Shown here: piece after piece, positions 1 to 64,000 of the stretch | Numbering within the stretch: position 1 is the stretch's first letter | Layout: the number at the start of each line of letters is the position of its first letter | NCBI RefSeq assembly: GCF_018555685.1 | Contig: NZ_JAFLWW010000012.1 | Span: 1 to 64,000 of the forward strand | Direction: 5' to 3' | Length of the DNA stretch: 64,000 nt | DNA from: Aminobacter anthyllidis | Lineage (GTDB): Bacteria > Pseudomonadota > Alphaproteobacteria > Rhizobiales > Rhizobiaceae | The notes under the pieces: model-generated | What the model was told of the DNA's origin: nothing | The model's input: only the letters and a program-made list of their open reading frames with translations | Databases searched by the model: none | Translations under genes and position numbers: made by a program

Positions 1-2
1 GC

Positions 3-419
3 GACGTCCTGGCCAAAGGCTCTGCAACCGATCAAGCCGTGTTTGCCAGCGTCGCCAGGATCCACAACCGGATCAACGAGACGCTGTTCGACAGACCACA
101 GGATTATGCGCCCCGCTTCACCACCAAGCCCAGCGGCGGCATCGACCCGCGGCCGTGGTGCCAGGGGTTCTACGCGGCCATCAATCTCAACATCAAAAAA
201 TGGAAATCGCTACTCGACCTCAACAACCCCAACCACGGTCTGCTGCTGCCGATCCTGATCTACTGCGTCGACAAAAAGGGCAGGCCCGTCCTCGGCAAGC
301 CCAGGCCGGGGCCCGAGACCGCGCGCTTCATCGAGCACGAGGCGTACAAAGACATCGCCCTCGTCATCCCCGCCCTGCGCGAACTCCACTACGTCACCCG
401 TTATGACGATCCGAAGTGA
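3..419 (+). CDS. YecA/UPF0149 family protein, 5'-truncated by the window edge
   Basis: The reading frame is open from base 3, so the true start lies outside the window; a GTG at 39 is internal. The visible 138 residues include a PRPWCQGFYAAI segment, the W-C-x-G-F/Y signature of the UPF0149/YecA family, and end in an acidic, proline-containing tail. Some members carry a C-terminal SEC-C zinc motif; none is present here. The biochemical role of the family is unknown. The downstream gene is convergent on the opposite strand, so this gene belongs to a unit that begins before the window. Confidence 0.7.
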   Translation, partial: DVLAKGSATDQAVFASVARIHNRINETLFDRPQDYAPRFTTKPSGGIDPRPWCQGFYAAINLNIKKWKSLLDLNNPNHGLLLPILIYCVDKKGRPVLGKPRPGPETARFIEHEAYKDIALVIPALRELHYVTRYDDPK

Positions 420-745
420 TCGACGCCGGCGCGCCGACCAACGATCGATCTAACCATCAAGACGATTTCGGGACAGGTGCCTTGGCGCACCGCTTACTGT
501 GGGACCAAACTTCGTGAATTGCTGCGTTTTGGGCAACAGCGATGAACCGATGATTTCCGAGACGATGCCTAAAAGCAGGGCCCCGCAGGCTGTGATCAAA
601 GGGTTCATATTCGTCATTTTCCCGAGCGTCGCGTGAAAAGCCGCTGCAAATATTTTCTTAGCCAGGGCGTACGGCATTTTCGCGGCAACAGTGAGGTCCA
701 TTCGGTTGAAGAGCGCCAAGGAAATCCCATCGTCGTGATCCTGAT
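420..745. other. Gene-poor spacer
   Basis: Only a weak minus-strand frame is present (450-719, 89 codons). It would start at TTG, has one hydrophobic stretch of about 20 residues and resembles no family I know. I do not call it as a gene. Confidence 0.4.
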
Positions 746-1801
746 CTAAACGTTGCTGTGATTTCGTCCTGTCGCCGCTGTGGGTACGAGGGCCTTTAGA
801 ACGTCAGTCATCTTGAGAGTGCCCACCCGGGTCCCGTCCGAGTGCACCGCAAATGACTTGTCGGCGGCACCGTGGGATCGCAGGATCGCCCGCTCCAGGG
901 TTTCGTCCCCGTCGAGAACTTCATAGCCATCATCCTCGGCGATAGTCTTTTCCATTACCGATCGGACGCGAAGCACCCGGGCTCGGTTGATGTCGCTGAC
1001 GAAGTCTTCAATGTAAGGGTCGGCCGGGTTGAGGAGGATGTATTGTGGTTCCCCTTGCTGCACGATTTCCCCGTCCTTCAGGATCACCAGATGGTCGGCG
1101 AGCTTGAGCGCCTCATCGAGGTCATGGGTGATGAAGACTACGGTCTTCTGGAGGTCCTTCTGTAATTCCTGCAGAAGGTCCTGCATGCTTGACCGGATGA
1201 GCGGGTCCAGCGCCGAATAGGCCTCGTCCATGAGCATGAGCTCGGAGTTGGACGTCAGCGCTCGCGCGAGGCCGACGCGCTGCTGCATGCCTCCCGAGAG
1301 CTGGTGGGGATATAGCGCCTCCGAGCCCGCGAGGCCGACCCTTCTGAGCCACTTGCGGGCCGTCTCATCGGTTTTGGCCCGTCCGTCCCCGCGCACCGAG
1401 CATGGCATGCCGGCATTCCTTAGGACTGTCTCATGCGGAAGTAACGCAAACTTTTGAAAGACCATCGACATCTGGGTTCGGCGCAGCTGTTGAAGCCTGA
1501 CCCGGTCGAGCTTCATAATGTCGGTCCCGTTGACGATGACCTCACCCGCAGTAGGGTCAACGAGGCGATTAAGGTGACGGATCAGGGTTGACTTTCCGGA
1601 GCCTGATAGCCCCATGATCACCGTGATCTCGCCTTTTTTGATCTCGACATTGATGTCGCGCAGCCCAAGCACATGGCCATGGGCCTGCAGCATGTCCTTC
1701 TTGTGCATCCCCGCCTTCGCGTAGGACACCATGGCCGGCGCATTGTTGCCAAAGATCTTGTAAAGGTTGCGGATGGATACGAAGCTCTCCGTCATGCTCA
1801 T
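746..1801 (-). CDS. proV: Quaternary-amine (glycine betaine/proline-betaine type) ABC transporter, ATP-binding protein
   Basis: This is the ATPase of a ProXWV-type importer for betaines or related compatible solutes, on the cytoplasmic face of the membrane. The 351-residue protein has Walker A GLSGSGKST (about 64-72), signature LSGGMQQR (about 168-175) and Walker B LMLMDE (about 188-193). The tail after residue 260 is CBS-like, which is typical of ProV. The frame stays open to 2551, but ATG 1801 overlaps the permease stop as ATGA (1798-1801), indicating translational coupling; ATG 1795 is an alternative. The stretch around residues 122-150 departs from the usual ProV sequence. Substrate identity within quaternary amines cannot be read from sequence. 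Confidence 0.88.
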   Translation of the reverse strand: MSMTESFVSIRNLYKIFGNNAPAMVSYAKAGMHKKDMLQAHGHVLGLRDINVEIKKGEITVIMGLSGSGKSTLIRHLNRLVDPTAGEVIVNGTDIMKLDRVRLQQLRRTQMSMVFQKFALLPHETVLRNAGMPCSVRGDGRAKTDETARKWLRRVGLAGSEALYPHQLSGGMQQRVGLARALTSNSELMLMDEAYSALDPLIRSSMQDLLQELQKDLQKTVVFITHDLDEALKLADHLVILKDGEIVQQGEPQYILLNPADPYIEDFVSDINRARVLRVRSVMEKTIAEDDGYEVLDGDETLERAILRSHGAADKSFAVHSDGTRVGTLKMTDVLKALVPTAATGRNHSNV

Positions 1802-2832
1802 GTCCGCGACTGGTGCATCTTGTTGACGCGCTGGAGGGCTGCCCGGCTGACCCGGTCCAGAACAATGGCCAGGAGCACGATGCCGAGGCCCGCGACTAGG
1901 CCGACGCCGAGTTCGAGTTTGTTGATGCCGCGAAGGACAAGGGTTCCAAGGCCGGGTGCGGAGACCAGTGAAGCGATCACGACCATAGATAGCGATAACA
2001 TGATTGTCTGGTTGATACCGGCCATGATGTTCGGCAGCGCGAGGGGCAGCTGGACGCGATAGAGCTTTTGCCAAGAGGTCATGCCGAACGCCTCCCCCGC
2101 CTCGAGAACGTCCTTGTCCACCAGCCGTATCCCGAGGTTTGTTAGCCTGATCGACGGCACGATCGCATAGAGAATGATCGCGATACCGTAGAGCTTCGGC
2201 TCCGTGACGCTGAATAGGAAGATCAGCGGGATAAGGTAGACGAAGGTCGGCAGCGTCTGCAGCAGGTCGAGAAAAGGCGTTAACCAGCGCTCCAATCGGT
2301 TGCTGCGTGACATCGCAATGCCTATCGGCACCCCGAACAGGACACAGATAAATGTGCAGACCATGATGATAGCGAGGGTCTGCATAGCGTAACCAAAATG
2401 GTCGATGAACGCCAACCCTAGGAACGCCATTAGCACGAAGACCGTCACGCCGATGCGACGTCCGGCGAAATGAGCGATGGCGACCAGGATCAGGATCGCG
2501 GCCCACCACGGAAGTGACTGCATCAGGTCGATGGCGTTGCGCAGCGCCCAACTCAGTGGCTGCGTAACCGGGTCCAGAACGACTTTCACGGGGTCTTTCA
2601 CATCAAGGAACAGACGTTCCAGCCCGGCTGTCATGTCGCGGGTGCGCGGGATGGCGCCGCAGGCCTTGTGAAGGACGTCCAGCGATGGAAAAGGAAACGA
2701 TTCTGCGTTGTCGCTTCCCGCCGCCCCGGCCTTGGCTAAAAGATCGTCCATCGACATCGGACCGCCGGTGGCGCCGGCATCGCACCAGGACCAAAGTCCC
2801 AGCGCCTCAAAAGCTTTTTCGTACGGTGCCAT
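1798..2832 (-). CDS. proW: Quaternary-amine ABC transporter, permease
   Basis: This is the inner-membrane permease of the ProXWV-type importer, 344 residues. A hydrophilic N-terminal region of about 80 residues precedes several hydrophobic helices, as in ProW. The conserved cytoplasmic EAA-type loop reads around EAGEAFGMTSWQKLYRVQLPLALP. It sits between the binding-protein gene (about 180 bp upstream) and the ATPase gene, which it overlaps by 4 nt. Substrate is inferred from family membership and from the nearby GlxA-type regulators, which in other bacteria control betaine and carnitine catabolism. Confidence 0.87.
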   Translation of the reverse strand: MAPYEKAFEALGLWSWCDAGATGGPMSMDDLLAKAGAAGSDNAESFPFPSLDVLHKACGAIPRTRDMTAGLERLFLDVKDPVKVVLDPVTQPLSWALRNAIDLMQSLPWWAAILILVAIAHFAGRRIGVTVFVLMAFLGLAFIDHFGYAMQTLAIIMVCTFICVLFGVPIGIAMSRSNRLERWLTPFLDLLQTLPTFVYLIPLIFLFSVTEPKLYGIAIILYAIVPSIRLTNLGIRLVDKDVLEAGEAFGMTSWQKLYRVQLPLALPNIMAGINQTIMLSLSMVVIASLVSAPGLGTLVLRGINKLELGVGLVAGLGIVLLAIVLDRVSRAALQRVNKMHQSRT

Positions 2833-2996
2833 GTCTAGCCCTGAATTGCCGCGATTCGGCGGCCCCGCGTATCAGGGCGCGGCCACCGGTACTGATGGAA
2901 ATTGCTTGTCGACGTGCGGGAGATGCCGCCAAGCATTCGCCAGTTACCGCGTCGGTCTTTAGGGCCCCACAGCCCCAAGGGTGCGGAGTCCCATGA

Positions 2997-3021
2997 GAAG
3001 TGAGAGTTTGGCTCTCACTTC
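2997..3021 (-). terminator. Perfect 10-bp hairpin at the proX-proW junction
   Basis: Bases 2997-3006 (GAAGTGAGAG) pair exactly with 3012-3021 (CTCTCACTTC) across a 5-nt loop, and the hairpin overlaps the proX stop codon. No T-run follows on the minus strand. It is more likely a 3'-stabilising or attenuating structure that keeps binding-protein mRNA in excess over proWV than a full terminator. Confidence 0.5.
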
Positions 3022-3986
3022 AGGACCGCCGCCAGCTTTTCTTTGGCTTCGGGGCTGAGCCAGTTTGCCCACACCGTTTTGTAGGTCGTCAGGAAGTGAA
3101 CGGCCGATTCATCGGCTGATGCCTTCTTGCTGTCCTGCCAAGCCAAGGTCTCGCTCATCTGCGCATTGGTGAAGCTGACCTTCGACATCAGGTCGGCAAT
3201 CTCCGGCTCACGCTTTTCGAAATCCGTTGTCGCGGCGGTCACGACCTCTGCCGGCGGGTAAGCCGATTTGCCCGGCGTCTTGCAGGTCTCAACGGCGTTG
3301 CAGGCATGGATGTCAGCCACATACGGGCCGATGTCGACCTTGACCATCTTGTATTTGCCGAGGACCGACGTAGGACCCCAATAGTAGCCGAACCAAGGCT
3401 GCTTGTTTTCGTTAGCTGCGGCAATGGCAGCCGCAAGTGTCTCGCCGGAACCGTGGTTGAAGACTTCAATCCCATGCCCTTTCAGATCGAAGGCTTCGGC
3501 CAGATGCTCGTTGGTAACCTTGCAGCCCCAGCCTTCCGGGCAGTTGTGGAATTTACCGCCGACCCAGTCGGGATGCGCCAGGATGCCATCGATCTTCGCC
3601 AATTCGGGATGTTCATCCACCAGGTACTGCGGGACCCACCACGCATCGATGCCGCCATCAGACAGGACATGGCCCAATGTCTTGACTTTACCGGCGGCCA
3701 CCAAGCCTGGATAGGCCGGCGCGCCGTTGAGCCAGAGTTCGGTGACAATGTCTGGGCGGCCGGTCTCTGCAACCGAGGTGACTGCGGTAGCGGTAGCCGA
3801 TGGGACAACGGTTACCTTGCAGCCGTATCCCTGCTCCATCAGGAACTTGGAGACCGCCGTGACGATGGAGCCCGAGGCCCAATTCATCTCAGTGATGGTG
3901 ACGTCGCCGCATTTCGCTTCGGCCGCGGTCGCCGCGATGGTAGCGATAAATGCTGCGACAGTGAGTTTTAGCGTGTGTGAGAGCAT
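3015..3986 (-). CDS. proX: Quaternary-amine ABC transporter, periplasmic substrate-binding protein
   Basis: This is the periplasmic binding protein of the ProXWV-type system, 323 residues. ATG 3986 is chosen because it gives a clean Sec signal peptide (hydrophobic core about 5-18, cleavage near AEA-KCGDV) and has an AGGAG site 8 nt upstream; the frame itself is open to 4310. The mature protein begins in the OpuAC style (VTITEMNWASGSI). Several Trp/Tyr-rich segments (WWVPQYL, WFGYYWGPT) could form the aromatic cage that binds quaternary ammonium. It is the first gene of the operon, downstream of a motif shared with the divergent catabolic operon. Confidence 0.86.
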   Translation of the reverse strand: MLSHTLKLTVAAFIATIAATAAEAKCGDVTITEMNWASGSIVTAVSKFLMEQGYGCKVTVVPSATATAVTSVAETGRPDIVTELWLNGAPAYPGLVAAGKVKTLGHVLSDGGIDAWWVPQYLVDEHPELAKIDGILAHPDWVGGKFHNCPEGWGCKVTNEHLAEAFDLKGHGIEVFNHGSGETLAAAIAAANENKQPWFGYYWGPTSVLGKYKMVKVDIGPYVADIHACNAVETCKTPGKSAYPPAEVVTAATTDFEKREPEIADLMSKVSFTNAQMSETLAWQDSKKASADESAVHFLTTYKTVWANWLSPEAKEKLAAVLK

Positions 3987-4091
3987 TGTTTTCTCCTGTT
4001 GGTGTTCCAATTCCAGGCGATGTCCCGGCACCCAGGAGGTTGCCAGGGCGGTTCCCCACATCAGAATTATAGGAACACCAACCATTGAACT

Positions 4092-4120
4092 AACGAATAT
4101 AATTCGACCCTGACATCGAA
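4092..4120 (-). promoter_or_regulatory. Candidate LysR operator / promoter of the proXWV operon
   Basis: Read on the minus strand the site is TTCGAT, 10 nt, then AATTATATTCGTT. The same two blocks with the same 10-nt spacing occur at 6125-6153 upstream of the dehydrogenase operon. Inside lies an ATTCGA-N8-TCGAAT palindrome, the kind of interrupted dyad bound by LysR-type regulators. It is 106 nt upstream of the proX start. Confidence 0.6.
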
Positions 4121-4143
4121 TTTTCCGATGCAGAGATGCCCAA

Positions 4144-5229
4144 TCAATCGATGGCGAAGCGCTCCACAGCGGCCTCATCAAACATGAAACCGGTGCCCGG
4201 ACGGGTAGGTATGAGGATGTCGCCATCCTTGATTTCCATCTCCTCGCGAAACAGCGGGGCATACCACGGCATGTGCTCCACGGAGATGCAATTGGCGGCA
4301 GAACCAGCAATGCACAGGCTGTGCTCGGTGAAAATGTGAGTGGAAATCGGCAGGCAGTACGATTCCGCTAGGGCCGCCACGCGACGCATTTCAGTGAGTC
4401 CGCCAATGCGCTGTAGGTCCGGCATCAACACATCCGCGGCGCGAGCCTCAATAGTGTTGCGGATGCCGAAGCGTGTCCACTCCGTCTCACCGGAAGCAAT
4501 CGGCATATCGAGCGCATTACGGACTTCGGCCTGACCCACGAGGTCATGGACAGATACAGGCTCCTCGAGCCAGCCGATGTCGAGCTCCTCAAGCATCCTA
4601 CCAAGACGGATCGCCTGCTTTGGCGTGAGCGCCTGGTTGGCGTCCGTCAGGATTTCGATGGAGGGTCCGACCGCCTCCCGGACTGCCTTGACACGCTCGA
4701 AATCCATTCGCGGGTCTTTGTTGCCGACGCGCACCTTCATCGCCCGGAACCCCTGGTTCAGAAACGTCGCCGCCTCATTGACCAGTTCGTCAATGCTCTG
4801 GGAAAGCCAGAGGCCGCCGCTTGCGTATGTGCGGATGCGGTCCCGGCACGCTCCGAAGAGATGATGCAGTGGTCGTTCAGCGCTTTTGCCGACGAGATCC
4901 CAGCAGGCCGTGTCGAGCACGGAAAGCGCCGAGATTGTAACGCCGGCATAGCCGGTTGGATTGATTTCCGACCAGATAGCTGAGTTGATCGCCGTTACGT
5001 AGTGGGGATCCTGGCCCACGATACGATGCGAAAAGCCGCGCACCATCTCGTCGAAGGCTTTCAACCGGACGGCGTTCAAGGTGAAGATATAACTCTGGCC
5101 CACCAGCCCAACATCAGTTTCCAGATAGACGAGAAGGCATCCGACCGAGCGCATATTGTGGATGGCCGTCGTAATCGGCTTGGAAAATGGCACATCCGTC
5201 AGTCGGGTCTTCAACGCCGTGATTTTCAT
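4144..5229 (-). CDS. Mandelate racemase/muconate lactonizing enzyme family protein (enolase superfamily)
   Basis: This is a TIM-barrel enzyme of the mandelate-racemase subgroup, which abstracts the alpha-proton of a Mg-bound carboxylate to racemise or dehydrate it. Its 361 residues keep the metal ligands D196, E222 and E248, the D271-H298 dyad and E318, all one position from the classical mandelate racemase numbering. The first base motif is K165-V-R167, where mandelate racemase has K-x-K, so one of the two bases is replaced by Arg. The lid segment near residue 45 (GQSYIF) resembles mandelate racemase GHSYLF. The start overlaps the LysR coding end by 116 nt in another frame. A sugar-acid or hydroxy-acid dehydratase or epimerase fits the neighbouring dehydrogenases; the substrate is unknown. 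Confidence 0.85.
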   Translation of the reverse strand: MKITALKTRLTDVPFSKPITTAIHNMRSVGCLLVYLETDVGLVGQSYIFTLNAVRLKAFDEMVRGFSHRIVGQDPHYVTAINSAIWSEINPTGYAGVTISALSVLDTACWDLVGKSAERPLHHLFGACRDRIRTYASGGLWLSQSIDELVNEAATFLNQGFRAMKVRVGNKDPRMDFERVKAVREAVGPSIEILTDANQALTPKQAIRLGRMLEELDIGWLEEPVSVHDLVGQAEVRNALDMPIASGETEWTRFGIRNTIEARAADVLMPDLQRIGGLTEMRRVAALAESYCLPISTHIFTEHSLCIAGSAANCISVEHMPWYAPLFREEMEIKDGDILIPTRPGTGFMFDEAAVERFAID

Positions 5230-6100
5230 GGGATTTCTTTGATCTGTTTGAGGGGTCAGCGATCGCGTCGCGCAAGGCGTCGACAGCGGTTTTGACAGAA
5301 TCCGGCGCTATCACATCGATGCGAAACGCGACAAACACTGTTCGCTGAAAGCGAGGCGCGCCTTCGACCACGTGCAAGCTACCGGATTTGACCAGCGGCG
5401 CGACGGACTCGGCTAGGAAATAGCCCGAACCACCGCTGGCCAGAATGTGATCCATGGCCACCGCGGAGCTGCGGATCGTGAGTTTGTGGCTGAAGACTCC
5501 CGGAAAATGCATGCTGTGCTGGGCCCGGAACGTTTCACCCCAATCCACGAAGACGTAGCCAGGAACAACCCCGCTTTGAACCACACGTGGCTTCGTCGAA
5601 ACCATTACGAGTTCTTCGCTGATGAGCGGCTCGATACGCGCCTCCGCGCAGTGCCGCGGGTCGTAAAGCACAGCAATGTCGAGCAATCCGGCTCGCAGCT
5701 TCTCCATAAGAATATCCGAGCGCTCGCTGATCGCGCTTGCCACGCCATCGGGTAAAGCCTTGGCCATCCGTTCTAGCCAGCCCGGCACGACGCGGGGCCA
5801 ATGGTTATCCTCGACCCCCAAGGTGACGAAGGCATTAAGGCCTTCCGGCAGCGTGGCGACCTGTTGACCGCGTTCCCAGGCGCGTACGATGCTCACCGCG
5901 CTCGCATGGAACTGATGACCGCCCGTGGTAAGCGACACTCCGTTGCGCTTGCGGTGAAACAACTGGCGGTTAAGCCGCCGTTCAAGCGCCTTTATCCGCG
6001 CACTAATGGTCGACTGGGTGACGTTAAGCTGGTCGGCAGCGTGCTGGAAACTACCGGTCGTGCTTACTTCCAGAAACGCCCTGATGTGCTCGATGTTCAA
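5114..6100 (-). CDS. LysR family transcriptional regulator
   Basis: This 328-residue LysR-type regulator has its N-terminal winged helix-turn-helix at about residues 1-60 (MNIEHIRAFLEVSTTGSFQ, then NVTQSTISARIKALE) and a substrate-binding domain to about residue 290. The last 35-40 residues run into the start of the enolase-superfamily gene and look unconserved, so the stop may have been displaced. It is transcribed divergently from the dehydrogenase-aldolase operon. Candidate operators at 6125-6153 and 4092-4120 suggest that it controls its own promoter region, the catabolic genes and the transporter. The inducer is presumably the transported compound or an intermediate. Confidence 0.9.
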   Translation of the reverse strand: MNIEHIRAFLEVSTTGSFQHAADQLNVTQSTISARIKALERRLNRQLFHRKRNGVSLTTGGHQFHASAVSIVRAWERGQQVATLPEGLNAFVTLGVEDNHWPRVVPGWLERMAKALPDGVASAISERSDILMEKLRAGLLDIAVLYDPRHCAEARIEPLISEELVMVSTKPRVVQSGVVPGYVFVDWGETFRAQHSMHFPGVFSHKLTIRSSAVAMDHILASGGSGYFLAESVAPLVKSGSLHVVEGAPRFQRTVFVAFRIDVIAPDSVKTAVDALRDAIADPSNRSKKSHENHGVEDPTDGCAIFQADYDGHPQYALGRMPSRLSGN

Positions 6101-6124
6101 GAAAATGACCTTTAAATCGAATTC

Positions 6125-6153
6125 TTCGATATGACTCCCTAATTATATTCGTT
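6125..6153 (+). promoter_or_regulatory. Candidate LysR operator in the divergent lysR/dehydrogenase promoter
   Basis: The site is TTCGAT, 10 nt, then AATTATATTCGTT, identical in both blocks and spacing to the site in front of proX. A second dyad ATCGAA-TTC-TTCGAT lies at its left edge (about 6116-6130). It sits 25 nt upstream of the lysR start and about 100 nt before the dehydrogenase start. Confidence 0.6.
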
Positions 6154-6254
6154 TGCCACGTCAATTAGGGTGAGAAAGAGTGTCTGACCGGATCCAGTCA
6201 AAACTGCGCCAGCCGCATGCCGAAACGGGCGGGCTGGCTAAATCGGAGATATCT

Positions 6255-7163
6255 ATGCGGATTGCATTCATCGGGTTGGGCAATATGGGCGGGCCAATGG
6301 CCAACAACCTGGCACGCGCCGGTTACGAGCTTGCCCTTTTCGACCTCGATTCAAACAAGGTCGAGGCCGTGCAAGCGGCAGGAGCGGCAGCCGCCAACCA
6401 GGCAATCTTGGCAGCCGCAACGGCTGCCGAGGCGGCTTCCGGCGCCGATATTGCCTTTACATCACTGCCAAACCCCAAGATCATCGAAGCCGTCGCGTTA
6501 TCTGATGAGGGCATCCTGGGGGCGCTGCCGAGAGGCGCGGTCTGGATAGACCTTTCAACCAACAATCTCGAATGCGAGAGCCGCATCCGCGCCGCCGCCG
6601 CAGCCCGCGAAATCGATTTCCTGGACGCGCCGGTTACCGGGGGGATTGAAGGAGCAGCTGCCGGAACGCTGATGATCATGGTCGGCGGAGACGCTCAGGT
6701 ATTTGCACGCTGCAAGCCGATCCTGGAGAAGATAGGCAACCGGGTCATGCACCTTGGCCCCCACGGGGCGGGCTATGTGGCCAAGATTGCACAAGTGGTA
6801 CTCTGCTATCTCAACTCGGTGGCGCTTAGCGAGGCCTTGATGCTGGGGGTAAAAGGTGGGGTTCCTGCTCACATCATGCTGGGCATCATCCAGGGCAGCA
6901 CCGGTGCAAGTTACGTCGCGGACCGCTACGGTCCGGCTATTCTCGACGGCAGTTACGATCCCGGCTTCGCACTGGGGCTCGCGCACAAAGACATGGCCCT
7001 GACCCTGGAACTGGCAAGGTCGGTCGGCGCCACGTTACCCATGTGCGAACAGGTTGAGGCGATCTACAAGAAAGCAGTCGACCAGTACGGGTTTCACCAG
7101 AACCATCTCATGGCCGTGAAGCTCCTGGAGGAGCAAAACGGCACGTTTCTCCGTTCCGCCTGA
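6255..7163 (+). CDS. NAD(P)-dependent beta-hydroxyacid dehydrogenase (3-hydroxyisobutyrate dehydrogenase / tartronate semialdehyde reductase family)
   Basis: This enzyme interconverts a beta-hydroxy acid and its semialdehyde in the cytoplasm. The 302-residue protein has the dinucleotide motif GLGNMGGPMA (7-16), the substrate motif DAPVTGG (124-130) and the catalytic Lys177 in GAGYVAKIAQ. ATG 6255 is chosen because GGAG lies 6 nt upstream and it begins exactly at the Rossmann strand; an upstream in-frame start at 6180 adds an unconserved tail. It is first in a plus-strand operon with a class II aldolase (27 nt later) and a D-2-hydroxyacid dehydrogenase. Together with the enolase-superfamily enzyme this resembles a sugar-acid or hydroxy-acid degradation route, but the substrate is not defined. 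Confidence 0.85.
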   Translation: MRIAFIGLGNMGGPMANNLARAGYELALFDLDSNKVEAVQAAGAAAANQAILAAATAAEAASGADIAFTSLPNPKIIEAVALSDEGILGALPRGAVWIDLSTNNLECESRIRAAAAAREIDFLDAPVTGGIEGAAAGTLMIMVGGDAQVFARCKPILEKIGNRVMHLGPHGAGYVAKIAQVVLCYLNSVALSEALMLGVKGGVPAHIMLGIIQGSTGASYVADRYGPAILDGSYDPGFALGLAHKDMALTLELARSVGATLPMCEQVEAIYKKAVDQYGFHQNHLMAVKLLEEQNGTFLRSA

Positions 7164-7189
7164 CAACGTGATTAGTGAAAGGATTGCCA

Positions 7190-7963
7190 ATGGCATACGA
7201 GTTGAAAGCCGAGGACTTCAGTGTCCAGGGTGGCCATGCCAACATCTCCAAGGAAGAATGGGACGCGCGAGTGGACCTTGCGGCCCTCTATCGCCTTGCC
7301 AACATGTACGGCTACGATGATCTGATCTGGAACCACATCACGATGCGCGTTCCCGGCACCGATCACCAGTTCCTCCTGAACCGCTTCGGCCTGCTCTACA
7401 ACGAGGTCACGGCGTCGAACCTGATCAAGGTCGACGAGCAGGGTAAGGTTCTGTATGGCCCGCCGGACGTCAACACCGCCGGTTTCGTCATCCACTCAGC
7501 AATCCACAACACCCATCACGACATGAAGGTGGTGTTCCACAGTCACGCGCCGGCAGGTCTCGCCATCACGGCGCTACAGGATGGCCTGGAGTTCCTGACT
7601 CAGGACGGCTCGATGCTGTGGGGCGACATCGGCTACCATGACTGGGAAGGCCTGTCGCTGACCCTTGAGGAGCGGGATCGTCTCGCTAAAAACATCGAAG
7701 GCAAGAAATGCCTGATCATGAAGAACCATGGGTTCCTTGCGGTCGGCGCTAACGCCGGCGAAGCTTTCATGAACCTATATTATACGGTCCGTGCGTGCCG
7801 GGTGCTGATCGATGCCTATTCCACGGGCCTCAAGCTCGACAAAAGCCGCGAAGACATCTGGCGGCTGGCGCATCGCCAGTATGACGATTTCCCGCTCGGT
7901 AAATATGAATGGCCAGCGCTGTTGCGCCAGTGCGATCGGGTCGATCCTTCTTATCGCTATTAA
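7190..7963 (+). CDS. Class II aldolase/adducin domain protein
   Basis: This is a cytoplasmic metal-dependent aldolase or decarboxylase-like enzyme of the fuculose-phosphate aldolase fold, 257 residues. The zinc-ligand motifs are visible as HSHAPAG near residue 112 and KNHGFLAVG near residue 170. ATG 7190 is preceded by GAAAGGA at suitable spacing; an in-frame GTG at 7175 is less likely. It follows the dehydrogenase gene by 26 nt and is probably cotranscribed. Many members of this branch are annotated only by fold, so the bond cleaved remains unknown. Confidence 0.82.
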   Translation: MAYELKAEDFSVQGGHANISKEEWDARVDLAALYRLANMYGYDDLIWNHITMRVPGTDHQFLLNRFGLLYNEVTASNLIKVDEQGKVLYGPPDVNTAGFVIHSAIHNTHHDMKVVFHSHAPAGLAITALQDGLEFLTQDGSMLWGDIGYHDWEGLSLTLEERDRLAKNIEGKKCLIMKNHGFLAVGANAGEAFMNLYYTVRACRVLIDAYSTGLKLDKSREDIWRLAHRQYDDFPLGKYEWPALLRQCDRVDPSYRY

Positions 7964-8100
7964 ACCGACAACTTGAATCCCGGGGCAGACACTGGCCGGG
8001 ATTCCAGTGCCTAACATCCTCAACGCCCGCACGGAGGTCGAACGACCCGCCGTTCCTTCCGTGCGAGCCGAATTTCTTCCAGCCGGGGGCACCCGAACCG

Positions 8101-9027
8101 ATGACCATCCTTTTGAATAACCATGGCTACGACAATGAAAGCTGGCGAAGGGAAATCTGCCGCCAGCTTCCTGAATTGCCGGTCAAACTGTTCGGTGAAC
8201 CGATCGACCCCAATGAAGTCGTCTATGCGATGGTCTGGAACCACCCCGCGGGCGATCTTAACCGCTATCCGAATCTCAAGGCAATTTTCTCGCTCGGCGC
8301 CGGTGCCGAGCATTTCGTGGCTGATACAAGCTTGCCCGACGTCCCGGTGATTCTCCTCGCCGATCCGGCCGTCGCCTGCGACATGGCGGCCCACGCCCTC
8401 TACTGGGTACTGACGTTTCACCGGCGCTACGCGGACTACCGATCCCAGCAGAAAGACCGGATCTGGCATCGCAAGCAAATCGTCCCCACGAAAGAGTTTC
8501 ACGCGGGCGTGTTCGGTTTGGGTCGCATCGGCACCGAAGTCGCCAGCCGCATGCGCGATTTTGGATACGCGGTCAGCGGGTGGGATCGCAGCGCGCGACA
8601 GATCGACGGGATCGACTGCTATTCCGGAACGGATACCCTCCCAGAGTTCCTGAGCCGTATCGATGTCGTCATCAACGCTCTCCCGCTATCCCCGAAGACG
8701 CGGCACTTTCTCGATGAGAAGATCTTCTCGGTCATGCCCCCCGGCAGCTTTTTTGTTAACATTAGCCGCGGCGCTGTCGTCCATGACGAGTCCCTGCTTG
8801 ACGCTCTCGACCGCGGCCATCTCGCCGGCGCCGCCCTAGATGCATTCGCCCAAGAACCGCTTCCGGTCTCGCATCGCTATTGGTCCCACCCCAAGGTGTT
8901 CGTGACGCCGCATATGTCGGGGGCCACATTTGCATCGAGCGCTGTAGCCGTGATCGCCAACAACGTGCGCCGTCTTGAGCGCGGGCTTGAGGTCTTTCCG
9001 CTGTTCAACCGGGAGGACGGCTATTGA
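8101..9027 (+). CDS. D-2-hydroxyacid dehydrogenase, glyoxylate/hydroxypyruvate reductase A-like
   Basis: This is an NAD(P)H-dependent reductase of 2-keto acids such as glyoxylate or hydroxypyruvate, 308 residues, close to GhrA length. It has the Rossmann motif GVFGLGRIGTEV (about residue 137 on), the NISRGAVV catalytic Arg region and the TPHMSGAT His region, the Arg-Glu-His triad region of the family. The frame is open from 7909, but ATG 8101 begins at the family N-terminus (MTILLNNHGYDNESW). Its Shine-Dalgarno is weak, a G-run 13 nt upstream. A 137-nt gap separates it from the aldolase gene, so it may be cotranscribed or have its own promoter. Confidence 0.84.
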   Translation: MTILLNNHGYDNESWRREICRQLPELPVKLFGEPIDPNEVVYAMVWNHPAGDLNRYPNLKAIFSLGAGAEHFVADTSLPDVPVILLADPAVACDMAAHALYWVLTFHRRYADYRSQQKDRIWHRKQIVPTKEFHAGVFGLGRIGTEVASRMRDFGYAVSGWDRSARQIDGIDCYSGTDTLPEFLSRIDVVINALPLSPKTRHFLDEKIFSVMPPGSFFVNISRGAVVHDESLLDALDRGHLAGAALDAFAQEPLPVSHRYWSHPKVFVTPHMSGATFASSAVAVIANNVRRLERGLEVFPLFNREDGY

Positions 9028-9029
9028 CC

Positions 9030-10139
9030 TTATCGGCATAATGTCATGCTCCGATTTTGGTGCAGATCCAAATCAGGGTGCGTATCGGCGGTCGCAGGTC
9101 GTGCCGTTGGCACGCCGAGAAATCTCCCGGCCGGAAGATTTCGGGCTTTGTGAGGCGCTATCTGATGCGCCTGGCGGAAACACCTCGAAAAGTGGGAGGC
9201 GGACACGAAGCCACAGGATACCGCGATTTCCAGAACTGGCATCGCCGACTGGGCAAGCAGGAGCTTCGCGTGTTCCAATCGCAATTCCCGGAAGTAGCGG
9301 CAGGGAGAGCGACCGATATCATTGCGGAAGAGGCGTTCCACCTGCCGCCGCGACAGCCCTGCAGCCGCCGCAAGGTCCGCCATGGTCAGCGGGGCTGCCA
9401 AATTCCTCTGCATCAATTCGATGAGCTTCACGACCGTGGGGTTGAGCCTGCCATGCTGACGCAGAAGCGGCAGCCGCTGGCGCTCCTCGCCTGTGCGGAC
9501 ACGGCCCGCAACGGCCAACTCCGCAGCACTCACCGCGACAGGTTCGCCGCAATGATATTTCACAAGCTCGATCATCATATCGAAGGCTGCCGTGCCCCCG
9601 GCGCAGCTCCAGATGTTGTTGTCGACCTCGTAAACGGTGGCTGCCGCCTCAATGCGCATGAACCGCTCCTTGAACCCCGGCAGGGCCTCCCAATGGACGG
9701 CGCACTTGCGGTCATTGAGCAGGCCGGCTTTGGCCAAAGCAGTGACACCGTTTTCAAACGCGCCCGTCCCAATGCGGCGCTGCCGACATTCGCGCAACCA
9801 TGCGCTAAGCACCTTGGTTTCAGGTCCTCCATCAGGCTCATCACCGAAGACCAGAGCCAGTACCGGGCGTTCAGGCTGCATCAGATACCTGCGCTCCTGT
9901 GCCAAGTCGGCGTCCGCTGCGACAAAGATGCCGCAGCTCGCCCTCACGGCTCCACCCAGGTGGGAAACAATACGCCAGCGAAAGGCTTCACGTCCGGCCG
10001 CTTTGTTGGTGAGGCGGAAGACGTCCAAGGCCGACGCCACGGCGAGAAGTTCGAATCCGGGCGCCAAGTAGAGTGCGACAGTAATCGGTTCGATGGCAGA
10101 AGCGGATGCCCAAACACCCTGGGACCAGTGGTGGACCAT
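9030..10139 (-). CDS. GlxA family AraC-type transcriptional regulator
   Basis: This 369-residue regulator has an N-terminal class I glutamine-amidotransferase-like (DJ-1/PfpI) sensor domain, about 20-190. A C-terminal AraC double helix-turn-helix follows at about 235-335 (MADLAAAAGLSRRQVERLF and VLEIAVSCGFVSASHFSRCF). GlxA-type regulators include GbdR and CdhR, which activate glycine betaine and carnitine catabolism; this suits the adjacent betaine-type transporter. It is convergent with the hydroxyacid dehydrogenase gene (2 nt between stops) and divergent from a second GlxA-type gene. GGAGAG lies 8 nt before the start. The ligand is unknown. Confidence 0.88.
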   Translation of the reverse strand: MVHHWSQGVWASASAIEPITVALYLAPGFELLAVASALDVFRLTNKAAGREAFRWRIVSHLGGAVRASCGIFVAADADLAQERRYLMQPERPVLALVFGDEPDGGPETKVLSAWLRECRQRRIGTGAFENGVTALAKAGLLNDRKCAVHWEALPGFKERFMRIEAAATVYEVDNNIWSCAGGTAAFDMMIELVKYHCGEPVAVSAAELAVAGRVRTGEERQRLPLLRQHGRLNPTVVKLIELMQRNLAAPLTMADLAAAAGLSRRQVERLFRNDIGRSPCRYFRELRLEHAKLLLAQSAMPVLEIAVSCGFVSASHFSRCFRQAHQIAPHKARNLPAGRFLGVPTARPATADTHPDLDLHQNRSMTLCR

Positions 10140-10239
10140 AGTCAGACTCTCCGCCTTGTTCTCTTAGCGACGAGGGATAGCCCGCCCGCGCCTTCATCTG
10201 ATCGAAAGGGAAAGTCGGCGAAAGGACGGTTGCGTCAGC

Positions 10240-11388
10240 ATGGCAGTACATATGCGACACGGTGATTTCTTCACCAATAATCAGGCTCAAAGGCCAAGGC
10301 GCAACCCTGCCCCGTTATCCGTCGGGTTTCTCCTGCTCCATCGGTTCACCCTGGGGGCGTTTGCAAATTTCGTTGACGTGCTGCGCCTGGCCGCCGACGA
10401 AGGGGACCGCAGCCGCCCGATCCACTGTCAGTGGCGGATTATCTCGCCTGACATGTCGCCGATCCTGTCCAGCTGCGGCGTTGCTATCTCTCCCCACGAA
10501 CGGATCGGAGACCTTCGCCGCTTCGATTACCTAGTGGTTGTTGGCGGGGTTCTCGAAGAGGACAGCCTCCTGGTCGACGCGCGGTTCTACGACCATCTTC
10601 GACACGCTGCCGAGGTAGGCATACCGCTCGTGGGTCTGTGCACTGGCTCGTTCATATTGCACCGGGCCGGTCTGATGCACGGCTACAAGTGTTGCGTGAG
10701 CTGGTTCCACAATTCGGATTTCCTGCGGCTTTTCGACGGTCTCCAAGCCGTTTCCGACCAAATTTTCGTTGTCGATCGAGACCGGCTGACCTGTTCGGGC
10801 GGCGCGAGCGCCGCGCATCTCGCCGCTTTCCTCGTCGATAGGCATCTCGGTAAAGCCCTGGCCTCCAAGAGTTTGCGGATTATGATGTTTAACGAGGCGG
10901 CAAAGGGTGAGACGGCGCAGCCGACCGGACGCCTTGAGGTTGTCGTCCGAGACGAAATCCTGAAACGCGCAGTGCTGCTTATGCAGCACCACCTTGAGGT
11001 TCCGCTGACTATCGGCCGGATAGCCGACAAGCTCAGCACAAGCAAACGACTGGTCGAGCGCCGCTTTCGATCGGAACTCCATACCTCGCCTCAGGCGGTC
11101 TACATCCAGATACGGCTCGCTCACGCTCGCCATCTTTTGCAGAGAACCGACAGGTCGATTTCAAGCATCGCCCTGGAATGCGGCTTCTGCGACGGTTCGC
11201 ACCTGAGCCGCGTCTTTCGCCTTCAGTACCTGCGTACACCTCAACAGTTCAGGTCGCAGCTAGGAGAATCGCTGTCCCTGCATCGCGGCCAACGGCACGG
11301 TAGCCAGGAACCGCCGGTATCGGGAACCAGTTTGGATGAAAATGACCCCTCGAACAGGATCCCTATTCCACGAATAATCACAGTATAG
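10240..11388 (+). CDS. GlxA family AraC-type transcriptional regulator (second, divergent)
   Basis: This 382-residue regulator has the same architecture as its divergent neighbour: a DJ-1/PfpI-like domain, then an AraC HTH pair (IGRIADKLSTSKRLVERRF; ISSIALECGFCDGSHLSRVF) near residues 245-345. The amidotransferase-type nucleophile region reads GLCTGSFIL, so a Cys is kept, unlike in the neighbour where the equivalent region is GTGAFENG. ATG 10240 is taken; ATG 10252 is also possible. The 100-bp space between the two regulators must hold both promoters. The proteins differ markedly, so they are not a recent duplication. Confidence 0.87.
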   Translation: MAVHMRHGDFFTNNQAQRPRRNPAPLSVGFLLLHRFTLGAFANFVDVLRLAADEGDRSRPIHCQWRIISPDMSPILSSCGVAISPHERIGDLRRFDYLVVVGGVLEEDSLLVDARFYDHLRHAAEVGIPLVGLCTGSFILHRAGLMHGYKCCVSWFHNSDFLRLFDGLQAVSDQIFVVDRDRLTCSGGASAAHLAAFLVDRHLGKALASKSLRIMMFNEAAKGETAQPTGRLEVVVRDEILKRAVLLMQHHLEVPLTIGRIADKLSTSKRLVERRFRSELHTSPQAVYIQIRLAHARHLLQRTDRSISSIALECGFCDGSHLSRVFRLQYLRTPQQFRSQLGESLSLHRGQRHGSQEPPVSGTSLDENDPSNRIPIPRIITV

Positions 11389-11887
11389 CGCAGGAGGTAC
11401 CATGATACGCTGCGGCGGTGGGTACAATCAGCTCTTCCGGGGTTCAAAAAGCCCTGCCGGTGGGGAGGTTCCCCTGTAGGCCACCAAGCTTGGAACTGCG
11501 GTTTGCGTAGCCACCCGAAGTCGACAACCGATGTTGCGAGCTCAGTCTGCGGTGGCCCACCCACTACATCCTGGCAAGGTCAGCCGAAGGTTGAAATAAT
11601 GTCATGCGGCAGATGAGTTTTTTGCGCGACTGTCGGGCCTGGGGCACATGATAGCGTCTGCACTGAACCGTCCGAATGAAGGATGGTGTCTTCAAACTGT
11701 AAACCACCCGATTGCAGTTTGCTAACGCGGCGAAGTCTAGCAATTGAGTCCTTGAGGCGTACCGGCACCGTCGAGAAGGTACCCGGCCGGGGAGTGGGGC
11801 GGACTGGTGGATTACATGTGCAGTTGTGCAGGCCCAATCGAGACCACCGAATCGGCGCTGGCTGCGTCGTCTCAAGCGGGGCACCCC
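11389..11887 (+). other. 500-bp leader region without a gene
   Basis: No convincing coding frame was found. It holds the upstream element at 11591-11640 and the leader of the DMT transporter gene. Minus-strand frames here lack a start context and resemble nothing known. Confidence 0.45.
11591..11640 (+). promoter_or_regulatory. Upstream element shared with the 14.07-kb promoter
   Basis: The segment contains TGAAA-TAAT-GTCAT-GCGGC followed by a TTTTTTGCG block. A related order of words (TGAAA, GTCAT, CGGC, TTTTTTGCG) occurs at 14069-14103 upstream of the enoyl-CoA hydratase homologue. It lies about 250 bp before the transporter start. Co-regulation of the two genes is inference. Confidence 0.4.
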
Positions 11888-12820
11888 ATGCAGAAGAATC
11901 CCTTAGCAGCTACAGGCTTTCTTTGCCTAGGCGTTCTCATTTTCTCGCTGCAGGACGCGATTTTGAAAGGGCTCTCGGACACGTATTCGGTCACCCAAGC
12001 GATAACGGTTCGATCAATTGTCGCATTGCCCATACTGGTGGTGTTGGTGCGTGCGACCGGGAGTATTCGGTTCCTTCTTTCAAAGCGTGCCGGCCTGCTG
12101 ACCATTCGCGCAGTGATCCTCCTAGGCGCATACCTTTGCTACTATCTTTCAATCGCAGCGATGCCTCTGGCCGATGCTATCGCGCTCTATTTTGTCGCTC
12201 CACTCATCATTGCGGGGCTAGGAATTCTTTTCCTCGGTGAGCGACCTCACCAGACCACCTATATGGCTCTGGTGCTGGGTTTGATCGGCGTGATCATCAC
12301 GTTGGAACCGGGTCTTGCGGCCTTCGAATGGGCATCTGCGTTAACGCTCTTGGCTGCAGCCCTCTACTCGTCGGCCCAGATCCTGGTGAGGAAACTTGGC
12401 GACAGCGAGAGCGCCGCGGTTATCACATTCTATCAGAATTTGGCCTTCCTCATTGGCGCGCCCGTGTTGGCCATTCTCGTGAGTTCAAGCGGCCTTGAAG
12501 ATGCTGGTCACCCGAGTCTTGCCTTCCTTACGCGCCCATGGGTCTGGCCAACGCTCAACGATACGTTGCTGATGGCCGGCTGTGGCGTAATCGCATCTGC
12601 CGGAATGACATTGCTTGCCCAGGCTTACCGACTAGCCCCAGCGGGGAACATCGCCGTCTTCGAGTACAGCGCCATCATATGGGTTCCACTATGGGGATTT
12701 TTGTTCTTCGACGAAGTGCCGAGGTTCACTACCGTCGTGGGTGCAGCCCTGATCTGTGGAGCCGGATTGTTTGCGCTGATTGGGCAGAGTTTCGCTAAGA
12801 ACGTAGCTGAACCGACTTAG
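11888..12820 (+). CDS. DMT superfamily (EamA-type) membrane transporter
   Basis: This is an inner-membrane drug/metabolite transporter of 310 residues with about ten hydrophobic helices and two EamA repeats (about 10-140 and 155-290). Examples are the LYFVAPLIIAGLGILFLGE and VFEYSAIIWVPLWGFLFFDE repeat ends, each finishing with the typical G-E/D-E. ATG 11888 starts at a short cytoplasmic N-terminus directly before helix 1; the frame is open further upstream. It probably exports or imports a small metabolite linked to the surrounding catabolic genes. Substrate cannot be predicted. Confidence 0.85.
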   Translation: MQKNPLAATGFLCLGVLIFSLQDAILKGLSDTYSVTQAITVRSIVALPILVVLVRATGSIRFLLSKRAGLLTIRAVILLGAYLCYYLSIAAMPLADAIALYFVAPLIIAGLGILFLGERPHQTTYMALVLGLIGVIITLEPGLAAFEWASALTLLAAALYSSAQILVRKLGDSESAAVITFYQNLAFLIGAPVLAILVSSSGLEDAGHPSLAFLTRPWVWPTLNDTLLMAGCGVIASAGMTLLAQAYRLAPAGNIAVFEYSAIIWVPLWGFLFFDEVPRFTTVVGAALICGAGLFALIGQSFAKNVAEPT

Positions 12821-12907
12821 TTCGGTTCTCCACGAAAATCGTCGGTGCCAGCAGTGTGCCAAACGCGAAATTCACGGACTGGTAACTGGGGAAGGAGTCA
12901 TCCTCTA

Positions 12908-13681
12908 TTGAGTGCAATTGGTGATACCAAGTCGATCACACTGCCGGATATTCGTGCGCGAAAGGGCGGGACGTCTGCCTGACTTCAAATACCACGCCGA
13001 TCGCGAAGCTGGTTGACCGCCACGGCGACATTGTTCTTGTTGGCGATAGTGTCGGCATGGTGCTCCACGGCCTGCCCTCGACACTCGGCGTGACACTGGA
13101 GATGACGGGTCATGCACGGCCAGGCCGTGCGACGCGGCCTCGAGTAGTCGCGGACCTCCGCAAGACAGTGGCGAGTTGGCGCGATGAGGGGTGGCGCATC
13201 GCCATGGTGCCGACCATGTGCGCCCTGCATGAGGGCCATCTCAGCCTGGCGAGGACCGCACTGGAGCGCGTTGATCGAGTGATCGTCACGCTCTTCGTCA
13301 ACCCGAAGCAGTTCAACAGCCAGGCCGATCTCGCCGCATATCCGCGCACGGAAGACGAGGATGCCGCCAAGCTGGGGCTGCTGGGCATCCACCTGCTTTA
13401 TCTACCGGACGGCACCGAGATGTACCCAGAGGGGTTCGCCACTACTATTACGGTGAATGGCCTCAGCGAAGGTCTATGCGGCGCATTCCGTTCGGGGCAT
13501 TTTGAAGGGATATTCCCGAATCGAGTATCTCGAACTGCGGGCTGAGGAGGACCTCGCACCGATGCGCACACTTGATAGACCCGGACGCCTGGTTGCGGCT
13601 GCCTGGCTTGGAGAAACGCGTCTGATCGATAATGTCGACGCGCGGCCCCGCCCAGGAGTCATCGCGCGCACAGCGGCTTGA
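12908..13681 (+). pseudogene. panB-panC relic: hydroxymethyltransferase fragment joined to pantothenate synthetase
   Basis: The first part encodes a PanB-like N-terminus ([12 protein letters not shown], frameshift near 12972, then [20 protein letters not shown]). It is joined in frame to PanC ([43 protein letters not shown]). PanC is cut after SGHFEG, and after an internal loss of roughly 100-150 codons plus a frame change the PanC C-terminus resumes ([13 protein letters not shown] to AAWLGETRLIDN). The usual Gly of the PanC VPTMGALH motif is Cys. panB and panC are pantothenate genes often carried on rhizobial plasmids and symbiosis islands. No intact copy is visible here. Confidence 0.85.
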
Positions 13682-14229
13682 AACGGGTAGCGGCTGGGCA
13701 TCCTTTCCGACAAACAAGGGCCTGGAGCGAATTGGATCCGTCCGGCGGCTGGCTCGGCCGGCCCCAACCACATCGGTCACCGCGCTTCCCGTGCTACTCC
13801 GAGCCGGTTCGTGCCCCGACCAGCGTTCGCTATACCCTGGCAGCTTAGCACTGACGATTTTGTTGGCCGTCGCGCACGCTTCCGGCCCGTGATAGCATTC
13901 GCCGAAGGCTCTCATCTGCTCAGCCGGAGCGTAAGGAGCCGGTGATCTGTGAGATCCCATACTCGTTCGGCGAGCCGAACTTGGAATGTAGCGGAAGGGC
14001 GTCAGCTAACGTCTCGATCCACCAGCTGCCGCAGCTTGCGGACATGAATTCATGCTAGCATATTTGCCTGAAACAAAGTCATCGGCCAGGTTACTTTTTT
14101 GCGGGCACTCGCCGCTGAAATGGGTGCTATCCCTATGCAATCTCGCCGCAGCGCCGCAGCTAGGTGAGAAGTCGCGCCTGCAGAGTAGGATTGCCTACCA
14201 GACGGGAACATTACATTCAGCGAGGTCAC
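13682..14229 (+). other. Gene-free region before the enoyl-CoA hydratase homologue
   Basis: No protein-like frame was found. At 14069-14103 it contains the words TGAAA, GTCAT, CGGC and TTTTTTGCG in the same order as the 11.6-kb element, about 130 bp before the next start codon. Confidence 0.45.
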
Positions 14230-15072
14230 ATGCCAGAGATCACCCCTGACACAACGAATTACGAAAACATCCTCTACGAGGTCGATTCCGAGCATATTTG
14301 CTGGGTGACGTTAAATCGCCCAGAAAAAGCCAACGCCATGAGCGAACAGCTGATCCTTGAACTCCGAGCGGCTCTTCTCCGTGCCGATCAAGACGAGGAC
14401 GTGAACGTAATCGTGGTACGCGGCGCTGGCCGCGGCTTCTCGGGGGGCTACGACCTGGATGGAGACGCCCAGGACGACCGGTCCTCGATCTACCCCTATC
14501 GATTGAAATACATTCGCCAGTTCGAGGAATTCATAACTCCATGGCTCCTGAGCAAGCCGGTGATTGCGTCCGTGCACAAGTATGCGATCGGCAAAGCCTT
14601 CGAGTTCTCACTGTTTTGCGATTACACCATCGCGACCTCCGATACCAAGATGGGATACAGCGAGGTCCGCTACGGCCTGTCCGCTCATTGTCTGTTCATG
14701 CCTTGGCTTGTGAACATGAAGACCGCGAAGGACCTCCTGCTGACCGGACGCGAAGTGCCCGCTCACGAAGCGAAAGTGTTGGGCCTGATATCGGAGGTGG
14801 TGGAACCTGCGGACTTGCACGAAGCAACAAAGCGTAAGGCCACGCTGATGGCCAGAATTCCGCGAGAGATGCAGCGAATGCATAAGATGTATCTCAACCG
14901 CCTTTACGAACTGCAGGGGCTTAGAACCGCGACCGACTATTACCTGGAGCTGGTAGCTGTGTTGGGTCAACAGCCGGTCCCCGAATACGTCGAACTCACC
15001 AAGATGACGGTGGAGAAGGGCCTACGGGCGGCTTTGGATCACGCTCAAGCTCGTTATAAGGGCCTCGATTGA
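14230..15072 (+). CDS. Enoyl-CoA hydratase/isomerase (crotonase) family protein
   Basis: This crotonase-fold protein of 280 residues probably acts on an acyl-CoA thioester in the cytoplasm. The first oxyanion-hole segment reads RGAGRGFSGGYDLDG (about residue 64 on). The second reads KYAIGKAFEFSLFCDY, where most hydratases have G-G-G rather than G-K-A. The Glu in SEVRYGL is at the usual acid/base region, but the second catalytic Glu of true hydratases is not obvious, so isomerase, lyase or dehalogenase chemistry is possible. ATG 14230 has a GAGG-like site upstream and matches the family start. Confidence 0.8.
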   Translation: MPEITPDTTNYENILYEVDSEHICWVTLNRPEKANAMSEQLILELRAALLRADQDEDVNVIVVRGAGRGFSGGYDLDGDAQDDRSSIYPYRLKYIRQFEEFITPWLLSKPVIASVHKYAIGKAFEFSLFCDYTIATSDTKMGYSEVRYGLSAHCLFMPWLVNMKTAKDLLLTGREVPAHEAKVLGLISEVVEPADLHEATKRKATLMARIPREMQRMHKMYLNRLYELQGLRTATDYYLELVAVLGQQPVPEYVELTKMTVEKGLRAALDHAQARYKGLD

Positions 15073-15280
15073 GCCAGTAACCCCGGCGCGTCGCACCATA
15101 CCACTGCGGCGCGCATCCAAGCGAGCATAGCGTTGAGCGTCCCTCCGCTGCGAATATCGGTAAGGTTCGTCTCTGGAAGAATCTTTTTAGTAGGGTGGTT
15201 TCCAATGGGCACCGGCCTGGGACCGAAAAGCGGACCTGCCAGACCTCAGCAGGCGCGGGAGGCAATAATGAGGCTTAGCT

Positions 15281-15902
15281 TTGACGACGACATATCCATT
15301 TTCACCTTCTCTTGCCGACCATATCCGGTCCATGTTCTTACAGTTTGCACCGCGGAAAACTTTATACCCAGAGAACTTGAAACGAGCAGCAGTTGGAATC
15401 GTTCGCGTAGCGGCCGACGATGATTCAGGCGAGACCGCCTTTTTGCTCCCAAGACGCGTTCCCATGCAGGCCAATACGCATTGCCGGGAGGGCGGATCGA
15501 AGTGGGGAAGGCGCAGTCGACACAGTCATTCGGGAATGCATGGAAGAAATTGGTCTGGACCTTTCGGCAGATCAGGTATTGGGTACTTTGGACCTCTACG
15601 TGACTCAATCTGGCTATGCCGTCACACCGGTCGTTTTTCAAACTGCAAAAGAACCCAATTTCTGCCTCAACCAAAACGAAGTGGATCAAATTTTCCGGAT
15701 TAAGCTCTCTGAGCTCTCTGGGGAGCGATCCGCACAGTTTTTCTATCAGGAAGAAGGGGGCCAGCGTCTTATACGCCTTCCAATATTTGATCATCACATA
15801 CACGCACCTACGGCGGCTATTCTCTATCAATTTATCGAGATGGTGGCTGGCCGATACAAACGGATTGACGACCTCGCAGCTCCGAACTTTGCAACACGGT
15901 AA
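15281..15902 (+). pseudogene. Nudix hydrolase (NudL/CoA pyrophosphatase-like) with two frameshifts
   Basis: Three frames must be joined. LKRAAVGIVRVAADD to FLLPRRVP lies in the first, LPGGRIEVG (15481-15507) in the second, and EGAVDTVIRECMEEIG onward in the third. Together they recreate a Nudix box (GG-x-E-x-GE-A-RE-x-x-EE-x-G) followed by the VTQSGYAVTPVVF segment typical of NudL-type CoA pyrophosphatases. Both shifts fall within about 30 bp, inside or beside the Nudix box, so the gene is almost certainly inactive unless these are sequencing errors. Confidence 0.7.
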
Positions 15903-16034
15903 TGCCTGGCCGGTCAATCGAGCTAAGACGCCTCGGAAGCGGGCGTCGCGCTGAAAGTCGGATGGCGAGAGCGCACTGGGATCGCGGCGCTGAGCTAAAA
16001 ACGTGTTGGACTATGCCGCCGGCATGGGTGGCCG

Positions 16035-16515
16035 CTATGGCCCAGTGAGGTCCTCGTAGCGGTCGCGATAGTCCTTTGCGGATCGGTTGTCCGACGGCTT
16101 GGGAACTGGCATGCCGAGCTGGTCACGACAGCAGGCGAGCTTTTGCGCGCGATAGGCCGAGGAGGCCGTAGTAGCGGATGCGATGGAAGCCCTCGAGCAG
16201 GACCTGTAGCAGGAAGCGGCGAATGAATTCATCGGCCGTGACGGTCATGACTTTCTGCCACTGCCGTGCCGATAGTCCTTCCAGCGAAAGGCGACTTTGC
16301 CATCCTCGATGGCGGCGAGGCGATTGTTGGAAATGGCGAGGCGGTGCGTATAGCGGCTGACATAGTCGAGGACCATAGATGACCAGCCGGCCTTTCGTAG
16401 CGGCGCCAGATAGCGCCGGAAGGCATCGCGCTCGCTCAAAGCCTTGCAAGTCAGAGAAGAACTTCAACCGGCCCGCGTCGAAGGCTTTGCGGGACGCTCG
16501 GCAGTCCTCACGCTT
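16035..16515 (-). mobile_element. IS91-family transposase remnant
   Basis: Fragments of the IS91 Y2 transposase occur in successive minus-strand frames: GRLKFFSDLQGF, then LDYVSRYTHRLAISNNRLAA and VAFRWKDYRHG, then TADEFIRRFLLQVL and GFHRIRYYGLL, and finally YEDLTG. At least two frameshifts separate them. The rolling-circle nuclease half and both ends are missing. A tyrosine-recombinase scrap at 33.4 kb may be the related accessory gene. Confidence 0.75.
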
Positions 16516-17010
16516 GTGCTCATGCACGGAGCGATTGCCGTGGCGACGGCCCGGTTTGCCGCAAGCGCTAGATTTCCGCACAGCGGTCGAGGCACTCATC
16601 TCGCCTCAGTCGCGCGGGATTCAACCGCGTCATCTTCGACGTGATGGCCAGAATAGTCTTCTTCGAATGGCCCGTTTCGGACTGATGCTTCCCCCCTTCA
16701 TCTGCCATCAGCGCGAAATTCAATGCGTTTCGGCTCATTTTCGGCGTTTCGTCGAACAGGCTGCGGTTGAAGGAAAGACGTAAAGGCATTCATCTAATGT
16801 TCATAAAGTAGTTATGTGCTAAAAATATAGATATTTTACAATAATGAAAATGCAATATGTATTACAATAATTTTAATATACACTGCATTGCTGCCCCACA
16901 AATCAGGCCTTATTATTTCTCGGTGCCATTGGGACTGCATCCAGGCACCGGACACGACTTTACCTGTGAAAGGGAATTCCGTGTGTGCTGTAGAGACTGG
17001 AGGATGCGCC
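16516..17010 (+). promoter_or_regulatory. Leader with an AT-rich island (16790-16890) before the dehydrogenase operon
   Basis: After the IS91 remnant the sequence turns sharply AT-rich for about 100 bp (16795-16890), with many TA-rich runs, then returns to mixed composition. Similar AT-rich islands precede the methyltransferase pseudogene (28.35-28.47 kb) and the NRPS-PKS gene (33.59-33.69 kb). AT-rich leaders are common targets of MucR-type silencers in rhizobia; that role here is inference. No clear sigma-54 or nod-box sequence was found. Confidence 0.5.
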
Positions 17011-18333
17011 TTGCGCTCAACTCATTTCCGCAACGTCGAACGCATCGGATTCATTGGTAGCGGCAGCATGGGGCGGCCGATGATCGCCAAGCTCCTGCAA
17101 GCCGGCTATCAGGTGGGGGTCTACGACATCGATCCTGCAGCTGCGAAACAAGAGCTGGAAAAGGGAGCCCGGTTGCATGACACACCGCGCAACGCTTCCC
17201 GCGATTGCGACATTGTCATCACCTGCCTGCCGCTGCCACACGACGTCTTTGACAACATGACAGGCGAGCAAGGCGCCTTGGCCGGAATGCCACCGGGCAG
17301 CGTGTGGATCGATACGTCCACCACCGACTATCACAACACGATCGAGATCGCCCGACTGGCTGCAGCAATTGGCGTGGATTCACTGGAAGCGCCCGTGAGC
17401 AACTTGTCCCACATGGGGGTCGATTTCGCCAATGTCAGCTTCTTCGTAGGCGGGCCACTGGAAGCCTATGTGCGTCGCGAAACGGTGTTGCAGACCATGG
17501 GAGCCGTCTCCTTCCATGTAGGTGATATCGGTCAGGGCCAATCCGTCAAATTGCTCACGAACCTGCTCTTTTATACTGCAGCCGTGGCGAGCGGCCAGGC
17601 CCTCTGCCAAAGCGTGCGAGAGGGCGTCCCAGCCCAGCAGGCGTGGCGCAAGTTTGTCGCCTCGTCCGCGAACTCCGTTGCAATCGAACAGTTCGTCCCG
17701 TTTCTCCTGGATGGCAGCTACGATCGCTCTTGCACTCTGGAGATCACTGTGAAGGATATGGGCTTGACCGTCCAACTGGCCGACGAACTGCGCGTGGGAC
17801 TGCCGATCGGGCGCGCGGTCGAAAAGCGCTATAGCGAGGCGGGACGGAAGTTCGACCGATACGACAATCATCTGCGAGTTGTCGAGTTGGCGGAGGCGGG
17901 CTTCGGCGTTCGACTGCAAGTGCCGGGCTATCGCGCACCATCCAAGTACGGTGCCAACCACGCGCATCCGCCAGACCACGAATTCCTCACCGATCCTATC
18001 GGACGGATCAAACCGAAGCGCGAGCATGTGTTTCCGCTCGAGGACGTCACGCTCAGCGACATCCAGATACGCTTGCTCGAGTCTCTGGCCGGCGAGCTTA
18101 CCCACGTCAATCGCCTGATCCTTGATGAGGCGTTTGATCTTGGACGCGGCATGGGCCTGAGCGATGCCCTGATCCATGACGTTATCACCTGGAGCGTAGG
18201 CGCTTCCGCATGGTCGGATAGCCATGCTCAGCAATACGGCAAGGAGGACCTCATTGATCTAGCTGGTCCCATTGCGCCGCCGCTGACGACTATACCGCAT
18301 CTCATCTGTCCCTACACGGAGGAACTGTCATGA
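17011..18333 (+). CDS. NAD-binding beta-hydroxyacid dehydrogenase family protein with C-terminal extension
   Basis: The 440-residue protein has a Rossmann domain (IGFIGSGSMGRPM near residues 13-25), a helical domain with the conserved Lys (GQGQSVKLLTNLL), and about 120 extra residues at the C-terminus. Ordinary family members stop near 300. The DAPVSGG-type substrate loop is changed to EAPVSNLSHMG, so the usual double Gly is lost. TTG 17011 is preferred because GGAGG lies 7 nt upstream; ATG 16888 would add an unconserved 41 residues. It overlaps the methyltransferase gene as ATGA (18330-18333). Pieces of related genes lie at 28606-28699 and 33861-34060, the latter directly before the NRPS-PKS gene, so a role in that biosynthetic pathway is likely but unproven. 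Confidence 0.8.
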   Translation: MRSTHFRNVERIGFIGSGSMGRPMIAKLLQAGYQVGVYDIDPAAAKQELEKGARLHDTPRNASRDCDIVITCLPLPHDVFDNMTGEQGALAGMPPGSVWIDTSTTDYHNTIEIARLAAAIGVDSLEAPVSNLSHMGVDFANVSFFVGGPLEAYVRRETVLQTMGAVSFHVGDIGQGQSVKLLTNLLFYTAAVASGQALCQSVREGVPAQQAWRKFVASSANSVAIEQFVPFLLDGSYDRSCTLEITVKDMGLTVQLADELRVGLPIGRAVEKRYSEAGRKFDRYDNHLRVVELAEAGFGVRLQVPGYRAPSKYGANHAHPPDHEFLTDPIGRIKPKREHVFPLEDVTLSDIQIRLLESLAGELTHVNRLILDEAFDLGRGMGLSDALIHDVITWSVGASAWSDSHAQQYGKEDLIDLAGPIAPPLTTIPHLICPYTEELS

Positions 18334-19037
18334 ACACCCTCGATCACCAGACGGCACTGGAGCAAACCGCAAGAAAGCGCATCAAGGATTCCCATGCCCT
18401 CGACGGCGACGTCGATCGCTTGACCCACTTCTATCGCGGATGGGCCAGTTCCTACGAACTGGATGTTGGCCGCGACGGGTACTGCGGGCCGATGATCGTG
18501 GCGGAACTGGCGGGCACCGTGCAAACAGCCTATTTGGCCAGCGAGCGACCTGCCATCGCAATCCTGGACGCCGGTTGCGGAACGGGCCTCGTGGGCGTGG
18601 AACTGAAACGCCTCGGCTTCCGGTTGATCGACGGCATCGACCTCTCCGAGGAGATGGCGGAACAGGCCCGGGGAACTGGCGTCTACCGCCATGTCCAAGG
18701 CGATGTCGACCTTAACGGGCCGCTCTCCGAGTACTCCAGCGCAAGCTATGACATCACGGTCTGCTGCGGCGTCTTCACGCTCGGGCACATCCGACCGGAC
18801 GCACTGCGCGAACTAGCTCGCGTCACGCGCCCTAACGGATTCATCATCGTAAGCACCCGCAAGAGCTATGCGGAGACCACATCCTTTGAAGATGAGGTGC
18901 GGCGTCTGCAGGATGCGGGCGTACTTGTGACGGCACAATGTCTAAACGACGGCAAATATATCGCGGAGGAAGGCGCGCATTACTGGGTTTTCAAATTGCC
19001 CGATAGGGCATGCGCAGAAACGGAGCAGCAGCTATGA
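18330..19037 (+). CDS. Class I SAM-dependent methyltransferase
   Basis: This 235-residue methyltransferase has SAM motif I ILDAGCGTGLVG (78-89), motif II IDGIDLSEEM and a post-I acidic residue, and the ARVTRPNGFIIVSTRK motif III region near residue 165. The substrate could be a small molecule or a carrier-bound intermediate. It is coupled by ATGA overlaps to both the dehydrogenase upstream and the oxygenase downstream. A degraded copy with recognisable DNA identity lies at 28697-29394 next to a thioesterase fragment of NRPS type, which links the family to the synthase. Confidence 0.85.
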   Translation: MNTLDHQTALEQTARKRIKDSHALDGDVDRLTHFYRGWASSYELDVGRDGYCGPMIVAELAGTVQTAYLASERPAIAILDAGCGTGLVGVELKRLGFRLIDGIDLSEEMAEQARGTGVYRHVQGDVDLNGPLSEYSSASYDITVCCGVFTLGHIRPDALRELARVTRPNGFIIVSTRKSYAETTSFEDEVRRLQDAGVLVTAQCLNDGKYIAEEGAHYWVFKLPDRACAETEQQL

Positions 19038-19963
19038 CCACACTACCGCAAATCTCATTAGCAAAACTGGCAGCCGATGCAACCCGACTCGAAGAGCGCG
19101 AGCGCCTACGCCTAGCCTGTGAGGAGTACGGGTTCTTCTACCTTGAGCACGGAATCCCGAAAGAACAGATCGCTGAAGCGATCCATGCTTCCCGGCAGTT
19201 CTTCGCGTTGCCACAGGCGACGAAGGAACGCTACGGTCACTCCGCCCAAGACGTATACCCTGCTACCGCGCGTGGGTACAGTCCGTTGTACGGCGAGGTG
19301 TTACATCCCGAGGCCGGCCCCGATCCGAAGGAAATGTTCGACCTCGGAATCGAGAACGAAGGCGACCAGCGTCCGTTTGCTGGTTGCACACGCCTTCCGG
19401 ATGACGCGGTGGCTCCTGGTTTCGCTCGAAGCCTGCTTGCTTTGCAGGCTACCGTGGTCAACGCGGTTGTGCCGAAGCTCGGAATGGCGCTGGCTGACCT
19501 GCTCGAAATGGAAGAAGGCTGGTTTCGACGCCATTTTAATCCGCCGACGGTCCTGCAGCGCGTTATCCGGTATCCGTCTACTGGGGGCACGGCCGGAAAG
19601 CATACCGACAATGGGTTCTTCACGCTGCTGCTGCAGGAGGAACTCCCCACGCGCTCCTTGCAGGTGTGGCTCGGCGGGCGTTGGACACCGGCACCGAGCT
19701 TGCCCGACAGTCTCGTTGTCAATCTGGGCGACATGCTTCAGGCCTTGAGCGATGACCGATTCAAGAGCACGCCCCATCAGGTCGTGCACCCTGGTCCGGC
19801 TGAACGAATTTCCCTTCCCTTCTTTATCTATCCCGACATCGACGCTCGCCTGACTTCCCAACAAGGAAAGCAAACCTTCAGTGTCCTGGAGATGATGCTG
19901 CGCAACTTCGATTCGATCTGGGAAACTGGGAATGGCGCCGGGCGGGCGCGAGAGTTGCAGTAA
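19034..19963 (+). CDS. 2-oxoglutarate/Fe(II)-dependent oxygenase, isopenicillin-N-synthase-like
   Basis: This 309-residue oxygenase has the non-haem iron facial triad H190-x-D192 and H248 and the 2-oxoglutarate-binding R258-x-S260. The N-terminal DIOX_N-type region spans about 5-110 (EEYGFFYLEHGIP). It would hydroxylate, desaturate or cyclise a small substrate. ATG 19034 overlaps the methyltransferase stop (ATGA), indicating coupled translation in a three-gene operon. No copy of this gene was found near the second methyltransferase copy. Substrate is unknown; an amino-acid or peptide-type substrate fits its relatives. Confidence 0.86.
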   Translation: MTTLPQISLAKLAADATRLEERERLRLACEEYGFFYLEHGIPKEQIAEAIHASRQFFALPQATKERYGHSAQDVYPATARGYSPLYGEVLHPEAGPDPKEMFDLGIENEGDQRPFAGCTRLPDDAVAPGFARSLLALQATVVNAVVPKLGMALADLLEMEEGWFRRHFNPPTVLQRVIRYPSTGGTAGKHTDNGFFTLLLQEELPTRSLQVWLGGRWTPAPSLPDSLVVNLGDMLQALSDDRFKSTPHQVVHPGPAERISLPFFIYPDIDARLTSQQGKQTFSVLEMMLRNFDSIWETGNGAGRARELQ

Positions 19964-19965
19964 GC

Positions 19966-20110
19966 AACGCCACGAGACTGCCGGCCTGCCTGTTCTCGAG
20001 CGTACTCAGTTCCGGCATATCGGCGATGATTGTAAAGGCGGTGGCTTCGCCGAAACCGGGGATGCCTGTGAGGATTTCGAACGGCCGCAGAAGCGCCGGG
20101 TCGGCTGGCG
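19966..20110 (-). mobile_element. IS110-family transposase fragment
   Basis: The minus strand encodes ILTGIPGFGEATAFTIIADM followed by PELSTLENRQAGSLVAL, the conserved C-terminal (transposase_20) part of IS110 transposases. Neither the N-terminal DEDD domain nor the ends are present. It occupies most of the space between the oxygenase gene and the acyl-CoA synthetase fusion. Confidence 0.75.
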
Positions 20111-20145
20111 CGCCATGCCGTCGCTACCATCAAGGGAGTCTAATC

Positions 20146-23100
20146 TTGAACTACAATAGCGTACGGGAGAACAGACGGGAACGTCTAAAACGCATGTTAG
20201 TGCCGCAAAGTGCAGTATTCATCGGCGGAGCGTCGATTGTACCCGCCATCGACTATTGTCGAACGCGCGGATTTCGAGGAAATATCTATATTGTCAATCC
20301 TCGCCGCAATGAACTGGCGGGCATTCCCTGTGTGCCCAACGTGGGCGATCTTCCGGAGATACCGGACGTCACGTTCCTGGCTGTACCGCGAGAAAACGTG
20401 GTCGGCGTTGTACGTGAGCTATCGGGGATCGGTGTCGCAGGTGCGATCTGTAATACTTCCGGCTTCTCCGAAATGCATGGCGGAGAACAGTCACAGCGTG
20501 ACCTGGTGAAAGCGGCAGGTGAAATGCCGATAATCGGGCCGAACTGTCCGGGCGTTGCTAATTTTGCTGATCGGTCCGTTTTTATGATGGATCATTTCGG
20601 TGTCCATGACGAAAATGGCAGCGTCGCCCTCATAAGCAATGGAGGCTCGTACCTCTCCGACCTGGGCTGTTCGGACCGGTCGCTGCCGCTGGCTTACTCC
20701 ATTGGGCTCGGTAATCAGGCGATGGTAACTGTAGCCGACATTATGGATGTGGTTCTGGATGATGAACGCATTCGGGCGGTGAATCTCTATTTGGAGGGCA
20801 TTAGAGACCCGGCCGTCCTCTCCGCTGCGGCTCTCAAAGCGGCGCGCAAGGATATTCCAGTGGTCGTTATTAAGGGCGGCCGAACAAGCGCGGGTCGGCG
20901 AGCGACCGAGTCACATACCGCTTCACGAGCGGGCGATGATATCGTGACTTCCGCGCTGTTTAAGCGACTCGGATTTGTCGAGGTTCGAACTCCGACTGAG
21001 GCGTTGGAGACGCTGAAAATGCTGGTGTACGCTCCAAGGGTGAAAGGACGTCGTACGGCATTCGCAACGAGTTCGGGCTCCTATGCGGTGCTTGGCGGCG
21101 ACATCGCTGAATTTAACGGGCTTGACCTGCAGCCGCCCTCGGCTGAAGCGGCAGCAGAGCTTGAGAAATATCTGCCGCCCTTTGTTCATCCTGCCAATCC
21201 TCTCGACATCTCTTCCGGGCAAAATGCGGGCTTCGACGGAAATCTAAATATCTATCGGGCATACTTGTCGGATGATCGGGACGTGGCTCTGAGTGTGATG
21301 TGCTTCCCGCCCGAGGGCGGCTGGGATCCACAAATCTGGAACGTCACCACCCAGGCATTCGCGCAAGCAGCACGCGAGCGGCGGATGCCTGCTGCTTTTG
21401 TCAACACTTTGCCGGAAGCGTTACCGAAAAGCATTCGAGAGAGGATGATAGCGGACGGATTGGTCCCGCTGCAGGGGATGGAGGACGGGATCCGCGCCGT
21501 GTCAAATGCGGTACGCTCGTCGGAACTGGCGGATGTCCTTTCTCAAAGGACCGACGAAGAAATTCTCGTACCAACGTACCGGACTGGTCTGACCGAAGAG
21601 ATCGCTTTCGACGAGGCATCTGCGAAAGCCGAACTGGGTGCGTCTGGTATAGCGGTGCCTCGCAGTATCGTGGTGACACCAGATCAAACCGGTCGGCTGG
21701 ACGAACTTGATTTTCCAGTGGCGGTGAAGGCGCTTAGCGCAGGACTGGCACACAAAAGCGAGTTGGGTGCCGTTGTGCTGCGCCTGGGTACGCCCGAAGA
21801 GGCGTGGCAGGCCGTGCGCACGATGGCAGAGAAATTAAAGCATGTTGCCCCGGAAATCTCCATTTCGAGCTTCTTAGTGGAAGAGATGGTGAAAGATGGA
21901 GTCGGCGAGTTGCTTGTAGGCATACACCGGGTAGACCCGATGGGCCTTACCCTTACAATTGGGACAAGCGGCACGGAAGGGGAGCTCCTGCGCGATACTG
22001 CCACGATCCTGTTGCCCTCCTCGCGTGCTATGATTGCCGAGGCCCTGCGCAGTCTAAAACTGTTCCAACTGCTTGACGGTTGGCGAGGCCGGACGAAGGG
22101 CGATGTCGAAGCGGCGGTCGACGTCATCCAAAAGTTTGCCCAGTTCGCCATCTCAAAAGGGGAGCGGTTCGTCGAAGCCGAAATCAATCCGCTGATCGTG
22201 CGCCCCATGGGGCAGGGGGCGGTCGCCGTCGATGCGGTAATGCGTCTTGCCCGGCATCAGCTGGCCCAGCGCATAAGCATCTTAACACATAAGATAAGTG
22301 AAATGGGTTTGCCTACATCAATCACTTCCCGACTGCGCATTCCCTTGATCTCGGCACCGATGCAGCATGTATCAGGCCCTGAACTCGTTTCTGCGGTTTG
22401 CCGGAAGGGAGCTATAGGAGCTTTTCCAACCCTCAATGCGCGCTCGCCGGAAGAGCTTGACCAGTGGCTGTCTAGGATAGAAAAAGCTTGTGCTGAGTCC
22501 GACGATATCTCAGCGCCGTTCTGCCCCAACATCGTGATGCGTAGATCATCTGAGGCCCTTCAGGCCGACGTGGATGTTCTGGTCAAGCACCGGGTCAAGA
22601 TTGTGCTCGCAAGCGTCGGATCGCCTGAGGCAATCATCCCCCAGCTGCATGATGTTGGATGTACCGTCCTGACAGATGTCGCCACTATGCGGCATGCGGA
22701 AAAAGCGATCAGAGTGGGTGCCGATGGTCTGGTACTTCTGAGCGCAGGGGCAGGAGGACAGACCGGCTGGCTGAACGGCTTGTCTTTTGTCAGGGCGGTA
22801 CGCTCGATTTATGACGGGCCGGTGGGGCTCGCGGGCGGTCTGTCCGACGGGCATGCGCTTTGGGCAGCACGGGTGCTGGGATGCGACTTCGGCATGATGG
22901 GTACACGTTTCATCGCAACGCATGAGAGCCTGGCGCCGCAGGGTCACAAGCAAATGGTGGTCAATGCAGGCATCGATGACATATTGCTAACGAAGGCAAT
23001 TAACGGATTCGATGCCAATTATCTACGCCAGTCTATCTTGGACGTCGGGCTCGATCTGGCCGAGCTGCAAATACCGCTAAGCGTTGATGAGGCAAGGAAG

Positions 23101-23349
23101 AGGTTCAGCGCCGATCTTGCTGGAACAGGGCCGAAGCGATGGACCGATATTTGGAGCGCCGGTCATACAGTTTCCGCCGTCTCCGAAATCCAATCAGCGG
23201 GGGAGGTGGTGGACGAGATTGCCGATGAATATCACACAGCTATGGGCGAGACTGGCGCGTTAGTGAGCGCTGCCGAGCCGGCGGCACAATCGGCGATCGG
23301 AGCGCGGGATCAACGCAAGAGGCCACGGAAGAAACGTGGGGGCGGGTGA
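20146..23349 (+). CDS. Fusion of NDP-forming acyl-CoA synthetase with a nitronate-monooxygenase-like flavin domain
   Basis: This single 1067-residue protein has two enzymatic parts. Residues about 10-705 are an NDP-forming acyl-CoA synthetase: a CoA-binding domain (AVFIGGASIVPAIDYCR), succinyl-CoA-ligase-like domains (ESHTASRAGDD), then an ATP-grasp domain from about 482 (VAVKALSAGLAHKSELGAV, ending EINPLIVRP). Residues about 724-1030 are a 2-nitropropane-dioxygenase-like TIM barrel (IPLISAPMQHVSGPELV, GADGLVLLSAGAGG, GTRFIATHES). The common AGGH catalytic His position reads AGGQ here. TTG 20146 is chosen because AAGGGAG sits 7 nt upstream. The C-terminus is basic. The pairing suggests coupled activation and flavin-dependent oxidation of an acid, but the substrate is unknown. 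Confidence 0.85.
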   Translation: MNYNSVRENRRERLKRMLVPQSAVFIGGASIVPAIDYCRTRGFRGNIYIVNPRRNELAGIPCVPNVGDLPEIPDVTFLAVPRENVVGVVRELSGIGVAGAICNTSGFSEMHGGEQSQRDLVKAAGEMPIIGPNCPGVANFADRSVFMMDHFGVHDENGSVALISNGGSYLSDLGCSDRSLPLAYSIGLGNQAMVTVADIMDVVLDDERIRAVNLYLEGIRDPAVLSAAALKAARKDIPVVVIKGGRTSAGRRATESHTASRAGDDIVTSALFKRLGFVEVRTPTEALETLKMLVYAPRVKGRRTAFATSSGSYAVLGGDIAEFNGLDLQPPSAEAAAELEKYLPPFVHPANPLDISSGQNAGFDGNLNIYRAYLSDDRDVALSVMCFPPEGGWDPQIWNVTTQAFAQAARERRMPAAFVNTLPEALPKSIRERMIADGLVPLQGMEDGIRAVSNAVRSSELADVLSQRTDEEILVPTYRTGLTEEIAFDEASAKAELGASGIAVPRSIVVTPDQTGRLDELDFPVAVKALSAGLAHKSELGAVVLRLGTPEEAWQAVRTMAEKLKHVAPEISISSFLVEEMVKDGVGELLVGIHRVDPMGLTLTIGTSGTEGELLRDTATILLPSSRAMIAEALRSLKLFQLLDGWRGRTKGDVEAAVDVIQKFAQFAISKGERFVEAEINPLIVRPMGQGAVAVDAVMRLARHQLAQRISILTHKISEMGLPTSITSRLRIPLISAPMQHVSGPELVSAVCRKGAIGAFPTLNARSPEELDQWLSRIEKACAESDDISAPFCPNIVMRRSSEALQADVDVLVKHRVKIVLASVGSPEAIIPQLHDVGCTVLTDVATMRHAEKAIRVGADGLVLLSAGAGGQTGWLNGLSFVRAVRSIYDGPVGLAGGLSDGHALWAARVLGCDFGMMGTRFIATHESLAPQGHKQMVVNAGIDDILLTKAINGFDANYLRQSILDVGLDLAELQIPLSVDEARKRFSADLAGTGPKRWTDIWSAGHTVSAVSEIQSAGEVVDEIADEYHTAMGETGALVSAAEPAAQSAIGARDQRKRPRKKRGGG

Positions 23350-23408
23350 CCAAGCTAGTTTGGAGGGGAAGTCAAAGCGACAAGCGCTCAAGATATGCGA
23401 AATTTAGG

Positions 23409-23431
23409 GGGCTCGGGCCGACTGCGAGCCC
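23409..23431 (+). terminator. Candidate hairpin downstream of the fusion gene
   Basis: GGGCTCG (23409-23415) pairs with CGAGCCC (23425-23431) across a 9-nt loop, 60 bp after the stop codon. There is no T-run, so it may be a Rho-dependent pause or mRNA 3' stabiliser rather than an intrinsic terminator. Confidence 0.35.
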
Positions 23432-23704
23432 GGACCCAAAGCTGCCGTAAGGCGCTTCCCGCATCGGGACTCACCCATCTCGTCGAGATGCCAAGGGCCA
23501 TGTGCTAAATCGCACGTCGACGGAGGCAGTTGGCGAACTCGGCCCGTTTCGTGGCTGGCCTCGACCCCGGACGTCCCTCGACCATTTGCAAGCTACTTCG
23601 GCAGGGGGCGGTGGCGTGCAGAGCCCGAGTGACGGTTCTTCATACCTCCCCCCAATACGACGGCCCCAATCCACCTCGCTAACGTAGGAGGTATCGTCGG
23701 TCCG

Positions 23705-24080
23705 TATTTATCCGCATTTTGTCGGAAGATGACATCAATGTCGTAGGACCAACCAAAGGGTCGGCAGGGCGTGCGGTCCGGCGTTGGCCAGGAGCACCGG
23801 ATGCCACTGCAGAATCACTCTCCGAGCTTCCGCTCCTGCACATCAATGGGGCCGATCCTGGATGGGCGGACTGGGGCGAGGTCTTGCGTCGCGCCGGCAT
23901 TCCCCACGAGCTGCCCCGTGGCCGCAGGTTCGGCAAACTCTTCATGGCCTTGCATGCCACTCAGGCGATCAGAGCGTTGCCGCGGGCTGGCACCGGCTGA
24001 TGCGGCCGTTGATAGAATAGGGCAAGCTCGTCAGGATCACCGACCTCAGTTGCCTGCGCCAGGGGGATACTGACATGGAA
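23705..24080 (+). pseudogene. LysR-family (GcvA-like) regulator fragment
   Basis: The substrate-binding domain of a GcvA-type LysR regulator is recognisable (SELPLLHINGADPGW, LPRGRRFGKLFMALHATQ). After a frame change it continues as AAGWHRLMRPLIE and then GKLVRITDLS in a third frame. The helix-turn-helix and the last part are missing. Bases 24081-24413 carry nothing recognisable. Confidence 0.65.
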
Positions 24081-24413
24081 CGACAATTGGACGCTCTCGC
24101 CGGCAGCTGTACTGCTGCGCAAATGGCTGCGGAAGATCGCGGCACGGGACGCCTGAAGGTAAAGCGCTGGCGCGCCTTCGCATTGCCCAGGCGCGTCGGT
24201 CGCCATCACGGGCTCGGGGGTCCGGCTTGCGATCATCATGATCGCGGCGCTCGCCTTGGCGCCCTCTGCTCGAGCGGCGGGCGTTGGGACTAACAAAGGG
24301 GATGATCTGCCAATGCGGAGCGCGAGCGAATGAAGCGTGAATCGCACTTCCCCGGAGCAATCCAGTTGGCCCTGGCTGAAAGACGGCGGACAACCGAAGC
24401 CTACTGTCGGGTT

Positions 24414-24429
24414 TGTCAAGTCCGCGACA
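24414..24429 (+). promoter_or_regulatory. NifA upstream activator sequence (TGT-N10-ACA)
   Basis: TGT at 24414-24416 and ACA at 24427-24429 are separated by exactly 10 nt, the NifA-binding consensus. It lies about 95 bp upstream of a near-consensus sigma-54 promoter, within the spacing normal for nif promoters, and ahead of nif relics. Confidence 0.65.
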
Positions 24430-24508
24430 GTGGCTGTTCGGTCTCCTGCCGCGCTCTCATATAGGCCTGAAATTATGGGGAATTTCTGAGACTCTTTTTG
24501 ACCCAGTT

Positions 24509-24523
24509 TGGCACGATTTTTGA
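24509..24523 (+). promoter_or_regulatory. Sigma-54 (-24/-12) promoter
   Basis: TGGCACG-ATTT-TTGA matches the TGGCACG-N4-TTGC consensus at all but the last base of the -12 element. Transcription would start near 24535. With the upstream TGT-N10-ACA this is a NifA-type promoter that originally drove a nif operon, of which only the distal genes remain. The frame starting at ATG 24616 matches nothing I recognise. Confidence 0.6.
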
Positions 24524-24799
24524 GGCAGCCTCATCGTAAAGCGGCAGGAATTGCCGACTGACATTTATGTCCTTGGCTTGGGTGACATCGCGATCGATGG
24601 AACGAGGAAAGCAACATGCCAGTGCCAAATCGACAATCTCCCAAAATACGCTTGCCGCCCATGTCGATCTTAGACAGAACATCTGATCGTCGGCTGCTAC
24701 TCAAAGGGCCACCCCACTCGCCTCATCCTGAACTCGAAGGCGCAGGATACAGTCCTGCATCTAGCCGCGCCGGATCGCACCGATTGATCCGGCGGTCAA

Positions 24800-24967
24800 T
24801 ACTCCTGGTCGCAGCACAGCAACTACCAATCGGCATCCACCGGTTCGGCTTCGAGGCGTTCGGGAAGTTCGCCGAGGGCCGGTACGAAACTGCTCGACGC
24901 TGCGATCGCAGCCATTCATATGCCTTCATGGCACGAGCTGGTGGAACCGGGTATCGAGGAAGGGATC
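24800..24967 (+). pseudogene. DUF269 (NifX-associated nitrogen fixation protein) C-terminal remnant
   Basis: The segment IHRFGFEAFGKFAEG in one frame and TKLLDAAIAAIH in the next recreate the C-terminal end of the DUF269 protein, which sits between nifX and the DUF683 gene in rhizobial nif operons. Sequence before 24800 has diverged or been replaced. At least one frameshift is present (about 24885). Confidence 0.6.
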
Positions 24968-25216
24968 ATGTCAGACCTTGAAGATCTGCAGAAGAAGGTT
25001 CGCAAGCTGCAGTCGCGTGCGGGAACTGCAAAGATGGAATTGCACGACCTTGCCGACGACCTCCCGATCAACTGGACCGAGATCAAGGCGATCGCTGAAA
25101 AAACATTCGATGTTTTTGCCGAGTTCGATGCGGCCAAGACAGAACTCGCTAACTTGGAGAGTTTCACGATGACGACATCACATGCGACCGCTCCAGATGG
25201 ATGCCGGAATATCTGA
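24968..25216 (+). CDS. DUF683 (CCE_0567-type) NifX-associated protein
   Basis: This small helical protein of 82 residues begins MSDLEDLQKKVRKLQSRAG and keeps the family core AKMELHDLADDLP-NW, followed by a second helix. Members form coiled-coil hairpins and are found almost only in nif operons next to nifX and fdxB. The body is intact. The last 16 residues (MTTSHATAPDGCRNI) look like the start of fdxB read in this frame, so the original stop was probably lost. The gene is isolated from the rest of the nif machinery, and whether it still functions is doubtful. Confidence 0.75.
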   Translation: MSDLEDLQKKVRKLQSRAGTAKMELHDLADDLPINWTEIKAIAEKTFDVFAEFDAAKTELANLESFTMTTSHATAPDGCRNI

Positions 25217-25380
25217 CGGCTATCGATGGCCCGCCCTGCATTGGCTGCGGCCGCTGCTTCAAGGTCTGCTCGCGCGAGATCGCGCTCCGTTACTGGGGCG
25301 ATGAAGCGGGTGAAATCCTCGGCGTCTGCGACGGCGAGGACGACGACTTCGATGGCGAGCTCAATCGTATGATCATGAAT
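25169..25380 (+). pseudogene. fdxB: fdxB (nif-specific ferredoxin III) truncated relic
   Basis: The frame from 25201 encodes MPEYLTAIDGPPCIGCGRCF followed by KVCSREIAL and GEILGVCDGEDDDFDGELNR, the characteristic first half of nif ferredoxin III with one CxxCxxCxxxC cluster motif. The usual start (MTTSHAT at 25169) is in another frame, so a frameshift lies between. After NRMIM the sequence departs and the second cluster motif is missing. The reading frame continues meaninglessly into the MFS gene. Confidence 0.75.
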
Positions 25381-25435
25381 GATGCCTACGCCATGCAGTT
25401 GCTTAGCAAGATGGCAAGGCAAACGGAGTTGCGCC

Positions 25436-26674
25436 GTGAACATCACTCCCTCAAATCAGCCTGCGCCAATCGGGGATGCCCCCCGTCTTCGGACGATAAT
25501 TCCTGTTCTTGGCATGACGCAAATACTCGCATGGGGGTCCTCTTTCTTTCTGCTGGGCGTACTAACGCAGCCCATCGCCTGCGATACGGGCTGGCCGGTG
25601 GCCTGGATTGTCGGTGGCCTTTCACTCGGCCTGCTCGTAGCCGGCATCGTCTCGCCGCTTGTCGGCGACAATATCCAACGGTTTGGCGGTCGCCTTGTGC
25701 TGGCGACGAGCGCCGTCTTTCTTGCTGCCGGGTTAATCGGCTTGGCGCTCTCTCCCAACCTGCTGATCTACATCGTCTCGTGGCTGGTGCTCGGTGTCGG
25801 CATGGGCGCGGGTCTCTACGACCCGGCATTCGCGACGCTCGGCCGCATATATGGCCAGCGTGCGCGAACCGCGATTGCGACGCTGACCCTGTTTGGGGGC
25901 TTTACCAGCACCATCTGCTGGCCGCTCTCGGCCATGTTCGTCTCCGAATTCGGTTGGCGCAACGCATGCCTGATCTATGCGGGCATGGATCTATTCGTGC
26001 TGCTGCCAATCTATGTCTTCGCGCTGCCGAAAGAGCAGAAACGAGAGACACGTGCCGTCGTCGCAAGTGATCGCGGGGACCTGGGCGAGCGCCCTCTACC
26101 GGCAGGATCGAGGCTGCTGTTTATGCTAATGGTGCTCGTCATTACTATCAGCTCGATCAGTTCAACGCTGCTTTCCGTCCATCTCCTAACAATCCTTCAG
26201 GCTCGTGGCATCGGGCTTGCCGCCGCGGTCGCCCTCGGGGCGATGGTCGGGCCATGTCAAGTCGGCGCACGGGCGATCGACATGGCAATCAGTCGCTTCC
26301 ATCATCCGATCTGGACGAAGGTTGCCTCGACCGTATTCGTTGCCATTGGAGTTGGCCTTCTGTGGGCGAACGTTCCAATCGTGACGGCAGCACTTGTGTT
26401 TTACGGGGCGGGAATTGGCTTAGAGTCCATTGCCCGCGGTACGCTGCCGCTCGCCGTCTTTGGTGACGACCTTTACCCATCGATCATGGGGCGCATCGCC
26501 ATGCCGAGCCTGATCATGCAGGCCGCATCGCCCTCGCTGGGAGCACAGCTGATCACGAGGCTCGGCACGAACGGTTCGCTCGCCGTGCTGTTCGCGGTGG
26601 CGGTCATAAATGTGTTGTTGGTTCTGGCTCTTTTCGGCACATTAAAGAAACAAGGAACTGCGGACCGTGTTTGA
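25436..26674 (+). CDS. MFS transporter
   Basis: This major facilitator of 412 residues has about twelve hydrophobic helices and a central hydrophilic loop near residues 200-225 (KEQKRETRAVVASD). GTG 25436 is chosen as start: GGAG lies 7 nt upstream, and the first helix (IIPVLGMTQILAWGSSFFLL) follows after 20 residues. It begins within the wandering end of the fdxB relic frame, which marks a recombination junction between nif DNA and this gene. Substrate unknown. Confidence 0.82.
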   Translation: MNITPSNQPAPIGDAPRLRTIIPVLGMTQILAWGSSFFLLGVLTQPIACDTGWPVAWIVGGLSLGLLVAGIVSPLVGDNIQRFGGRLVLATSAVFLAAGLIGLALSPNLLIYIVSWLVLGVGMGAGLYDPAFATLGRIYGQRARTAIATLTLFGGFTSTICWPLSAMFVSEFGWRNACLIYAGMDLFVLLPIYVFALPKEQKRETRAVVASDRGDLGERPLPAGSRLLFMLMVLVITISSISSTLLSVHLLTILQARGIGLAAAVALGAMVGPCQVGARAIDMAISRFHHPIWTKVASTVFVAIGVGLLWANVPIVTAALVFYGAGIGLESIARGTLPLAVFGDDLYPSIMGRIAMPSLIMQAASPSLGAQLITRLGTNGSLAVLFAVAVINVLLVLALFGTLKKQGTADRV

Positions 26675-26749
26675 GATCAATCCCTCGATCCGATCATTCG
26701 GGGGGATGCCGCCGATTTGGCATTCTGAGGTAGCGTCTCTCGGCTGATC

Positions 26750-26773
26750 GACCCGCTCCATGACGAGCGGGTC
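26750..26773 (+). terminator. Hairpin downstream of the MFS gene
   Basis: GACCCGCTC (26750-26758) pairs perfectly with GAGCGGGTC (26765-26773), loop CATGAC. It is 75 bp after the stop. The downstream sequence is only moderately T-rich, so termination strength is uncertain. Confidence 0.5.
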
Positions 26774-26831
26774 CGCTTTCCGCCCGCTTTAGCGCTACTT
26801 TGGCAGTTTCATTGAGGCGTCTCAACTAGCG

Positions 26832-26950
26832 TCAGTGTGGATATCCTTGACGGCGGGTTAATTTGAGAGCGTCGTAATCCTGTAGGAATGCATAGGCGGT
26901 CATGGTCATTAGTCGGCGCTGAAAAACATCAGAAAGCCTTGTAGGACATG
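26832..26950 (-). mobile_element. IS701-type transposase C-terminal scrap
   Basis: The minus strand ends a frame with RRLMTMTAYAFLQDYDALK. The MTMxAYAFLQ words are typical of the extreme C-terminus of IS701-like DDE transposases. Nothing else of the element is visible. Confidence 0.45.
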
Positions 26951-27025
26951 GATTCCCAAGGGGTTTGAAGTATCGGAGAATGCGGGAAAGCGAATCCGAT
27001 TCGTTCCTTTCCCAGTGTTTTATCG

Positions 27026-28190
27026 ATGCCTTCATCTGGTCCATCCCGCGACAAGAGTGATCTTTTCCGCGAGCGCCTGGATGCGCTCCTCAACATGAGG
27101 CACCCGCTGGTGCGGCTGTCGGGGTTTATGCCGTGGGCCCGGTTTGATGAGGCGTTCGACCGCTTCTACCGCCCGGTCGGCAGGCCGGCCAAGCCGACAC
27201 GATTGATGGTGGCGCTGCATTACCTCAAGCACGTCTACGATGTGTCGGACGAAGAGGTGGTGGAGCGGTGGGTGGAGAATGCGTACGGGCATTATTTTAG
27301 CGGCTTCGAGTTTTTCCAGCACGAGGCGCCGATCGACGCCAGCACGATGACACGTCGGCGCAAGCGGATCGGACCAGAGCCAGGCGAAGCGGTATGGTGT
27401 CGTGCTCAGGCAGCCACACCCGGCTGGCCAAGGCTGCGGCGGTACGCGCCGGCCGCTATGCTCACGCCCGGCAGTTTCGCCGGATGCGGCGCGAACTGAA
27501 GCGCCTTCGCACATATCTGGGCCGGGTTTTGCGCGACGTCAGCCGCAAGACCGCCGGCAATGGTGAACTCGAGGCCGGTTCGCCCGGCTGCTCGGCCTGG
27601 TCGAGCGGCTCTTGGCGCAGAAGCCGAAGGACAAGAACAAGCTCTATTCGCTCCATGCGCCCGAGGTGGTCTGCATCTCGAAAGGCAAAGCCCGCGCGCC
27701 CTACGAGTTTGGCTGCAAGGTCGGGATCGCTACGACGAACCGAGAAGGCCTCGTGCTGGCGGCCAAATCCTTCGAGGTTCAATCCGTATGACGTATGACG
27801 GCCACACGCTCGCAGCGACGGTCGATCAGGCGGTGGAGATTGGGGGTATCGATCCGGACCGCATCTACGTCGACAAGGGCTATCGCGGCCATGATTACGC
27901 CGGCTGGGGTTCGGTGATGATCGCCGGCAGCAAGCGCGGCCTGGGCGCCACCATGAAGCGGGAGATGAAGCGACGATCGGCCATCGAGGCCACCATCGGT
28001 CACATGAAAACCGATGGGCGGCTGGACCGAAACTTCCTTCTCGGTCATGGTGGCGACGCGATCAATGCTCTGCTCATGGCTGCCGGCCACAATCTGCGCC
28101 TCATCCTCGCCGTCCTGGCGCTTTTGTGTGCGCTCATCCTGCTCGCTATCGCTGCTTGCGCCGCCAAACCGGATACTTCCTCCCGTCGCC
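27026..28190 (+). mobile_element. IS5-family transposase, broken into several frames
   Basis: An IS5-type transposase is recognisable in order across three frames: MRHPLVRLSGFMPWARFDEA and GRPAKPTRLMVALHYLKHVY; HTRLAKAAAVRAGRYAHARQ and LKRLRTYLGRVLRD; KARAPYEFGCKVG; then YDGHTLAATVDQAVEI, DRIYVDKGYRGHDYAG and RSAIEATIGHMKTDGRLDRN. There is an internal deletion near 27380 and at least three frameshifts or stops. Catalytic Asp and Glu regions persist, but the gene cannot give a full protein. Confidence 0.82.
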
Positions 28191-28339
28191 GCGGCCGCTG
28201 CCGCGTCAATGGCTTAGCCATTGTTCAGGGCGGACTCATTAAACCCTGCCGATGGAGCCTCGGTTGTGTGAAACACGTTCTGCAAAAGGGGTGCTTATGC
28301 ATGGAAAATAACCTTCACTCTACAAGTAATACACCAAAT

Positions 28340-28480
28340 CAAGATCGCAATCCATAAATCAATATCCAAATCTATGGTATTTATTGTGAAACTTTTTTAA
28401 TATTAATGCAATTAAATTTTTACAGGAAAATTTGGTTAATCATGTATACTGCTTCCATAATCGAGAAAGACAACTAGGTT
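28340..28480 (+). promoter_or_regulatory. AT-rich island upstream of the decayed dehydrogenase/methyltransferase copy
   Basis: About 130 bp are strongly AT-rich between GC-rich flanks, ending near a TATACT word at 28445-28450. It occupies the same relative position as the AT-rich leaders at 16.8 and 33.6 kb, which supports a common origin of the three loci. Confidence 0.45.
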
Positions 28481-28605
28481 ATCCTACATCCGCCTGGAGA
28501 GCGGCAGACCCTACGATCTGCACACGGAGCAAGAGATTTACAGCCGGCCTCTAAGGCCGATCCGGCGAGATATAGGGCCTTAAAGCTCGGCTGGCATCCG
28601 GCTCA

Positions 28606-28699
28606 TTGAGGAAAACGTTGCGGATTCAGCCGCAGCCATTGGGCCGCTGATCACGACTGTACCGCATCGCATCTGCCCCTATACCGAGGAGCTGTCATG
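28606..28699 (+). pseudogene. C-terminal tail of a dehydrogenase paralogue
   Basis: The frame encodes AAIGPLITTVPHRICPYTEEL and ends in TGA overlapping an ATG. This is almost the same as the last residues of the 17011-18333 dehydrogenase (APPLTTIPHLICPYTEELS). Only about 25 codons remain. Confidence 0.75.
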
Positions 28700-29394
28700 A
28701 ATACCCTTGATCAACGTACCTCATTGGAGCAAGCCCGCACGAAGGCGCATCAAGCATTGCCATGCCCTCGACGGCGATGCCGGTCGCTTAGCCCACTTCT
28801 ATCGCGGATGGGCGAGTTCTTATGACCTGTATGTTGGCCGTGAGGGGTACTGCGGGTCGACGGTCGTTGCGCAACTGGCGGATGCCGTGCAGGCAGCGTA
28901 TTTGGCCAATGGGCGAGCAGCCATCGCAATCCTGGACCCTGGGTGCGGAACAGGTCTCGTGGGCGTGCAGTTGAAGCGCCTCGGTTTCCATTTGCTCGAC
29001 TGGTTCGACCTCTCCGAGGAGGAGATGGCGGGCAAGGCTCTGAAAACTCGCGTTTATAGCCATGTCCGAAGCGATGTCGACCTAGACGAGCCGCTCTCCG
29101 ACTACTCCAGTACGACTTATGACATTACGGGTCTGCTGCGGCGTCTTCACGCTCGGGCACGCCCGATCGGACGCATGCGCGAACTGGCTCGCGTCACGCG
29201 CCCCAACGGATTCATCAGAGCAAGCACTCGCAAGAGCTGTACGGTGGCTAAATCCTTTGAAGATGAGGTGCGGTCTCTGCAGGATGAGGGCGTGCTTGTG
29301 ACGGCACGGTGTCTATACGACGGCAGATTCATCGCGGGGGGAGGGACTAGGGTTTTCCAAGCGCCCGATAGGGACAGCGCACCGGCAGGATAGC
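28697..29394 (+). pseudogene. Degenerate duplicate of the SAM methyltransferase
   Basis: It aligns along its whole length with the 18330-19037 methyltransferase: MNTLDQRTSLEQ start, HFYRGWASSYDLYVGREGY, ILDPGCGTGLVGVQLKRLGF, RELARVTRPNGF. Frameshifts near 28735 and around 29125-29165 break the frame. In motif I the Ala of LDAGCG is Pro. The ATGA coupling with the dehydrogenase tail is kept, so this was once the same operon. Confidence 0.85.
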
Positions 29395-29439
29395 GCAATT
29401 CGGATGGGAAAGGCGCAAGTGCCGAATAGGGCCGGCGCC

Positions 29440-29730
29440 TGCAACCGTCGTATCGGATATTTTGCTTCCCGCATGAGGATGGCAGCGTCCAATCGTTCCG
29501 TACCTGGTCTGGCTATCTTCCCAAACGTCGAGCTGATCTGCGTCGACTTTCTGGGGCGCGGTAGCCGAACAGCTGAGACCGCGATCCGGAGCATGGATTT
29601 GCTAGTATCCGCTGTCACTGAGGCGCTTCGCGGATATGTCGACCGGCCTTTCATCTTCTTTGGTCATAGTACGGGTGCCTCGTGGCTTACGCGGTCGTCC
29701 GCTCGCTTGAGTGCTCCGGTAGTCATCTTA
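29440..29730 (+). pseudogene. Thioesterase fragment homologous to the NRPS-PKS N-terminus
   Basis: VELICVDFLGRGSRTAETAI and VTEALRGYVDRPFIFFGHST correspond to VELICLDLPGRGKRSAEAAI and VTEALRGYNDRPFVFFGHSV at the N-terminus of the 34.1-kb synthase, with clear DNA similarity. The frame degenerates on both sides of this core. It directly follows the methyltransferase copy, showing that the two gene families were once neighbours. Bases 29731-29979 carry nothing recognisable. Confidence 0.75.
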
Positions 29731-29979
29731 GTCTACATGCGCCGACCCTTAGAAGGGTCGCCATGCGATAAGAGGCGCTAGCGGGTTTCACGGGAACTGC
29801 TCAACGTAGCCCATGAGGTTGCGCAAAAAGTCACTTGGCAAATGACTTTAATTCGCCTTCCTGGCGAGAGGGTTTCGCGCAATACCGAGGGGCGCCGGAT
29901 GTAGCCGCCGCTGCTATGCGGCTTGTTGGCCAGTAATCGTCAAATGGTCTGGAAACTCCACCAATGGGAATCGTGATCG

Positions 29980-31129
29980 ATGGGAGTACTCAGAGGCGTT
30001 AAGATCATCGAAATGGTTGGGATGGGGCCGGGACCATTTTGCGGCATGCTGCTTGCCGACTTAGGGGCTGACGTGATTGCGGTGGAGCGCCCAGCCAAAG
30101 ATGCAGGCGCTCCACGACCTTGGTCGATATGCAGTCGTGGGAAGCGCTCAATCGTGCTGGATATAAAGAAGCCGGGAGCAGTGGACACGTTCTTAGAACT
30201 GATCGACGGGGCCGATGCCCTGATCGAAGGCAATCGCCCAGGGGTTATGGAACGCCTCGGGATAGGGCCAGATGTCTGCCTCGCCCGTCGCCCGTCATTA
30301 GTTTACGGTCGGATGACCGGTTGGGGGCAGTATGGTCCTCTGTCGAAGGCTGCAGCACACGACGCCAATTACATTGCTCTTTCCGGCGCTCTATGGTTCG
30401 CGACCCAGCCTGGCCAGCCACCTGAAGCACCCCCCACAATCCTAGGCGATGTAGCCGGAGGGGCGCTCTATCTAGCCGTTGGCATTCTCGCCGGAATTCT
30501 CCGGGCTAGACAGGATAGCACTGGGCAGGTGATTGATGCAGCTATGGTTGATGGCTCGGCTCACTTGTTGAACCTCTTGGTGTCGTTTCTTCCTATCGAC
30601 TACGACCTCTCCATTGCAAACGCCCGGCCAGGGGCTCTCGGGAAGCATTTCGACCGTACTTACGTCTGCTCAGACGGTGAGTGGATTGTTCTGCAGGCTA
30701 TGGAGCCCCAATTCTACGTTTAGCTTATCAGACGTCTTGGCCTCGATCACGATGAGCGCTTCGCCGAAAGTCAAAGAGGAAACCCGAACGTTTGGGGGCC
30801 GCTCGGAGATGAGCTCGCCGCGCTATTTAAGACCAAAACCCGAGCGGAATGGACTGAGTTGCTTGAAGGCACCGATACCTGCTTCGCGCCTCTTCTATCC
30901 ATGCCAGAGGGCTGCTGTGCACCCACATATGGTGGCCCGCGACGTTTACCGAACTGTCGACGGTGTGTTGCAGGCCAACGCCGCTCCGCGCTTTTCAGCG
31001 ACACCGTCGCCTGAACTGACCTCTATACCAGCCCTCGGAGTGCACACCACAGACATCATATCCGAGCTTGGCCACAACGAGGATACGATCGAGAGCCTGA
31101 GTCGCATGGGCGTCCTAGGATCCTCGTAA
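29980..31129 (+). pseudogene. CaiB/BaiF family (class III) CoA-transferase or alpha-methylacyl-CoA racemase, broken
   Basis: A full-length family III CoA transferase is readable: GVLRGVKIIEMVGMGPGPF, ADLGADVIAVERP, the catalytic Asp region HDANYIALSG and GQVIDAAMVDGSA. The frame hits a TAG at 30721-30723 and continues after it (LIRRLGLDHDERFAE, LLEGTDTCFAPLLSMPE). A frameshift near 30905 leads to HMVARDVYRTVDGV and GVHTTDII in another frame. Two lesions make it a pseudogene. The general branch resembles alpha-methylacyl-CoA racemase. Confidence 0.82.
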
Positions 31130-31740
31130 CCTTCTGTCATGGACCGGATATCGCCGCCGCTCTTGCCGTCGCCACGATTGCCTTTGTGCAACGGATGAAG
31201 TCGGTCATTCATCCCTATGCGCATGTCGCACGGCTGCGTCGGCAGATAGACCCGCACCCAGTGACCAAGGCGCAATCATGCCGTCGCCTTCAAAGCCGTA
31301 TCCAGCCGGTGAGGGACGCGGACGGCCCTATTTGTTTTCGTCGCGATGGATGGTGTGAACGGTCGTCAGGAAGTGCGCATAAACGGTGCCAGCAAGGAGA
31401 TCCAGGTTTCCGCGAGAAGCGGAAGGGTTGTCTGGGGGATCGCATAGGAGGACCTCGCCCCCGCAGCGCAGCGTAGCGCGGACCGCGTGCGGGGGCGAGA
31501 TCCGGAGAACATTTTTCGCCGATGCTTTTTCGGTGAAGCGCGTGGGCGCTGGCGGAGCCGCAGCGCGTGCTTTAATCTTTTCCCAGATCGTTAAAGCAGG
31601 CGCGGCGCCGACCCAACCTTGCAAGTTTACCCGGCGCCGCACCCTACACCGTGCGGAAGACGAATGCCGGGCTATTATGGCGCAGATGGCACCTCGCGTC
31701 CACGTCATGGACACCGACACGTCATGGACACCGCCACAGG
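31130..31740. other. 610 bp without a recognisable gene
   Basis: Overlapping frames on both strands look like GC-driven shadows. A short tandem ACACCG/CATGGACAC repetition occurs at about 31705-31735, just before the zinc-ribbon gene. Nothing else was noticed. Confidence 0.35.
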
Positions 31741-32208
31741 GTGGCGGAAGAGGACACCGGGCGCTTCTTCCTTTGCGAGTGTTGCCGGGCTCAGACACTG
31801 ATCTGCAGACGTTGCGACCGTGGACAGATCTATTGGGCCAAGGGCTGCGCATGTGTTGCGCGTGCCGAGCGACGACGGGATGTTGCCAAGCGATATCAAG
31901 CCAGCAGAAACGGCCGCTTCGCTCACGCCGAGCGCAGCCGCCGATACCGGGCCCGACGCAATAAAGTGACGCACCATGGTTCACCCGATGACGACGCCGA
32001 TGTTTATGTCATGACGGCAACGGCTACGACGCAGATCCAAGCGCCTGACACCGCTGATACGCCGTCCTTAACCGAGCCTGCGATCTCGACTGGGTCGTTG
32101 GGGGGTATTCTAGGGCGCCACTGTCACTGGTGTAATCGCCGCTGCTCGCGGTTTGTCCGCCGCGAGCCCCTGCGTCGCCGCCAAGCCATTCGAACGTCTC
32201 CGTCTTGA
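31741..32208 (+). CDS. Small Cys-rich (zinc-ribbon-like) IS-associated protein
   Basis: The 155-residue frame starts at GTG ([18 protein letters not shown]) and shows two zinc-binding knuckles, CECC and CRRC. A basic segment follows, [20 protein letters not shown], typical of a protein found upstream of IS21/IS66-like transposase genes in alphaproteobacteria. A further CHWC-x3-C pattern lies near the C-terminus. Role unknown; DNA binding is plausible. It is 8 bp upstream of the istA-like frame and probably belonged to the same element. The upstream in-frame ATG at 31651 is possible but less likely. Confidence 0.55.
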
Positions 32209-32216
32209 GGATAACG

Positions 32217-32910
32217 ATGGCCATATCTCCTGAGCTGCAGGCCCAGATCCTGCGCTATCACCATGTCGAGAAGTGGCGCGCTGGCACCATTGCCCGGCAG
32301 CTCGGCATCCACCACCACACCGTTCATGGAGTGCTTGCCCGATCCGGGCTGGTGCCCCATGGCCCGCAGACCCGACCCAGCAAGATCGACCCCTATCTCC
32401 CGTTCGTCCTTGAGACCTTGAAGGCCTTTCCCAGCCTGACGGCTGCCCGTCTTTACGGCATGGTCGTTGAGCGGGGTTACTGCGGTGACAGCGGTCACTT
32501 CCGTCACGTGATCGCCCGCCACCGGCCTCGCCCCAAGGCCGAGGCTTATCTGCGCTTGCGCACGCTTCCTGGCGAGCAGGCCCAGGCCGACTGGGGTCAT
32601 TTCGGACATCTGCAGATTGGCCGGGCGCGGCGCCCACTCATGGCCTTCGTCATCGTCCTGAGCCACTCACGCCGGATCTTCCTGCGTTCTTTCTGGATGC
32701 AAGGATGGAAGCGTTTCTGGCCGGTCACCTCGAAGCCTTCGAGAGATGGGGCGGGATCCCAAAAGTCGTGCTCTACGATAATCTGAAGAGCGCAGTGCTC
32801 GAGCGTCGTGGCGACACAATCCGCTTCAATCCTACCCTGATCGCCTTTGCCGCCCACTATCGCTACGATCCGCGCCGGTGGCCATTGCCAGGGATGGAAC
32901 GGCGAAGCTG
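32217..32910 (+). mobile_element. IS21-type istA transposase, frameshifted and truncated
   Basis: [20 protein letters not shown], an HTH segment ([20 protein letters not shown]) and [13 protein letters not shown] with the first catalytic Asp of the integrase fold are in one frame. A shift near 32690 moves to [20 protein letters not shown] and [11 protein letters not shown] with the second Asp. The remainder, including the Glu and istB, is lost. Confidence 0.8.
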
Positions 32911-33394
32911 ATTTTGCTACTTTGTCGCGGCTCGGGTGACCGCGTGGCGAAGAGCAGGGTCGAGGTTGCAACCCTGTCGCGCAGCCTATGATCGTCGTAC
33001 CTCGTGTGCGGCGCTCGAGCGCCCCTTCGGCGATTGCTGTTTCCATGTAGCGACAAAGCGACGGTAGATTTCCTCGGCGTTGCCGATCGTTTCGCGCTCG
33101 CTGTCGCGCACCGACTTGTTGCTGCAGTCGGCGGCGGATCCATCCGTGCAAGAACTGCGCTCACAAAGGAGAATGGGAAGCCGGGAGCCGAACGCCTCTA
33201 TGTGACCGAAGCCGCAAAGCGAGACGGTATCAGCATCACGGATTGGAGATTGGTTCAGAACCGCAGGACGCAAAGCCTGCCCGGCGAACGGAAGAGTTTT
33301 AGCCAAGGAAGAAATGCCGGTCAACGCAACCGGCTCGGGGAAACAAACGGCAAAAGTGCCGATTGTGCGAGGACACGGAGGTGCGCAACCTCGC
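32911..33394. other. Unassigned 480 bp between IS fragments
   Basis: A minus-strand frame near 33090-32986 (NAEEIYRRFVATWKQQ) looks protein-like but I cannot assign it. No intact gene was found. Confidence 0.35.
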
Positions 33395-33580
33395 ACCAAA
33401 CACTCAGCTCTCCTACCTTCAGCAGGTCTCGCTGTTTTGCGCGTCACTTCGGCAAGTCGCTGGACCTGCTCAGGCAAGAGGATATTCGAACCTATAAGGT
33501 CTAGCTGACCAACGAGAAGAAGCTATCGCCCGGCTCGATCCATGCCGCCATTCGGCGCTTCACTTTCTCGATAAGGTGTA
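33395..33580 (+). mobile_element. Tyrosine recombinase (XerD-like) N-terminal scrap
   Basis: LSYLQQVSLF, then ARHFGKSLDLLRQEDIRTYK, then LTNEKKLSPGSIHAAIRRF after a TAG, match the SAM-like N-terminal domain of the tyrosine recombinase that accompanies IS91-type elements. The catalytic domain is missing. Confidence 0.65.
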
Positions 33581-33589
33581 GCTATCAAA

Positions 33590-33720
33590 ATTATAACATG
33601 ATCGCAATGGAGTGTTATAACGAATTTATTACTATATAAGTACTATTAATTTTGATTAAAATAAAGTTTACATAAATTTCATCCACGAAATCGCTTGTAA
33701 CAGGTATCATAGCGTCGACA
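33590..33720 (+). promoter_or_regulatory. AT-rich island upstream of the NRPS-PKS gene
   Basis: Bases 33590-33690 are very AT-rich, followed by moderately AT-rich sequence to about 33760. This is the probable promoter zone of the synthase, about 400 bp before its start. It parallels the AT-rich leaders at 16.8 and 28.4 kb. I saw no convincing NifA site or nod box. Confidence 0.45.
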
Positions 33721-33860
33721 AAGTTACCTTTGGTTGTGGGAAGGCCATCTAATCGCTGAGGGTCACTGGCTTATTTCGGAGGAATTAATGCGGGGCGACG
33801 CCGCCTACACGAAGAATACCGCGCTAGTCCTGTCGGGCGGATCAGGTCGAGAGTTGGACA

Positions 33861-34060
33861 TATGTTTCTGCTAGACGCGTCCCCGCTAAGCGACTTCCAC
33901 TGGAGCCTTGTCGAGCGCTCCCACCCACCTCAACCGCCTGATCTTCGACGATCCATATGAATTCGGGCGAGACATGGTCATCACAGATGCGGGGTACAAG
34001 CGTTCCGACTTAATCATGAAAATCACGGGAAGACCAACGTCCAAACGGAGACGTTTATTT
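33861..34060 (+). pseudogene. Diverged dehydrogenase C-terminal fragment directly before the synthase
   Basis: MFLLDASPLSDFHWSLVE in one frame, then PTHLNRLIFDDPYEFGRDM in the next, parallel FPLEDVTLSDIQIRLLE and LTHVNRLILDEAFDLGRGM in the C-terminal extension of the 17011-18333 dehydrogenase. The similarity is clear only over about 45 residues and needs one frameshift. It suggests that a dehydrogenase gene of this type once lay immediately upstream of the NRPS-PKS gene. Confidence 0.6.
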
Positions 34061-34091
34061 CATGCTGAATCGAAGTGGAGTAGTTTGAAAA

Positions 34092-37000
34092 ATGGAACAA
34101 GTTCGCGAGAAAGTTACAGCATTACTGAGCATCGTAAAGAGATCATTTGACCCATCGTATCGCATAATTTGCTTTCCTCACGGGGGCGGTAGCGTCCAGT
34201 CGTTCCGTACTTGGTCTGACTATCTCCCCGATGACGTTGAGCTTATTTGCCTGGATCTTCCCGGGCGCGGCAAACGGTCAGCGGAGGCTGCCATCTGCAG
34301 CTTGGACGTACTAGTACCCATGGTCACTGAGGCGCTGCGCGGGTACAACGACCGGCCTTTTGTTTTCTTCGGTCATAGCGTCGGTGCCCTCTTCGCTTAT
34401 GAGATCGCCCGTTCCCTGGAGAAGGCCGGTCGGCCATCTCCCTTCCATGTCGTCGTGTCTGCTCACAAGTCGGCGGTTGTGCCGGCGGATGAGCCGCCAA
34501 TGTATAGATACGTGGATGATAAGTTAACCGATGTGGTCCGGATCCTTGGCTTGGTCCCCAAGGAGGCGCTGGCAAATGAGGAACTCCTGCATAACTTCAT
34601 CTTGCCGCCGTTGCGGGCCGACTTCGAACTTGCGGAGACGTACGACCGGGACTTACCAACGCCTCTCGACGCGGCGATCACCGCAATTGGGGGAGTGCAA
34701 GACGAAACGGTCAATGCCAATGACCTAGACGAATGGCGTCGGCTTACGACGTCGCGCTTCGCCCGGATTATGTTTGATGGTGATCATTTTTATACCCATT
34801 CCATGACGGCGGAAGTGGTATCTACCCTCCTACGTGAAGTTGGGGAGGTAAAGGCACAACTCCCAGCTTCCATTCGAATTGGCGAGGCCCTACCTTATCC
34901 CGAACTACCACTGCATGACCAATTTCGCAAACAAGCGGCCCTCAATCCGGAGGCCCCTGCCGTCGTCTCAGAGAATAGGGTCTTGACGTACCGTGAGCTC
35001 GACGACCTGAGCGAGATTCTATCCAGGAACCTCCTCGGACATGGTCAGAGCCGAGGTTCCCGCGTGGGTATTCTGATGGATACTTCACCTGAATACGCCG
35101 TCGCGCTGTTTGGTATTCTTAAGACAGGGGCGGCTTACGTCGTGCTTGAAAAAGCGCAGCCCATGGTTGCGCTACGGCGGATACTTGAGAAGGCATGCGT
35201 TGAAATCGTTGTCACCAACAACCGCTTCGCAGCTAAGGTTCCGCCTGACTGGTCCGGTATTGCGCTGTCGCTCGACGAGGGTTGGGAAGCACAACTAGGC
35301 AAGGCCAGCCCGGCCAATCCCCAAGCGGTGGATCTCGATGCGCCGGCCCAGATTGTATTTTCGTCTGGCACGACTGGTGAACCGAAAGGGGTCGTCTGCC
35401 CTCACCGAAGCGCTGTATCCTCTCATCAGTGGCGCTATTGCGCGCTGCCGTATGCGCCTGATGAGCGCGAGGCGGTCAATCTCTTCTTAGTCTGGGAGAT
35501 AATGCGGCCGATCCTCGCCGGGATTCCAGCCTATCTGATCCCTGACGACGTTATCTACGATCCGCACCAGCTGGTCGACTACCTGGAACGAAATCGAATC
35601 TCCAGAACATTACTAACGCCTTCACTGCTAGATGTGCTTCTCAGCAGCGGTTCCCTCGACGTGCCCTCTCGCCTTCCGGATCTCCGATTGATTTACTTAT
35701 CAGGCGAGGTGACAACAGCAGCGTTGCTTGCGCGTGTGATGGACGCGCTGCCGCACGTCAGAATCATCAATTACTACGGCGCAGCGGAGGCACATGATGT
35801 CGCGCATATTGACCTGAGTGAGATCGATCCTGCGACAACACAAAAGGTTGTACCGGTCGGTTCGCCTCAGCACAATGTCAGTGCCTATATCCTCGGGGAG
35901 CAACGCGACCCCGTACCGCTGGGCTTCTTGGGTGAGGTCTTCGTCGGCGGCGATTCATTAGGTCATGGATATCTCAACAGCCCGGAGATGACACGGGAAA
36001 GGTTCTTTCCTGACCCGTTCAACGTTGATGGCAAGATGTTCCGCACTGGCGATCTTGGCCGCATGCTGCCCGGTGGCCAATTAGAGATTATCGGGCGCTG
36101 CGCTTTCATGGTGAAGATCCGAGGATATAGCGTCGTCCCCGCGTCTATAGAAGCTGCTTTGCTTCGGTACTCCGACGTCTGCTCCGCCGCGGTTGTGCCG
36201 GAGCTCGATCCGACTACCGGTCAGACTGATCGACTGATCGCCTATGTAGTCTTGCGGAATCAGTGCAAGGGGTGGCAGGCTTCTTTGCAGGCGCATTTGA
36301 AGTCTGAGGTGCCGCACTACGCAGTCCCGTCAGAGTTTATTGCTCTGAGGGAATTGCCCATTGCGGCCAACGGGAAACTTGATCGGTCGCGCCTCCGCAA
36401 TATCGCACAAGAGGCCTGCACTCCAGTCACAGGTGCCGACGAGGTCGATGCGGTACTTCGCGCAATCTGGCGCGACCTACTCAAGGCTGAACCCGCTGAT
36501 CCGACCGACAACTTTTTCGACTGCGGTGGACACTCCCTTCTGGCTGCCCGTCTCTGCACGCAGCTTCGTGGGAGTCTGAAGGTGGAGCTCCGCGTCGTGG
36601 AGGTCTTCCTCAATCCGACTTTTAAAGAACTCGCGGCTCTTATCCGCAAGCGCGGTGGCGTGCAGGGACGTCCCCCAAACCGGAAGCTCTCCAACATACC
36701 GAAAGCCTTGGCGGGCAGGGCGCATCTGAAGGCGTTCGACGGGCGACGCGGCCCCGGTATGGACATTGCGGTGATTGGTATGGCCGCGCGATTCCCCGGC
36801 GCGGATACAGTCGATGCACTCTGGGAAAACCTTTGCCAAGGGGTCTGCTCGATCGCCCCGCTCTCCGCGGACGAACTCAAGGCGCGGGGCGTTCCGGAAG
36901 CTGTCCTGAAGCGCTCCGATTATGTGCGGGTGGGCGCCCATCTCAACGGTGTGGACCTTTTCGATCCGGGTTTCTGGGACCTGTCGAGCCATGAGGCAAC

Positions 37001-40000
37001 GTTAATGGACCCACAGCATCGCCTGTTTCTCGAATGCTGCTGGAAGGCGCTCGAGTCGGCCGCATATGCGCCAACCGAGCATGAGGGCCGGACCGGGGTA
37101 TTCGCAGGTTCGTACCTCCCACTCTATCTCCTACACCATTTGAAAGGGGGCGACCTCATAGATCCCAACAACGCGCCGCTCGCTTTGCTGACGGAGCTCG
37201 GCAACGACAAGGATTATCTTGCCTCGCGCGTTTCCTACATGCTGAACCTCAACGGTCCAAGCATCGCAGTCCAAACCGCATGTTCAACTGGGCTGGTGGC
37301 AATCGGGGTTGCCACTCAGTCACTCGCGGCCGGCTATTGCGACATGGCGCTGGCAGGCGCGGCGAGCATCAACTTTCCCCAAGCAGGTTATCAGTATGTC
37401 GAGGGCTTCATCAATTCCTCGGACGGTGTGTGCCGAGTGTTTGATGCTGATGCGAAGGGCACGGTGATTGGAGATGGGGTGGGGGTCGTTGTCCTTAAGC
37501 GCCTTGAAGAGGCCCTCGCGGCGGGCGACCCGATTCAAGCAGTGATAAAAGGATGTGCCATTAACAATGATGGCCGCAACAAGACTTCCTACTCAGCGCC
37601 CAGCGCGGGAGGCCAGACCGCTGTTGTGCGCCAGGCACTTGAGTCTGCAGCGCTCGGCGCTGAAGACGTGGAATATATCGAAACTCATGGAACCGGCACT
37701 AAGGTCGGCGACCCGATCGAGATCCGCGCACTGGCCGAAGTTTTCGCGGGGCGAGAGGAAACGGGACACGCCTGTGCACTCGGGTCAATTAAACCGAATA
37801 TTGGCCATGCCAATGCCGCCGCCGGGGTTGCGAGCTTTATCAAGGCCGTACTCGCCCTTCAGCACGGGGTAATCCCCCCGACCATCAACATCAACAGGCT
37901 GAACGGAGATCTGGGCCTGGAGAACACGCCCTTCTTCGTCAATGAGCAGCTTAGACACTGGCCTCGGCCGCAGGGACGACCGCGAACTGCCGGAGTCACC
38001 GGCCTCGGTATAGGCGGAACCAACTGCCATGTTGTTCTGCAGGAATGGACTGGTGAGAACGCAAGGGATTGGCCCGGCTCGGTCGAGCGGGGGTCCTACG
38101 CCCTTTGCCTATCCGCAAAGACGCCGTCGGCGCTAAGCCGGGCCTGCCGGAATTTCGCCACGTTCCTACGGCGCTACCAGGATGTCGATCTCGGTGACGT
38201 CGCGCATACCCTCCGGGTGGCGCGATGCCATTTCGATCATCGGACGGTCGTTGTGGCGCGCAACTTGGACATGGCCATCAAGAGGCTGGAGGAAGAGGCT
38301 GATCGCGCGGGTGATCAAGCCCTGTCCTCACCGTCGATTGCGTTCATGCTGCCGGGCGGTGGAGTCCAGCACGCAGGCATGTTCAAGGATCTGTTTGATC
38401 ACGTTTCTGACTTTCGCGAGGCGTTTCTGACTTGTGCCGCCGCTAGTCGCCCCGTCCTGGATCGTGATCTGGAGTCACTCGTGTTTGGGGAGAACGAAGG
38501 CTACGCGACCGCATCCTTCGAAGAAATCAACGTCATGATCTTCTCCGTGCAGTACGCTCTGACACAACTGCTCGAAGCGTGTGGCGTGCGTCCCGACTAC
38601 CTTGTCGGACACAGCATGAGCGAATACGTCGTGGCCACGCTAGCGGGCATTTTGAAACTGAACGACGCCATAGCTCTAATGGTCGCCCGTGGTCGTGCGA
38701 TGGCGAATCTTGGTGTCGACGGTGCTATGCTTGCGGTGAGATGCGGCCCCGAGGAGGCTAAACGCATTCTCGAGGAGGACGTTTGGCGTGACTGGGCCGA
38801 AGCTGGGGAGATCACTGTCGGTGTCGTGAACTCCAAATCCAGTGTAGTGTTTACGGGGAAACGGGAACTGATTGAAAAACTTCATAAGGAGCTCGAAAAA
38901 GCAGAGGTTCCCAACCAGATCCTCAACACAGCTGGCGTCCCCAGCCATTCTCCGCTGATGAAACCGGCGGCTGATATGATTGACGCACATGTCCGCACGC
39001 TCAAGAAACGAGTACCGGACCTGCCCATCGCTCTGAATTCAGGAGGATATCTGCACCGGGCGAAAGTGCCTCTGACCGAGACCTACTGGAGTAGGCAAGC
39101 AAGTGGAACGATCCGATTCGATCGGTCTCTCGCGGCTGTCGTCGCGGCCGGTGCAACCGTGCTCGTCGACGTTGGCCCCTCGTGCAATCTGACGCGTTTC
39201 GCACATGAAACAATCAATTCAGAGGCTCCTAAGATTAGAATTCCGGTAGTCGTTTCAGCCGCGCAAGGGAAGGATGACCAGGAGTTCACCGACCGTCACG
39301 TTCTTCTGGAATGTCTTGGGAATCTCTGGTCCTTGGGTGTTTCGGTGGATTGGAAACGAGCCAGTGATCAATTGGAACCGTTCGGTTCTCGCCGCAGGAT
39401 CTCGCTTCCGACATACTCGTTTGATCGCCACCGTTGCTGGCCGGAGGGTCAGCCTGCCGGCTTGACGGTTCTGCCGAAGACCGAAGAGCGTGAGCGGCGC
39501 AGGGGAGAGGTGTTCACCTATGCCCAGAGTTGGACGGAGAAAATGCTTTCCCGCACGGTTCCGGGCGACGGAGGCACAAAGGCGCTTCGTTGGCTGGTGC
39601 TTGCCGACCGGCCGTTTGGTGAGGCAGAGCGTGCGGGAGACATGCTGGCGAATAGCATCACGCGACTGTTGGAGGATGCTGGTCATGAGGTTGTTCGTGT
39701 TTGCCGACGAGCCAAACCCTCGAACCCACCCATGAAAGTCAAAGGGTCTTTCATCATGATTGACCCCACCCGAGAAGGCCTGAAGGCGCTCTTCGACACC
39801 GAGATCGCCTCGGAGCGTCCCGTTGATCGGATTCTCTGCCTCTGGCACCTGAGCGGCTGCGCTGACGCGTCTGGGGACCCGGGCACGGTGCAGACCGATC
39901 TTTTGCGGAGCTACGACGCGATACTCGATTTGGCGCGAGTTCTCTCTCCACTGACGTTCCGGAGTCCGCTTGATGTCTGGATTGTTGGTGACCGGATGGT

Positions 40001-41345
40001 CCAGGTCGGCGACGAAGCTGTGGATCCCGAAAAGGCATGCGTCTTCGGCCCCGCTATCGTGCTGCCGCAGGAGAACCCGATGGTCGATTGTCGGGTTGTT
40101 GACCTGAACGTCGACGACCCAATAATCGCCGATCGGCTCGCTGCTGAAATCCGGCGTGATGAGCCTGATCCCGAAGCGGTCGTCGCGCTCCGTGGGAACC
40201 GGCGATGGGTGCCGCATTTTCCCGAGATGGTCCTCGCGGAAAAGACTCCCGGAGGCGGGGAGGTCCTCCGACCGGAAGGCGTCTATCTGATCACAGGAGC
40301 TCTTGGAAAGATCGGGCTTTCCTTGACTGAACATCTTGTAACCGTTGGAGCGACGGTCATCGCGATAACCCGCCGTGCGGTACCTGCCACTTTGGACTGC
40401 AAGTCCGCAGATATCGATGACTGTGGCTGGATGCGCCGATTGACCGCGCTTGACAACGCAAAGGGGCGGGTGATTCTTCACCAGGCGGACGTATCCGATT
40501 TCAACAACCTTTCGGGCGTGCTCGACGCGACGGTTCGGAGGTTCGGGCGGATCGATGGCATCTTTCACGCCGCCGGATTAGCCGATCTGAAGTTCCTTTC
40601 AGAGATGGAGGACACGACCTCCGCCAATGAGTTCGCCTCCAAAATCGTGGGAACGCGCAACCTCTACAGTGCGATCCAGCGAATGCAGTCCACCCACGCC
40701 CAATCCCCCGAGTTTGTGTTCCTTTTCTCATCCGTTGCATCCATCCTAGGCGGACCGGCGATGGCCGCTTATGCGGCGGCCAACAGGTTCATGGACGCAT
40801 TTGCACGCCAGGTGCAGGCCAAACTCGGCGTCCGGTGGATCAATTCCAACTGGGATGACTGGGATTACGCCTACGACGAGGGGCAGGTGACCTCCGCCTA
40901 CGCGACGTCTAAAGCGAGGGATCTTGCACTGTGTCCCGACGAAGGAATTGACATCATCGAACGCATCCTGGCAACCGTCGACAACAGCCAAGTGATCATA
41001 GCGACGCGGCCCTTGCCTCCTCGATTAAGGCAATGGAGCGAGCAAGGTCGGACAATAGCGAACTACGGCCCAGGCATATCTTCGCCGAAAGAAGTCGGAA
41101 AGGTGGAGGAGGACGCTCAAAGCGACGATCTGAAGGAGGCCTTCCTCAGCGAAGTGAAATCTCTATTGAAGGTCACGGAGATAAGATTCGAAGATAACTT
41201 CTTCGACCTTGGGGGAGATAGCCTTCTCGCCACAGCACTCCAACTTCGGTTGAATAATAGCGACCGCTGGAGGCCGCCTCGACTGAACGAGATCTTTAAG
41301 GCTGCAAACTTTAGCGATCTCTACGAGAGAATCTGCCAGACATGA
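34092..41345 (+). CDS. Hybrid NRPS-PKS megasynthase (TE-A-T-KS-AT-KR-ACP)
   Basis: This 2417-residue assembly-line enzyme has the following domains. An N-terminal type-II-like thioesterase (about 20-250) carries GHSVG with Ser96. The adenylation domain (about 270-765) has SSGTTGEPKG near 424, RTGD and a final NGK. A thiolation domain has Ser815 (GGHSL). The ketosynthase (about 890-1318) has Cys1064, His1199 and His1239. An acyltransferase follows (about 1416-1700, Ser1508 in GHSMSEY). The ketoreductase (about 2060-2260) has TGALGKIG and Tyr2227-Asn2231. The acyl carrier protein has Ser2377 (GGDSL). All catalytic residues are present. The A domain lacks the usual Asp of the FDxS motif (it reads NLFLVWE), so the starter is probably not a normal alpha-amino acid. 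Expected chemistry is starter activation, one extender unit and ketoreduction to a beta-hydroxy thioester. It is followed by a partner NRPS and a PPTase. Confidence 0.92.
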   Translation: MEQVREKVTALLSIVKRSFDPSYRIICFPHGGGSVQSFRTWSDYLPDDVELICLDLPGRGKRSAEAAICSLDVLVPMVTEALRGYNDRPFVFFGHSVGALFAYEIARSLEKAGRPSPFHVVVSAHKSAVVPADEPPMYRYVDDKLTDVVRILGLVPKEALANEELLHNFILPPLRADFELAETYDRDLPTPLDAAITAIGGVQDETVNANDLDEWRRLTTSRFARIMFDGDHFYTHSMTAEVVSTLLREVGEVKAQLPASIRIGEALPYPELPLHDQFRKQAALNPEAPAVVSENRVLTYRELDDLSEILSRNLLGHGQSRGSRVGILMDTSPEYAVALFGILKTGAAYVVLEKAQPMVALRRILEKACVEIVVTNNRFAAKVPPDWSGIALSLDEGWEAQLGKASPANPQAVDLDAPAQIVFSSGTTGEPKGVVCPHRSAVSSHQWRYCALPYAPDEREAVNLFLVWEIMRPILAGIPAYLIPDDVIYDPHQLVDYLERNRISRTLLTPSLLDVLLSSGSLDVPSRLPDLRLIYLSGEVTTAALLARVMDALPHVRIINYYGAAEAHDVAHIDLSEIDPATTQKVVPVGSPQHNVSAYILGEQRDPVPLGFLGEVFVGGDSLGHGYLNSPEMTRERFFPDPFNVDGKMFRTGDLGRMLPGGQLEIIGRCAFMVKIRGYSVVPASIEAALLRYSDVCSAAVVPELDPTTGQTDRLIAYVVLRNQCKGWQASLQAHLKSEVPHYAVPSEFIALRELPIAANGKLDRSRLRNIAQEACTPVTGADEVDAVLRAIWRDLLKAEPADPTDNFFDCGGHSLLAARLCTQLRGSLKVELRVVEVFLNPTFKELAALIRKRGGVQGRPPNRKLSNIPKALAGRAHLKAFDGRRGPGMDIAVIGMAARFPGADTVDALWENLCQGVCSIAPLSADELKARGVPEAVLKRSDYVRVGAHLNGVDLFDPGFWDLSSHEATLMDPQHRLFLECCWKALESAAYAPTEHEGRTGVFAGSYLPLYLLHHLKGGDLIDPNNAPLALLTELGNDKDYLASRVSYMLNLNGPSIAVQTACSTGLVAIGVATQSLAAGYCDMALAGAASINFPQAGYQYVEGFINSSDGVCRVFDADAKGTVIGDGVGVVVLKRLEEALAAGDPIQAVIKGCAINNDGRNKTSYSAPSAGGQTAVVRQALESAALGAEDVEYIETHGTGTKVGDPIEIRALAEVFAGREETGHACALGSIKPNIGHANAAAGVASFIKAVLALQHGVIPPTININRLNGDLGLENTPFFVNEQLRHWPRPQGRPRTAGVTGLGIGGTNCHVVLQEWTGENARDWPGSVERGSYALCLSAKTPSALSRACRNFATFLRRYQDVDLGDVAHTLRVARCHFDHRTVVVARNLDMAIKRLEEEADRAGDQALSSPSIAFMLPGGGVQHAGMFKDLFDHVSDFREAFLTCAAASRPVLDRDLESLVFGENEGYATASFEEINVMIFSVQYALTQLLEACGVRPDYLVGHSMSEYVVATLAGILKLNDAIALMVARGRAMANLGVDGAMLAVRCGPEEAKRILEEDVWRDWAEAGEITVGVVNSKSSVVFTGKRELIEKLHKELEKAEVPNQILNTAGVPSHSPLMKPAADMIDAHVRTLKKRVPDLPIALNSGGYLHRAKVPLTETYWSRQASGTIRFDRSLAAVVAAGATVLVDVGPSCNLTRFAHETINSEAPKIRIPVVVSAAQGKDDQEFTDRHVLLECLGNLWSLGVSVDWKRASDQLEPFGSRRRISLPTYSFDRHRCWPEGQPAGLTVLPKTEERERRRGEVFTYAQSWTEKMLSRTVPGDGGTKALRWLVLADRPFGEAERAGDMLANSITRLLEDAGHEVVRVCRRAKPSNPPMKVKGSFIMIDPTREGLKALFDTEIASERPVDRILCLWHLSGCADASGDPGTVQTDLLRSYDAILDLARVLSPLTFRSPLDVWIVGDRMVQVGDEAVDPEKACVFGPAIVLPQENPMVDCRVVDLNVDDPIIADRLAAEIRRDEPDPEAVVALRGNRRWVPHFPEMVLAEKTPGGGEVLRPEGVYLITGALGKIGLSLTEHLVTVGATVIAITRRAVPATLDCKSADIDDCGWMRRLTALDNAKGRVILHQADVSDFNNLSGVLDATVRRFGRIDGIFHAAGLADLKFLSEMEDTTSANEFASKIVGTRNLYSAIQRMQSTHAQSPEFVFLFSSVASILGGPAMAAYAAANRFMDAFARQVQAKLGVRWINSNWDDWDYAYDEGQVTSAYATSKARDLALCPDEGIDIIERILATVDNSQVIIATRPLPPRLRQWSEQGRTIANYGPGISSPKEVGKVEEDAQSDDLKEAFLSEVKSLLKVTEIRFEDNFFDLGGDSLLATALQLRLNNSDRWRPPRLNEIFKAANFSDLYERICQT

Positions 41346-41460
41346 TCCGCCAGCCCGCAATAGCCGTGGAAACAACGGGGGGCATACATGCCCTGCAATG
41401 CTATCTGTCACATCTGGCAAGACATGCGGACAACTGCTCGATTCACATCGACTGGACTTG
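41342..41460 (+). other. Original coupled start of the second synthase gene, now out of frame
   Basis: An ATG at 41342 overlaps the megasynthase stop (ATGA) and begins MIRQPAIAVETTGGIHALQC, which would be a translationally coupled partner. Near 41460 the sequence changes abruptly to GC-rich NRPS DNA in a different frame. The downstream protein must therefore use another start (ATG 41388). Confidence 0.5.
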
Positions 41461-43802
41461 CGCCGCGGGGCGCGGTCGAGACGGCGCTGGCGCAGATCTG
41501 GGCGGAGCTTCTCGGTGTCGAGCGCATCGGGCGCCACGACAACTTCTTCGAACTCGGCGGACATTCCCTGCTGGCCGTGCAGCTGCTCAGCCGGCTGTCG
41601 CGGGCTGTTGGGGTCGAACTGCCGCTGACTAGGCTGTTCGCCAGGCCGGTGCTTTCCGATCTGGCCGAAAGCGTCGTCGAGGTGTTGAGCCGCTCCGGTC
41701 CGCAAGACCTGCCGGCGATTGTTGCCGTATCGCGCAATGAGCCGCTTGTGCCCTCGTTTGCGCAGCAGCGGATATGGTTTTTGCCGCAGCTGGACGAGGG
41801 CAGTACCAACTATCATATTCCGCTGGCCTTGCGGCTGCGCGGCGTGCTCGACCGCAGCGCCTGGCAGCGCAGCCTTGACCGTCTGTTTGCCCGCCATGAG
41901 GCGCTGCGCAGTGTCTTTGTCGCGTCGGAGGGCAAGCCGCGGGTTGAGGTTCTGCCGCCGGAGGCAGGGCTGCCGGTGCTGGAGCACGATCTGCGGGACA
42001 GGCCGGATGCAGAGGCGGCGCTTCTCAATGTTTATGGACCTACTGAGGCAACGATTGACGCGACGGCCTGGGTGTATTCCGCTGGATTAAACAGGCCAGT
42101 TGTCCCCATCGGGCGTCCGATTGCGAACACGCGGGTGTATCTGCTGGATGCTCATGGTGCTCCTGTGCCGTTCGGGGCGGTGGGCGAGCTTTACATTGGC
42201 GGGGCGGGTGTTGCGCGTGGTTACCTGAACCGGCCCGAGCTGACGGCTGAGCGGTTTTTGGCCGATCCGTTCAGCGATGAGACCGGCGCCCGGATCTACA
42301 AGACCGGCGACCTGGCGCGCTATCTGCCGGACGGCAATCTGGAGTTTTTGGGCCGCAACGACGACCAGGTGAAGATCCGCGGCTTCCGCATCGAGCCGGG
42401 CGAGATCGCGGCGCGGCTCATCGAGCACGCCTGGGTGCGCGAGGCGGTGGTGGTGGCGCGCCAGGACCGGGCCGGCGACAAGCACCTTGTCGCCTATGTC
42501 GTGTGCGCGCCGGAGGCCGGCTCGGACGACGACGATGGAGACGGGCTTGCCGTCGCCTTGCGCGCGCATCTGGCCAGCCTGCTGCCGCACTACATGGTGC
42601 CGTCGGCGTTCGTGCGGCTGGCGGCGCTGCCGCTGACGGTGAACGGCAAGCTCGACCGCAAGGCGCTGCCGGCCCCCGACGACGAGGCCTATGCGCGCAC
42701 CGCCTATGAGGCGCCGCAGGGCGCGGTCGAGACGGCGCTGGCCGGGATCTGGGCAGAGCTTCTCGGTGTCGAGCGGGTCGGGCGCCACGACAACTTCTTC
42801 GAACTGGGTGGCCACTCGCTCCTGGCGGTGCAGCTACTCAGCCGAGCATCAGATCTTGGCCTGAATTTTAGCGCTGCCGATGCCTTCCAGGCCCCAGTTC
42901 TAAAGGACCTTGCATCGAAGGTTCATTTGGAGCCACAGCCCAGCAGTGCGGGAGTGATTTCCGTTCAAGCAACCGGATCGCAGCCACCGCTGTTCTTTGT
43001 TCCCACAGGTTTCGGCGATTGTTCCTATGTCGTCAGTTTGGTTAAGGAAATGAATGTAGACTGTCCCGTCTTTGCTTTGCCATGGCCGTCTTTCGATGAA
43101 GCTCGTCCACTGACCCTTGAAGCGATTGCTGACACGGTCATCTTGGAAATCAAAGAAATTCAGCCCCACGGTCCATACCGCTTCGCAGGATATTCGTCGG
43201 GCGGCATCCTCGCCTACGCCATAGCCCAGCGCTTACTGGCCCTGGATGAAACCGTGTCCTTCATGGCGTTCATCGATGTTACGTTATTTGCGAATCGATC
43301 GAGCATGTCCCCCTCTCTGATCGTCCGAAACATGGTGTTGGAGCGTTTCGAATCGTTGAATGATGAAACCTTCGAAGTTTTGAAACGCTTTGCTGGACAA
43401 TGTTCAATTGCTCAGCTGATTGAAAAGGCGAAGAGAATTGGGGCGATACCTCCGGATCGTGATCTCCACGATGACATTCTGATGTCGGAAAGAACCGCCC
43501 AATTTCATAGGGCATTGCAGGCGTATCAAGTTCCGTCCCTGCCAATCGAGATACATCAGTTCTATGCCATGGAGCCTCTCATCAGCCGTCGGATACCACC
43601 TGATAAAGCCTCAACAGGCCCAGAGGCTCGTTCGCCTATGCGCGGCTGGGACCGAGTCTTGAGTCCGGAGGCTATTACTGCCGTACCGATTGTAGGCGAC
43701 CACGTGACGATGATCTCGGATCGCGACAATCCCCAAATGTCGGAGAGTTCTGGCTCGGTGATCCAAAGATGGGAAGCATATTTGGTCTGCCGCCGCTGCT
43801 GA
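41388..43802 (+). CDS. Collapsed NRPS module: T-(C/A hybrid remnant)-T-TE
   Basis: This 804-residue protein has an odd domain order. A thiolation domain carries Ser60 (GGHSL). Only the first about 95 residues of a condensation domain follow (VPSFAQQRIWFLPQLDEGST), without the HHxxxDG motif. At about residue 211 the frame jumps directly into the second half of an adenylation domain (NVYGPTEATIDATAW to NGKLDR), without the A3 P-loop. A second thiolation domain (Ser477) and a C-terminal thioesterase (GYSSGG, Ser603; His772) complete it. It can therefore neither activate nor condense in the normal way; carrier and release functions remain possible. Bases 41465-42845 are distinctly more GC-rich than the thioesterase part, implying a recombined insert. 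The start at 41388 has a G-rich Shine-Dalgarno but is not certain. Confidence 0.85.
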   Translation: MPCNAICHIWQDMRTTARFTSTGLAPRGAVETALAQIWAELLGVERIGRHDNFFELGGHSLLAVQLLSRLSRAVGVELPLTRLFARPVLSDLAESVVEVLSRSGPQDLPAIVAVSRNEPLVPSFAQQRIWFLPQLDEGSTNYHIPLALRLRGVLDRSAWQRSLDRLFARHEALRSVFVASEGKPRVEVLPPEAGLPVLEHDLRDRPDAEAALLNVYGPTEATIDATAWVYSAGLNRPVVPIGRPIANTRVYLLDAHGAPVPFGAVGELYIGGAGVARGYLNRPELTAERFLADPFSDETGARIYKTGDLARYLPDGNLEFLGRNDDQVKIRGFRIEPGEIAARLIEHAWVREAVVVARQDRAGDKHLVAYVVCAPEAGSDDDDGDGLAVALRAHLASLLPHYMVPSAFVRLAALPLTVNGKLDRKALPAPDDEAYARTAYEAPQGAVETALAGIWAELLGVERVGRHDNFFELGGHSLLAVQLLSRASDLGLNFSAADAFQAPVLKDLASKVHLEPQPSSAGVISVQATGSQPPLFFVPTGFGDCSYVVSLVKEMNVDCPVFALPWPSFDEARPLTLEAIADTVILEIKEIQPHGPYRFAGYSSGGILAYAIAQRLLALDETVSFMAFIDVTLFANRSSMSPSLIVRNMVLERFESLNDETFEVLKRFAGQCSIAQLIEKAKRIGAIPPDRDLHDDILMSERTAQFHRALQAYQVPSLPIEIHQFYAMEPLISRRIPPDKASTGPEARSPMRGWDRVLSPEAITAVPIVGDHVTMISDRDNPQMSESSGSVIQRWEAYLVCRRC
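41470..41593 (+). repeat. Direct repeat copy 1 within the first thiolation domain
   Basis: About 110 of 124 bases match 42721-42844, both encoding GAVETALA-IWAELLGVER, GRHDNFFELGGHSLLAVQLL. The offset is 1251 bp, a whole number of codons. It is a substrate for homologous recombination between modules. Confidence 0.8.
42721..42844 (+). repeat. Direct repeat copy 2 within the second thiolation domain
   Basis: This is the partner of 41470-41593. Immediately after it the composition falls back to that of the native locus and the second thioesterase begins, so the repeat marks the right border of the GC-rich insert. Confidence 0.8.
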
Positions 43803-43884
43803 TCGACGACCGAGTCGGGCAACTTCAAGGCCAAGCTGCATTGGCTGAGCTTCTCATCCGACAAGCTCAAAGGGACCAGATAGA

Positions 43885-44496
43885 ATGGAGACTATCACCA
43901 TTGATCAACAGAACATCCTCGTCGGCATCCGTCCAATAGAACCGGGCGACGAATCCACCTTATACGATTCCGAAGTTACCTCGTTGGGACGCGCTGTTAC
44001 CAAAGTTCGCCGCCAAAGCGGTGCTGCAAGAGTAGTCGCCAGAACACTCCTTGGGCAACTGGGATTCCCACTATTGCCGATTCTAAAGACGCGCTCTGGT
44101 GTTCCGATCTGGCCACCCGGCGTCGTCGGATCTTTGGCGCACCACGATACCGTAGCCGCCGCCGCCATTGCAGGGACGAAAAGGATTGCGGCTCTCGGCA
44201 TCGACATTGAGCCTAATGAACCTCTGCCGGAGAACCTGATCGAATTGATTGCCACCCCTAACGAGCAACGCATGTACGATCTACATCTGCTCAAGCGGCG
44301 GGACCTCTTCGTTTTGAAGGAGGCGGTATATAAAGCGTATTTTCCACTGCACAATCAGTCCATTGAATTCCAGGACGTGGAAATTGATATCCCTGCGCGG
44401 TTAGGACACGTGTCGAAGGCAAATTGCACGTTTTCGCTCGAGTTACTTATTTCCAACAATGTAATCGGGTTGGCGTATTCATGGCCGACAAGGTGA
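43885..44496 (+). CDS. 4'-phosphopantetheinyl transferase (Sfp/EntD type)
   Basis: This enzyme transfers phosphopantetheine from CoA to the serine of carrier domains. Its 203 residues contain the PPTase motifs: GVPIWPPGVVGSLAHHD (72-88), GIDIE with Mg-binding Asp107 and Glu109, and LFVLKEAVYKAYF with the Lys145-Glu146 pair. It starts 83 bp after the second synthase gene on the same strand and most probably activates Ser815 and Ser2377 of the megasynthase and the carriers of the partner. It is the last gene of the synthase operon; IS debris follows. Confidence 0.92.
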   Translation: METITIDQQNILVGIRPIEPGDESTLYDSEVTSLGRAVTKVRRQSGAARVVARTLLGQLGFPLLPILKTRSGVPIWPPGVVGSLAHHDTVAAAAIAGTKRIAALGIDIEPNEPLPENLIELIATPNEQRMYDLHLLKRRDLFVLKEAVYKAYFPLHNQSIEFQDVEIDIPARLGHVSKANCTFSLELLISNNVIGLAYSWPTR

Positions 44497-44556
44497 CTTT
44501 GCCCCGCTGATCTAATCCGGTTGACGTTCGTTCTGGCCCATCGAGAGGGCCAGGAC

Positions 44557-44810
44557 ATGAAACGTAGCCGCTTTTCTGAAGAGATCATCGAATTTTGAAG
44601 AAAAACGAGGAGGGGTGTCGGTTCGCGATCTGTCCGCAAGCACGGGGTCAGCGACGCCTCGATTACAACTGGAAGGGCCGCTTCGGCGGGAAGGGATGTC
44701 CGAGGCTCGGCGACTGAAGGCTCTGGCGGACGAGAACACGCGGCTGAAGCGGCTTCTGGCCGACGCCATGCTCGACAATGCCGCGCTGAAGGATGCCGCG
44801 CCAGAAGCCA
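44557..44810 (+). mobile_element. IS3-family orfA remnant
   Basis: MKRSRFSEEIIEF, a stop, then RKHGVSDASIYNWKGRFGG and MSEARRLKALADENTRLKRL, LADAMLDNAALKD across frames are the HTH and leucine-zipper parts of an IS3 (IS407-group-like) OrfA. OrfB is missing. Confidence 0.8.
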
Positions 44811-44892
44811 ACTGCCTGCGGGCAACGAGCCAACTTGGCGGGGACCTCACGTTGTCTGCATATACACGCGTTGAGACCTGCAGCCGCTGATG

Positions 44893-45589
44893 TCAGCTGA
44901 CCATGGCCACGGCTTTCCATTCCGCCATGGCCTGCAGGCGGTGAATATGTGTAGCGAGAGCGGAGCGTTTTGAGCTGAGCGGGACGAAGAGATTGCGCAG
45001 AGCCGAGAAGATCGAAACGAAGGATTGCTGTGCTCCTGGTGATCGGAAGCCTTGCATAATCCCGTTTTCGCAGCGGCACATGCGAATTCCCGGCACGGTT
45101 GTTCAATCCCTTATGCGACCGATGCTCGACGTCCGGCATCACCTGTCGCCTGGCTGCTCTATAGGAGCGCAGCTTGTCGGTGATCATGCGCTTCGGCGCG
45201 ACGCCTTGCTTCTTCAGCAGCCGCGTCAGCAAGCGCTTGGCCGCTTTGGTGTTGCGGCGGTTCTGGACGATCTCGTCGAGCACATAGCCATCCTGGTCAA
45301 CGGCGCGCCACAACCAGTGTTTCCTGCCGGCGATGGTGATGACGACATCGTCCAGGTGCCAGACATCGTTTCGGCTGTGCTGCTTGCGGCGCAAGCGGCG
45401 AGCGTAATGGGGACCGAACTTGATGCCCCACCGGCGGATTGTCTCATACGAAACCACGATCCCGCGCTCCAGCAGCATTTCCTCGACCAGACGCAGGCTC
45501 AAGGGGAACCTGTAGTAGAGCCAGACCGCATCGGCGATGGTCTGCGGCGGGAAACGATGGCGCTTGTAGCTGACGGTTGCGGTGTTCAT
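44893..45589 (-). mobile_element. IS6-family transposase with a C-terminal frameshift
   Basis: MNTATVSYKRHRFPPQTIAD, VVSYETIRRWGIKFG, WHLDDVVITIAGRKHWLWRA, KRMITDKLRSYRAAR and NNRAGNSHVPLRKRD give the DDE core of an IS6 transposase. A frameshift near 45075 puts the end (GFRSPGAQQSFVSIFSALRN) in another frame. The conserved Glu of RAENSH is Gly here (RAGNSH). Terminal repeats were not identified. The 45590-45894 stretch beside it holds no recognisable gene. Confidence 0.8.
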
Positions 45590-45894
45590 GACATCGGGTC
45601 TATGCCGCAAATCCCTGAACGCGAGTTAAGTTGATAACGCCGAGCCAATTTAGCCGATTGTCAGCCTCGGCCGGGTCCGGAAATTCCGGTCCGTATCTAC
45701 GAGCGGCAGCTATGGGTCGCACTCTGCCGTCTGCCAAGGTGCTTGTCCAACGACTGTTGTGTGGCGAAACCGGCCATGTCCCGTCGTGTGAGCGTCGCCG
45801 TGGCGCTTAGGGTGTCATTTCGCCCCCTACCGGAATCGACCCGGGAAGCTCGGCAAATGAAAGGTGCGCCGGCGGACGCCACGGGTTTCCTTTC

Positions 45895-46483
45895 TCAGTT
45901 GAACTTGATGCTGGCCTGCACGAACATGCCGTAGCGCTCTGCCTGCCAGTCCTCGACCTGCGGGAGGGAGGAACGACCGGCCGGAGTCTCTTCGAGATGC
46001 GCGGCAGCTTCAGATGCCACCCTCCAGTAGCGGGCTCCGACGCCGATGTTGAACAAATCCGTGACCTTGTAGTTCAACACCGCCTCGAGTTGGACCCCAT
46101 GCCCGTCGCCGTCTTCAGGAAGGGGGTTGATCTCTGGGCGCAGATGGTGCCGATCTTTGCCGTTTAATCGCGTGAACAGGAACGCCACGTCGCCAGAAAG
46201 GCTAAGTCGTTCGGTGAGTTGCGTCTGCCCGGCTAGTCCGAATCCGGCGGACATTCTTGCCTGCAACCATCAGCAGGTATTGAACTGCGCGGCAAATCTG
46301 TACTTTGGCGACCGGAGTTCGGGGAACGCTGTACAAGCGATGGCGGCCGCAGTTGCGCAACTGCGGCCACCGACCCGGTTCAACGTCGTGGTGGCTGTAT
46401 CCGATGGTGGGACCGAAACCCACACTCGCTATGCGGTTGTAGAAGAAAAAGACATTGGCGAGCATGACGCGGTACTCGTTCAC
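45895..46483 (-). pseudogene. Outer-membrane beta-barrel protein, frameshifted
   Basis: The end (GVQLEAVLNYKVTDLFNIGV to FVQASIKFN) has the alternating hydrophobic pattern and terminal aromatic-x-Asn of beta-barrel proteins. The upstream part (VNEYRVMLANVFFFYNRI, FGPTIGYSHHDVE) is in another frame. No signal peptide was found. Family not determined. Confidence 0.45.
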
Positions 46484-46681
46484 GTCAGGGCTGTCAGGTC
46501 GGTCCCGCCACGATGGCCCGCGTTCCTAAAGTTCCGACACAAGCCTGTCGTCTTCACCAATAACACGGGCGCAGGCTTTCGGCGCCGGACAACCGCCGCG
46601 TCGCGTGTTTGGGACAGCCCACCTTGGCGCAAAGCGCGAGGCTAACGAGCTCGATGCCATACCGGCGTCTCGTCGATATGG

Positions 46682-47608
46682 TCAGGTGTCCGGTTGCACC
46701 GTTCCATCAAAGACCAAGAAGAGGGCGTCTTCGTCCTCCTTAAGCGGTGTTTCGACCCGAAAGGAAAGCGATTCGTCGGGCGCTTGGTAGACCGTTTTGA
46801 CCTCCAATCTCGGCAGGCTATTGACGATGTCTTGCGCAGGATCAGGCTCACCAAAGAAGCCCATTAAGCGGCGGCTGTGGTTCCACTCAAGTGCCCAAGC
46901 CCAAGTCTCAGTCAACGGGTGCTTGCGAGTGATGAGCTTGAAAAAGCCATCAGCGGAGATAGCCAAGAGCCGGCAATCCCAACTCTCGATCGTTCGCATG
47001 AAACCAACCATCAGTGGGTTGCCCCAATCGCTGCGGTTGGCAGTCATGACAGGATGGTAGCCATGAAGCCAATATCCACCCTGCCGTGTCTCGTGGTTAT
47101 AGGTCTGCATGTAGAAGAACGCCGTCAGTTGCAGGCGCGCCAGTTCGAACGCTCGATCATCGTCGATCTGCGGCGGGCTGGAATATTGAAATGACAGTTT
47201 GACGCCCGGTCCTAGGGTTCCCTGGATCTTTATCTGTTCGCTACTATCCTTGACCGTCTTTCGAGTCCGGCGGCTGCGTGAGTCTCTCGCCTTTCGTTGG
47301 GCATCCTCGATCGCCGCGATGTCGCCATGTCCATAGCGACCCCAGGAATCGGGTTGAAGGGTGATCGCCGAAATGTCGTCCTCAAGATCGGCCTTACGAG
47401 AGTTGCAAGGACGGCAAGCATTCAGGATCAGATTCCATTGCCCCTGGAGCTTCCCATCCGGCACGAAGCGGCGCCCGATGACATGCTCCCGTGTCTTGTT
47501 GCTGGGAGAAAGGAAGAGCCCGCAATAGACACAGGTCCGATTTCGAAGCGACACGGGGCGCTCGGGTCGGAAATCCATAAGTTCGAAGGCAGGGGCGGGC
47601 GTTTCCAT
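46682..47608 (-). CDS. HNH-type endonuclease domain protein
   Basis: This 308-residue protein has an N-terminal Cys4-type HNH finger (CVYCGLFLSP, TREHVIGRRFVP, LNACRPCNSRKADLE), giving C-x2-C, a catalytic-type His in REHVIG and a second C-x2-C followed by N. The rest is a long unassigned domain of mixed composition (Trp-rich near ETWAWALEWNHSR). ATG 47608 is preferred over 47698 because the extra 30 residues look unconserved. It stands alone among mobile DNA and small unknown genes; a defence or mobile-element nuclease role is possible. It seems intact. Confidence 0.65.
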   Translation of the reverse strand: METPAPAFELMDFRPERPVSLRNRTCVYCGLFLSPSNKTREHVIGRRFVPDGKLQGQWNLILNACRPCNSRKADLEDDISAITLQPDSWGRYGHGDIAAIEDAQRKARDSRSRRTRKTVKDSSEQIKIQGTLGPGVKLSFQYSSPPQIDDDRAFELARLQLTAFFYMQTYNHETRQGGYWLHGYHPVMTANRSDWGNPLMVGFMRTIESWDCRLLAISADGFFKLITRKHPLTETWAWALEWNHSRRLMGFFGEPDPAQDIVNSLPRLEVKTVYQAPDESLSFRVETPLKEDEDALFLVFDGTVQPDT

Positions 47609-47746
47609 AGATCCATGATACCGCCGGACGCCATTTCGGCAAAACCCTATGATAGGGGATTTCGGGCGCCAACGTGCAATGGGCTGCAAAGGCCGCATTG
47701 TGGGAAGTAATTATCCTTAAAGCGGGCAGCCGCTCGAGGGTCGGGC

Positions 47747-48022
47747 TCAAAGCAGTATCAGTTCCGTCATGTGACCGATGTCCAGGATAACCGGATCGGG
47801 CTTTTGAAGGAGGGAAACAATCTGCCGATGTAACTTCAACGGCGACGCCGGTTCACCCACGCGCTCCAGAAGCTCTTGCCAAAGCCGCTGCATGGAGATT
47901 GGAACGTGTAGACCGCGCGGAACCTGGCGCTGGGCGGCTTGGACGCTTTCGCGTCTTGTGGTGTCGGCCGGGGTCACAAGTCTTCCTGAAAGAGGGGGGC
48001 AGTCAGGGGAGGCATCTCGCAC
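47747..48022 (-). CDS. Small hypothetical protein (91 aa)
   Basis: I do not recognise it. The start has a good GAGGAG 7 nt upstream, and the C-terminal half reads like real protein (LWQELLERVGEP, LKLHRQIVSLLQKPDPVILD). It lies upstream of, and in the same direction as, the HNH gene, 140 bp from its start. Confidence 0.35.
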   Translation of the reverse strand: MRDASPDCPPLSGRLVTPADTTRRESVQAAQRQVPRGLHVPISMQRLWQELLERVGEPASPLKLHRQIVSLLQKPDPVILDIGHMTELILL

Positions 48023-48722
48023 TCCTCGGTAGACCTGTTTCCCCGGCCGACGTATTCACATCCGCTATTATCCAGAATTGGTAAAATCGATTGTGTTGAT
48101 GGAACGCATGCGCGTGGTGGATACACATCTGCCAGTCGCCTGCGACCGACTCAGACGATGCTTCGGCCGGTCAGCCCCTTCCGCGACTTTTGCAGCATCA
48201 CGTGGGAGTTAACGCTTCCCGCGGTTGACCGGGAACCAAATGTCCGTAGCGCCCATCGGATTTCGGCAGCGGGCCACAAGGGCGCTGGTTCTATCAACGC
48301 GGCGACTGCTTCGAGGCCCGCCCGACCCAAAGCATCAGCTTGGCGTTCGCGCGGACGGACAGCGCCGCTCCATGTTGAACAACGAGCTTCCCTCCGGTTC
48401 CGTCGAAGGAGCGTCCCTACCGTGATCATCCTGCGAGGTCAGCCGCTCGGCTGAACCGGTCTCAGGGTGACGAACTTTCCCCAACATCAACTGACGTGGT
48501 CCCGCCAGTACATTTCGACACTGCCGCCTGAGCGAGGAGGCTCTCCAATGTGATCCGCACGGCCCTCGGAAAACGGGGGTGCTTATACAGGCCCAAATCT
48601 CACATCGGTCGCCCGCGGCACAGCCGTTACTTACATCAAGAGTTATGCAGCGGCTGCACGGTATGGTTGCAAATCCAGCACTTTGTGCTAGGAAAGGTGA
48701 CGCGAAAAGAGGGCCTTTTGAA
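48023..48722. other. 700 bp without a recognisable gene
   Basis: Frames on both strands here have shadow-like composition and no family resemblance. Nothing structural was noticed. Confidence 0.35.
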
Positions 48723-49235
48723 ATGAAGCGGATGCGAGAAGAGGACATTCCGGCGTTCGTGCAGGAGGTAGCCGCGATCGGCTGCGACGTCTGCGCCGTC
48801 GGCCCGGCTTACTACTCTATCGGCGATTCTGATGCTCCGCGCGGCAAGCGCAGGGGGCTCTACAAGAAGCTCGCCGACATCGAGGCACGCTATGGCAGCC
48901 GCGATCACCTGCGTTACCAGATCGTCGCGCACCTTACCTCGATTGGCCGCTATATCGATGCGCCTCCACCGGACGAGGGAACCTGGATCGATACTGAGCC
49001 CCCCGAGTTGGCCAAGGTCACGCCTTACGACGAGGCGCACTTCCCGACCTACGCAGTCCTGCTATTCTCGGAGGCCAAAGGCGTCGATTGGCGCAAGGTG
49101 GCACGAGCCATCCTGAACGTTCACCCAGAGCGCCAGGCGGAACGGGCACGCCGGGCCTGGGCATCGCATTTGGCGCGGGCGCGGTGGCTGGCGAAAAGCG
49201 GCTACGGGGAGCTTCGCAGCGATTTGTTGCAATAA
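48723..49235 (+). CDS. Conserved-looking hypothetical protein (170 aa)
   Basis: It begins MKRMREEDIPAFVQEVAAIG, contains a Cys pair (GCDVC) and DHLRYQIVAHLTSIGRYID, then an acidic linker and a basic helical tail (ERQAERARRAWASHLARARW). It looks like a soluble, genuine protein with GC-rich codon use. ATG 48723 is chosen because AAGAGGG lies about 8 nt upstream; the frame is open to 48579. I do not know its function. It stands alone and convergent to the 67-aa gene. Confidence 0.55.
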   Translation: MKRMREEDIPAFVQEVAAIGCDVCAVGPAYYSIGDSDAPRGKRRGLYKKLADIEARYGSRDHLRYQIVAHLTSIGRYIDAPPPDEGTWIDTEPPELAKVTPYDEAHFPTYAVLLFSEAKGVDWRKVARAILNVHPERQAERARRAWASHLARARWLAKSGYGELRSDLLQ

Positions 49236-49378
49236 GGCCCTCGCCACCTGATAAGCCGAAGCTGAATTTGAGCCCGTGTGCGCTGGAACCGCCTTTAGCG
49301 CTCCACTCGAGGTCAGTCTATTCGTCCGCAGGCCAGCGATTGATTTTTGATTTTGCTTTGGGTGGTCAGCGGGGCCCT

Positions 49379-49582
49379 TCACCTGGGGTCCAGCCTCGCA
49401 ATATCTTCCTTCCAAAAGGTATGAGCCCATTCTTGCCGATTGGGGTCAAACTGAAGGGAAATCCCGACCCGTTGTGCTGAGTCGTTATAAATTCCTTGCA
49501 CGACTTTCTTAAAGCCGCCCAATGTCTCCATACTAAGGAAAACGTCTCCATCCAGCGTGAAGCGGCTCACTTTCGGTTCCAT
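49379..49582 (-). CDS. Small hypothetical protein (67 aa)
   Basis: MEPKVSRFTLDGDVFLSMET to WKEDIARLDPR: a short acidic/aromatic protein of lower GC than its neighbours. Its ATG falls directly after the T-run of a terminator hairpin, so transcription from the upstream unit would mostly stop before it. Function unknown; size and setting would suit an immunity or antitoxin-like gene, which is speculation. Confidence 0.4.
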   Translation of the reverse strand: MEPKVSRFTLDGDVFLSMETLGGFKKVVQGIYNDSAQRVGISLQFDPNRQEWAHTFWKEDIARLDPR

Positions 49583-49591
49583 AAAAAAAGA

Positions 49592-49614
49592 AGAGAGGGC
49601 GGAGTGCCCTCTCT
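49592..49614 (-). terminator. Intrinsic terminator on the minus strand
   Basis: AGAGAGGGC (49592-49600) and GCCCTCTCT (49606-49614) form a perfect 9-bp stem with a 5-nt loop, followed on the minus strand by TTC and a run of seven T (49582-49588). It ends a transcript coming from about 49640 or beyond. Confidence 0.8.
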
Positions 49615-49635
49615 CGAATACTGCGAATGGGTCGA

Positions 49636-49800
49636 TTAATCAACTTGCTTTGAAATAAGCTCGTCGACGTTGCTAAATTCCCAATTAGAAACATTGATCG
49701 ATGACAATCCGTTTTTTTGGTAGTTGTGATCCACGCGAACTCCGCCCTTCATTCGATTCTCATAAACACGAGAATGAATGTCTTGATAAGTATAGATGCC
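49636..49800 (-). pseudogene. C-terminal end of an unknown low-GC gene
   Basis: A 54-codon frame without an upstream start ends KNGLSSINVSNWEFSNVDEL, then ISKQVD and TAA. The sequence reads like real protein and stops 22 bp before a strong terminator. A TAA at 49801-49803 cuts it off upstream, so only the tail is left. It could be the end of a toxin-like protein, but I cannot name it. Confidence 0.35.
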
Positions 49801-49996
49801 TTACATCGAGTCATTTTCCGTCATTGAAACGGTCCAGGTGGTTCTTTCGATGCAGCCAAGTTAACATGCATAGGAATGAAATCCTCTTTTGACCTCTGCT
49901 GCAGTCGTCTCCTGAAATCGACATCAGTACGGCAGCACGAGCCCGGTCGGCGCGCTGCCGAAGGATCACGCCGAGAACAGCCGGTGCCAATTTATG

Positions 49997-50293
49997 TTAG
50001 TCCTCAAACAGTATCGCGGCATAGTCCATCGCGCCGTGGCGGACATGGATGATCACAATCTGTTCGCGTTCAGCACGGTAGAAAATCAAGTAACCGCCAT
50101 GAACCCCGCGGCGAATGCCGTGCTGTTCATATCGAGGCACCAAAGAAGCGCCCTTTGGAGTCTCGGCTAAGGCTTCACATTTACCGCGTAGCTCTTGGAT
50201 GAACGAAAGAGCACGACGAGGATTATCCTTCGCTATGTAGGCGGCAATCCGTTCAAGATCGCTTTCGGCTTCGTCCGAAAACTCAACGATCAT
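49997..50293 (-). CDS. parE: Type II toxin, RelE/ParE family
   Basis: This 98-residue toxin begins MIVEFSDEAESDLERIAAYI and ends VIIHVRHGAMDYAAIL, the ParE/RelE fold with a basic C-terminus (HVRHG). ParE-type toxins poison DNA gyrase; RelE types cleave mRNA, and the missing RelE catalytic pattern favours ParE. It overlaps its antitoxin gene by ATGA (50290-50293). Complete and probably functional as a plasmid or island stabilisation module. Confidence 0.88.
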   Translation of the reverse strand: MIVEFSDEAESDLERIAAYIAKDNPRRALSFIQELRGKCEALAETPKGASLVPRYEQHGIRRGVHGGYLIFYRAEREQIVIIHVRHGAMDYAAILFED

Positions 50294-50556
50294 GCTGACT
50301 TTTCGGCCTGTTCAGCAATAGAGCGATACTTTGCTTCAAGCCGGTCAAAAACGTCGCTCGCGGGCTTCGTTCGACCTGCATCAGCATCGGCAATACCGCG
50401 CATGATTGAGGCGTCAAGGGCGAGAAGGCGCGTCTCACGATCTTGAATCAGCCGCACGCCCTCCCGCAGCACTTCACTTTTCGAGCCATAGCGGCCCGTA
50501 TCGACAAGCTGCTGGATATAGCTTTCGAGCTGTTTACCCAGATCGGCACTGATCAT
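50290..50556 (-). CDS. parD: Type II antitoxin, ParD/CopG-Arc family
   Basis: This 88-residue antitoxin has a ribbon-helix-helix DNA-binding N-terminus (SADLGKQLESYIQQLVDTGR, YGSKSEVLREGVRLIQD) and an acidic, flexible toxin-binding tail. ATG 50556 is chosen since the family starts with M-x-S/A-x-x-LG; the frame continues upstream without homology. It precedes and overlaps parE, the normal order. It should repress its own promoter at the repeat 50601-50617. Confidence 0.88.
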   Translation of the reverse strand: MISADLGKQLESYIQQLVDTGRYGSKSEVLREGVRLIQDRETRLLALDASIMRGIADADAGRTKPASDVFDRLEAKYRSIAEQAEKSA

Positions 50557-50587
50557 GCGCGAAGCCTCCTTCGGACGAGTTGCGCTC

Positions 50588-50617
50588 AAGATAGTTCGCT
50601 TATCAAGTATTATCAAG
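50588..50617 (-). promoter_or_regulatory. parDE promoter and operator
   Basis: On the minus strand TTGATA (50611-50616) and TATCTT (50588-50593) are separated by 17 bp, a good -35/-10 pair. TATCAAG occurs twice (50601-50607 and 50611-50617), 10 bp apart, overlapping the -35 box and spacer. This spacing suits two ribbon-helix-helix dimers. Confidence 0.6.
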
Positions 50618-50772
50618 ACATCACCGTCATCGGCCCGGCCGGGAATTGGCCGGGATGACATCATGACTGCATCAGATCACGACTTGCCTTGAGCCGTTTC
50701 GGCCGTTGCGTCCCGCAATTCGTTGGGCCGCGATCAGGCCGATGACGACGCTTGACCGTCTGGCGCGCGACC

Positions 50773-51537
50773 CTAGTGCAAGCCGAACTCGCGCAGCAAT
50801 TCTTCACGGTAACGCACGAAGCGGCTTTCGCTACGCTGGCGCGGCCGCGGCAGGTCGACGGTAATCAGCCGCGTCGCGCCGCCCTTCTCCTTGGGCAGGA
50901 TCAGCACCCGGTCGGCCAGATAGATCGCCTCTTCCAGATCGTGGGTGACCATGACCATGGTGACGTTCTCCTCGCTCCAGATGCGCGCCAGTTCTTCTTG
51001 CATGCCGATCTTGGTCATGGCGTCCAGCGCTCCCAGCGGCTCGTCAAGCAGAAGAATCTCGGGCTGGACGGTGAGCGCCCGGGCGATGCCGACGCGCTGC
51101 GCCATGCCGCCGGAAAGCTGCCTGGGATAAGCATCGGCGAATTCGGCAAGTCCGACCAGCGCGACGTAGAAGCGGGCGCGTTCCTCGGCTTCACTCTTGG
51201 GCACGCCGCGCACTTCGAGGCCGAAGGCGACGTTGCCGAGCACGGTGAGCCAGGGCAGCAGTCGCGGTTCCTGGAAGATCACCGCACGATCGACGCCGAC
51301 GCCATGCACCGGCTTGCCGTCGATTGCGACACCGCCGCTGTCGGCCGCCTCCAGCCCGGCAAGGATGCGCAGCAGCGTGGTCTTGCCCGAACCGCTGGCG
51401 CCGACGATGACCAGGCATTCACCGGAGCGGATGTCGAGGTTGAGCCTCCTCAGCACGGCAAGCTGGCGCCCGCCAAGGCTGAAGGATTTGGAGAGCTCGC
51501 GGATCGAGACCTCTCCACCACGGTTGGAACCGGTCAT
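50773..51537 (-). CDS. ssuB: ABC transporter ATP-binding protein, nitrate/sulfonate/taurine type
   Basis: This ATPase of a sulfonate-type importer has 254 residues, with Walker A GASGSGKTT (46-54), Q-loop FQEPRLLPW (88-96), signature LSGGMAQR (141-148) and Walker B ILLLDEP (161-167). FQEPRLLPW is typical of the SsuB/TauB/NrtD group. It is the last gene of a minus-strand cluster with a binding protein and a broken permease, followed upstream by monooxygenase, dioxygenase and FMN reductase genes. Intact, but its permease is not. Confidence 0.87.
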   Translation of the reverse strand: MTGSNRGGEVSIRELSKSFSLGGRQLAVLRRLNLDIRSGECLVIVGASGSGKTTLLRILAGLEAADSGGVAIDGKPVHGVGVDRAVIFQEPRLLPWLTVLGNVAFGLEVRGVPKSEAEERARFYVALVGLAEFADAYPRQLSGGMAQRVGIARALTVQPEILLLDEPLGALDAMTKIGMQEELARIWSEENVTMVMVTHDLEEAIYLADRVLILPKEKGGATRLITVDLPRPRQRSESRFVRYREELLREFGLH

Positions 51538-51561
51538 CTCATATCTCAGCTATTTCAGGGC

Positions 51562-52560
51562 TCAGTTGATCTTGGTTTCGCCGGGCCGGTACAGAATGTC
51601 GGCACCTTTCAGTTTGCCCTTGGCCAGGCGGCCGTCACGTTCCAGTACGGCAACCCAGAACTCGATGTCGCGGTCGGTTGCTTTCGCCCCTTCGCGCAGG
51701 CCAAAGCCGGTCCAGTAACGCGCGAGCCCGCCATTTTCGCCGCGCTTGTTGAGGATGTCAGCCAGCACCTTGCGGGCTTCGTCCGGATTCTGCCGCGACC
51801 AGTCGGAAGCGCGTGCGGACTGTTCAACGAAGTTGCGCGCCGCGTCCGGGTTGGCGGCGATGAAATCACGCCGCAGCACGACGAAGCCGCCGGCGAGTTC
51901 GCCCAGCACGTCGGTGTCGTTGAACACGCCGCGCACGCCGCTTTTGGCGACCAGCGCGCCGGCGAAGGTCGCCTGCCAGTAGCCGAGGCCCGCGATATCG
52001 ACCTGGCGCGAGCGCAAGGTCTGTTCGAGCTGCGGCCCGGGCACGACGACAAGGTTGGCGGCATCCGGCGGCAGGCCAACGCTGTGCAGCGCCTCGCGCA
52101 CCGTGTAGTCGAGATGGGCGCCGAGCGTGTTGACCGAGATGGTCTTGCCGGCGATATCGGCGATCGATTTGATCGGGCTGTCTTCGAGCACGTAGAAGAC
52201 GCTTTTGACTTGCCTGTTGATGCCGTTGCTCGGATAGGCGGCGACGAAGTCGTTGCCGCCGGAGATCGAGTTGATCACCGCGGCGGTGGCGGCCGAGCCG
52301 ATGTCGACGCTGCCAGAGGAAAGCGCAAACAGCGATTCCGGTCCACCGCCGACATAGCCGACGTTCTCCAGTTCGACGCCGAGCCCCTTATAGTAGCCAA
52401 GCTCGTCGGCCAATTCATGTGGCGAGATGCTGCCCCGGCTGGCGAGGTAGCGGAATTTGACAGGTGCGGCTTGCGCAAAGGCGAAGCGGGGTAGGCCGGC
52501 GGCAATGATACCGGCGGCAAGCGGTGCACCGGCAAGCAGGGAACGACGCGTGATTTTCAT
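51562..52560 (-). CDS. ssuA: ABC transporter substrate-binding protein, sulfonate/taurine type
   Basis: This periplasmic binding protein has 332 residues, with a twin-arginine-like signal peptide (MKITRRSLLAGAPLAAGIIA, cleavage near AFA-QA). The SsuA/TauA fold is recognisable from FRYLASRGSISPHELADELG and YYKGLGVELENV, and from WVAVLERDGRLAKGKL near the end. It probably binds an alkanesulfonate or related organosulfur compound. It sits between the permease and ATPase genes. Confidence 0.85.
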   Translation of the reverse strand: MKITRRSLLAGAPLAAGIIAAGLPRFAFAQAAPVKFRYLASRGSISPHELADELGYYKGLGVELENVGYVGGGPESLFALSSGSVDIGSAATAAVINSISGGNDFVAAYPSNGINRQVKSVFYVLEDSPIKSIADIAGKTISVNTLGAHLDYTVREALHSVGLPPDAANLVVVPGPQLEQTLRSRQVDIAGLGYWQATFAGALVAKSGVRGVFNDTDVLGELAGGFVVLRRDFIAANPDAARNFVEQSARASDWSRQNPDEARKVLADILNKRGENGGLARYWTGFGLREGAKATDRDIEFWVAVLERDGRLAKGKLKGADILYRPGETKIN

Positions 52561-52597
52561 GGTCCTATCTTTCCTGGGGTCGAGAGGAGGGGACTGC

Positions 52598-53441
52598 TCA
52601 GTTGACGGGATTACTCCAGCGGCACAGGCGCCGCTGCAGAATAACCAGCGCCTGGTTGGCGATCAGGCCCAAGCCGGCGAGGATGACGATTGCTGCAAAC
52701 ATCAGCGGGATCTGGAAATTGTACTGCGCGTTCATCACCTGGAAGCCAATGCCCTTGTTGGCGCCGATCATCTCGGACGCGATCAGGAGCAGCAGCGCCG
52801 TGGTGGCGCTCAGCCTCAAGCCGACGAAGATCGAGGGTACCGCTCCCGGCAGCACGACACGGCGGAACACGGTGAGACGCGTCGCGCCATAGACGCGTGC
52901 CATTTCGAGCAGTTTTGGATCGACTTACTTGACGCCGCTGGTGGTGTTGAGCAGCAGCGGAAACAAAGTCGCCCAGAAGATGACAAAGATCTTGGAAGTT
53001 TCGCCAAGCCCCAGCAGCAGGATGAACACCGGGTAGAGCGCCAGCGCCGAGGTCTGCCGGAACAGCTGCAGGATCGGATCGAGCGCGGTTTCGACGGCGC
53101 GCACCTGGCCCATGAACAGGCCAAGCGGAATGGCGACCGCAACGGCGGCTGCAAAGGCAATGCCGGCGCGCTGCAGACTGATGGCAATGTCGCCGAGCAA
53201 GGTACCGCCAGCGAGCCCTTTCCAAAGGGCGGCGCCGATCATGTCGATCGGCGGCAGCACGGCGGCATTGACCCACCCGACGCTGCTCGCCACCTGCCAG
53301 AGAGCGAGGAAGGCCAGAAGAACGCCGTAGCGCGACAGGAAGCGGGCGGCGACCCGGCCGCCGCGGGATGTCGGTGTCGAGGCTGGTTCCGTCGCGGCGT
53401 GCGCCGATCGTGATCGGCCGCTCGATGTGCTGCAAAGTCAT
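52598..53441 (-). pseudogene. ssuC: Sulfonate-type ABC permease with a frameshift and an in-frame stop
   Basis: The permease reads MTLQHIERPITIGARRDGTS, then shifts frame near 53365 into GRVAARFLSRYGVLLAFLAL. A TAA at 52925-52927 interrupts LLNTTSGVK-stop-VDPKLLEMARVYG, after which the same frame continues to the end (GLRLSATTALLLLIASEMIG, AIVILAGLGLIANQ). The EAA-type loop region ARVYGATRLTVFRRVVLPGA lies after the stop. Without it the transporter cannot assemble. Confidence 0.82.
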
Positions 53442-53480
53442 CGTCTTGTCCCTTCCCTGGAAGATTGTTGGCGCGTCGGA

Positions 53481-54829
53481 TTATTCGGCGGCCAGCACGG
53501 TCGAGCGAGCTGATGTCCACGGATTTTCCGGCCGCCTGAGGCCCAGGTTCTCGCGCAGCGTCCTGCCTTCGTAAGCGGTGCGGAACAGGCCGCGGCGCTG
53601 CAACTCGGGGATGACTAGGTCGACGAAGTCGTCGAGTGCGCCCGGCAGCCATGGCGGCAGGATGTTGAAGCCGTCGGCAGCCTCGCTGGTGAACCATTCC
53701 TCCAGCAGGTCGGCCACTTCCGTGGCGCTGCCGACGATGGTGTAGTGGCCGCGCGCCGTCGCCACCCACTGGTAGAGCTGGCGGATGGTGAAGTTGTTCT
53801 CGTCGGTGATCTGGCGATCAACGCCTGGCGGCTTTTCAGGCCTTCGGTTTCCCGGCTCGGCGGCAGCGGTCCGTCGAGCGGATAGCCCCTGATGTCGAGC
53901 GTCTGGCCAGCCAGCCCGTTGAGCAAGGCAACGCCGTCCTCCGGCAGGATGAGGTCGTTCAGCCGCTGGTATTTTTCCTGCGCTTCTTGCTTTGTATGGC
54001 CGACGAAGGGCGCCACGCCCGGCATGATCAGCACTTGGTCGGGATCGCGGCCAACAGCGGCCACGCGCGCCTTGATGTCGCGGTAGAATTCCTGCGCCGT
54101 CTCGAGCTTCTGATGGGCGGTGAAGATGACCTCGGCCGAATGCGCGGCAAGCCCACGTCCATCCTCGGACTGTCCGGCCTGCACCACCACCGGATGTCCC
54201 TGCACGGGCCGCGGCACGTTGAGCGGGCCCTTGACGCTGAAATGCTCGCCCTTGTGATTGATGTCGTGCAACTTGCCCTTGTCATGGAAGCGACCCGACT
54301 GCTTGTCGCGGATGAAGGCGTCGTCCTCCCAGCTGTCCCACAGCGCCTTGACCGTGTCGACATGTTCATGCGCCCGCGCATAGCGGTCGGCATGGTTGGG
54401 CTGGACATCGCGGTTGAAATTCTGGGCGGTCTCATCGCCGGCCGAGGTCACGACATTCCAGCCGGCCCGGCCGTTGGACAACAGATCGAGCGAAGCGAAT
54501 TTGCGTGCCAGCGTAAAGGGCTCCTCATAGGTGGTCGACGCCGTGGCGATGAAGCCAAGATGCGTGGTCAGCGGCGCAAGTGCTGCAAACAGCGTCACCG
54601 GCTCGAAGCCAGCGATCTTGCCGTTGCCGCCTTCGCGAGCGCCGAGGCCGACGGTCAGATTGTCGGCCAGGAAATAGGCATCGAACAGGCCGCGCTCGGC
54701 GGTCAGTGCCAGTTGCTTGTGGAACTCGAAGTTCGTCGCGCCGTCGGCGGGAGCGTCGGGATGGCGCCAGGCGGCAATATGCTGGCCGCCGCCTGGCAGA
54801 AAGGCGGCAAGCTTGATCTGTCTGGACAT
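53481..54829 (-). pseudogene. Flavin-dependent monooxygenase (NtaA/SnaA/DszA type, luciferase-like) with one frameshift
   Basis: MSRQIKLAAFLPGGGQHIAA, FIATASTTYEEPFTLARKFA, GRAGWNVVTSAGDETAQNFN and LKSRQALI are in one frame. A shift near 53825 moves the rest (QLYQWVATARGHYTIVGSAT, LLEEWFTSEAADGFNILPPW, GLRRPENPW) into another frame. The protein belongs to the FMNH2-dependent two-component monooxygenases acting on nitrilotriacetate, alkanesulfonates or thiophenes. The C-terminal third would be lost. A second, intact member lies at 59922-61268. Confidence 0.85.
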
Positions 54830-54877
54830 TGTCAAATCCCTTCTTGTCGCATCAGTTGAAGACATGTCCCCTGGTGT

Positions 54878-55810
54878 TCAGGCGGCCTTGATCCTTGCCG
54901 GCTTGGCGGCCTTCGTCCGAGAGACGCTGCGACGTCCGTCGACGGCGACTGGCACGTCGCCGTCGACCGTGGCGCGGTGGACGACGCGGCGCTGATCGCC
55001 GTAGTCATTGACGGCGTAGTGCTGCGTGGCGCGGTTGTCCCAGATCGCCACATCACCGCGCTGCCAACGCCAGCGAATGGTATTCTCCGGTGCGGTAACG
55101 TAGGATTGGAACAACTCGTGGATCCGGTGGAAGTCGCTTCTGGACAGGCCGACGAACCGCTGCACGAAGTTGCCGAGAAGGAGGGTGCGCTCACCGGTCT
55201 CGGGATGAACCCGCACAACCGGGTGTTCGGTCTCGTAAATCGTCGAAGTAAACACCTCATCGAAGTGTTTTGCTTCCGCCTCTGTCGCCCGCGGTCGCAC
55301 CGCCGCGTAGTCGTAGGTGTTGCTGTGAACCGCCCAAAGATCGTCGGCGAACCGCTTGAGCGTTGGCGGTAAACTCTCTTAGGCGGCCGCGGTATTCGAC
55401 CAGATCGTGTCGCCACCGGCCGAAGGAATGACGACGCCGCGCAGGACCGAGAACTTTGGATAGGCGTCAACGAACGTGACGTCAGTGTGCCACTGATCGG
55501 CGCGACCGCCGCCACGGCTTGAATCGAGTTCGAGGATTGAGGTCGTGCCGACGATTGACCCCTGGGTTGGATGCGGCACCAAGTCGCCGAGCCGCTGGGC
55601 GAAACGCTCCTGCTCGGCATCGTCCAGGTGCCCCTGGTCGCGGAAGAACACGACCTTGTGGCGGAGCAGAAGCTTATTGATCGCCACCACCACAGTGTGG
55701 GGTAGATCCCCGGATAAACGAACGTTGCTGATCTCTGCGCCGACGCGTGCGGTGAGGGGAGCAACATCGGCTTCCAGAATGGTTGCATCAATGAAAGCAG
55801 GCTTGGTCAT
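54878..55810 (-). pseudogene. TauD/TfdA-family 2-oxoglutarate dioxygenase interrupted by an in-frame TAA
   Basis: The frame begins MTKPAFIDATILEADVAPLT and has the iron motif QWHTDVTFVD and SAGGDTIWSNTAAA. It then hits TAA (55379-55381) and continues in the same frame with [15 protein letters not shown], the second His region ([12 protein letters not shown]) and the R-x-V-H-R segment. Family members usually have Tyr at the stop position (AAYESLP), so a single base change would explain it. TauD-type enzymes release sulfite from taurine or alkyl sulfates. Confidence 0.85.
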
Positions 55811-55889
55811 GGTTAGTCTCCAGGCGGATTGAGCTTTTGGTTGCGGCTGACGATTGCTCGAAGATCCAGACAGGGCTGGAGAAGGCGCT

Positions 55890-56531
55890 TCAGGCCAGAT
55901 TTGCGTTGGAATCTCGGGTCGAAGAGCGCCACTGGCCGCGGGCGATAGCAATGTCCGCCTGAGGCGCGTCGGAATCCGAAACCAACTCGTCTCGAGTTCG
56001 CGACGCCAGATAGGGCGCGAATTGCGCGATCGCGCGATCGAGACGATCGGCCAGTATCGGCGAGACCGACATTTGGTCGACGAAGTCGCGTTCTGAAGCA
56101 TAGATCCCTGTCGCCAGCGTTCGTGCCTCGAAGAACCCGAAGAGCGGCCGCAGCTGATGCTCGACGATCAACGCGTGTCGGTCTCCGCCGCCGGTCGCGG
56201 CGAGCAGTACCGGCTTGCCTATGAACGCGGTGGGCTCCAGCAGATCGATGAAATGCTTGAAGAGGCCAGCGTAACTGCCTTTGTAGACCGGGCTTGCGAC
56301 GACCAGCGCCTCGGCTTGCAGCAGATGGTCAACAAGTCTCCTTGCCTTCGTGTCCAGATCGGAAAGGCGGTGCGCTGCGCCCAGCGAAGGCAGGAACTGG
56401 CCAATATCGATGACCTCGAAGCTCCTGTCGTATTGTTGCGCTGTTCGCCTTGCGATCTCTTCGACCAAAGCGCGGGTGCGGGAGGGAGAACTGAAGCTGC
56501 CGGAAAATCCGACGATTTCGGGTCTGGTCAT
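55890..56531 (-). CDS. NADPH-dependent FMN reductase (MsuE/SsuE type)
   Basis: This flavodoxin-like reductase of 213 residues begins EIVGFSGSFSSPSRTRALVE, the FMN-phosphate loop. It contains VVASPVYKGSYAGLFKHFID with the flavin-binding PxYKGSYxGxxKxxxD pattern of the SsuE/MsuE group. It would supply reduced FMN to the luciferase-like monooxygenases of this region. It appears intact and is the first gene of the minus-strand cluster, 79 bp upstream of the dioxygenase. Confidence 0.87.
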   Translation of the reverse strand: MTRPEIVGFSGSFSSPSRTRALVEEIARRTAQQYDRSFEVIDIGQFLPSLGAAHRLSDLDTKARRLVDHLLQAEALVVASPVYKGSYAGLFKHFIDLLEPTAFIGKPVLLAATGGGDRHALIVEHQLRPLFGFFEARTLATGIYASERDFVDQMSVSPILADRLDRAIAQFAPYLASRTRDELVSDSDAPQADIAIARGQWRSSTRDSNANLA

Positions 56532-57142
56532 CAGGTGCTGTCCCTCTCTTGAAAATGCGGGGGCCGCAGTCGCGACATGGGGACAGAATAGTTATTTCTA
56601 CAAAATCTATAGAGAAAGGGGATTGCGTGTTTGCATCTACTTGTGAAATTCCTTTCCCCGCTTGTGGCGTTTCAAGCCTCGCCTTTCGATGAACGACGTC
56701 ATCGTGGTGTGCGCAGCACCGCGCGTGGCTCGGAACGGGTTCTCGCGGCCTAGACGTTTGAACGGGCAGTTGCACTGACGTCGCGCCTGGGAAACGAGGG
56801 CGCAAGAGGCTCAGGACCCGTCGTAGCTAGTCGGTCCTCGCTCGCTTAATGGCTTCCTGGTCCTCCGCCCGGCATTCCTCCTTCAGGTTGGCGATGGGGA
56901 GCGACTCGATAGTACACTCAGTCGCGACGGAGAATTTGCGGTTAGAACGCCATTATCGCGCTCCAGTCTGACGAGGCCGAAACACAACGGGTCTGCGATG
57001 CAGCTCGTCAGCGGCGGAAGCGCATTTACCTCTCCGTCGCCATGTTGGAGGCACCCTCGGCCTCGCAAGACCTGACAAGCGCCGCATCAACATTCGCGGT
57101 CTGCCGCCAGCAAAGCGCAGCATCCGTAATCCGGTCGGAAAG
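56532..57142. other. Gene-poor region
   Basis: This includes the likely promoter of the FMN reductase cluster; an AT-rich patch with a CTATAGAG word occurs near 56590-56640. A minus-strand frame ending near 56845 (ESLPIANLKEECRAEDQEAI) reads like a protein tail, but I cannot assign it. Confidence 0.35.
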
Positions 57143-57650
57143 TCAGGAGTTCCGCGACCGCATTGACAGTGCTTTGGCGATGAACGCCGTTTTGGCGTTG
57201 CTGTATCCGTCTCGATCAGAGCCGAACCTGTCGGCAAGACGCTTCTTGAGAAGCCCGTATGTTTTCGCCGCGTCGCGATTGGCGCGCAGGTAGTCGCGAA
57301 AAGCTATATGCCGCGCGAGTTCTGGGTTGGCCGCTCACATACGTAGAGGTGATGCGCCGGCAACCTGCTCGGCTGAATAAAGGCGTGACGCCCACCAATG
57401 CCCTCTCACCGTCATACGTATATCCGATTTGCGAGAGTTTGCTGATTGCAACGGAAAGGTCGGCTTCGGTTGGGATCACCACGTCCATGTCGATTATGGG
57501 CTTCGCGGCCAAACCGGCGACCGAAGTGCTTCCGATATGCTCAATCTCAAGCGCAGTTGCCCCTAAAGCTCGTACGATCTCATCTCTGATCTGGCCAAAA
57601 ACAGCGGGCCAGGCGGGATCATAGGGCACGATAATTACAGGATTGATCAT
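57143..57650 (-). pseudogene. GrpB family (UPF0157) protein with frameshifts
   Basis: MINPVIIVPYDPAWPAVFGQ, LEIEHIGSTSVAGLAAKPII and DMDVVIP are the GrpB nucleotidyltransferase-like core. After about residue 90 the frame changes twice: HHLYVCERP in one, then ELARHIAFRDYLRANRDAAK and FIAKALSMRSRNS in the other, ending at TGA 57143-57145. Function of the family is poorly known; it resembles nucleotidyltransferases. Confidence 0.78.
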
Positions 57651-57768
57651 TTTTCCAACCGATGGCTTTTGTCGCGCCTAAAGCCTGTGACGTAGCAAAC
57701 TTTGGGAGTTTTGCGACAGATAGTCCGCTTTGCGGAACAAAGCGGCCGTCAAACTCAGGAAGTTCCGG

Positions 57769-57915
57769 CTAACGCCCAACGGCAAACGCTGAAAAATCGA
57801 CGGTGTTCACATAATCGCGGAATGCGGCCTGTGCCTTGGACTGGTTCTTCAGGTTGGGGAAGATCAGCATCATTTCATAGGGCGGAATTTCCCAGCCCGG
57901 GAACAATTCCACAAG
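57769..57915 (-). pseudogene. LysR regulator C-terminal scrap
   Basis: The minus strand encodes PLVELFPGWEIPPYEMMLIF, PNLKNQSKAQAAFRDYVN and a TAG, the typical end of a LysR effector domain. Nothing of the DNA-binding half is present. Confidence 0.55.
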
Positions 57916-58014
57916 GGGTGGATGCGGAGGAGGGGCTTGGGCCCTCTGTCTGTCGCGTCCTGGGGTTTCGGCTTAGTCTTTGTGAGGGCGTTCTTGGCCG
58001 GCGTGAAGGGTCAA

Positions 58015-59310
58015 CTATTCGGTTTCCGGCGAAGAGGCTTCAATCACCAGCACATCCAGCCCCTCAATCTCCTGCATCACTTTTCCGGCGATACCCTGCA
58101 AGTCACCATACATGCCGACGGTCGACCCGATCACCCCTTGGATCTGGGCCTCGCGTTTGGCCCACAGGCGTGTTGTGGCCTTGCGTTCCTTGGCGAGGTC
58201 CTCCTGCATGTCCGAGAATTTCTCCACGATCGCCTCGACGCGGTGGCGGAAGCGCGCACCGGTCAGATAGCCGTAAACCTGCTCCATCTTGGTGGCCTGG
58301 CCGTCCTGGGCAAGGCGGGAGTTGGCCAGCTCGATCAGGGATTATCGAAGCATGATGGCGATGGGGATCGCGCATTTGGGATGGGCGACATAGACGCCGT
58401 CCATAAGATCGAAGGTTTCCACGCCGGAAGGCAACGCTTCCGAGATCATCAGCGCGATATCCGCTTTCGCCGCGCGTTGATCTCCTCTGAGCTTGCCCAG
58501 CCAGCCCTGGCTCCAGTTCTTGGTGCGTTTCGATTCCCACAAAATGGCGCCGCATGACTGGCCTGCCGGTCCGACCACGCGGTGCAGGACATCTCCGCCG
58601 AACTCGCCCTTGGCGACCGGTTCAATGATGTCCATCGGGAACCGGCTGGCAATAAGGGACTCCAGCTCAAGCTCGAGGACCTCACCCTGCAGCTGCTGGG
58701 AGCCCTGCTCGGCACGGCGCTTCAGCTCCTCGATCTGGCGCTGCCTGCCGGCGATCTGTTCTTCTTTTTCCGCAACCTTCATTTGGAGGCCGTCTTCGGC
58801 TTCCGTTCTCGCCTTGATGCGAACCGCATCCAATCCTTCCTGGATCTTCTTTTCGATGGTCAGCGCCATCTCCCGCTTTTCATCGTCAAGCGCACGTTGC
58901 TGTTTCAGGAATTCCGCCTGTTGCTGCTGGGCCTCGGCGAGCTTTTCGTCGCGCGCCTTCAACGTCGCTTCCAGCTCGGCAAGCTTGTTATCCCTGTTCT
59001 CCAGGTCTACCGAAAGCAGCAATTTTGCCTTGCGAGCTTCCTCGACCGCGATTGCGGCACGCTCAAGCTTGATTTGCTCAGCCACCTGATTGCCGATGTC
59101 CTCTTTGGCGGCTTCGATCGCGGCCTGCTCGCGTTCAAGCTCATCCTCTCGGGCCGCCATGGACGCGTTGCTCTGCGCCAAGCGCCGTTCATAGTCCTCG
59201 CGGGTGGCGGCAATCAGCGGCGCCGCGAGCGACTCGTTGAGCTTGATCTCCGTTTTGCAGCTTGGGCAGCTGATTGTCGGTTCGTTGAGAATCCCGGGCT
59301 GGACGGTCAT
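58015..59310 (-). pseudogene. DUF2130 coiled-coil protein with an in-frame ochre stop
   Basis: This long coiled-coil protein starts with a zinc-ribbon-like CPSCKTEI and is followed by about 170 residues of heptad-rich helix (AAREDELEREQAAIEAAKED). The DUF2130 core follows: IASRFPMDIIEPVAKGEFGG, DVLHRVVGPAGQSCGAILWE. At TAA 58342-58344 (IMLR-stop-SLIELANSRLAQ) the frame is interrupted and continues unchanged to 58015 (RFRHRVEAIVEKFSDMQEDL, VGMYGDLQGIAGKVMQEIEG). Homologues have Gln here, so CAA to TAA is the probable change. Function unknown; a truncated 322-residue product is possible. Confidence 0.85.
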
Positions 59311-59921
59311 TGGCGCGCTGACTCGGCTGGGGGCTGATGGTCCCAGACTATATTTTGCCGGCCCCTTTTGGAAAAGAACAAATGTCGAACATGACTGTTA
59401 TCCCCAGCGGAAGGACGGAACGGAGCGGCGAGCTTCCGCTAACATCCACATTTCTCCGCTATTCCGGCGATGCATTCCTCGAGACGCTCCAGGCGGAACT
59501 TCGCAATACGAAGTTCATTCCCGGCGTCGAAACGTCGATGGCGTCCCTGCGATGTGGTCGCCACGAGGTCGCGCTCCAGTTCCGCAATGCGCGCACGCAC
59601 CTCCCGGGCATCGTCCTGACGCAACCCCTTCCTGCCAGTTATGCCACCGAGACCCTAATTTGCGGCAAGCCGAAACACTCAAAATTTAACTTCCGCTAAT
59701 GCGAGGAAGACGAATAGCCCGGCAAGATAGTCAAGCAATCGGACGCGATCCTGGGAGGTGGCTATCGTCTCCCTAATAAGGCCGCGCCCGAACCGAAAAC
59801 CAACCGGCCGGATACATGCGCCAGGAGCCGGTCACGACGCGAAACACCGACCAAAGATGCGGGCGAGCATCCTGTGTGCGGTCGAATCCCTCCAAGATTG
59901 AATGCCCGCTGCGAAAGCAGC
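59311..59921. other. Gene-poor region
   Basis: A minus-strand frame at 59439-59624 (RARIAELERDLVATTSQGRH) looks like a short coiled coil with a weak start; the opposite frame 59391-59699 overlaps it. Neither is supported enough to call. Confidence 0.35.
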
Positions 59922-61268
59922 TCAGGCGCTCGCCTTTTGCGGTTGGCTAAACGTATTTTCCGGACGCGGCAGACCGAAATGGTCCCTCAGCGTTGCCCCG
60001 TCATAGTCGTGCCGGAAAAGCCCGCGCCTGCGCAAGATCGGCACCACCTCCTCGGCGAATATGTCGAACCCGCCCTGCAGATAGGGCGGCATGATATTGA
60101 AGCCATCGGCGGCACCATTGTCGAACCATTCCTGGATGTTGTCGGCGATCTGTTCGGGCGTCCCGGCCTGGACCCAATGCCCGCGCGCCCCTGCGAGGCG
60201 GTGGAGCAACTGGCGGATGGTTGGGTTCTCGCGCTCGATGATGTCAAGCACGACATGAAAGCGGCTGCTTGCACCACGCTCGCCCTCGACACTGATGAGC
60301 TCGCGCGGAAATGGCCCGTCCAGATCGTAGCTGGAAAGATCAGCGTCGACGATGCGGCGTAGCTGGTGAAGCGAATATTCCGGTTGCGTCAGCTCGTTGA
60401 ACTCGTCATGCAGCGCGCGGGCTTCGGCCTCGGTGGAACCGATGAAGGGGCTGATGCCGGGCAACACCTTGACGTGGTCAGGGTTGCGGCCAACTGATTT
60501 CACGCGCGCCTTGATGTCGGCATAAAATTCCTGCGCGTTGCCGAGTGTCTGATGGGCTGTGAATATCGCCTCGGCATAGCGGCTAGCGAAGGACCGTCCG
60601 TCTGGCGATGAACCCGCCTGGAGGTAGACCGGACGTCCCTGCGGCGAGCGCGGAAGCGTGAGCGGGCCCTTCACCCGATGGTATTTGCCGATGTGGTTGA
60701 TCGGATGGATCTTGTCGGTGTCGGCAAAAATGCCGGACTCCCGGTCCGAGACGAGCGCCTCGTCCTCCCAGCTGTCCCAGAGCTTCGTCACCACGTCAAC
60801 GAATTCGCCGGCGCGTTCGTAACGATCGGCGTGGGTTGGATGTCGGTCAAAACCGAAATTCAACGCTGCGGACTCGTCACCCGTCGTGACGATGTTCCAA
60901 CCGCCGCGCCCGCCGCTCAGATGATCGACGGAAGCAAACAGCCTGGCCAGGTTGTAGGGTTCGTTGTAGGTGGTCGAGGCGGTCGCGATGAAGCCTATTT
61001 TCTCCGTTACGGCGGCGAGCGCCGAAATCCATGTCAGCGGCTCCAGCCTGAAGCGGCTCGCGTAGCGGATGTTGTCGGCGAGCGCGGGCCCATCGGCGAA
61101 GAACAGCGCGTCGAACTTGCTCGTCTCGGCCTTTTTCGCCAGTTCCTGATAATAGGCGATGTCCAGCACCCTCTCAGGGGCGGAATCCTTGTAGCGCCAG
61201 CCGGCTTCATGATGGCCGGCAGGATAGATGAAGAGGTTGAGGTTCAACTGTCGTGATTCGGTGGGCAT
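59922..61268 (-). CDS. Flavin-dependent monooxygenase (NtaA/SnaA/DszA family, luciferase-like)
   Basis: This FMNH2-dependent oxygenase component has 448 residues and an intact frame. Typical family segments are LNLFIYPAGHHEAGWRYKDS, FIATASTTYNEPYNLARLFA, GGRGGWNIVTTGDESAALNF, GRPVYLQAGSSPDGRSFASR and QEWFDNGAADGFNIMPPYLQ. An AGGAGG site lies 9 nt before ATG 61268. It is followed upstream by the remains of a second sulfonate-type ABC transporter. The substrate is probably an organosulfur or organonitrogen compound; reduced flavin could come from the MsuE-type reductase. Confidence 0.88.
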   Translation of the reverse strand: MPTESRQLNLNLFIYPAGHHEAGWRYKDSAPERVLDIAYYQELAKKAETSKFDALFFADGPALADNIRYASRFRLEPLTWISALAAVTEKIGFIATASTTYNEPYNLARLFASVDHLSGGRGGWNIVTTGDESAALNFGFDRHPTHADRYERAGEFVDVVTKLWDSWEDEALVSDRESGIFADTDKIHPINHIGKYHRVKGPLTLPRSPQGRPVYLQAGSSPDGRSFASRYAEAIFTAHQTLGNAQEFYADIKARVKSVGRNPDHVKVLPGISPFIGSTEAEARALHDEFNELTQPEYSLHQLRRIVDADLSSYDLDGPFPRELISVEGERGASSRFHVVLDIIERENPTIRQLLHRLAGARGHWVQAGTPEQIADNIQEWFDNGAADGFNIMPPYLQGGFDIFAEEVVPILRRRGLFRHDYDGATLRDHFGLPRPENTFSQPQKASA

Positions 61269-61960
61269 ATGTCAGTCCTCCTGGGGGTGACGCTGAGCGA
61301 CAGGTCGTTGGCTGCTCAAACGGGCAGCGCAGGCTTTGTCTCGACGCCGAGATGACGCAGAAGTTCGGATCGGATCTCGCCGAACCGGCGATGGCCATGA
61401 TCGCGTGGCCTGGGGATATCGGCGGCGATCGCGCCATTGTCGAGCACCAAAACCCGGTCCGCCAGCGTCACGGCTTCGTCGACATCATGGTGACCAGTAG
61501 CACGGCCGGCTGGTGCCGGGCGCAGAGCTGGCGTAACAGATCGTGCATGCGCAGGCGCGTCAGCGCGTCGAGTGCGCCGAACGGCTCGTCCGCCAGCAGC
61601 AGGTCAGGTCACGAACCAGCGAGCGCGCCAATGCCACGCGCTGCTGCTCGCCACCAGACAGTTCAACCGGCCATGCGGTTTCGCGGCCGCTCAGGCCAAC
61701 CTCTTCGAGCGCTACCCGTCCGCGTTCGGCGGCGTCCGGCAGGTCGAGACCAAGAACCACATTCTCCAGCACGCGTTTCCATGGCAACAGTCGGGCATCC
61801 TGGAACACCACCGATTTCTTTTCGGGCGTATCGAGTCGGCCGGAGCCGGAGACTTTGTCATCGAGATCGGCGAGCGCGCGCAACAATGTACTCTTGCCCG
61901 ATCCGCTGCGGCCGAGAAGGGCGACGAACTCCCCCTTCTCGATGTCGAGACTTAGGCCGT

Positions 61961-62914
61961 CTAGGTGTGGAGCCTCAACAGGTTGTCCTCGGTCAAGGCG
62001 AGGCGGCTGATAGGCGTTTTTGATTTTAGGCTGCCATGTGGGCGATGCCAATTGTATCTGTGCAGCCAGACGGGCAGTTCGGCGGCACGGTGATCGGATG
62101 TCGGATAGGCTATGGCGTAGGCCCATTCGCGCAGCGCCGTCTGGATGAATCGCTCGGCCTTGCCATTGGTCTTGGGCGTATAGGGCCTTGTGGTGACGTG
62201 CTTGAGGCCGAGATCGCGGCAGGCGTTGGCGAAAGCCTTCGATCTGTAGCAGGAGCCGTTGTCGGTCATGACGCGGGCTATGGTGACGCCGAGGCTGGCG
62301 TAATAGGCCACCGCCGCCTTGAGGAAAGCGATGGCGCTCTCCTTTTTCTCGTCGGGCAGGATTTGCGAGAAAGCGATACGGGAAGCATCGTCGATGCAGA
62401 CATGGACGAACTCCCAGCCAGCGCCGCGCGACTTGCCCTTTTGCGGATCGCCGGTGATGCGATGGCCGACTTGGCTGAAACGTCCGAGCTTCTTGATGTC
62501 GATATGGATCATCTCGCCGGGATGCTCGCGCTCATAGCGTCGGATCGGTTCGGCCGGCTCGATATCCCTGAGCCGCGACAGCCCGGCACGCCTGAGAACC
62601 CGGCTTACGGTGGCAGGCGAGACGCCGACCTCCATGGCGATGTGCTTGCCGGTCAGCCGTAGGCGGCGCAAGGCGACGATGCGCTCGGCCACTGCCTGTT
62701 CGGTCATGTCCGGCATGACGTTGGGCCGTGACGAACGGTCGGCCATGCCGTCACGACCTGCGGCCTTGTAGCGCTCGGTCCAACGCGCCACGATCTTGGC
62801 CGACACGCCATACATCCGCGCCGCATGGGCTTTGGAAAAACCGCCTTCTATCACCGCCAGCGCCATCTCCTCTCGACGCAGCGGCGTGAGACGGGCATTC
62901 TTGTGGATGTTCAT
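61961..62914 (-). CDS. IS481-family transposase
   Basis: This DDE transposase has 317 residues: an N-terminal helix-turn-helix (ARMYGVSAKIVARWTERYKA) and second HTH (IAMEVGVSPATVSRVLRRAG), then an rve integrase core with HIDIKKLGRF, VMTDNGSCYRS and TPKTNGKAERFIQTALREWA supplying the acidic triad. ATG 62914 is used; the longer frame to 62980 runs into the terminal repeat. The stop codon TAG is supplied by the CTAG target duplication, so the last base pairs of the gene lie outside the element. Intact and probably active. Confidence 0.92.
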   Translation of the reverse strand: MNIHKNARLTPLRREEMALAVIEGGFSKAHAARMYGVSAKIVARWTERYKAAGRDGMADRSSRPNVMPDMTEQAVAERIVALRRLRLTGKHIAMEVGVSPATVSRVLRRAGLSRLRDIEPAEPIRRYEREHPGEMIHIDIKKLGRFSQVGHRITGDPQKGKSRGAGWEFVHVCIDDASRIAFSQILPDEKKESAIAFLKAAVAYYASLGVTIARVMTDNGSCYRSKAFANACRDLGLKHVTTRPYTPKTNGKAERFIQTALREWAYAIAYPTSDHRAAELPVWLHRYNWHRPHGSLKSKTPISRLALTEDNLLRLHT

Positions 62915-62998
62915 TCGGACCCTCCGCTGAGTGCTGAAGCCTGGTAACTCCAGTCTCCTCGGTTCGGTCCGAATGGACAACCTCCTGAAAGCTCACAT
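61965..62998 (-). mobile_element. Complete IS481-family insertion sequence, 1034 bp, CTAG target duplication
   Basis: Terminal inverted repeats are at 61965-61988 and 62975-62998 (outer TGTG..., inner AGGTTGTCC, imperfect over about 24 bp). The direct repeats CTAG lie at 61961-61964 and 62999-63002. Excision in silico restores the reading frame of the surrounding ABC ATPase gene. Confidence 0.9.
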
Positions 62999-63061
62999 CT
63001 AGGACGGTTCGCGGCCCGAAACGTCTCACAAGGCTCTCGACCCGCACCACGGGCGCGCCGC

Positions 63062-63915
63062 TCAATCCGCCAAGGTGCGACGCCATGACAGCGACCTTTC
63101 CTGGAAGAAGCGGACGATGCCGTCGCAGCCGAGACCGAGCAACGCGTAGACGGCGAGACCGACGATGACGACGTCAGTCTGGCCGTAGTTGCGTGCGAGG
63201 TCGATCATGTAGCCGATGCCGCTGGTGGCATTGACCTGTTCGACCACCACCAGAGACAGCCAGGCATAGGTCACCGCGAAACGCAGGCCAAGGAAGAAGC
63301 CTGGAAGGGCACCCGGCAGGATGACCTCGCGGATGAATTCGCCGTAGCCCATTCGCAAAGTCTGGGCCAGTTCGACATAACGGTTGTCTATGCTGCGCAA
63401 GCTGCTGTGGGTCTGGATATAGATCGGGATCAGCACAGCCAGCGCGATGGCCGTCACCTTCATGCCCTCGCCGATGCCGAACCACAGCATCAGCAGCGGG
63501 ATCAGGGCGAGCGTCGGTATCGCCCGCTTGATCTGAACAGGGCCGTCGATGATCGCCTCACCAAGTCGGGACAACCCGGAGATGAGTGCAAGCACAGTCC
63601 CGATCAGGACTCCGAACACCAGACCCTGTGCTGCCCGCCAGGCGGACGTCATCAAATGATCCGGAAGCTTGCCTTCGGCGATGAGATCAATGGCGGTGCC
63701 GACAACGGACCATGGCGCCGGCAGCGTTCTTGGATCGATCAGACCGGCGATACTGCAGGCCCGATCAGCGCGCCAAACGGGATCGCTCGCCCAAGCGCCA
63801 GGCGACGCCTCGTCCCGGTCTTATGAGCCTGCACAGCGGGGGGAAACAATCCCCTTTCATCCGATGCGTAGGGAATGGGCAGTGCAACTGCGGCGGTATG
63901 TGAGAATGCATTCAT
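63062..63915 (-). pseudogene. ssuC: Sulfonate-type ABC permease with an N-terminal frameshift
   Basis: The body (GLIDPRTLPAPWSVVGTAID, AWRAAQGLVFGVLIGTVLAL, TLRMGYGEFIREVILPGALP as EAA-type loop, DGIVRFFQERSLSWRRTLAD) is intact. The likely N-terminus (MNAFSHTAAVALPIPYASDE to IPFGALIGPAV, from 63915) is in another frame, with the break near 63755. A short product starting at TTG 63655 would lack the first helix. It overlaps the ATPase gene by 25 bp. Confidence 0.75.
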
Positions 63916-63945
63916 CTGCTCGTCTCCAGTGTTGGGAAGCAGGCG

Positions 63946-64000
63946 TCAGGACGCGTTCAGCGCATTTGCCGCGATCGTCTCGAAGCGCCTGTCGAAAAGA
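63946..64000 (-). CDS. C-terminal end of a gene cut by the window edge (probably the binding protein of this ABC system)
   Basis: The last 17 codons read LFDRRFETIAANALNAS before TGA at 63946-63948, 31 bp upstream of the permease start. Position suggests the substrate-binding protein of the second sulfonate-type transporter; too little is visible to be sure. Confidence 0.45.
   Translation of the reverse strand, partial: LFDRRFETIAANALNAS

Follow-up and report, generated by a model that had tools for sequence, protein, structure and literature searches.

Thioesterase-first hybrid synthases in Aminobacter anthyllidis and distant bacteria: a possible assembly-line route to carnitine or a close analogue

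Results

The synthase gene and its surroundings

The window, a stretch of 64,000 nucleotides of Aminobacter anthyllidis DNA (contig NZ_JAFLWW010000012.1), carries a single ATG-started open reading frame for a hybrid NRPS-PKS that begins with a thioesterase (TE). Pfam gives the product the domain order TE-A-T-KS-AT-KR-ACP, as proposed in the initial annotation, and the residues named there (Ser96, Ser815, Cys1064, His1199, His1239, Ser1508, Tyr2227 and Ser2377) are all in place. The features of the synthase and its surroundings are:

24968-25162: match to CCE_0567, nif-associated relic
25177-25377: fdxB fragment (truncated), nif-associated relic
28707..29711, + strand: second-copy remnant, a METTL27-like methyltransferase gene, then a degraded beginning of the synthase gene (aligned over 29445-29711)
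34092..41345, + strand: TE-first hybrid NRPS-PKS gene, 2417 aa (single ATG-started ORF, Pfam, orthologues, dN/dS)
34161..34829, + strand: N-terminal thioesterase domain, type II TE-like (Pfam aa 24-246, E 3e-39)
34923..36377, + strand: adenylation (A) domain (Pfam AMP-binding aa 278-628 and AMP-binding_C aa 686-762)
36453..36644, + strand: thiolation (T) domain, Ser815 (Pfam PP-binding aa 788-851, the better of two PP-binding stretches)
36762..37892, + strand: ketosynthase (KS), Cys1064/His1199/His1239 (Pfam ketoacyl synthase aa 891-1267)
38343..39251, + strand: acyltransferase (AT), Ser1508, motif VPSH (Pfam aa 1418-1720)
40278..40856, + strand: ketoreductase (KR), Ser2213/Tyr2227/Asn2231 intact (Pfam KR aa 2063-2255)
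41124..41321 (borders approximate), + strand: C-terminal acyl carrier protein (ACP), Ser2377 (second PP-binding stretch, which must hold Ser2377)
41388..43802, + strand: internally deleted NRPS end (T - C start / A end - T - TE), 804 aa (Pfam, comparison with M. mediterraneum)
43885..44496, + strand: 4'-phosphopantetheinyl transferase (PPTase), 93% identical to the PPTase behind the M. mediterraneum NRPS/PKS gene

The TE-first reading frame is genuine rather than a product of chance, because orthologues exist and dN/dS lies between 0.14 and 0.32 in the TE, A, KS, AT and KR domains. The TE has GHSxG and a catalytic His, and its nearest kin are free-standing TEs. Besides seven orthologue records, its nearest matches are mostly named alpha/beta hydrolase or thioesterase II (best 40 of 591). 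To call it a type II-like TE fused in front of the A domain in one reading frame, as was done from the sequence at the outset, is fair on these matches and on Pfam. The A domain has a shortened A4 region without the FDxS motif and carries Asp569 at what we take to be position 330 in GrsA numbering. No second full synthase copy was found in the genome (6.7 Mb, 30 contigs searched).

The 804-residue partner consists of a T domain, about 75 residues of the start of a C domain, the end of an A domain, a T domain and a TE by Pfam. Its residues 25-215 align with 1157-1347, and its residues 212-781 with 2002-2569 (numbered in the fetched part), in the product of an NRPS/PKS gene, 25 kb long, from Mesorhizobium mediterraneum. 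The two stretches, 88 and 91% identical respectively, lie apart in the M. mediterraneum protein and are fused in frame in the partner, which lacks the roughly 655 residues between them. The partner was thus rejected as a pathway member on its in-frame internal deletion and its origin in a different rhizobial NRPS. The window PPTase probably came with that other NRPS cluster, and the notion of a small, self-contained pathway made of synthase, partner and PPTase did not survive these comparisons. PPTases are nevertheless frequent companions of synthase loci, with the same family at five other loci (62-87% identical among themselves) and a second family at three. A third PPTase-like gene was seen by eye upstream of the synthase in L019. 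The M. mediterraneum NRPS/PKS (L052, 1-8615) is large and plasmid-borne, with a terminal T-TE and a PPTase of its own, and also occurs on many rhizobial plasmids.

The partner bears on how the product would leave the synthase. As a member of the type II family, which generally serves in proofreading, the TE might only clear mis-loaded T or ACP domains while the product leaves through another enzyme or a further megasynthase such as the partner. We consider this improbable, since no other TE or downstream module was found to be conserved with the synthase and the partner is a deleted relic; a relative of it above 45% identity lies beside one of the 15 other rhizobial copies, some of them in short stretches (L009, split in two ORFs). 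Release by the N-terminal TE itself is the reading we favour.

The symbiosis-type setting described in the initial annotation holds, and the nif relics near the synthase are real but small, about 9 kb upstream. Further upstream, positions 14164-23349 encode an enoyl-CoA hydratase, a 3-hydroxyisobutyrate-dehydrogenase-like protein, a METTL27-like methyltransferase, a 2OG-Fe(II) oxygenase and a fusion of an ADP-forming acyl-CoA ligase with a nitronate monooxygenase; parts of this run recur near other synthase loci. METTL27-like methyltransferase genes lie at 18330-19037 and 28707-29393 in the window, and in L016, L024 and L013 (only 38% alike in L013) one precedes the synthase by no more than about 250 bp. 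In Sinorhizobium fredii GR64 a relative (L053, 7271-7969) has nif genes and acdS as neighbours. A carnitine CoA-transferase reading of 29980-30723 was set aside as weak, as the L-carnitine CoA-transferase family ranks sixth (66.6 bits against a cut-off of 413). A defence-system reading was dropped, with no PADLOC match at E 1e-30.

Distribution and selection among rhizobia

Seven plasmid records (at least 60% identity) and eleven genome loci yielded 15 distinct rhizobial loci besides the window, in fetched stretches of 9.7-37 kb, some of them short; L020 and L021 gave weak or partial matches only and stand apart from the eleven. The orthologues occur in Mesorhizobium, Sinorhizobium and Azorhizobium doebereinerae, and the 15 other copies share 76-82% identity with the window protein in the main aligned stretch, with lower identity (47-58%) in the carrier-domain end of copies without a KR. 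Searches of nine congeners (E 1e-200) and of the 246 further genomes in the family sample (E 1e-250) revealed no synthase gene. Such a rare, accessory distribution across several genera is what horizontal transfer would be expected to produce.

Residues were compared in 14 rhizobial copies including the window, with the frameshifted L015 and L027 left out. The active-site residues of TE, T, KS and AT are invariant in all 14, including Ser96 and His232 of the TE. Ser2377 is present in 13, the exception being L019, whose alignment row ended before its stop codons. Selection was estimated between the window copy and 13 rhizobial relatives (nine for the KR, 12 for the ACP), again without the two frameshifted copies. 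dN/dS was 0.14-0.27 for the TE, 0.18-0.30 for A, 0.14-0.18 for KS, 0.15-0.28 for the linker-AT part, 0.20-0.32 for KR and 0.12-0.27 for the ACP, while the short T domain gave noisy values (0.11-0.61).

The KR, intact in the window, is lost or lacks the catalytic Tyr at 8 of the 16 rhizobial loci. It is absent in four, has Tyr replaced by Phe in two and by His in two (one of them the frameshifted L015); of the ten aligned copies with a KR, seven carry Tyr at residue 2227. The conserved Phe-for-Tyr KR argues against simple decay, because dN/dS between its two copies is 0.18. A group of short-chain dehydrogenases (SDR cluster 7) lies near four of eight KR-dead loci and none of the eight others. 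A reductase acting in trans on KR-dead copies is only suggestive from this pattern, as SDRs are common and flank lengths differ. The LDD rule links KR motifs to stereochemistry; the motif is mostly LADL-like in this family and lacks the A-type Trp.

Regulation by nif or nod was rejected. Among 16 upstream stretches (at most 700 bp each), none showed a sigma-54 site, three contain a NifA-like TGT-N10-ACA and four a single ATC-N9-GAT, and no match was convincing. The lack of a recognised symbiotic promoter is one of several observations that could point to the window copy as a decaying mobile gene without current function, along with a nearby transposase gene, the degraded second copy inside the window and broken synthase genes at three rhizobial loci (L015, L019, L027). 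Against this stand the intact 7.25-kb reading frame, the full set of catalytic residues and the low dN/dS in the catalytic domains, and we regard decay as an improbable account of the window copy.

Distant relatives with the same architecture

Six distant proteins also start with a TE. A phylum sample of 398 genomes yielded L041 and L042, and an order sample of 297 genomes yielded L043. A family search around the genome of L043 matched 4 of 103 genomes, all of one genus, with L049, L050 and L051 as the new members. Searches near the genome of L041 returned L041 alone (1 of 5 and 1 of 48 genomes), and a class sample of 385 genomes held no further TE-first match at E 1e-200. With such strict E cut-offs, more distant or fragmented members will have been missed. 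The six proteins share 35-46% identity with the window protein over the main stretches aligned. Every domain, including the TE before A, was recovered by Pfam in L041, and by alignment and motifs in L043 and L049. The L050 synthase (5268-11561, 2098 aa, same genus as L043) lacks an AT, which may mean that it needs a trans-acting AT or that the assembly is at fault, and the L051 synthase is cut by the contig end. In L042 (8995-18362), what looks by eye like a second TE separates the AT from the KR, and a gene for a TauD-family dioxygenase follows two genes downstream.

Trees of A domains (25 rows, 5 of them outgroup) and KS domains (31 rows, 12 outgroup) both place all TE-first proteins in one clade (support 100/100 and 100/97), and the A and KS domains of the window fall inside it. 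Rhizobial and methyltransferase-linked copies group together with L042 outside (A 85/80, KS 97/92), in trees whose long branches, above all that of L042, leave the inner order unsure.

Betaine synthesis and carnitine use beside distant relatives

Genes for glycine/sarcosine N-methyltransferase (GSMT) and sarcosine/dimethylglycine N-methyltransferase (SDMT) adjoin the synthase in five of the six non-rhizobial members, and a choline/carnitine acyltransferase gene does so in four. Two GSMTs were scanned and scored 465 and 476 bits with NF051855 (cut-off 350), and the other three were identified by BLAST at 84-87% identity to that of L043. SDMT scores fall below the curated cut-off (321 and 371 against 550). 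Two acyltransferases were scanned with PF00755 (E 2e-146 and 2e-166), and the other two are 76-77% identical to that of L043. All four carry the Arg of DRH(L/M) and the Thr of GRT, as in carnitine acetyltransferase, where choline acetyltransferase has DNHL and GRV; we take these positions to set carnitine versus choline specificity. Among solved structures, the L043 enzyme matches carnitine acetyltransferase best (341 bits versus 303 for choline acetyltransferase). For L041 the choline and carnitine acetyltransferase structures score nearly equally (198 and 196 bits), so its assignment depends on the residues.

The genes are tightly spaced, with ORF starts taken mechanically. The gap between synthase and acyltransferase is 0 bp in L043 and 31 bp in L050, the start overlaps the stop in L049, and synthase, GSMT and SDMT of L041 are separated by 20 and 3 bp. 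Four of the five linked members belong to one genus, so that the linkage represents two independent lineages, in which gene orders differ. L042 has no GSMT, SDMT or carnitine acyltransferase beside its synthase, and neither the window nor any of the 15 other rhizobial stretches (9.7-37 kb) yielded one of the three.

A route from glycine through betaine and carnitine to acylcarnitine would explain the synthase together with the linked genes at these loci. The carnitine reading predates the discovery of the methyltransferase-linked loci; it was suggested by an unusual A pocket, a lone KS-AT-KR extension, the TE and nearby dehydrogenases. On this gene content, the methyltransferase-linked clade very probably makes carnitine. 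A reduced amino- or hydroxy-acid polyketide, as first suggested for the window, is compatible with the evidence from these relatives and much vaguer than what they indicate.

Substrate pocket and AT motif

The rhizobial A domains retain Asp at position 330 and Phe at 236 in all 14 aligned copies; the frameshifted L015, outside the alignment, has Glu at 330. The shortened A4 region, which makes the assignment of positions 235 and 236 uncertain, is common to the TE-first family and is two residues shorter still in L019 and L026. Asp322 of the methyltransferase-linked clade occurs in none of the 14 rhizobial copies, being replaced by Y, H, N, S or C. Position 301 shows a rhizobial-only change, and position 239 varies (W, G or R). 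The idea of a perfect aromatic betaine cage in all rhizobial A domains is weakened by the variation at 239 and 322. The AT motif is (V/I)PSH in all 14 rhizobial copies and xAFH, the malonyl-type motif, in none of them; xAFH is present in all three methyltransferase-linked members with an AT. The rhizobial starter or extender may have shifted, because Asp322 is absent and the AT motif is (V/I)PSH instead of xAFH.

Carnitine-dehydrogenase-like and BKACE genes near rhizobial synthases

L-carnitine-dehydrogenase-like genes were counted with NF005471 (E 1e-45 or better) on the six complete replicons that carry the synthase. Seven copies were found, two, four and five of them within 5, 7 and 20 kb of the synthase, limits that were picked after seeing the data (random placement by copy, p 0.012, 2e-5 and 4e-5). 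Counted per replicon at the same limits, proximity holds for 2/6, 3/6 and 4/6 (p 0.010, 5e-4 and 1e-4). At the 5-kb limit, linkage is weak with 2 of 7 copies, and two of the six replicons have no such gene. The dehydrogenases fall below the curated NF005471 cut-off everywhere (0 of 11 genomes or records above it), and 1 of 14 control genomes also matched.

The best family for the dehydrogenase copies of L022 and L025 (two) is L-carnitine dehydrogenase, and that of S. numidicum fits PRK06129 better (214 versus 185 bits). For two dehydrogenases the nearest solved structures are lambda-crystallin and a pyridine-carboxylate dehydrogenase. Enzymes of these types act on free acids, a kinship that suggests a fit with a product released by the TE. 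BKACE and dehydrogenase genes lie 9-10 kb downstream of the synthase in M. ventifaucium, where the contig was matched by coordinates. The window's own contig has no dehydrogenase or BKACE match at the cut-offs used, and a BKACE-dehydrogenase pair is found on another contig of the same genome.

The rhizobial branch might instead have changed its job altogether. The synthase would then use another small acid with a positive charge or an NH group, perhaps with a methylmalonyl-type extender, to form a beta-hydroxy amino acid (beta-keto where the KR is dead) unrelated to carnitine metabolism. Such a change would fit the rhizobial-only substitutions at A positions 301 and 322, the variable position 239, an AT that reads PSH rather than AFH and the repeated KR loss. 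It would also fit the absence of GSMT, SDMT and carnitine acyltransferase from the rhizobial stretches searched, and a variable neighbourhood (ATP-grasp, SDR, methyltransferase and CoA-ligase genes, among others). The retention of Asp330 and Phe236 in every aligned copy speaks against it, and so do the carnitine-dehydrogenase-like and BKACE genes near the synthase on several replicons. We judge a complete change of function to be unlikely, though less so than either proofreading or decay.

Discussion

Considering the observed domain order, catalytic residues, conservation, family monophyly and neighbouring genes in relatives, we infer the substrate, step order, TE release and product of the TE-first synthase as follows. 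The A domain would activate a small amine-bearing acid, ancestrally glycine betaine, and load it onto T, while the AT would place a malonyl-type unit on the ACP. Condensation by the KS would give 3-dehydrocarnitinyl-ACP and reduction by the KR carnitinyl-ACP. The N-terminal TE, as the sole release domain in the chain, would hydrolyse this intermediate to free carnitine. In the methyltransferase-linked relatives, betaine would be supplied by GSMT and SDMT and the product used by the carnitine acyltransferase. Rhizobia might draw betaine from the plant or from choline oxidation. The product of the window copy could be carnitine or a close analogue with a changed starter or substituted extender, an analogue being considered because neither the A pocket nor the AT motif matches that of the relatives. 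We lean slightly towards the window enzyme following this cycle, with betaine or something closely related as starter and carnitine or a close analogue as product. Carnitine itself is a possible product, and we would not assume it.

The layout with an N-terminal TE is in print. Excerpts of a 2025 paper describe it for the Entotheonella gene cluster family T-GCF-03, which is uncharacterised, and report that related enzymes of identical architecture occur in over 50 diverse bacteria, most of which come from eukaryotic hosts (PMC12858407). T-GCF-03 shares the layout of the window synthase as far as its described architecture goes; those excerpts propose no substrate or product for it (PMC12858407). 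No characterised cluster with the architecture of the window synthase was found. Activation of glycine betaine on an assembly-line enzyme has a counterpart in the ATRR glycine betaine reductase of fungi and nematodes, whose NRPS-like A domain, according to the excerpt of the source, activates glycine betaine on a T domain (PMC11050029). By that description, two R domains of ATRR reduce the thioester to choline, whereas in the TE-first synthase the KS would extend it (PMC11050029).

A different arrangement is present on a plasmid of Rhizobium etli 8C-3 (L028, 7983-17451), where an operon encodes KS-AT-KR-T-TE, OpuAC and A-MT. Like the TE-first synthase it combines starter activation, one PKS extension, a KR and a TE, and a gene for a glycine-betaine-type binding protein (OpuAC) lies between the megasynthase genes. 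Its KS joins the TE-first clade next in the KS tree (85/76). Unlike the TE-first proteins it has a C-terminal TE and a methyltransferase domain in cis. Its A code, read by eye, presumably is a glycine signature. The operon could be an independent route to N-methylated GABOB or carnitine.

The eukaryotic carnitine pathway starts from protein-derived trimethyllysine and uses two dioxygenases, the trimethyllysine and gamma-butyrobetaine hydroxylases, and no assembly line. It shares the proposed end product with the TE-first synthase and differs in its start and enzymes. Synthesis of carnitine by an NRPS or PKS was not recognised among the matches listed from the open-licence literature, a weak negative. 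According to a 2022 paper, bacteria are unable to make carnitine de novo, a statement for which it cites Meadows and Wargo (2015) (PMC9666466).

We tentatively suggest that the TE-first family is a single-polypeptide de novo carnitine synthase, working from glycine betaine and malonyl-CoA and probably found in eukaryote-associated bacteria, and that rhizobia carry a mobile, still-evolving version that would make carnitine, or a keto or 2-substituted analogue, from plant betaine. If all of this were true, which we hold to be somewhat doubtful as a joint claim, bacteria would possess an assembly-line route to a central eukaryotic metabolite with no enzyme in common with the eukaryotic route. The architecture noted in sponge symbionts may then gain a product, and rhizobia would carry a horizontally moving relative of it. 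With some rhizobial synthases lying beside breakdown genes, the arrangement would resemble a rhizopine-like private nutrient exchange in nodules.
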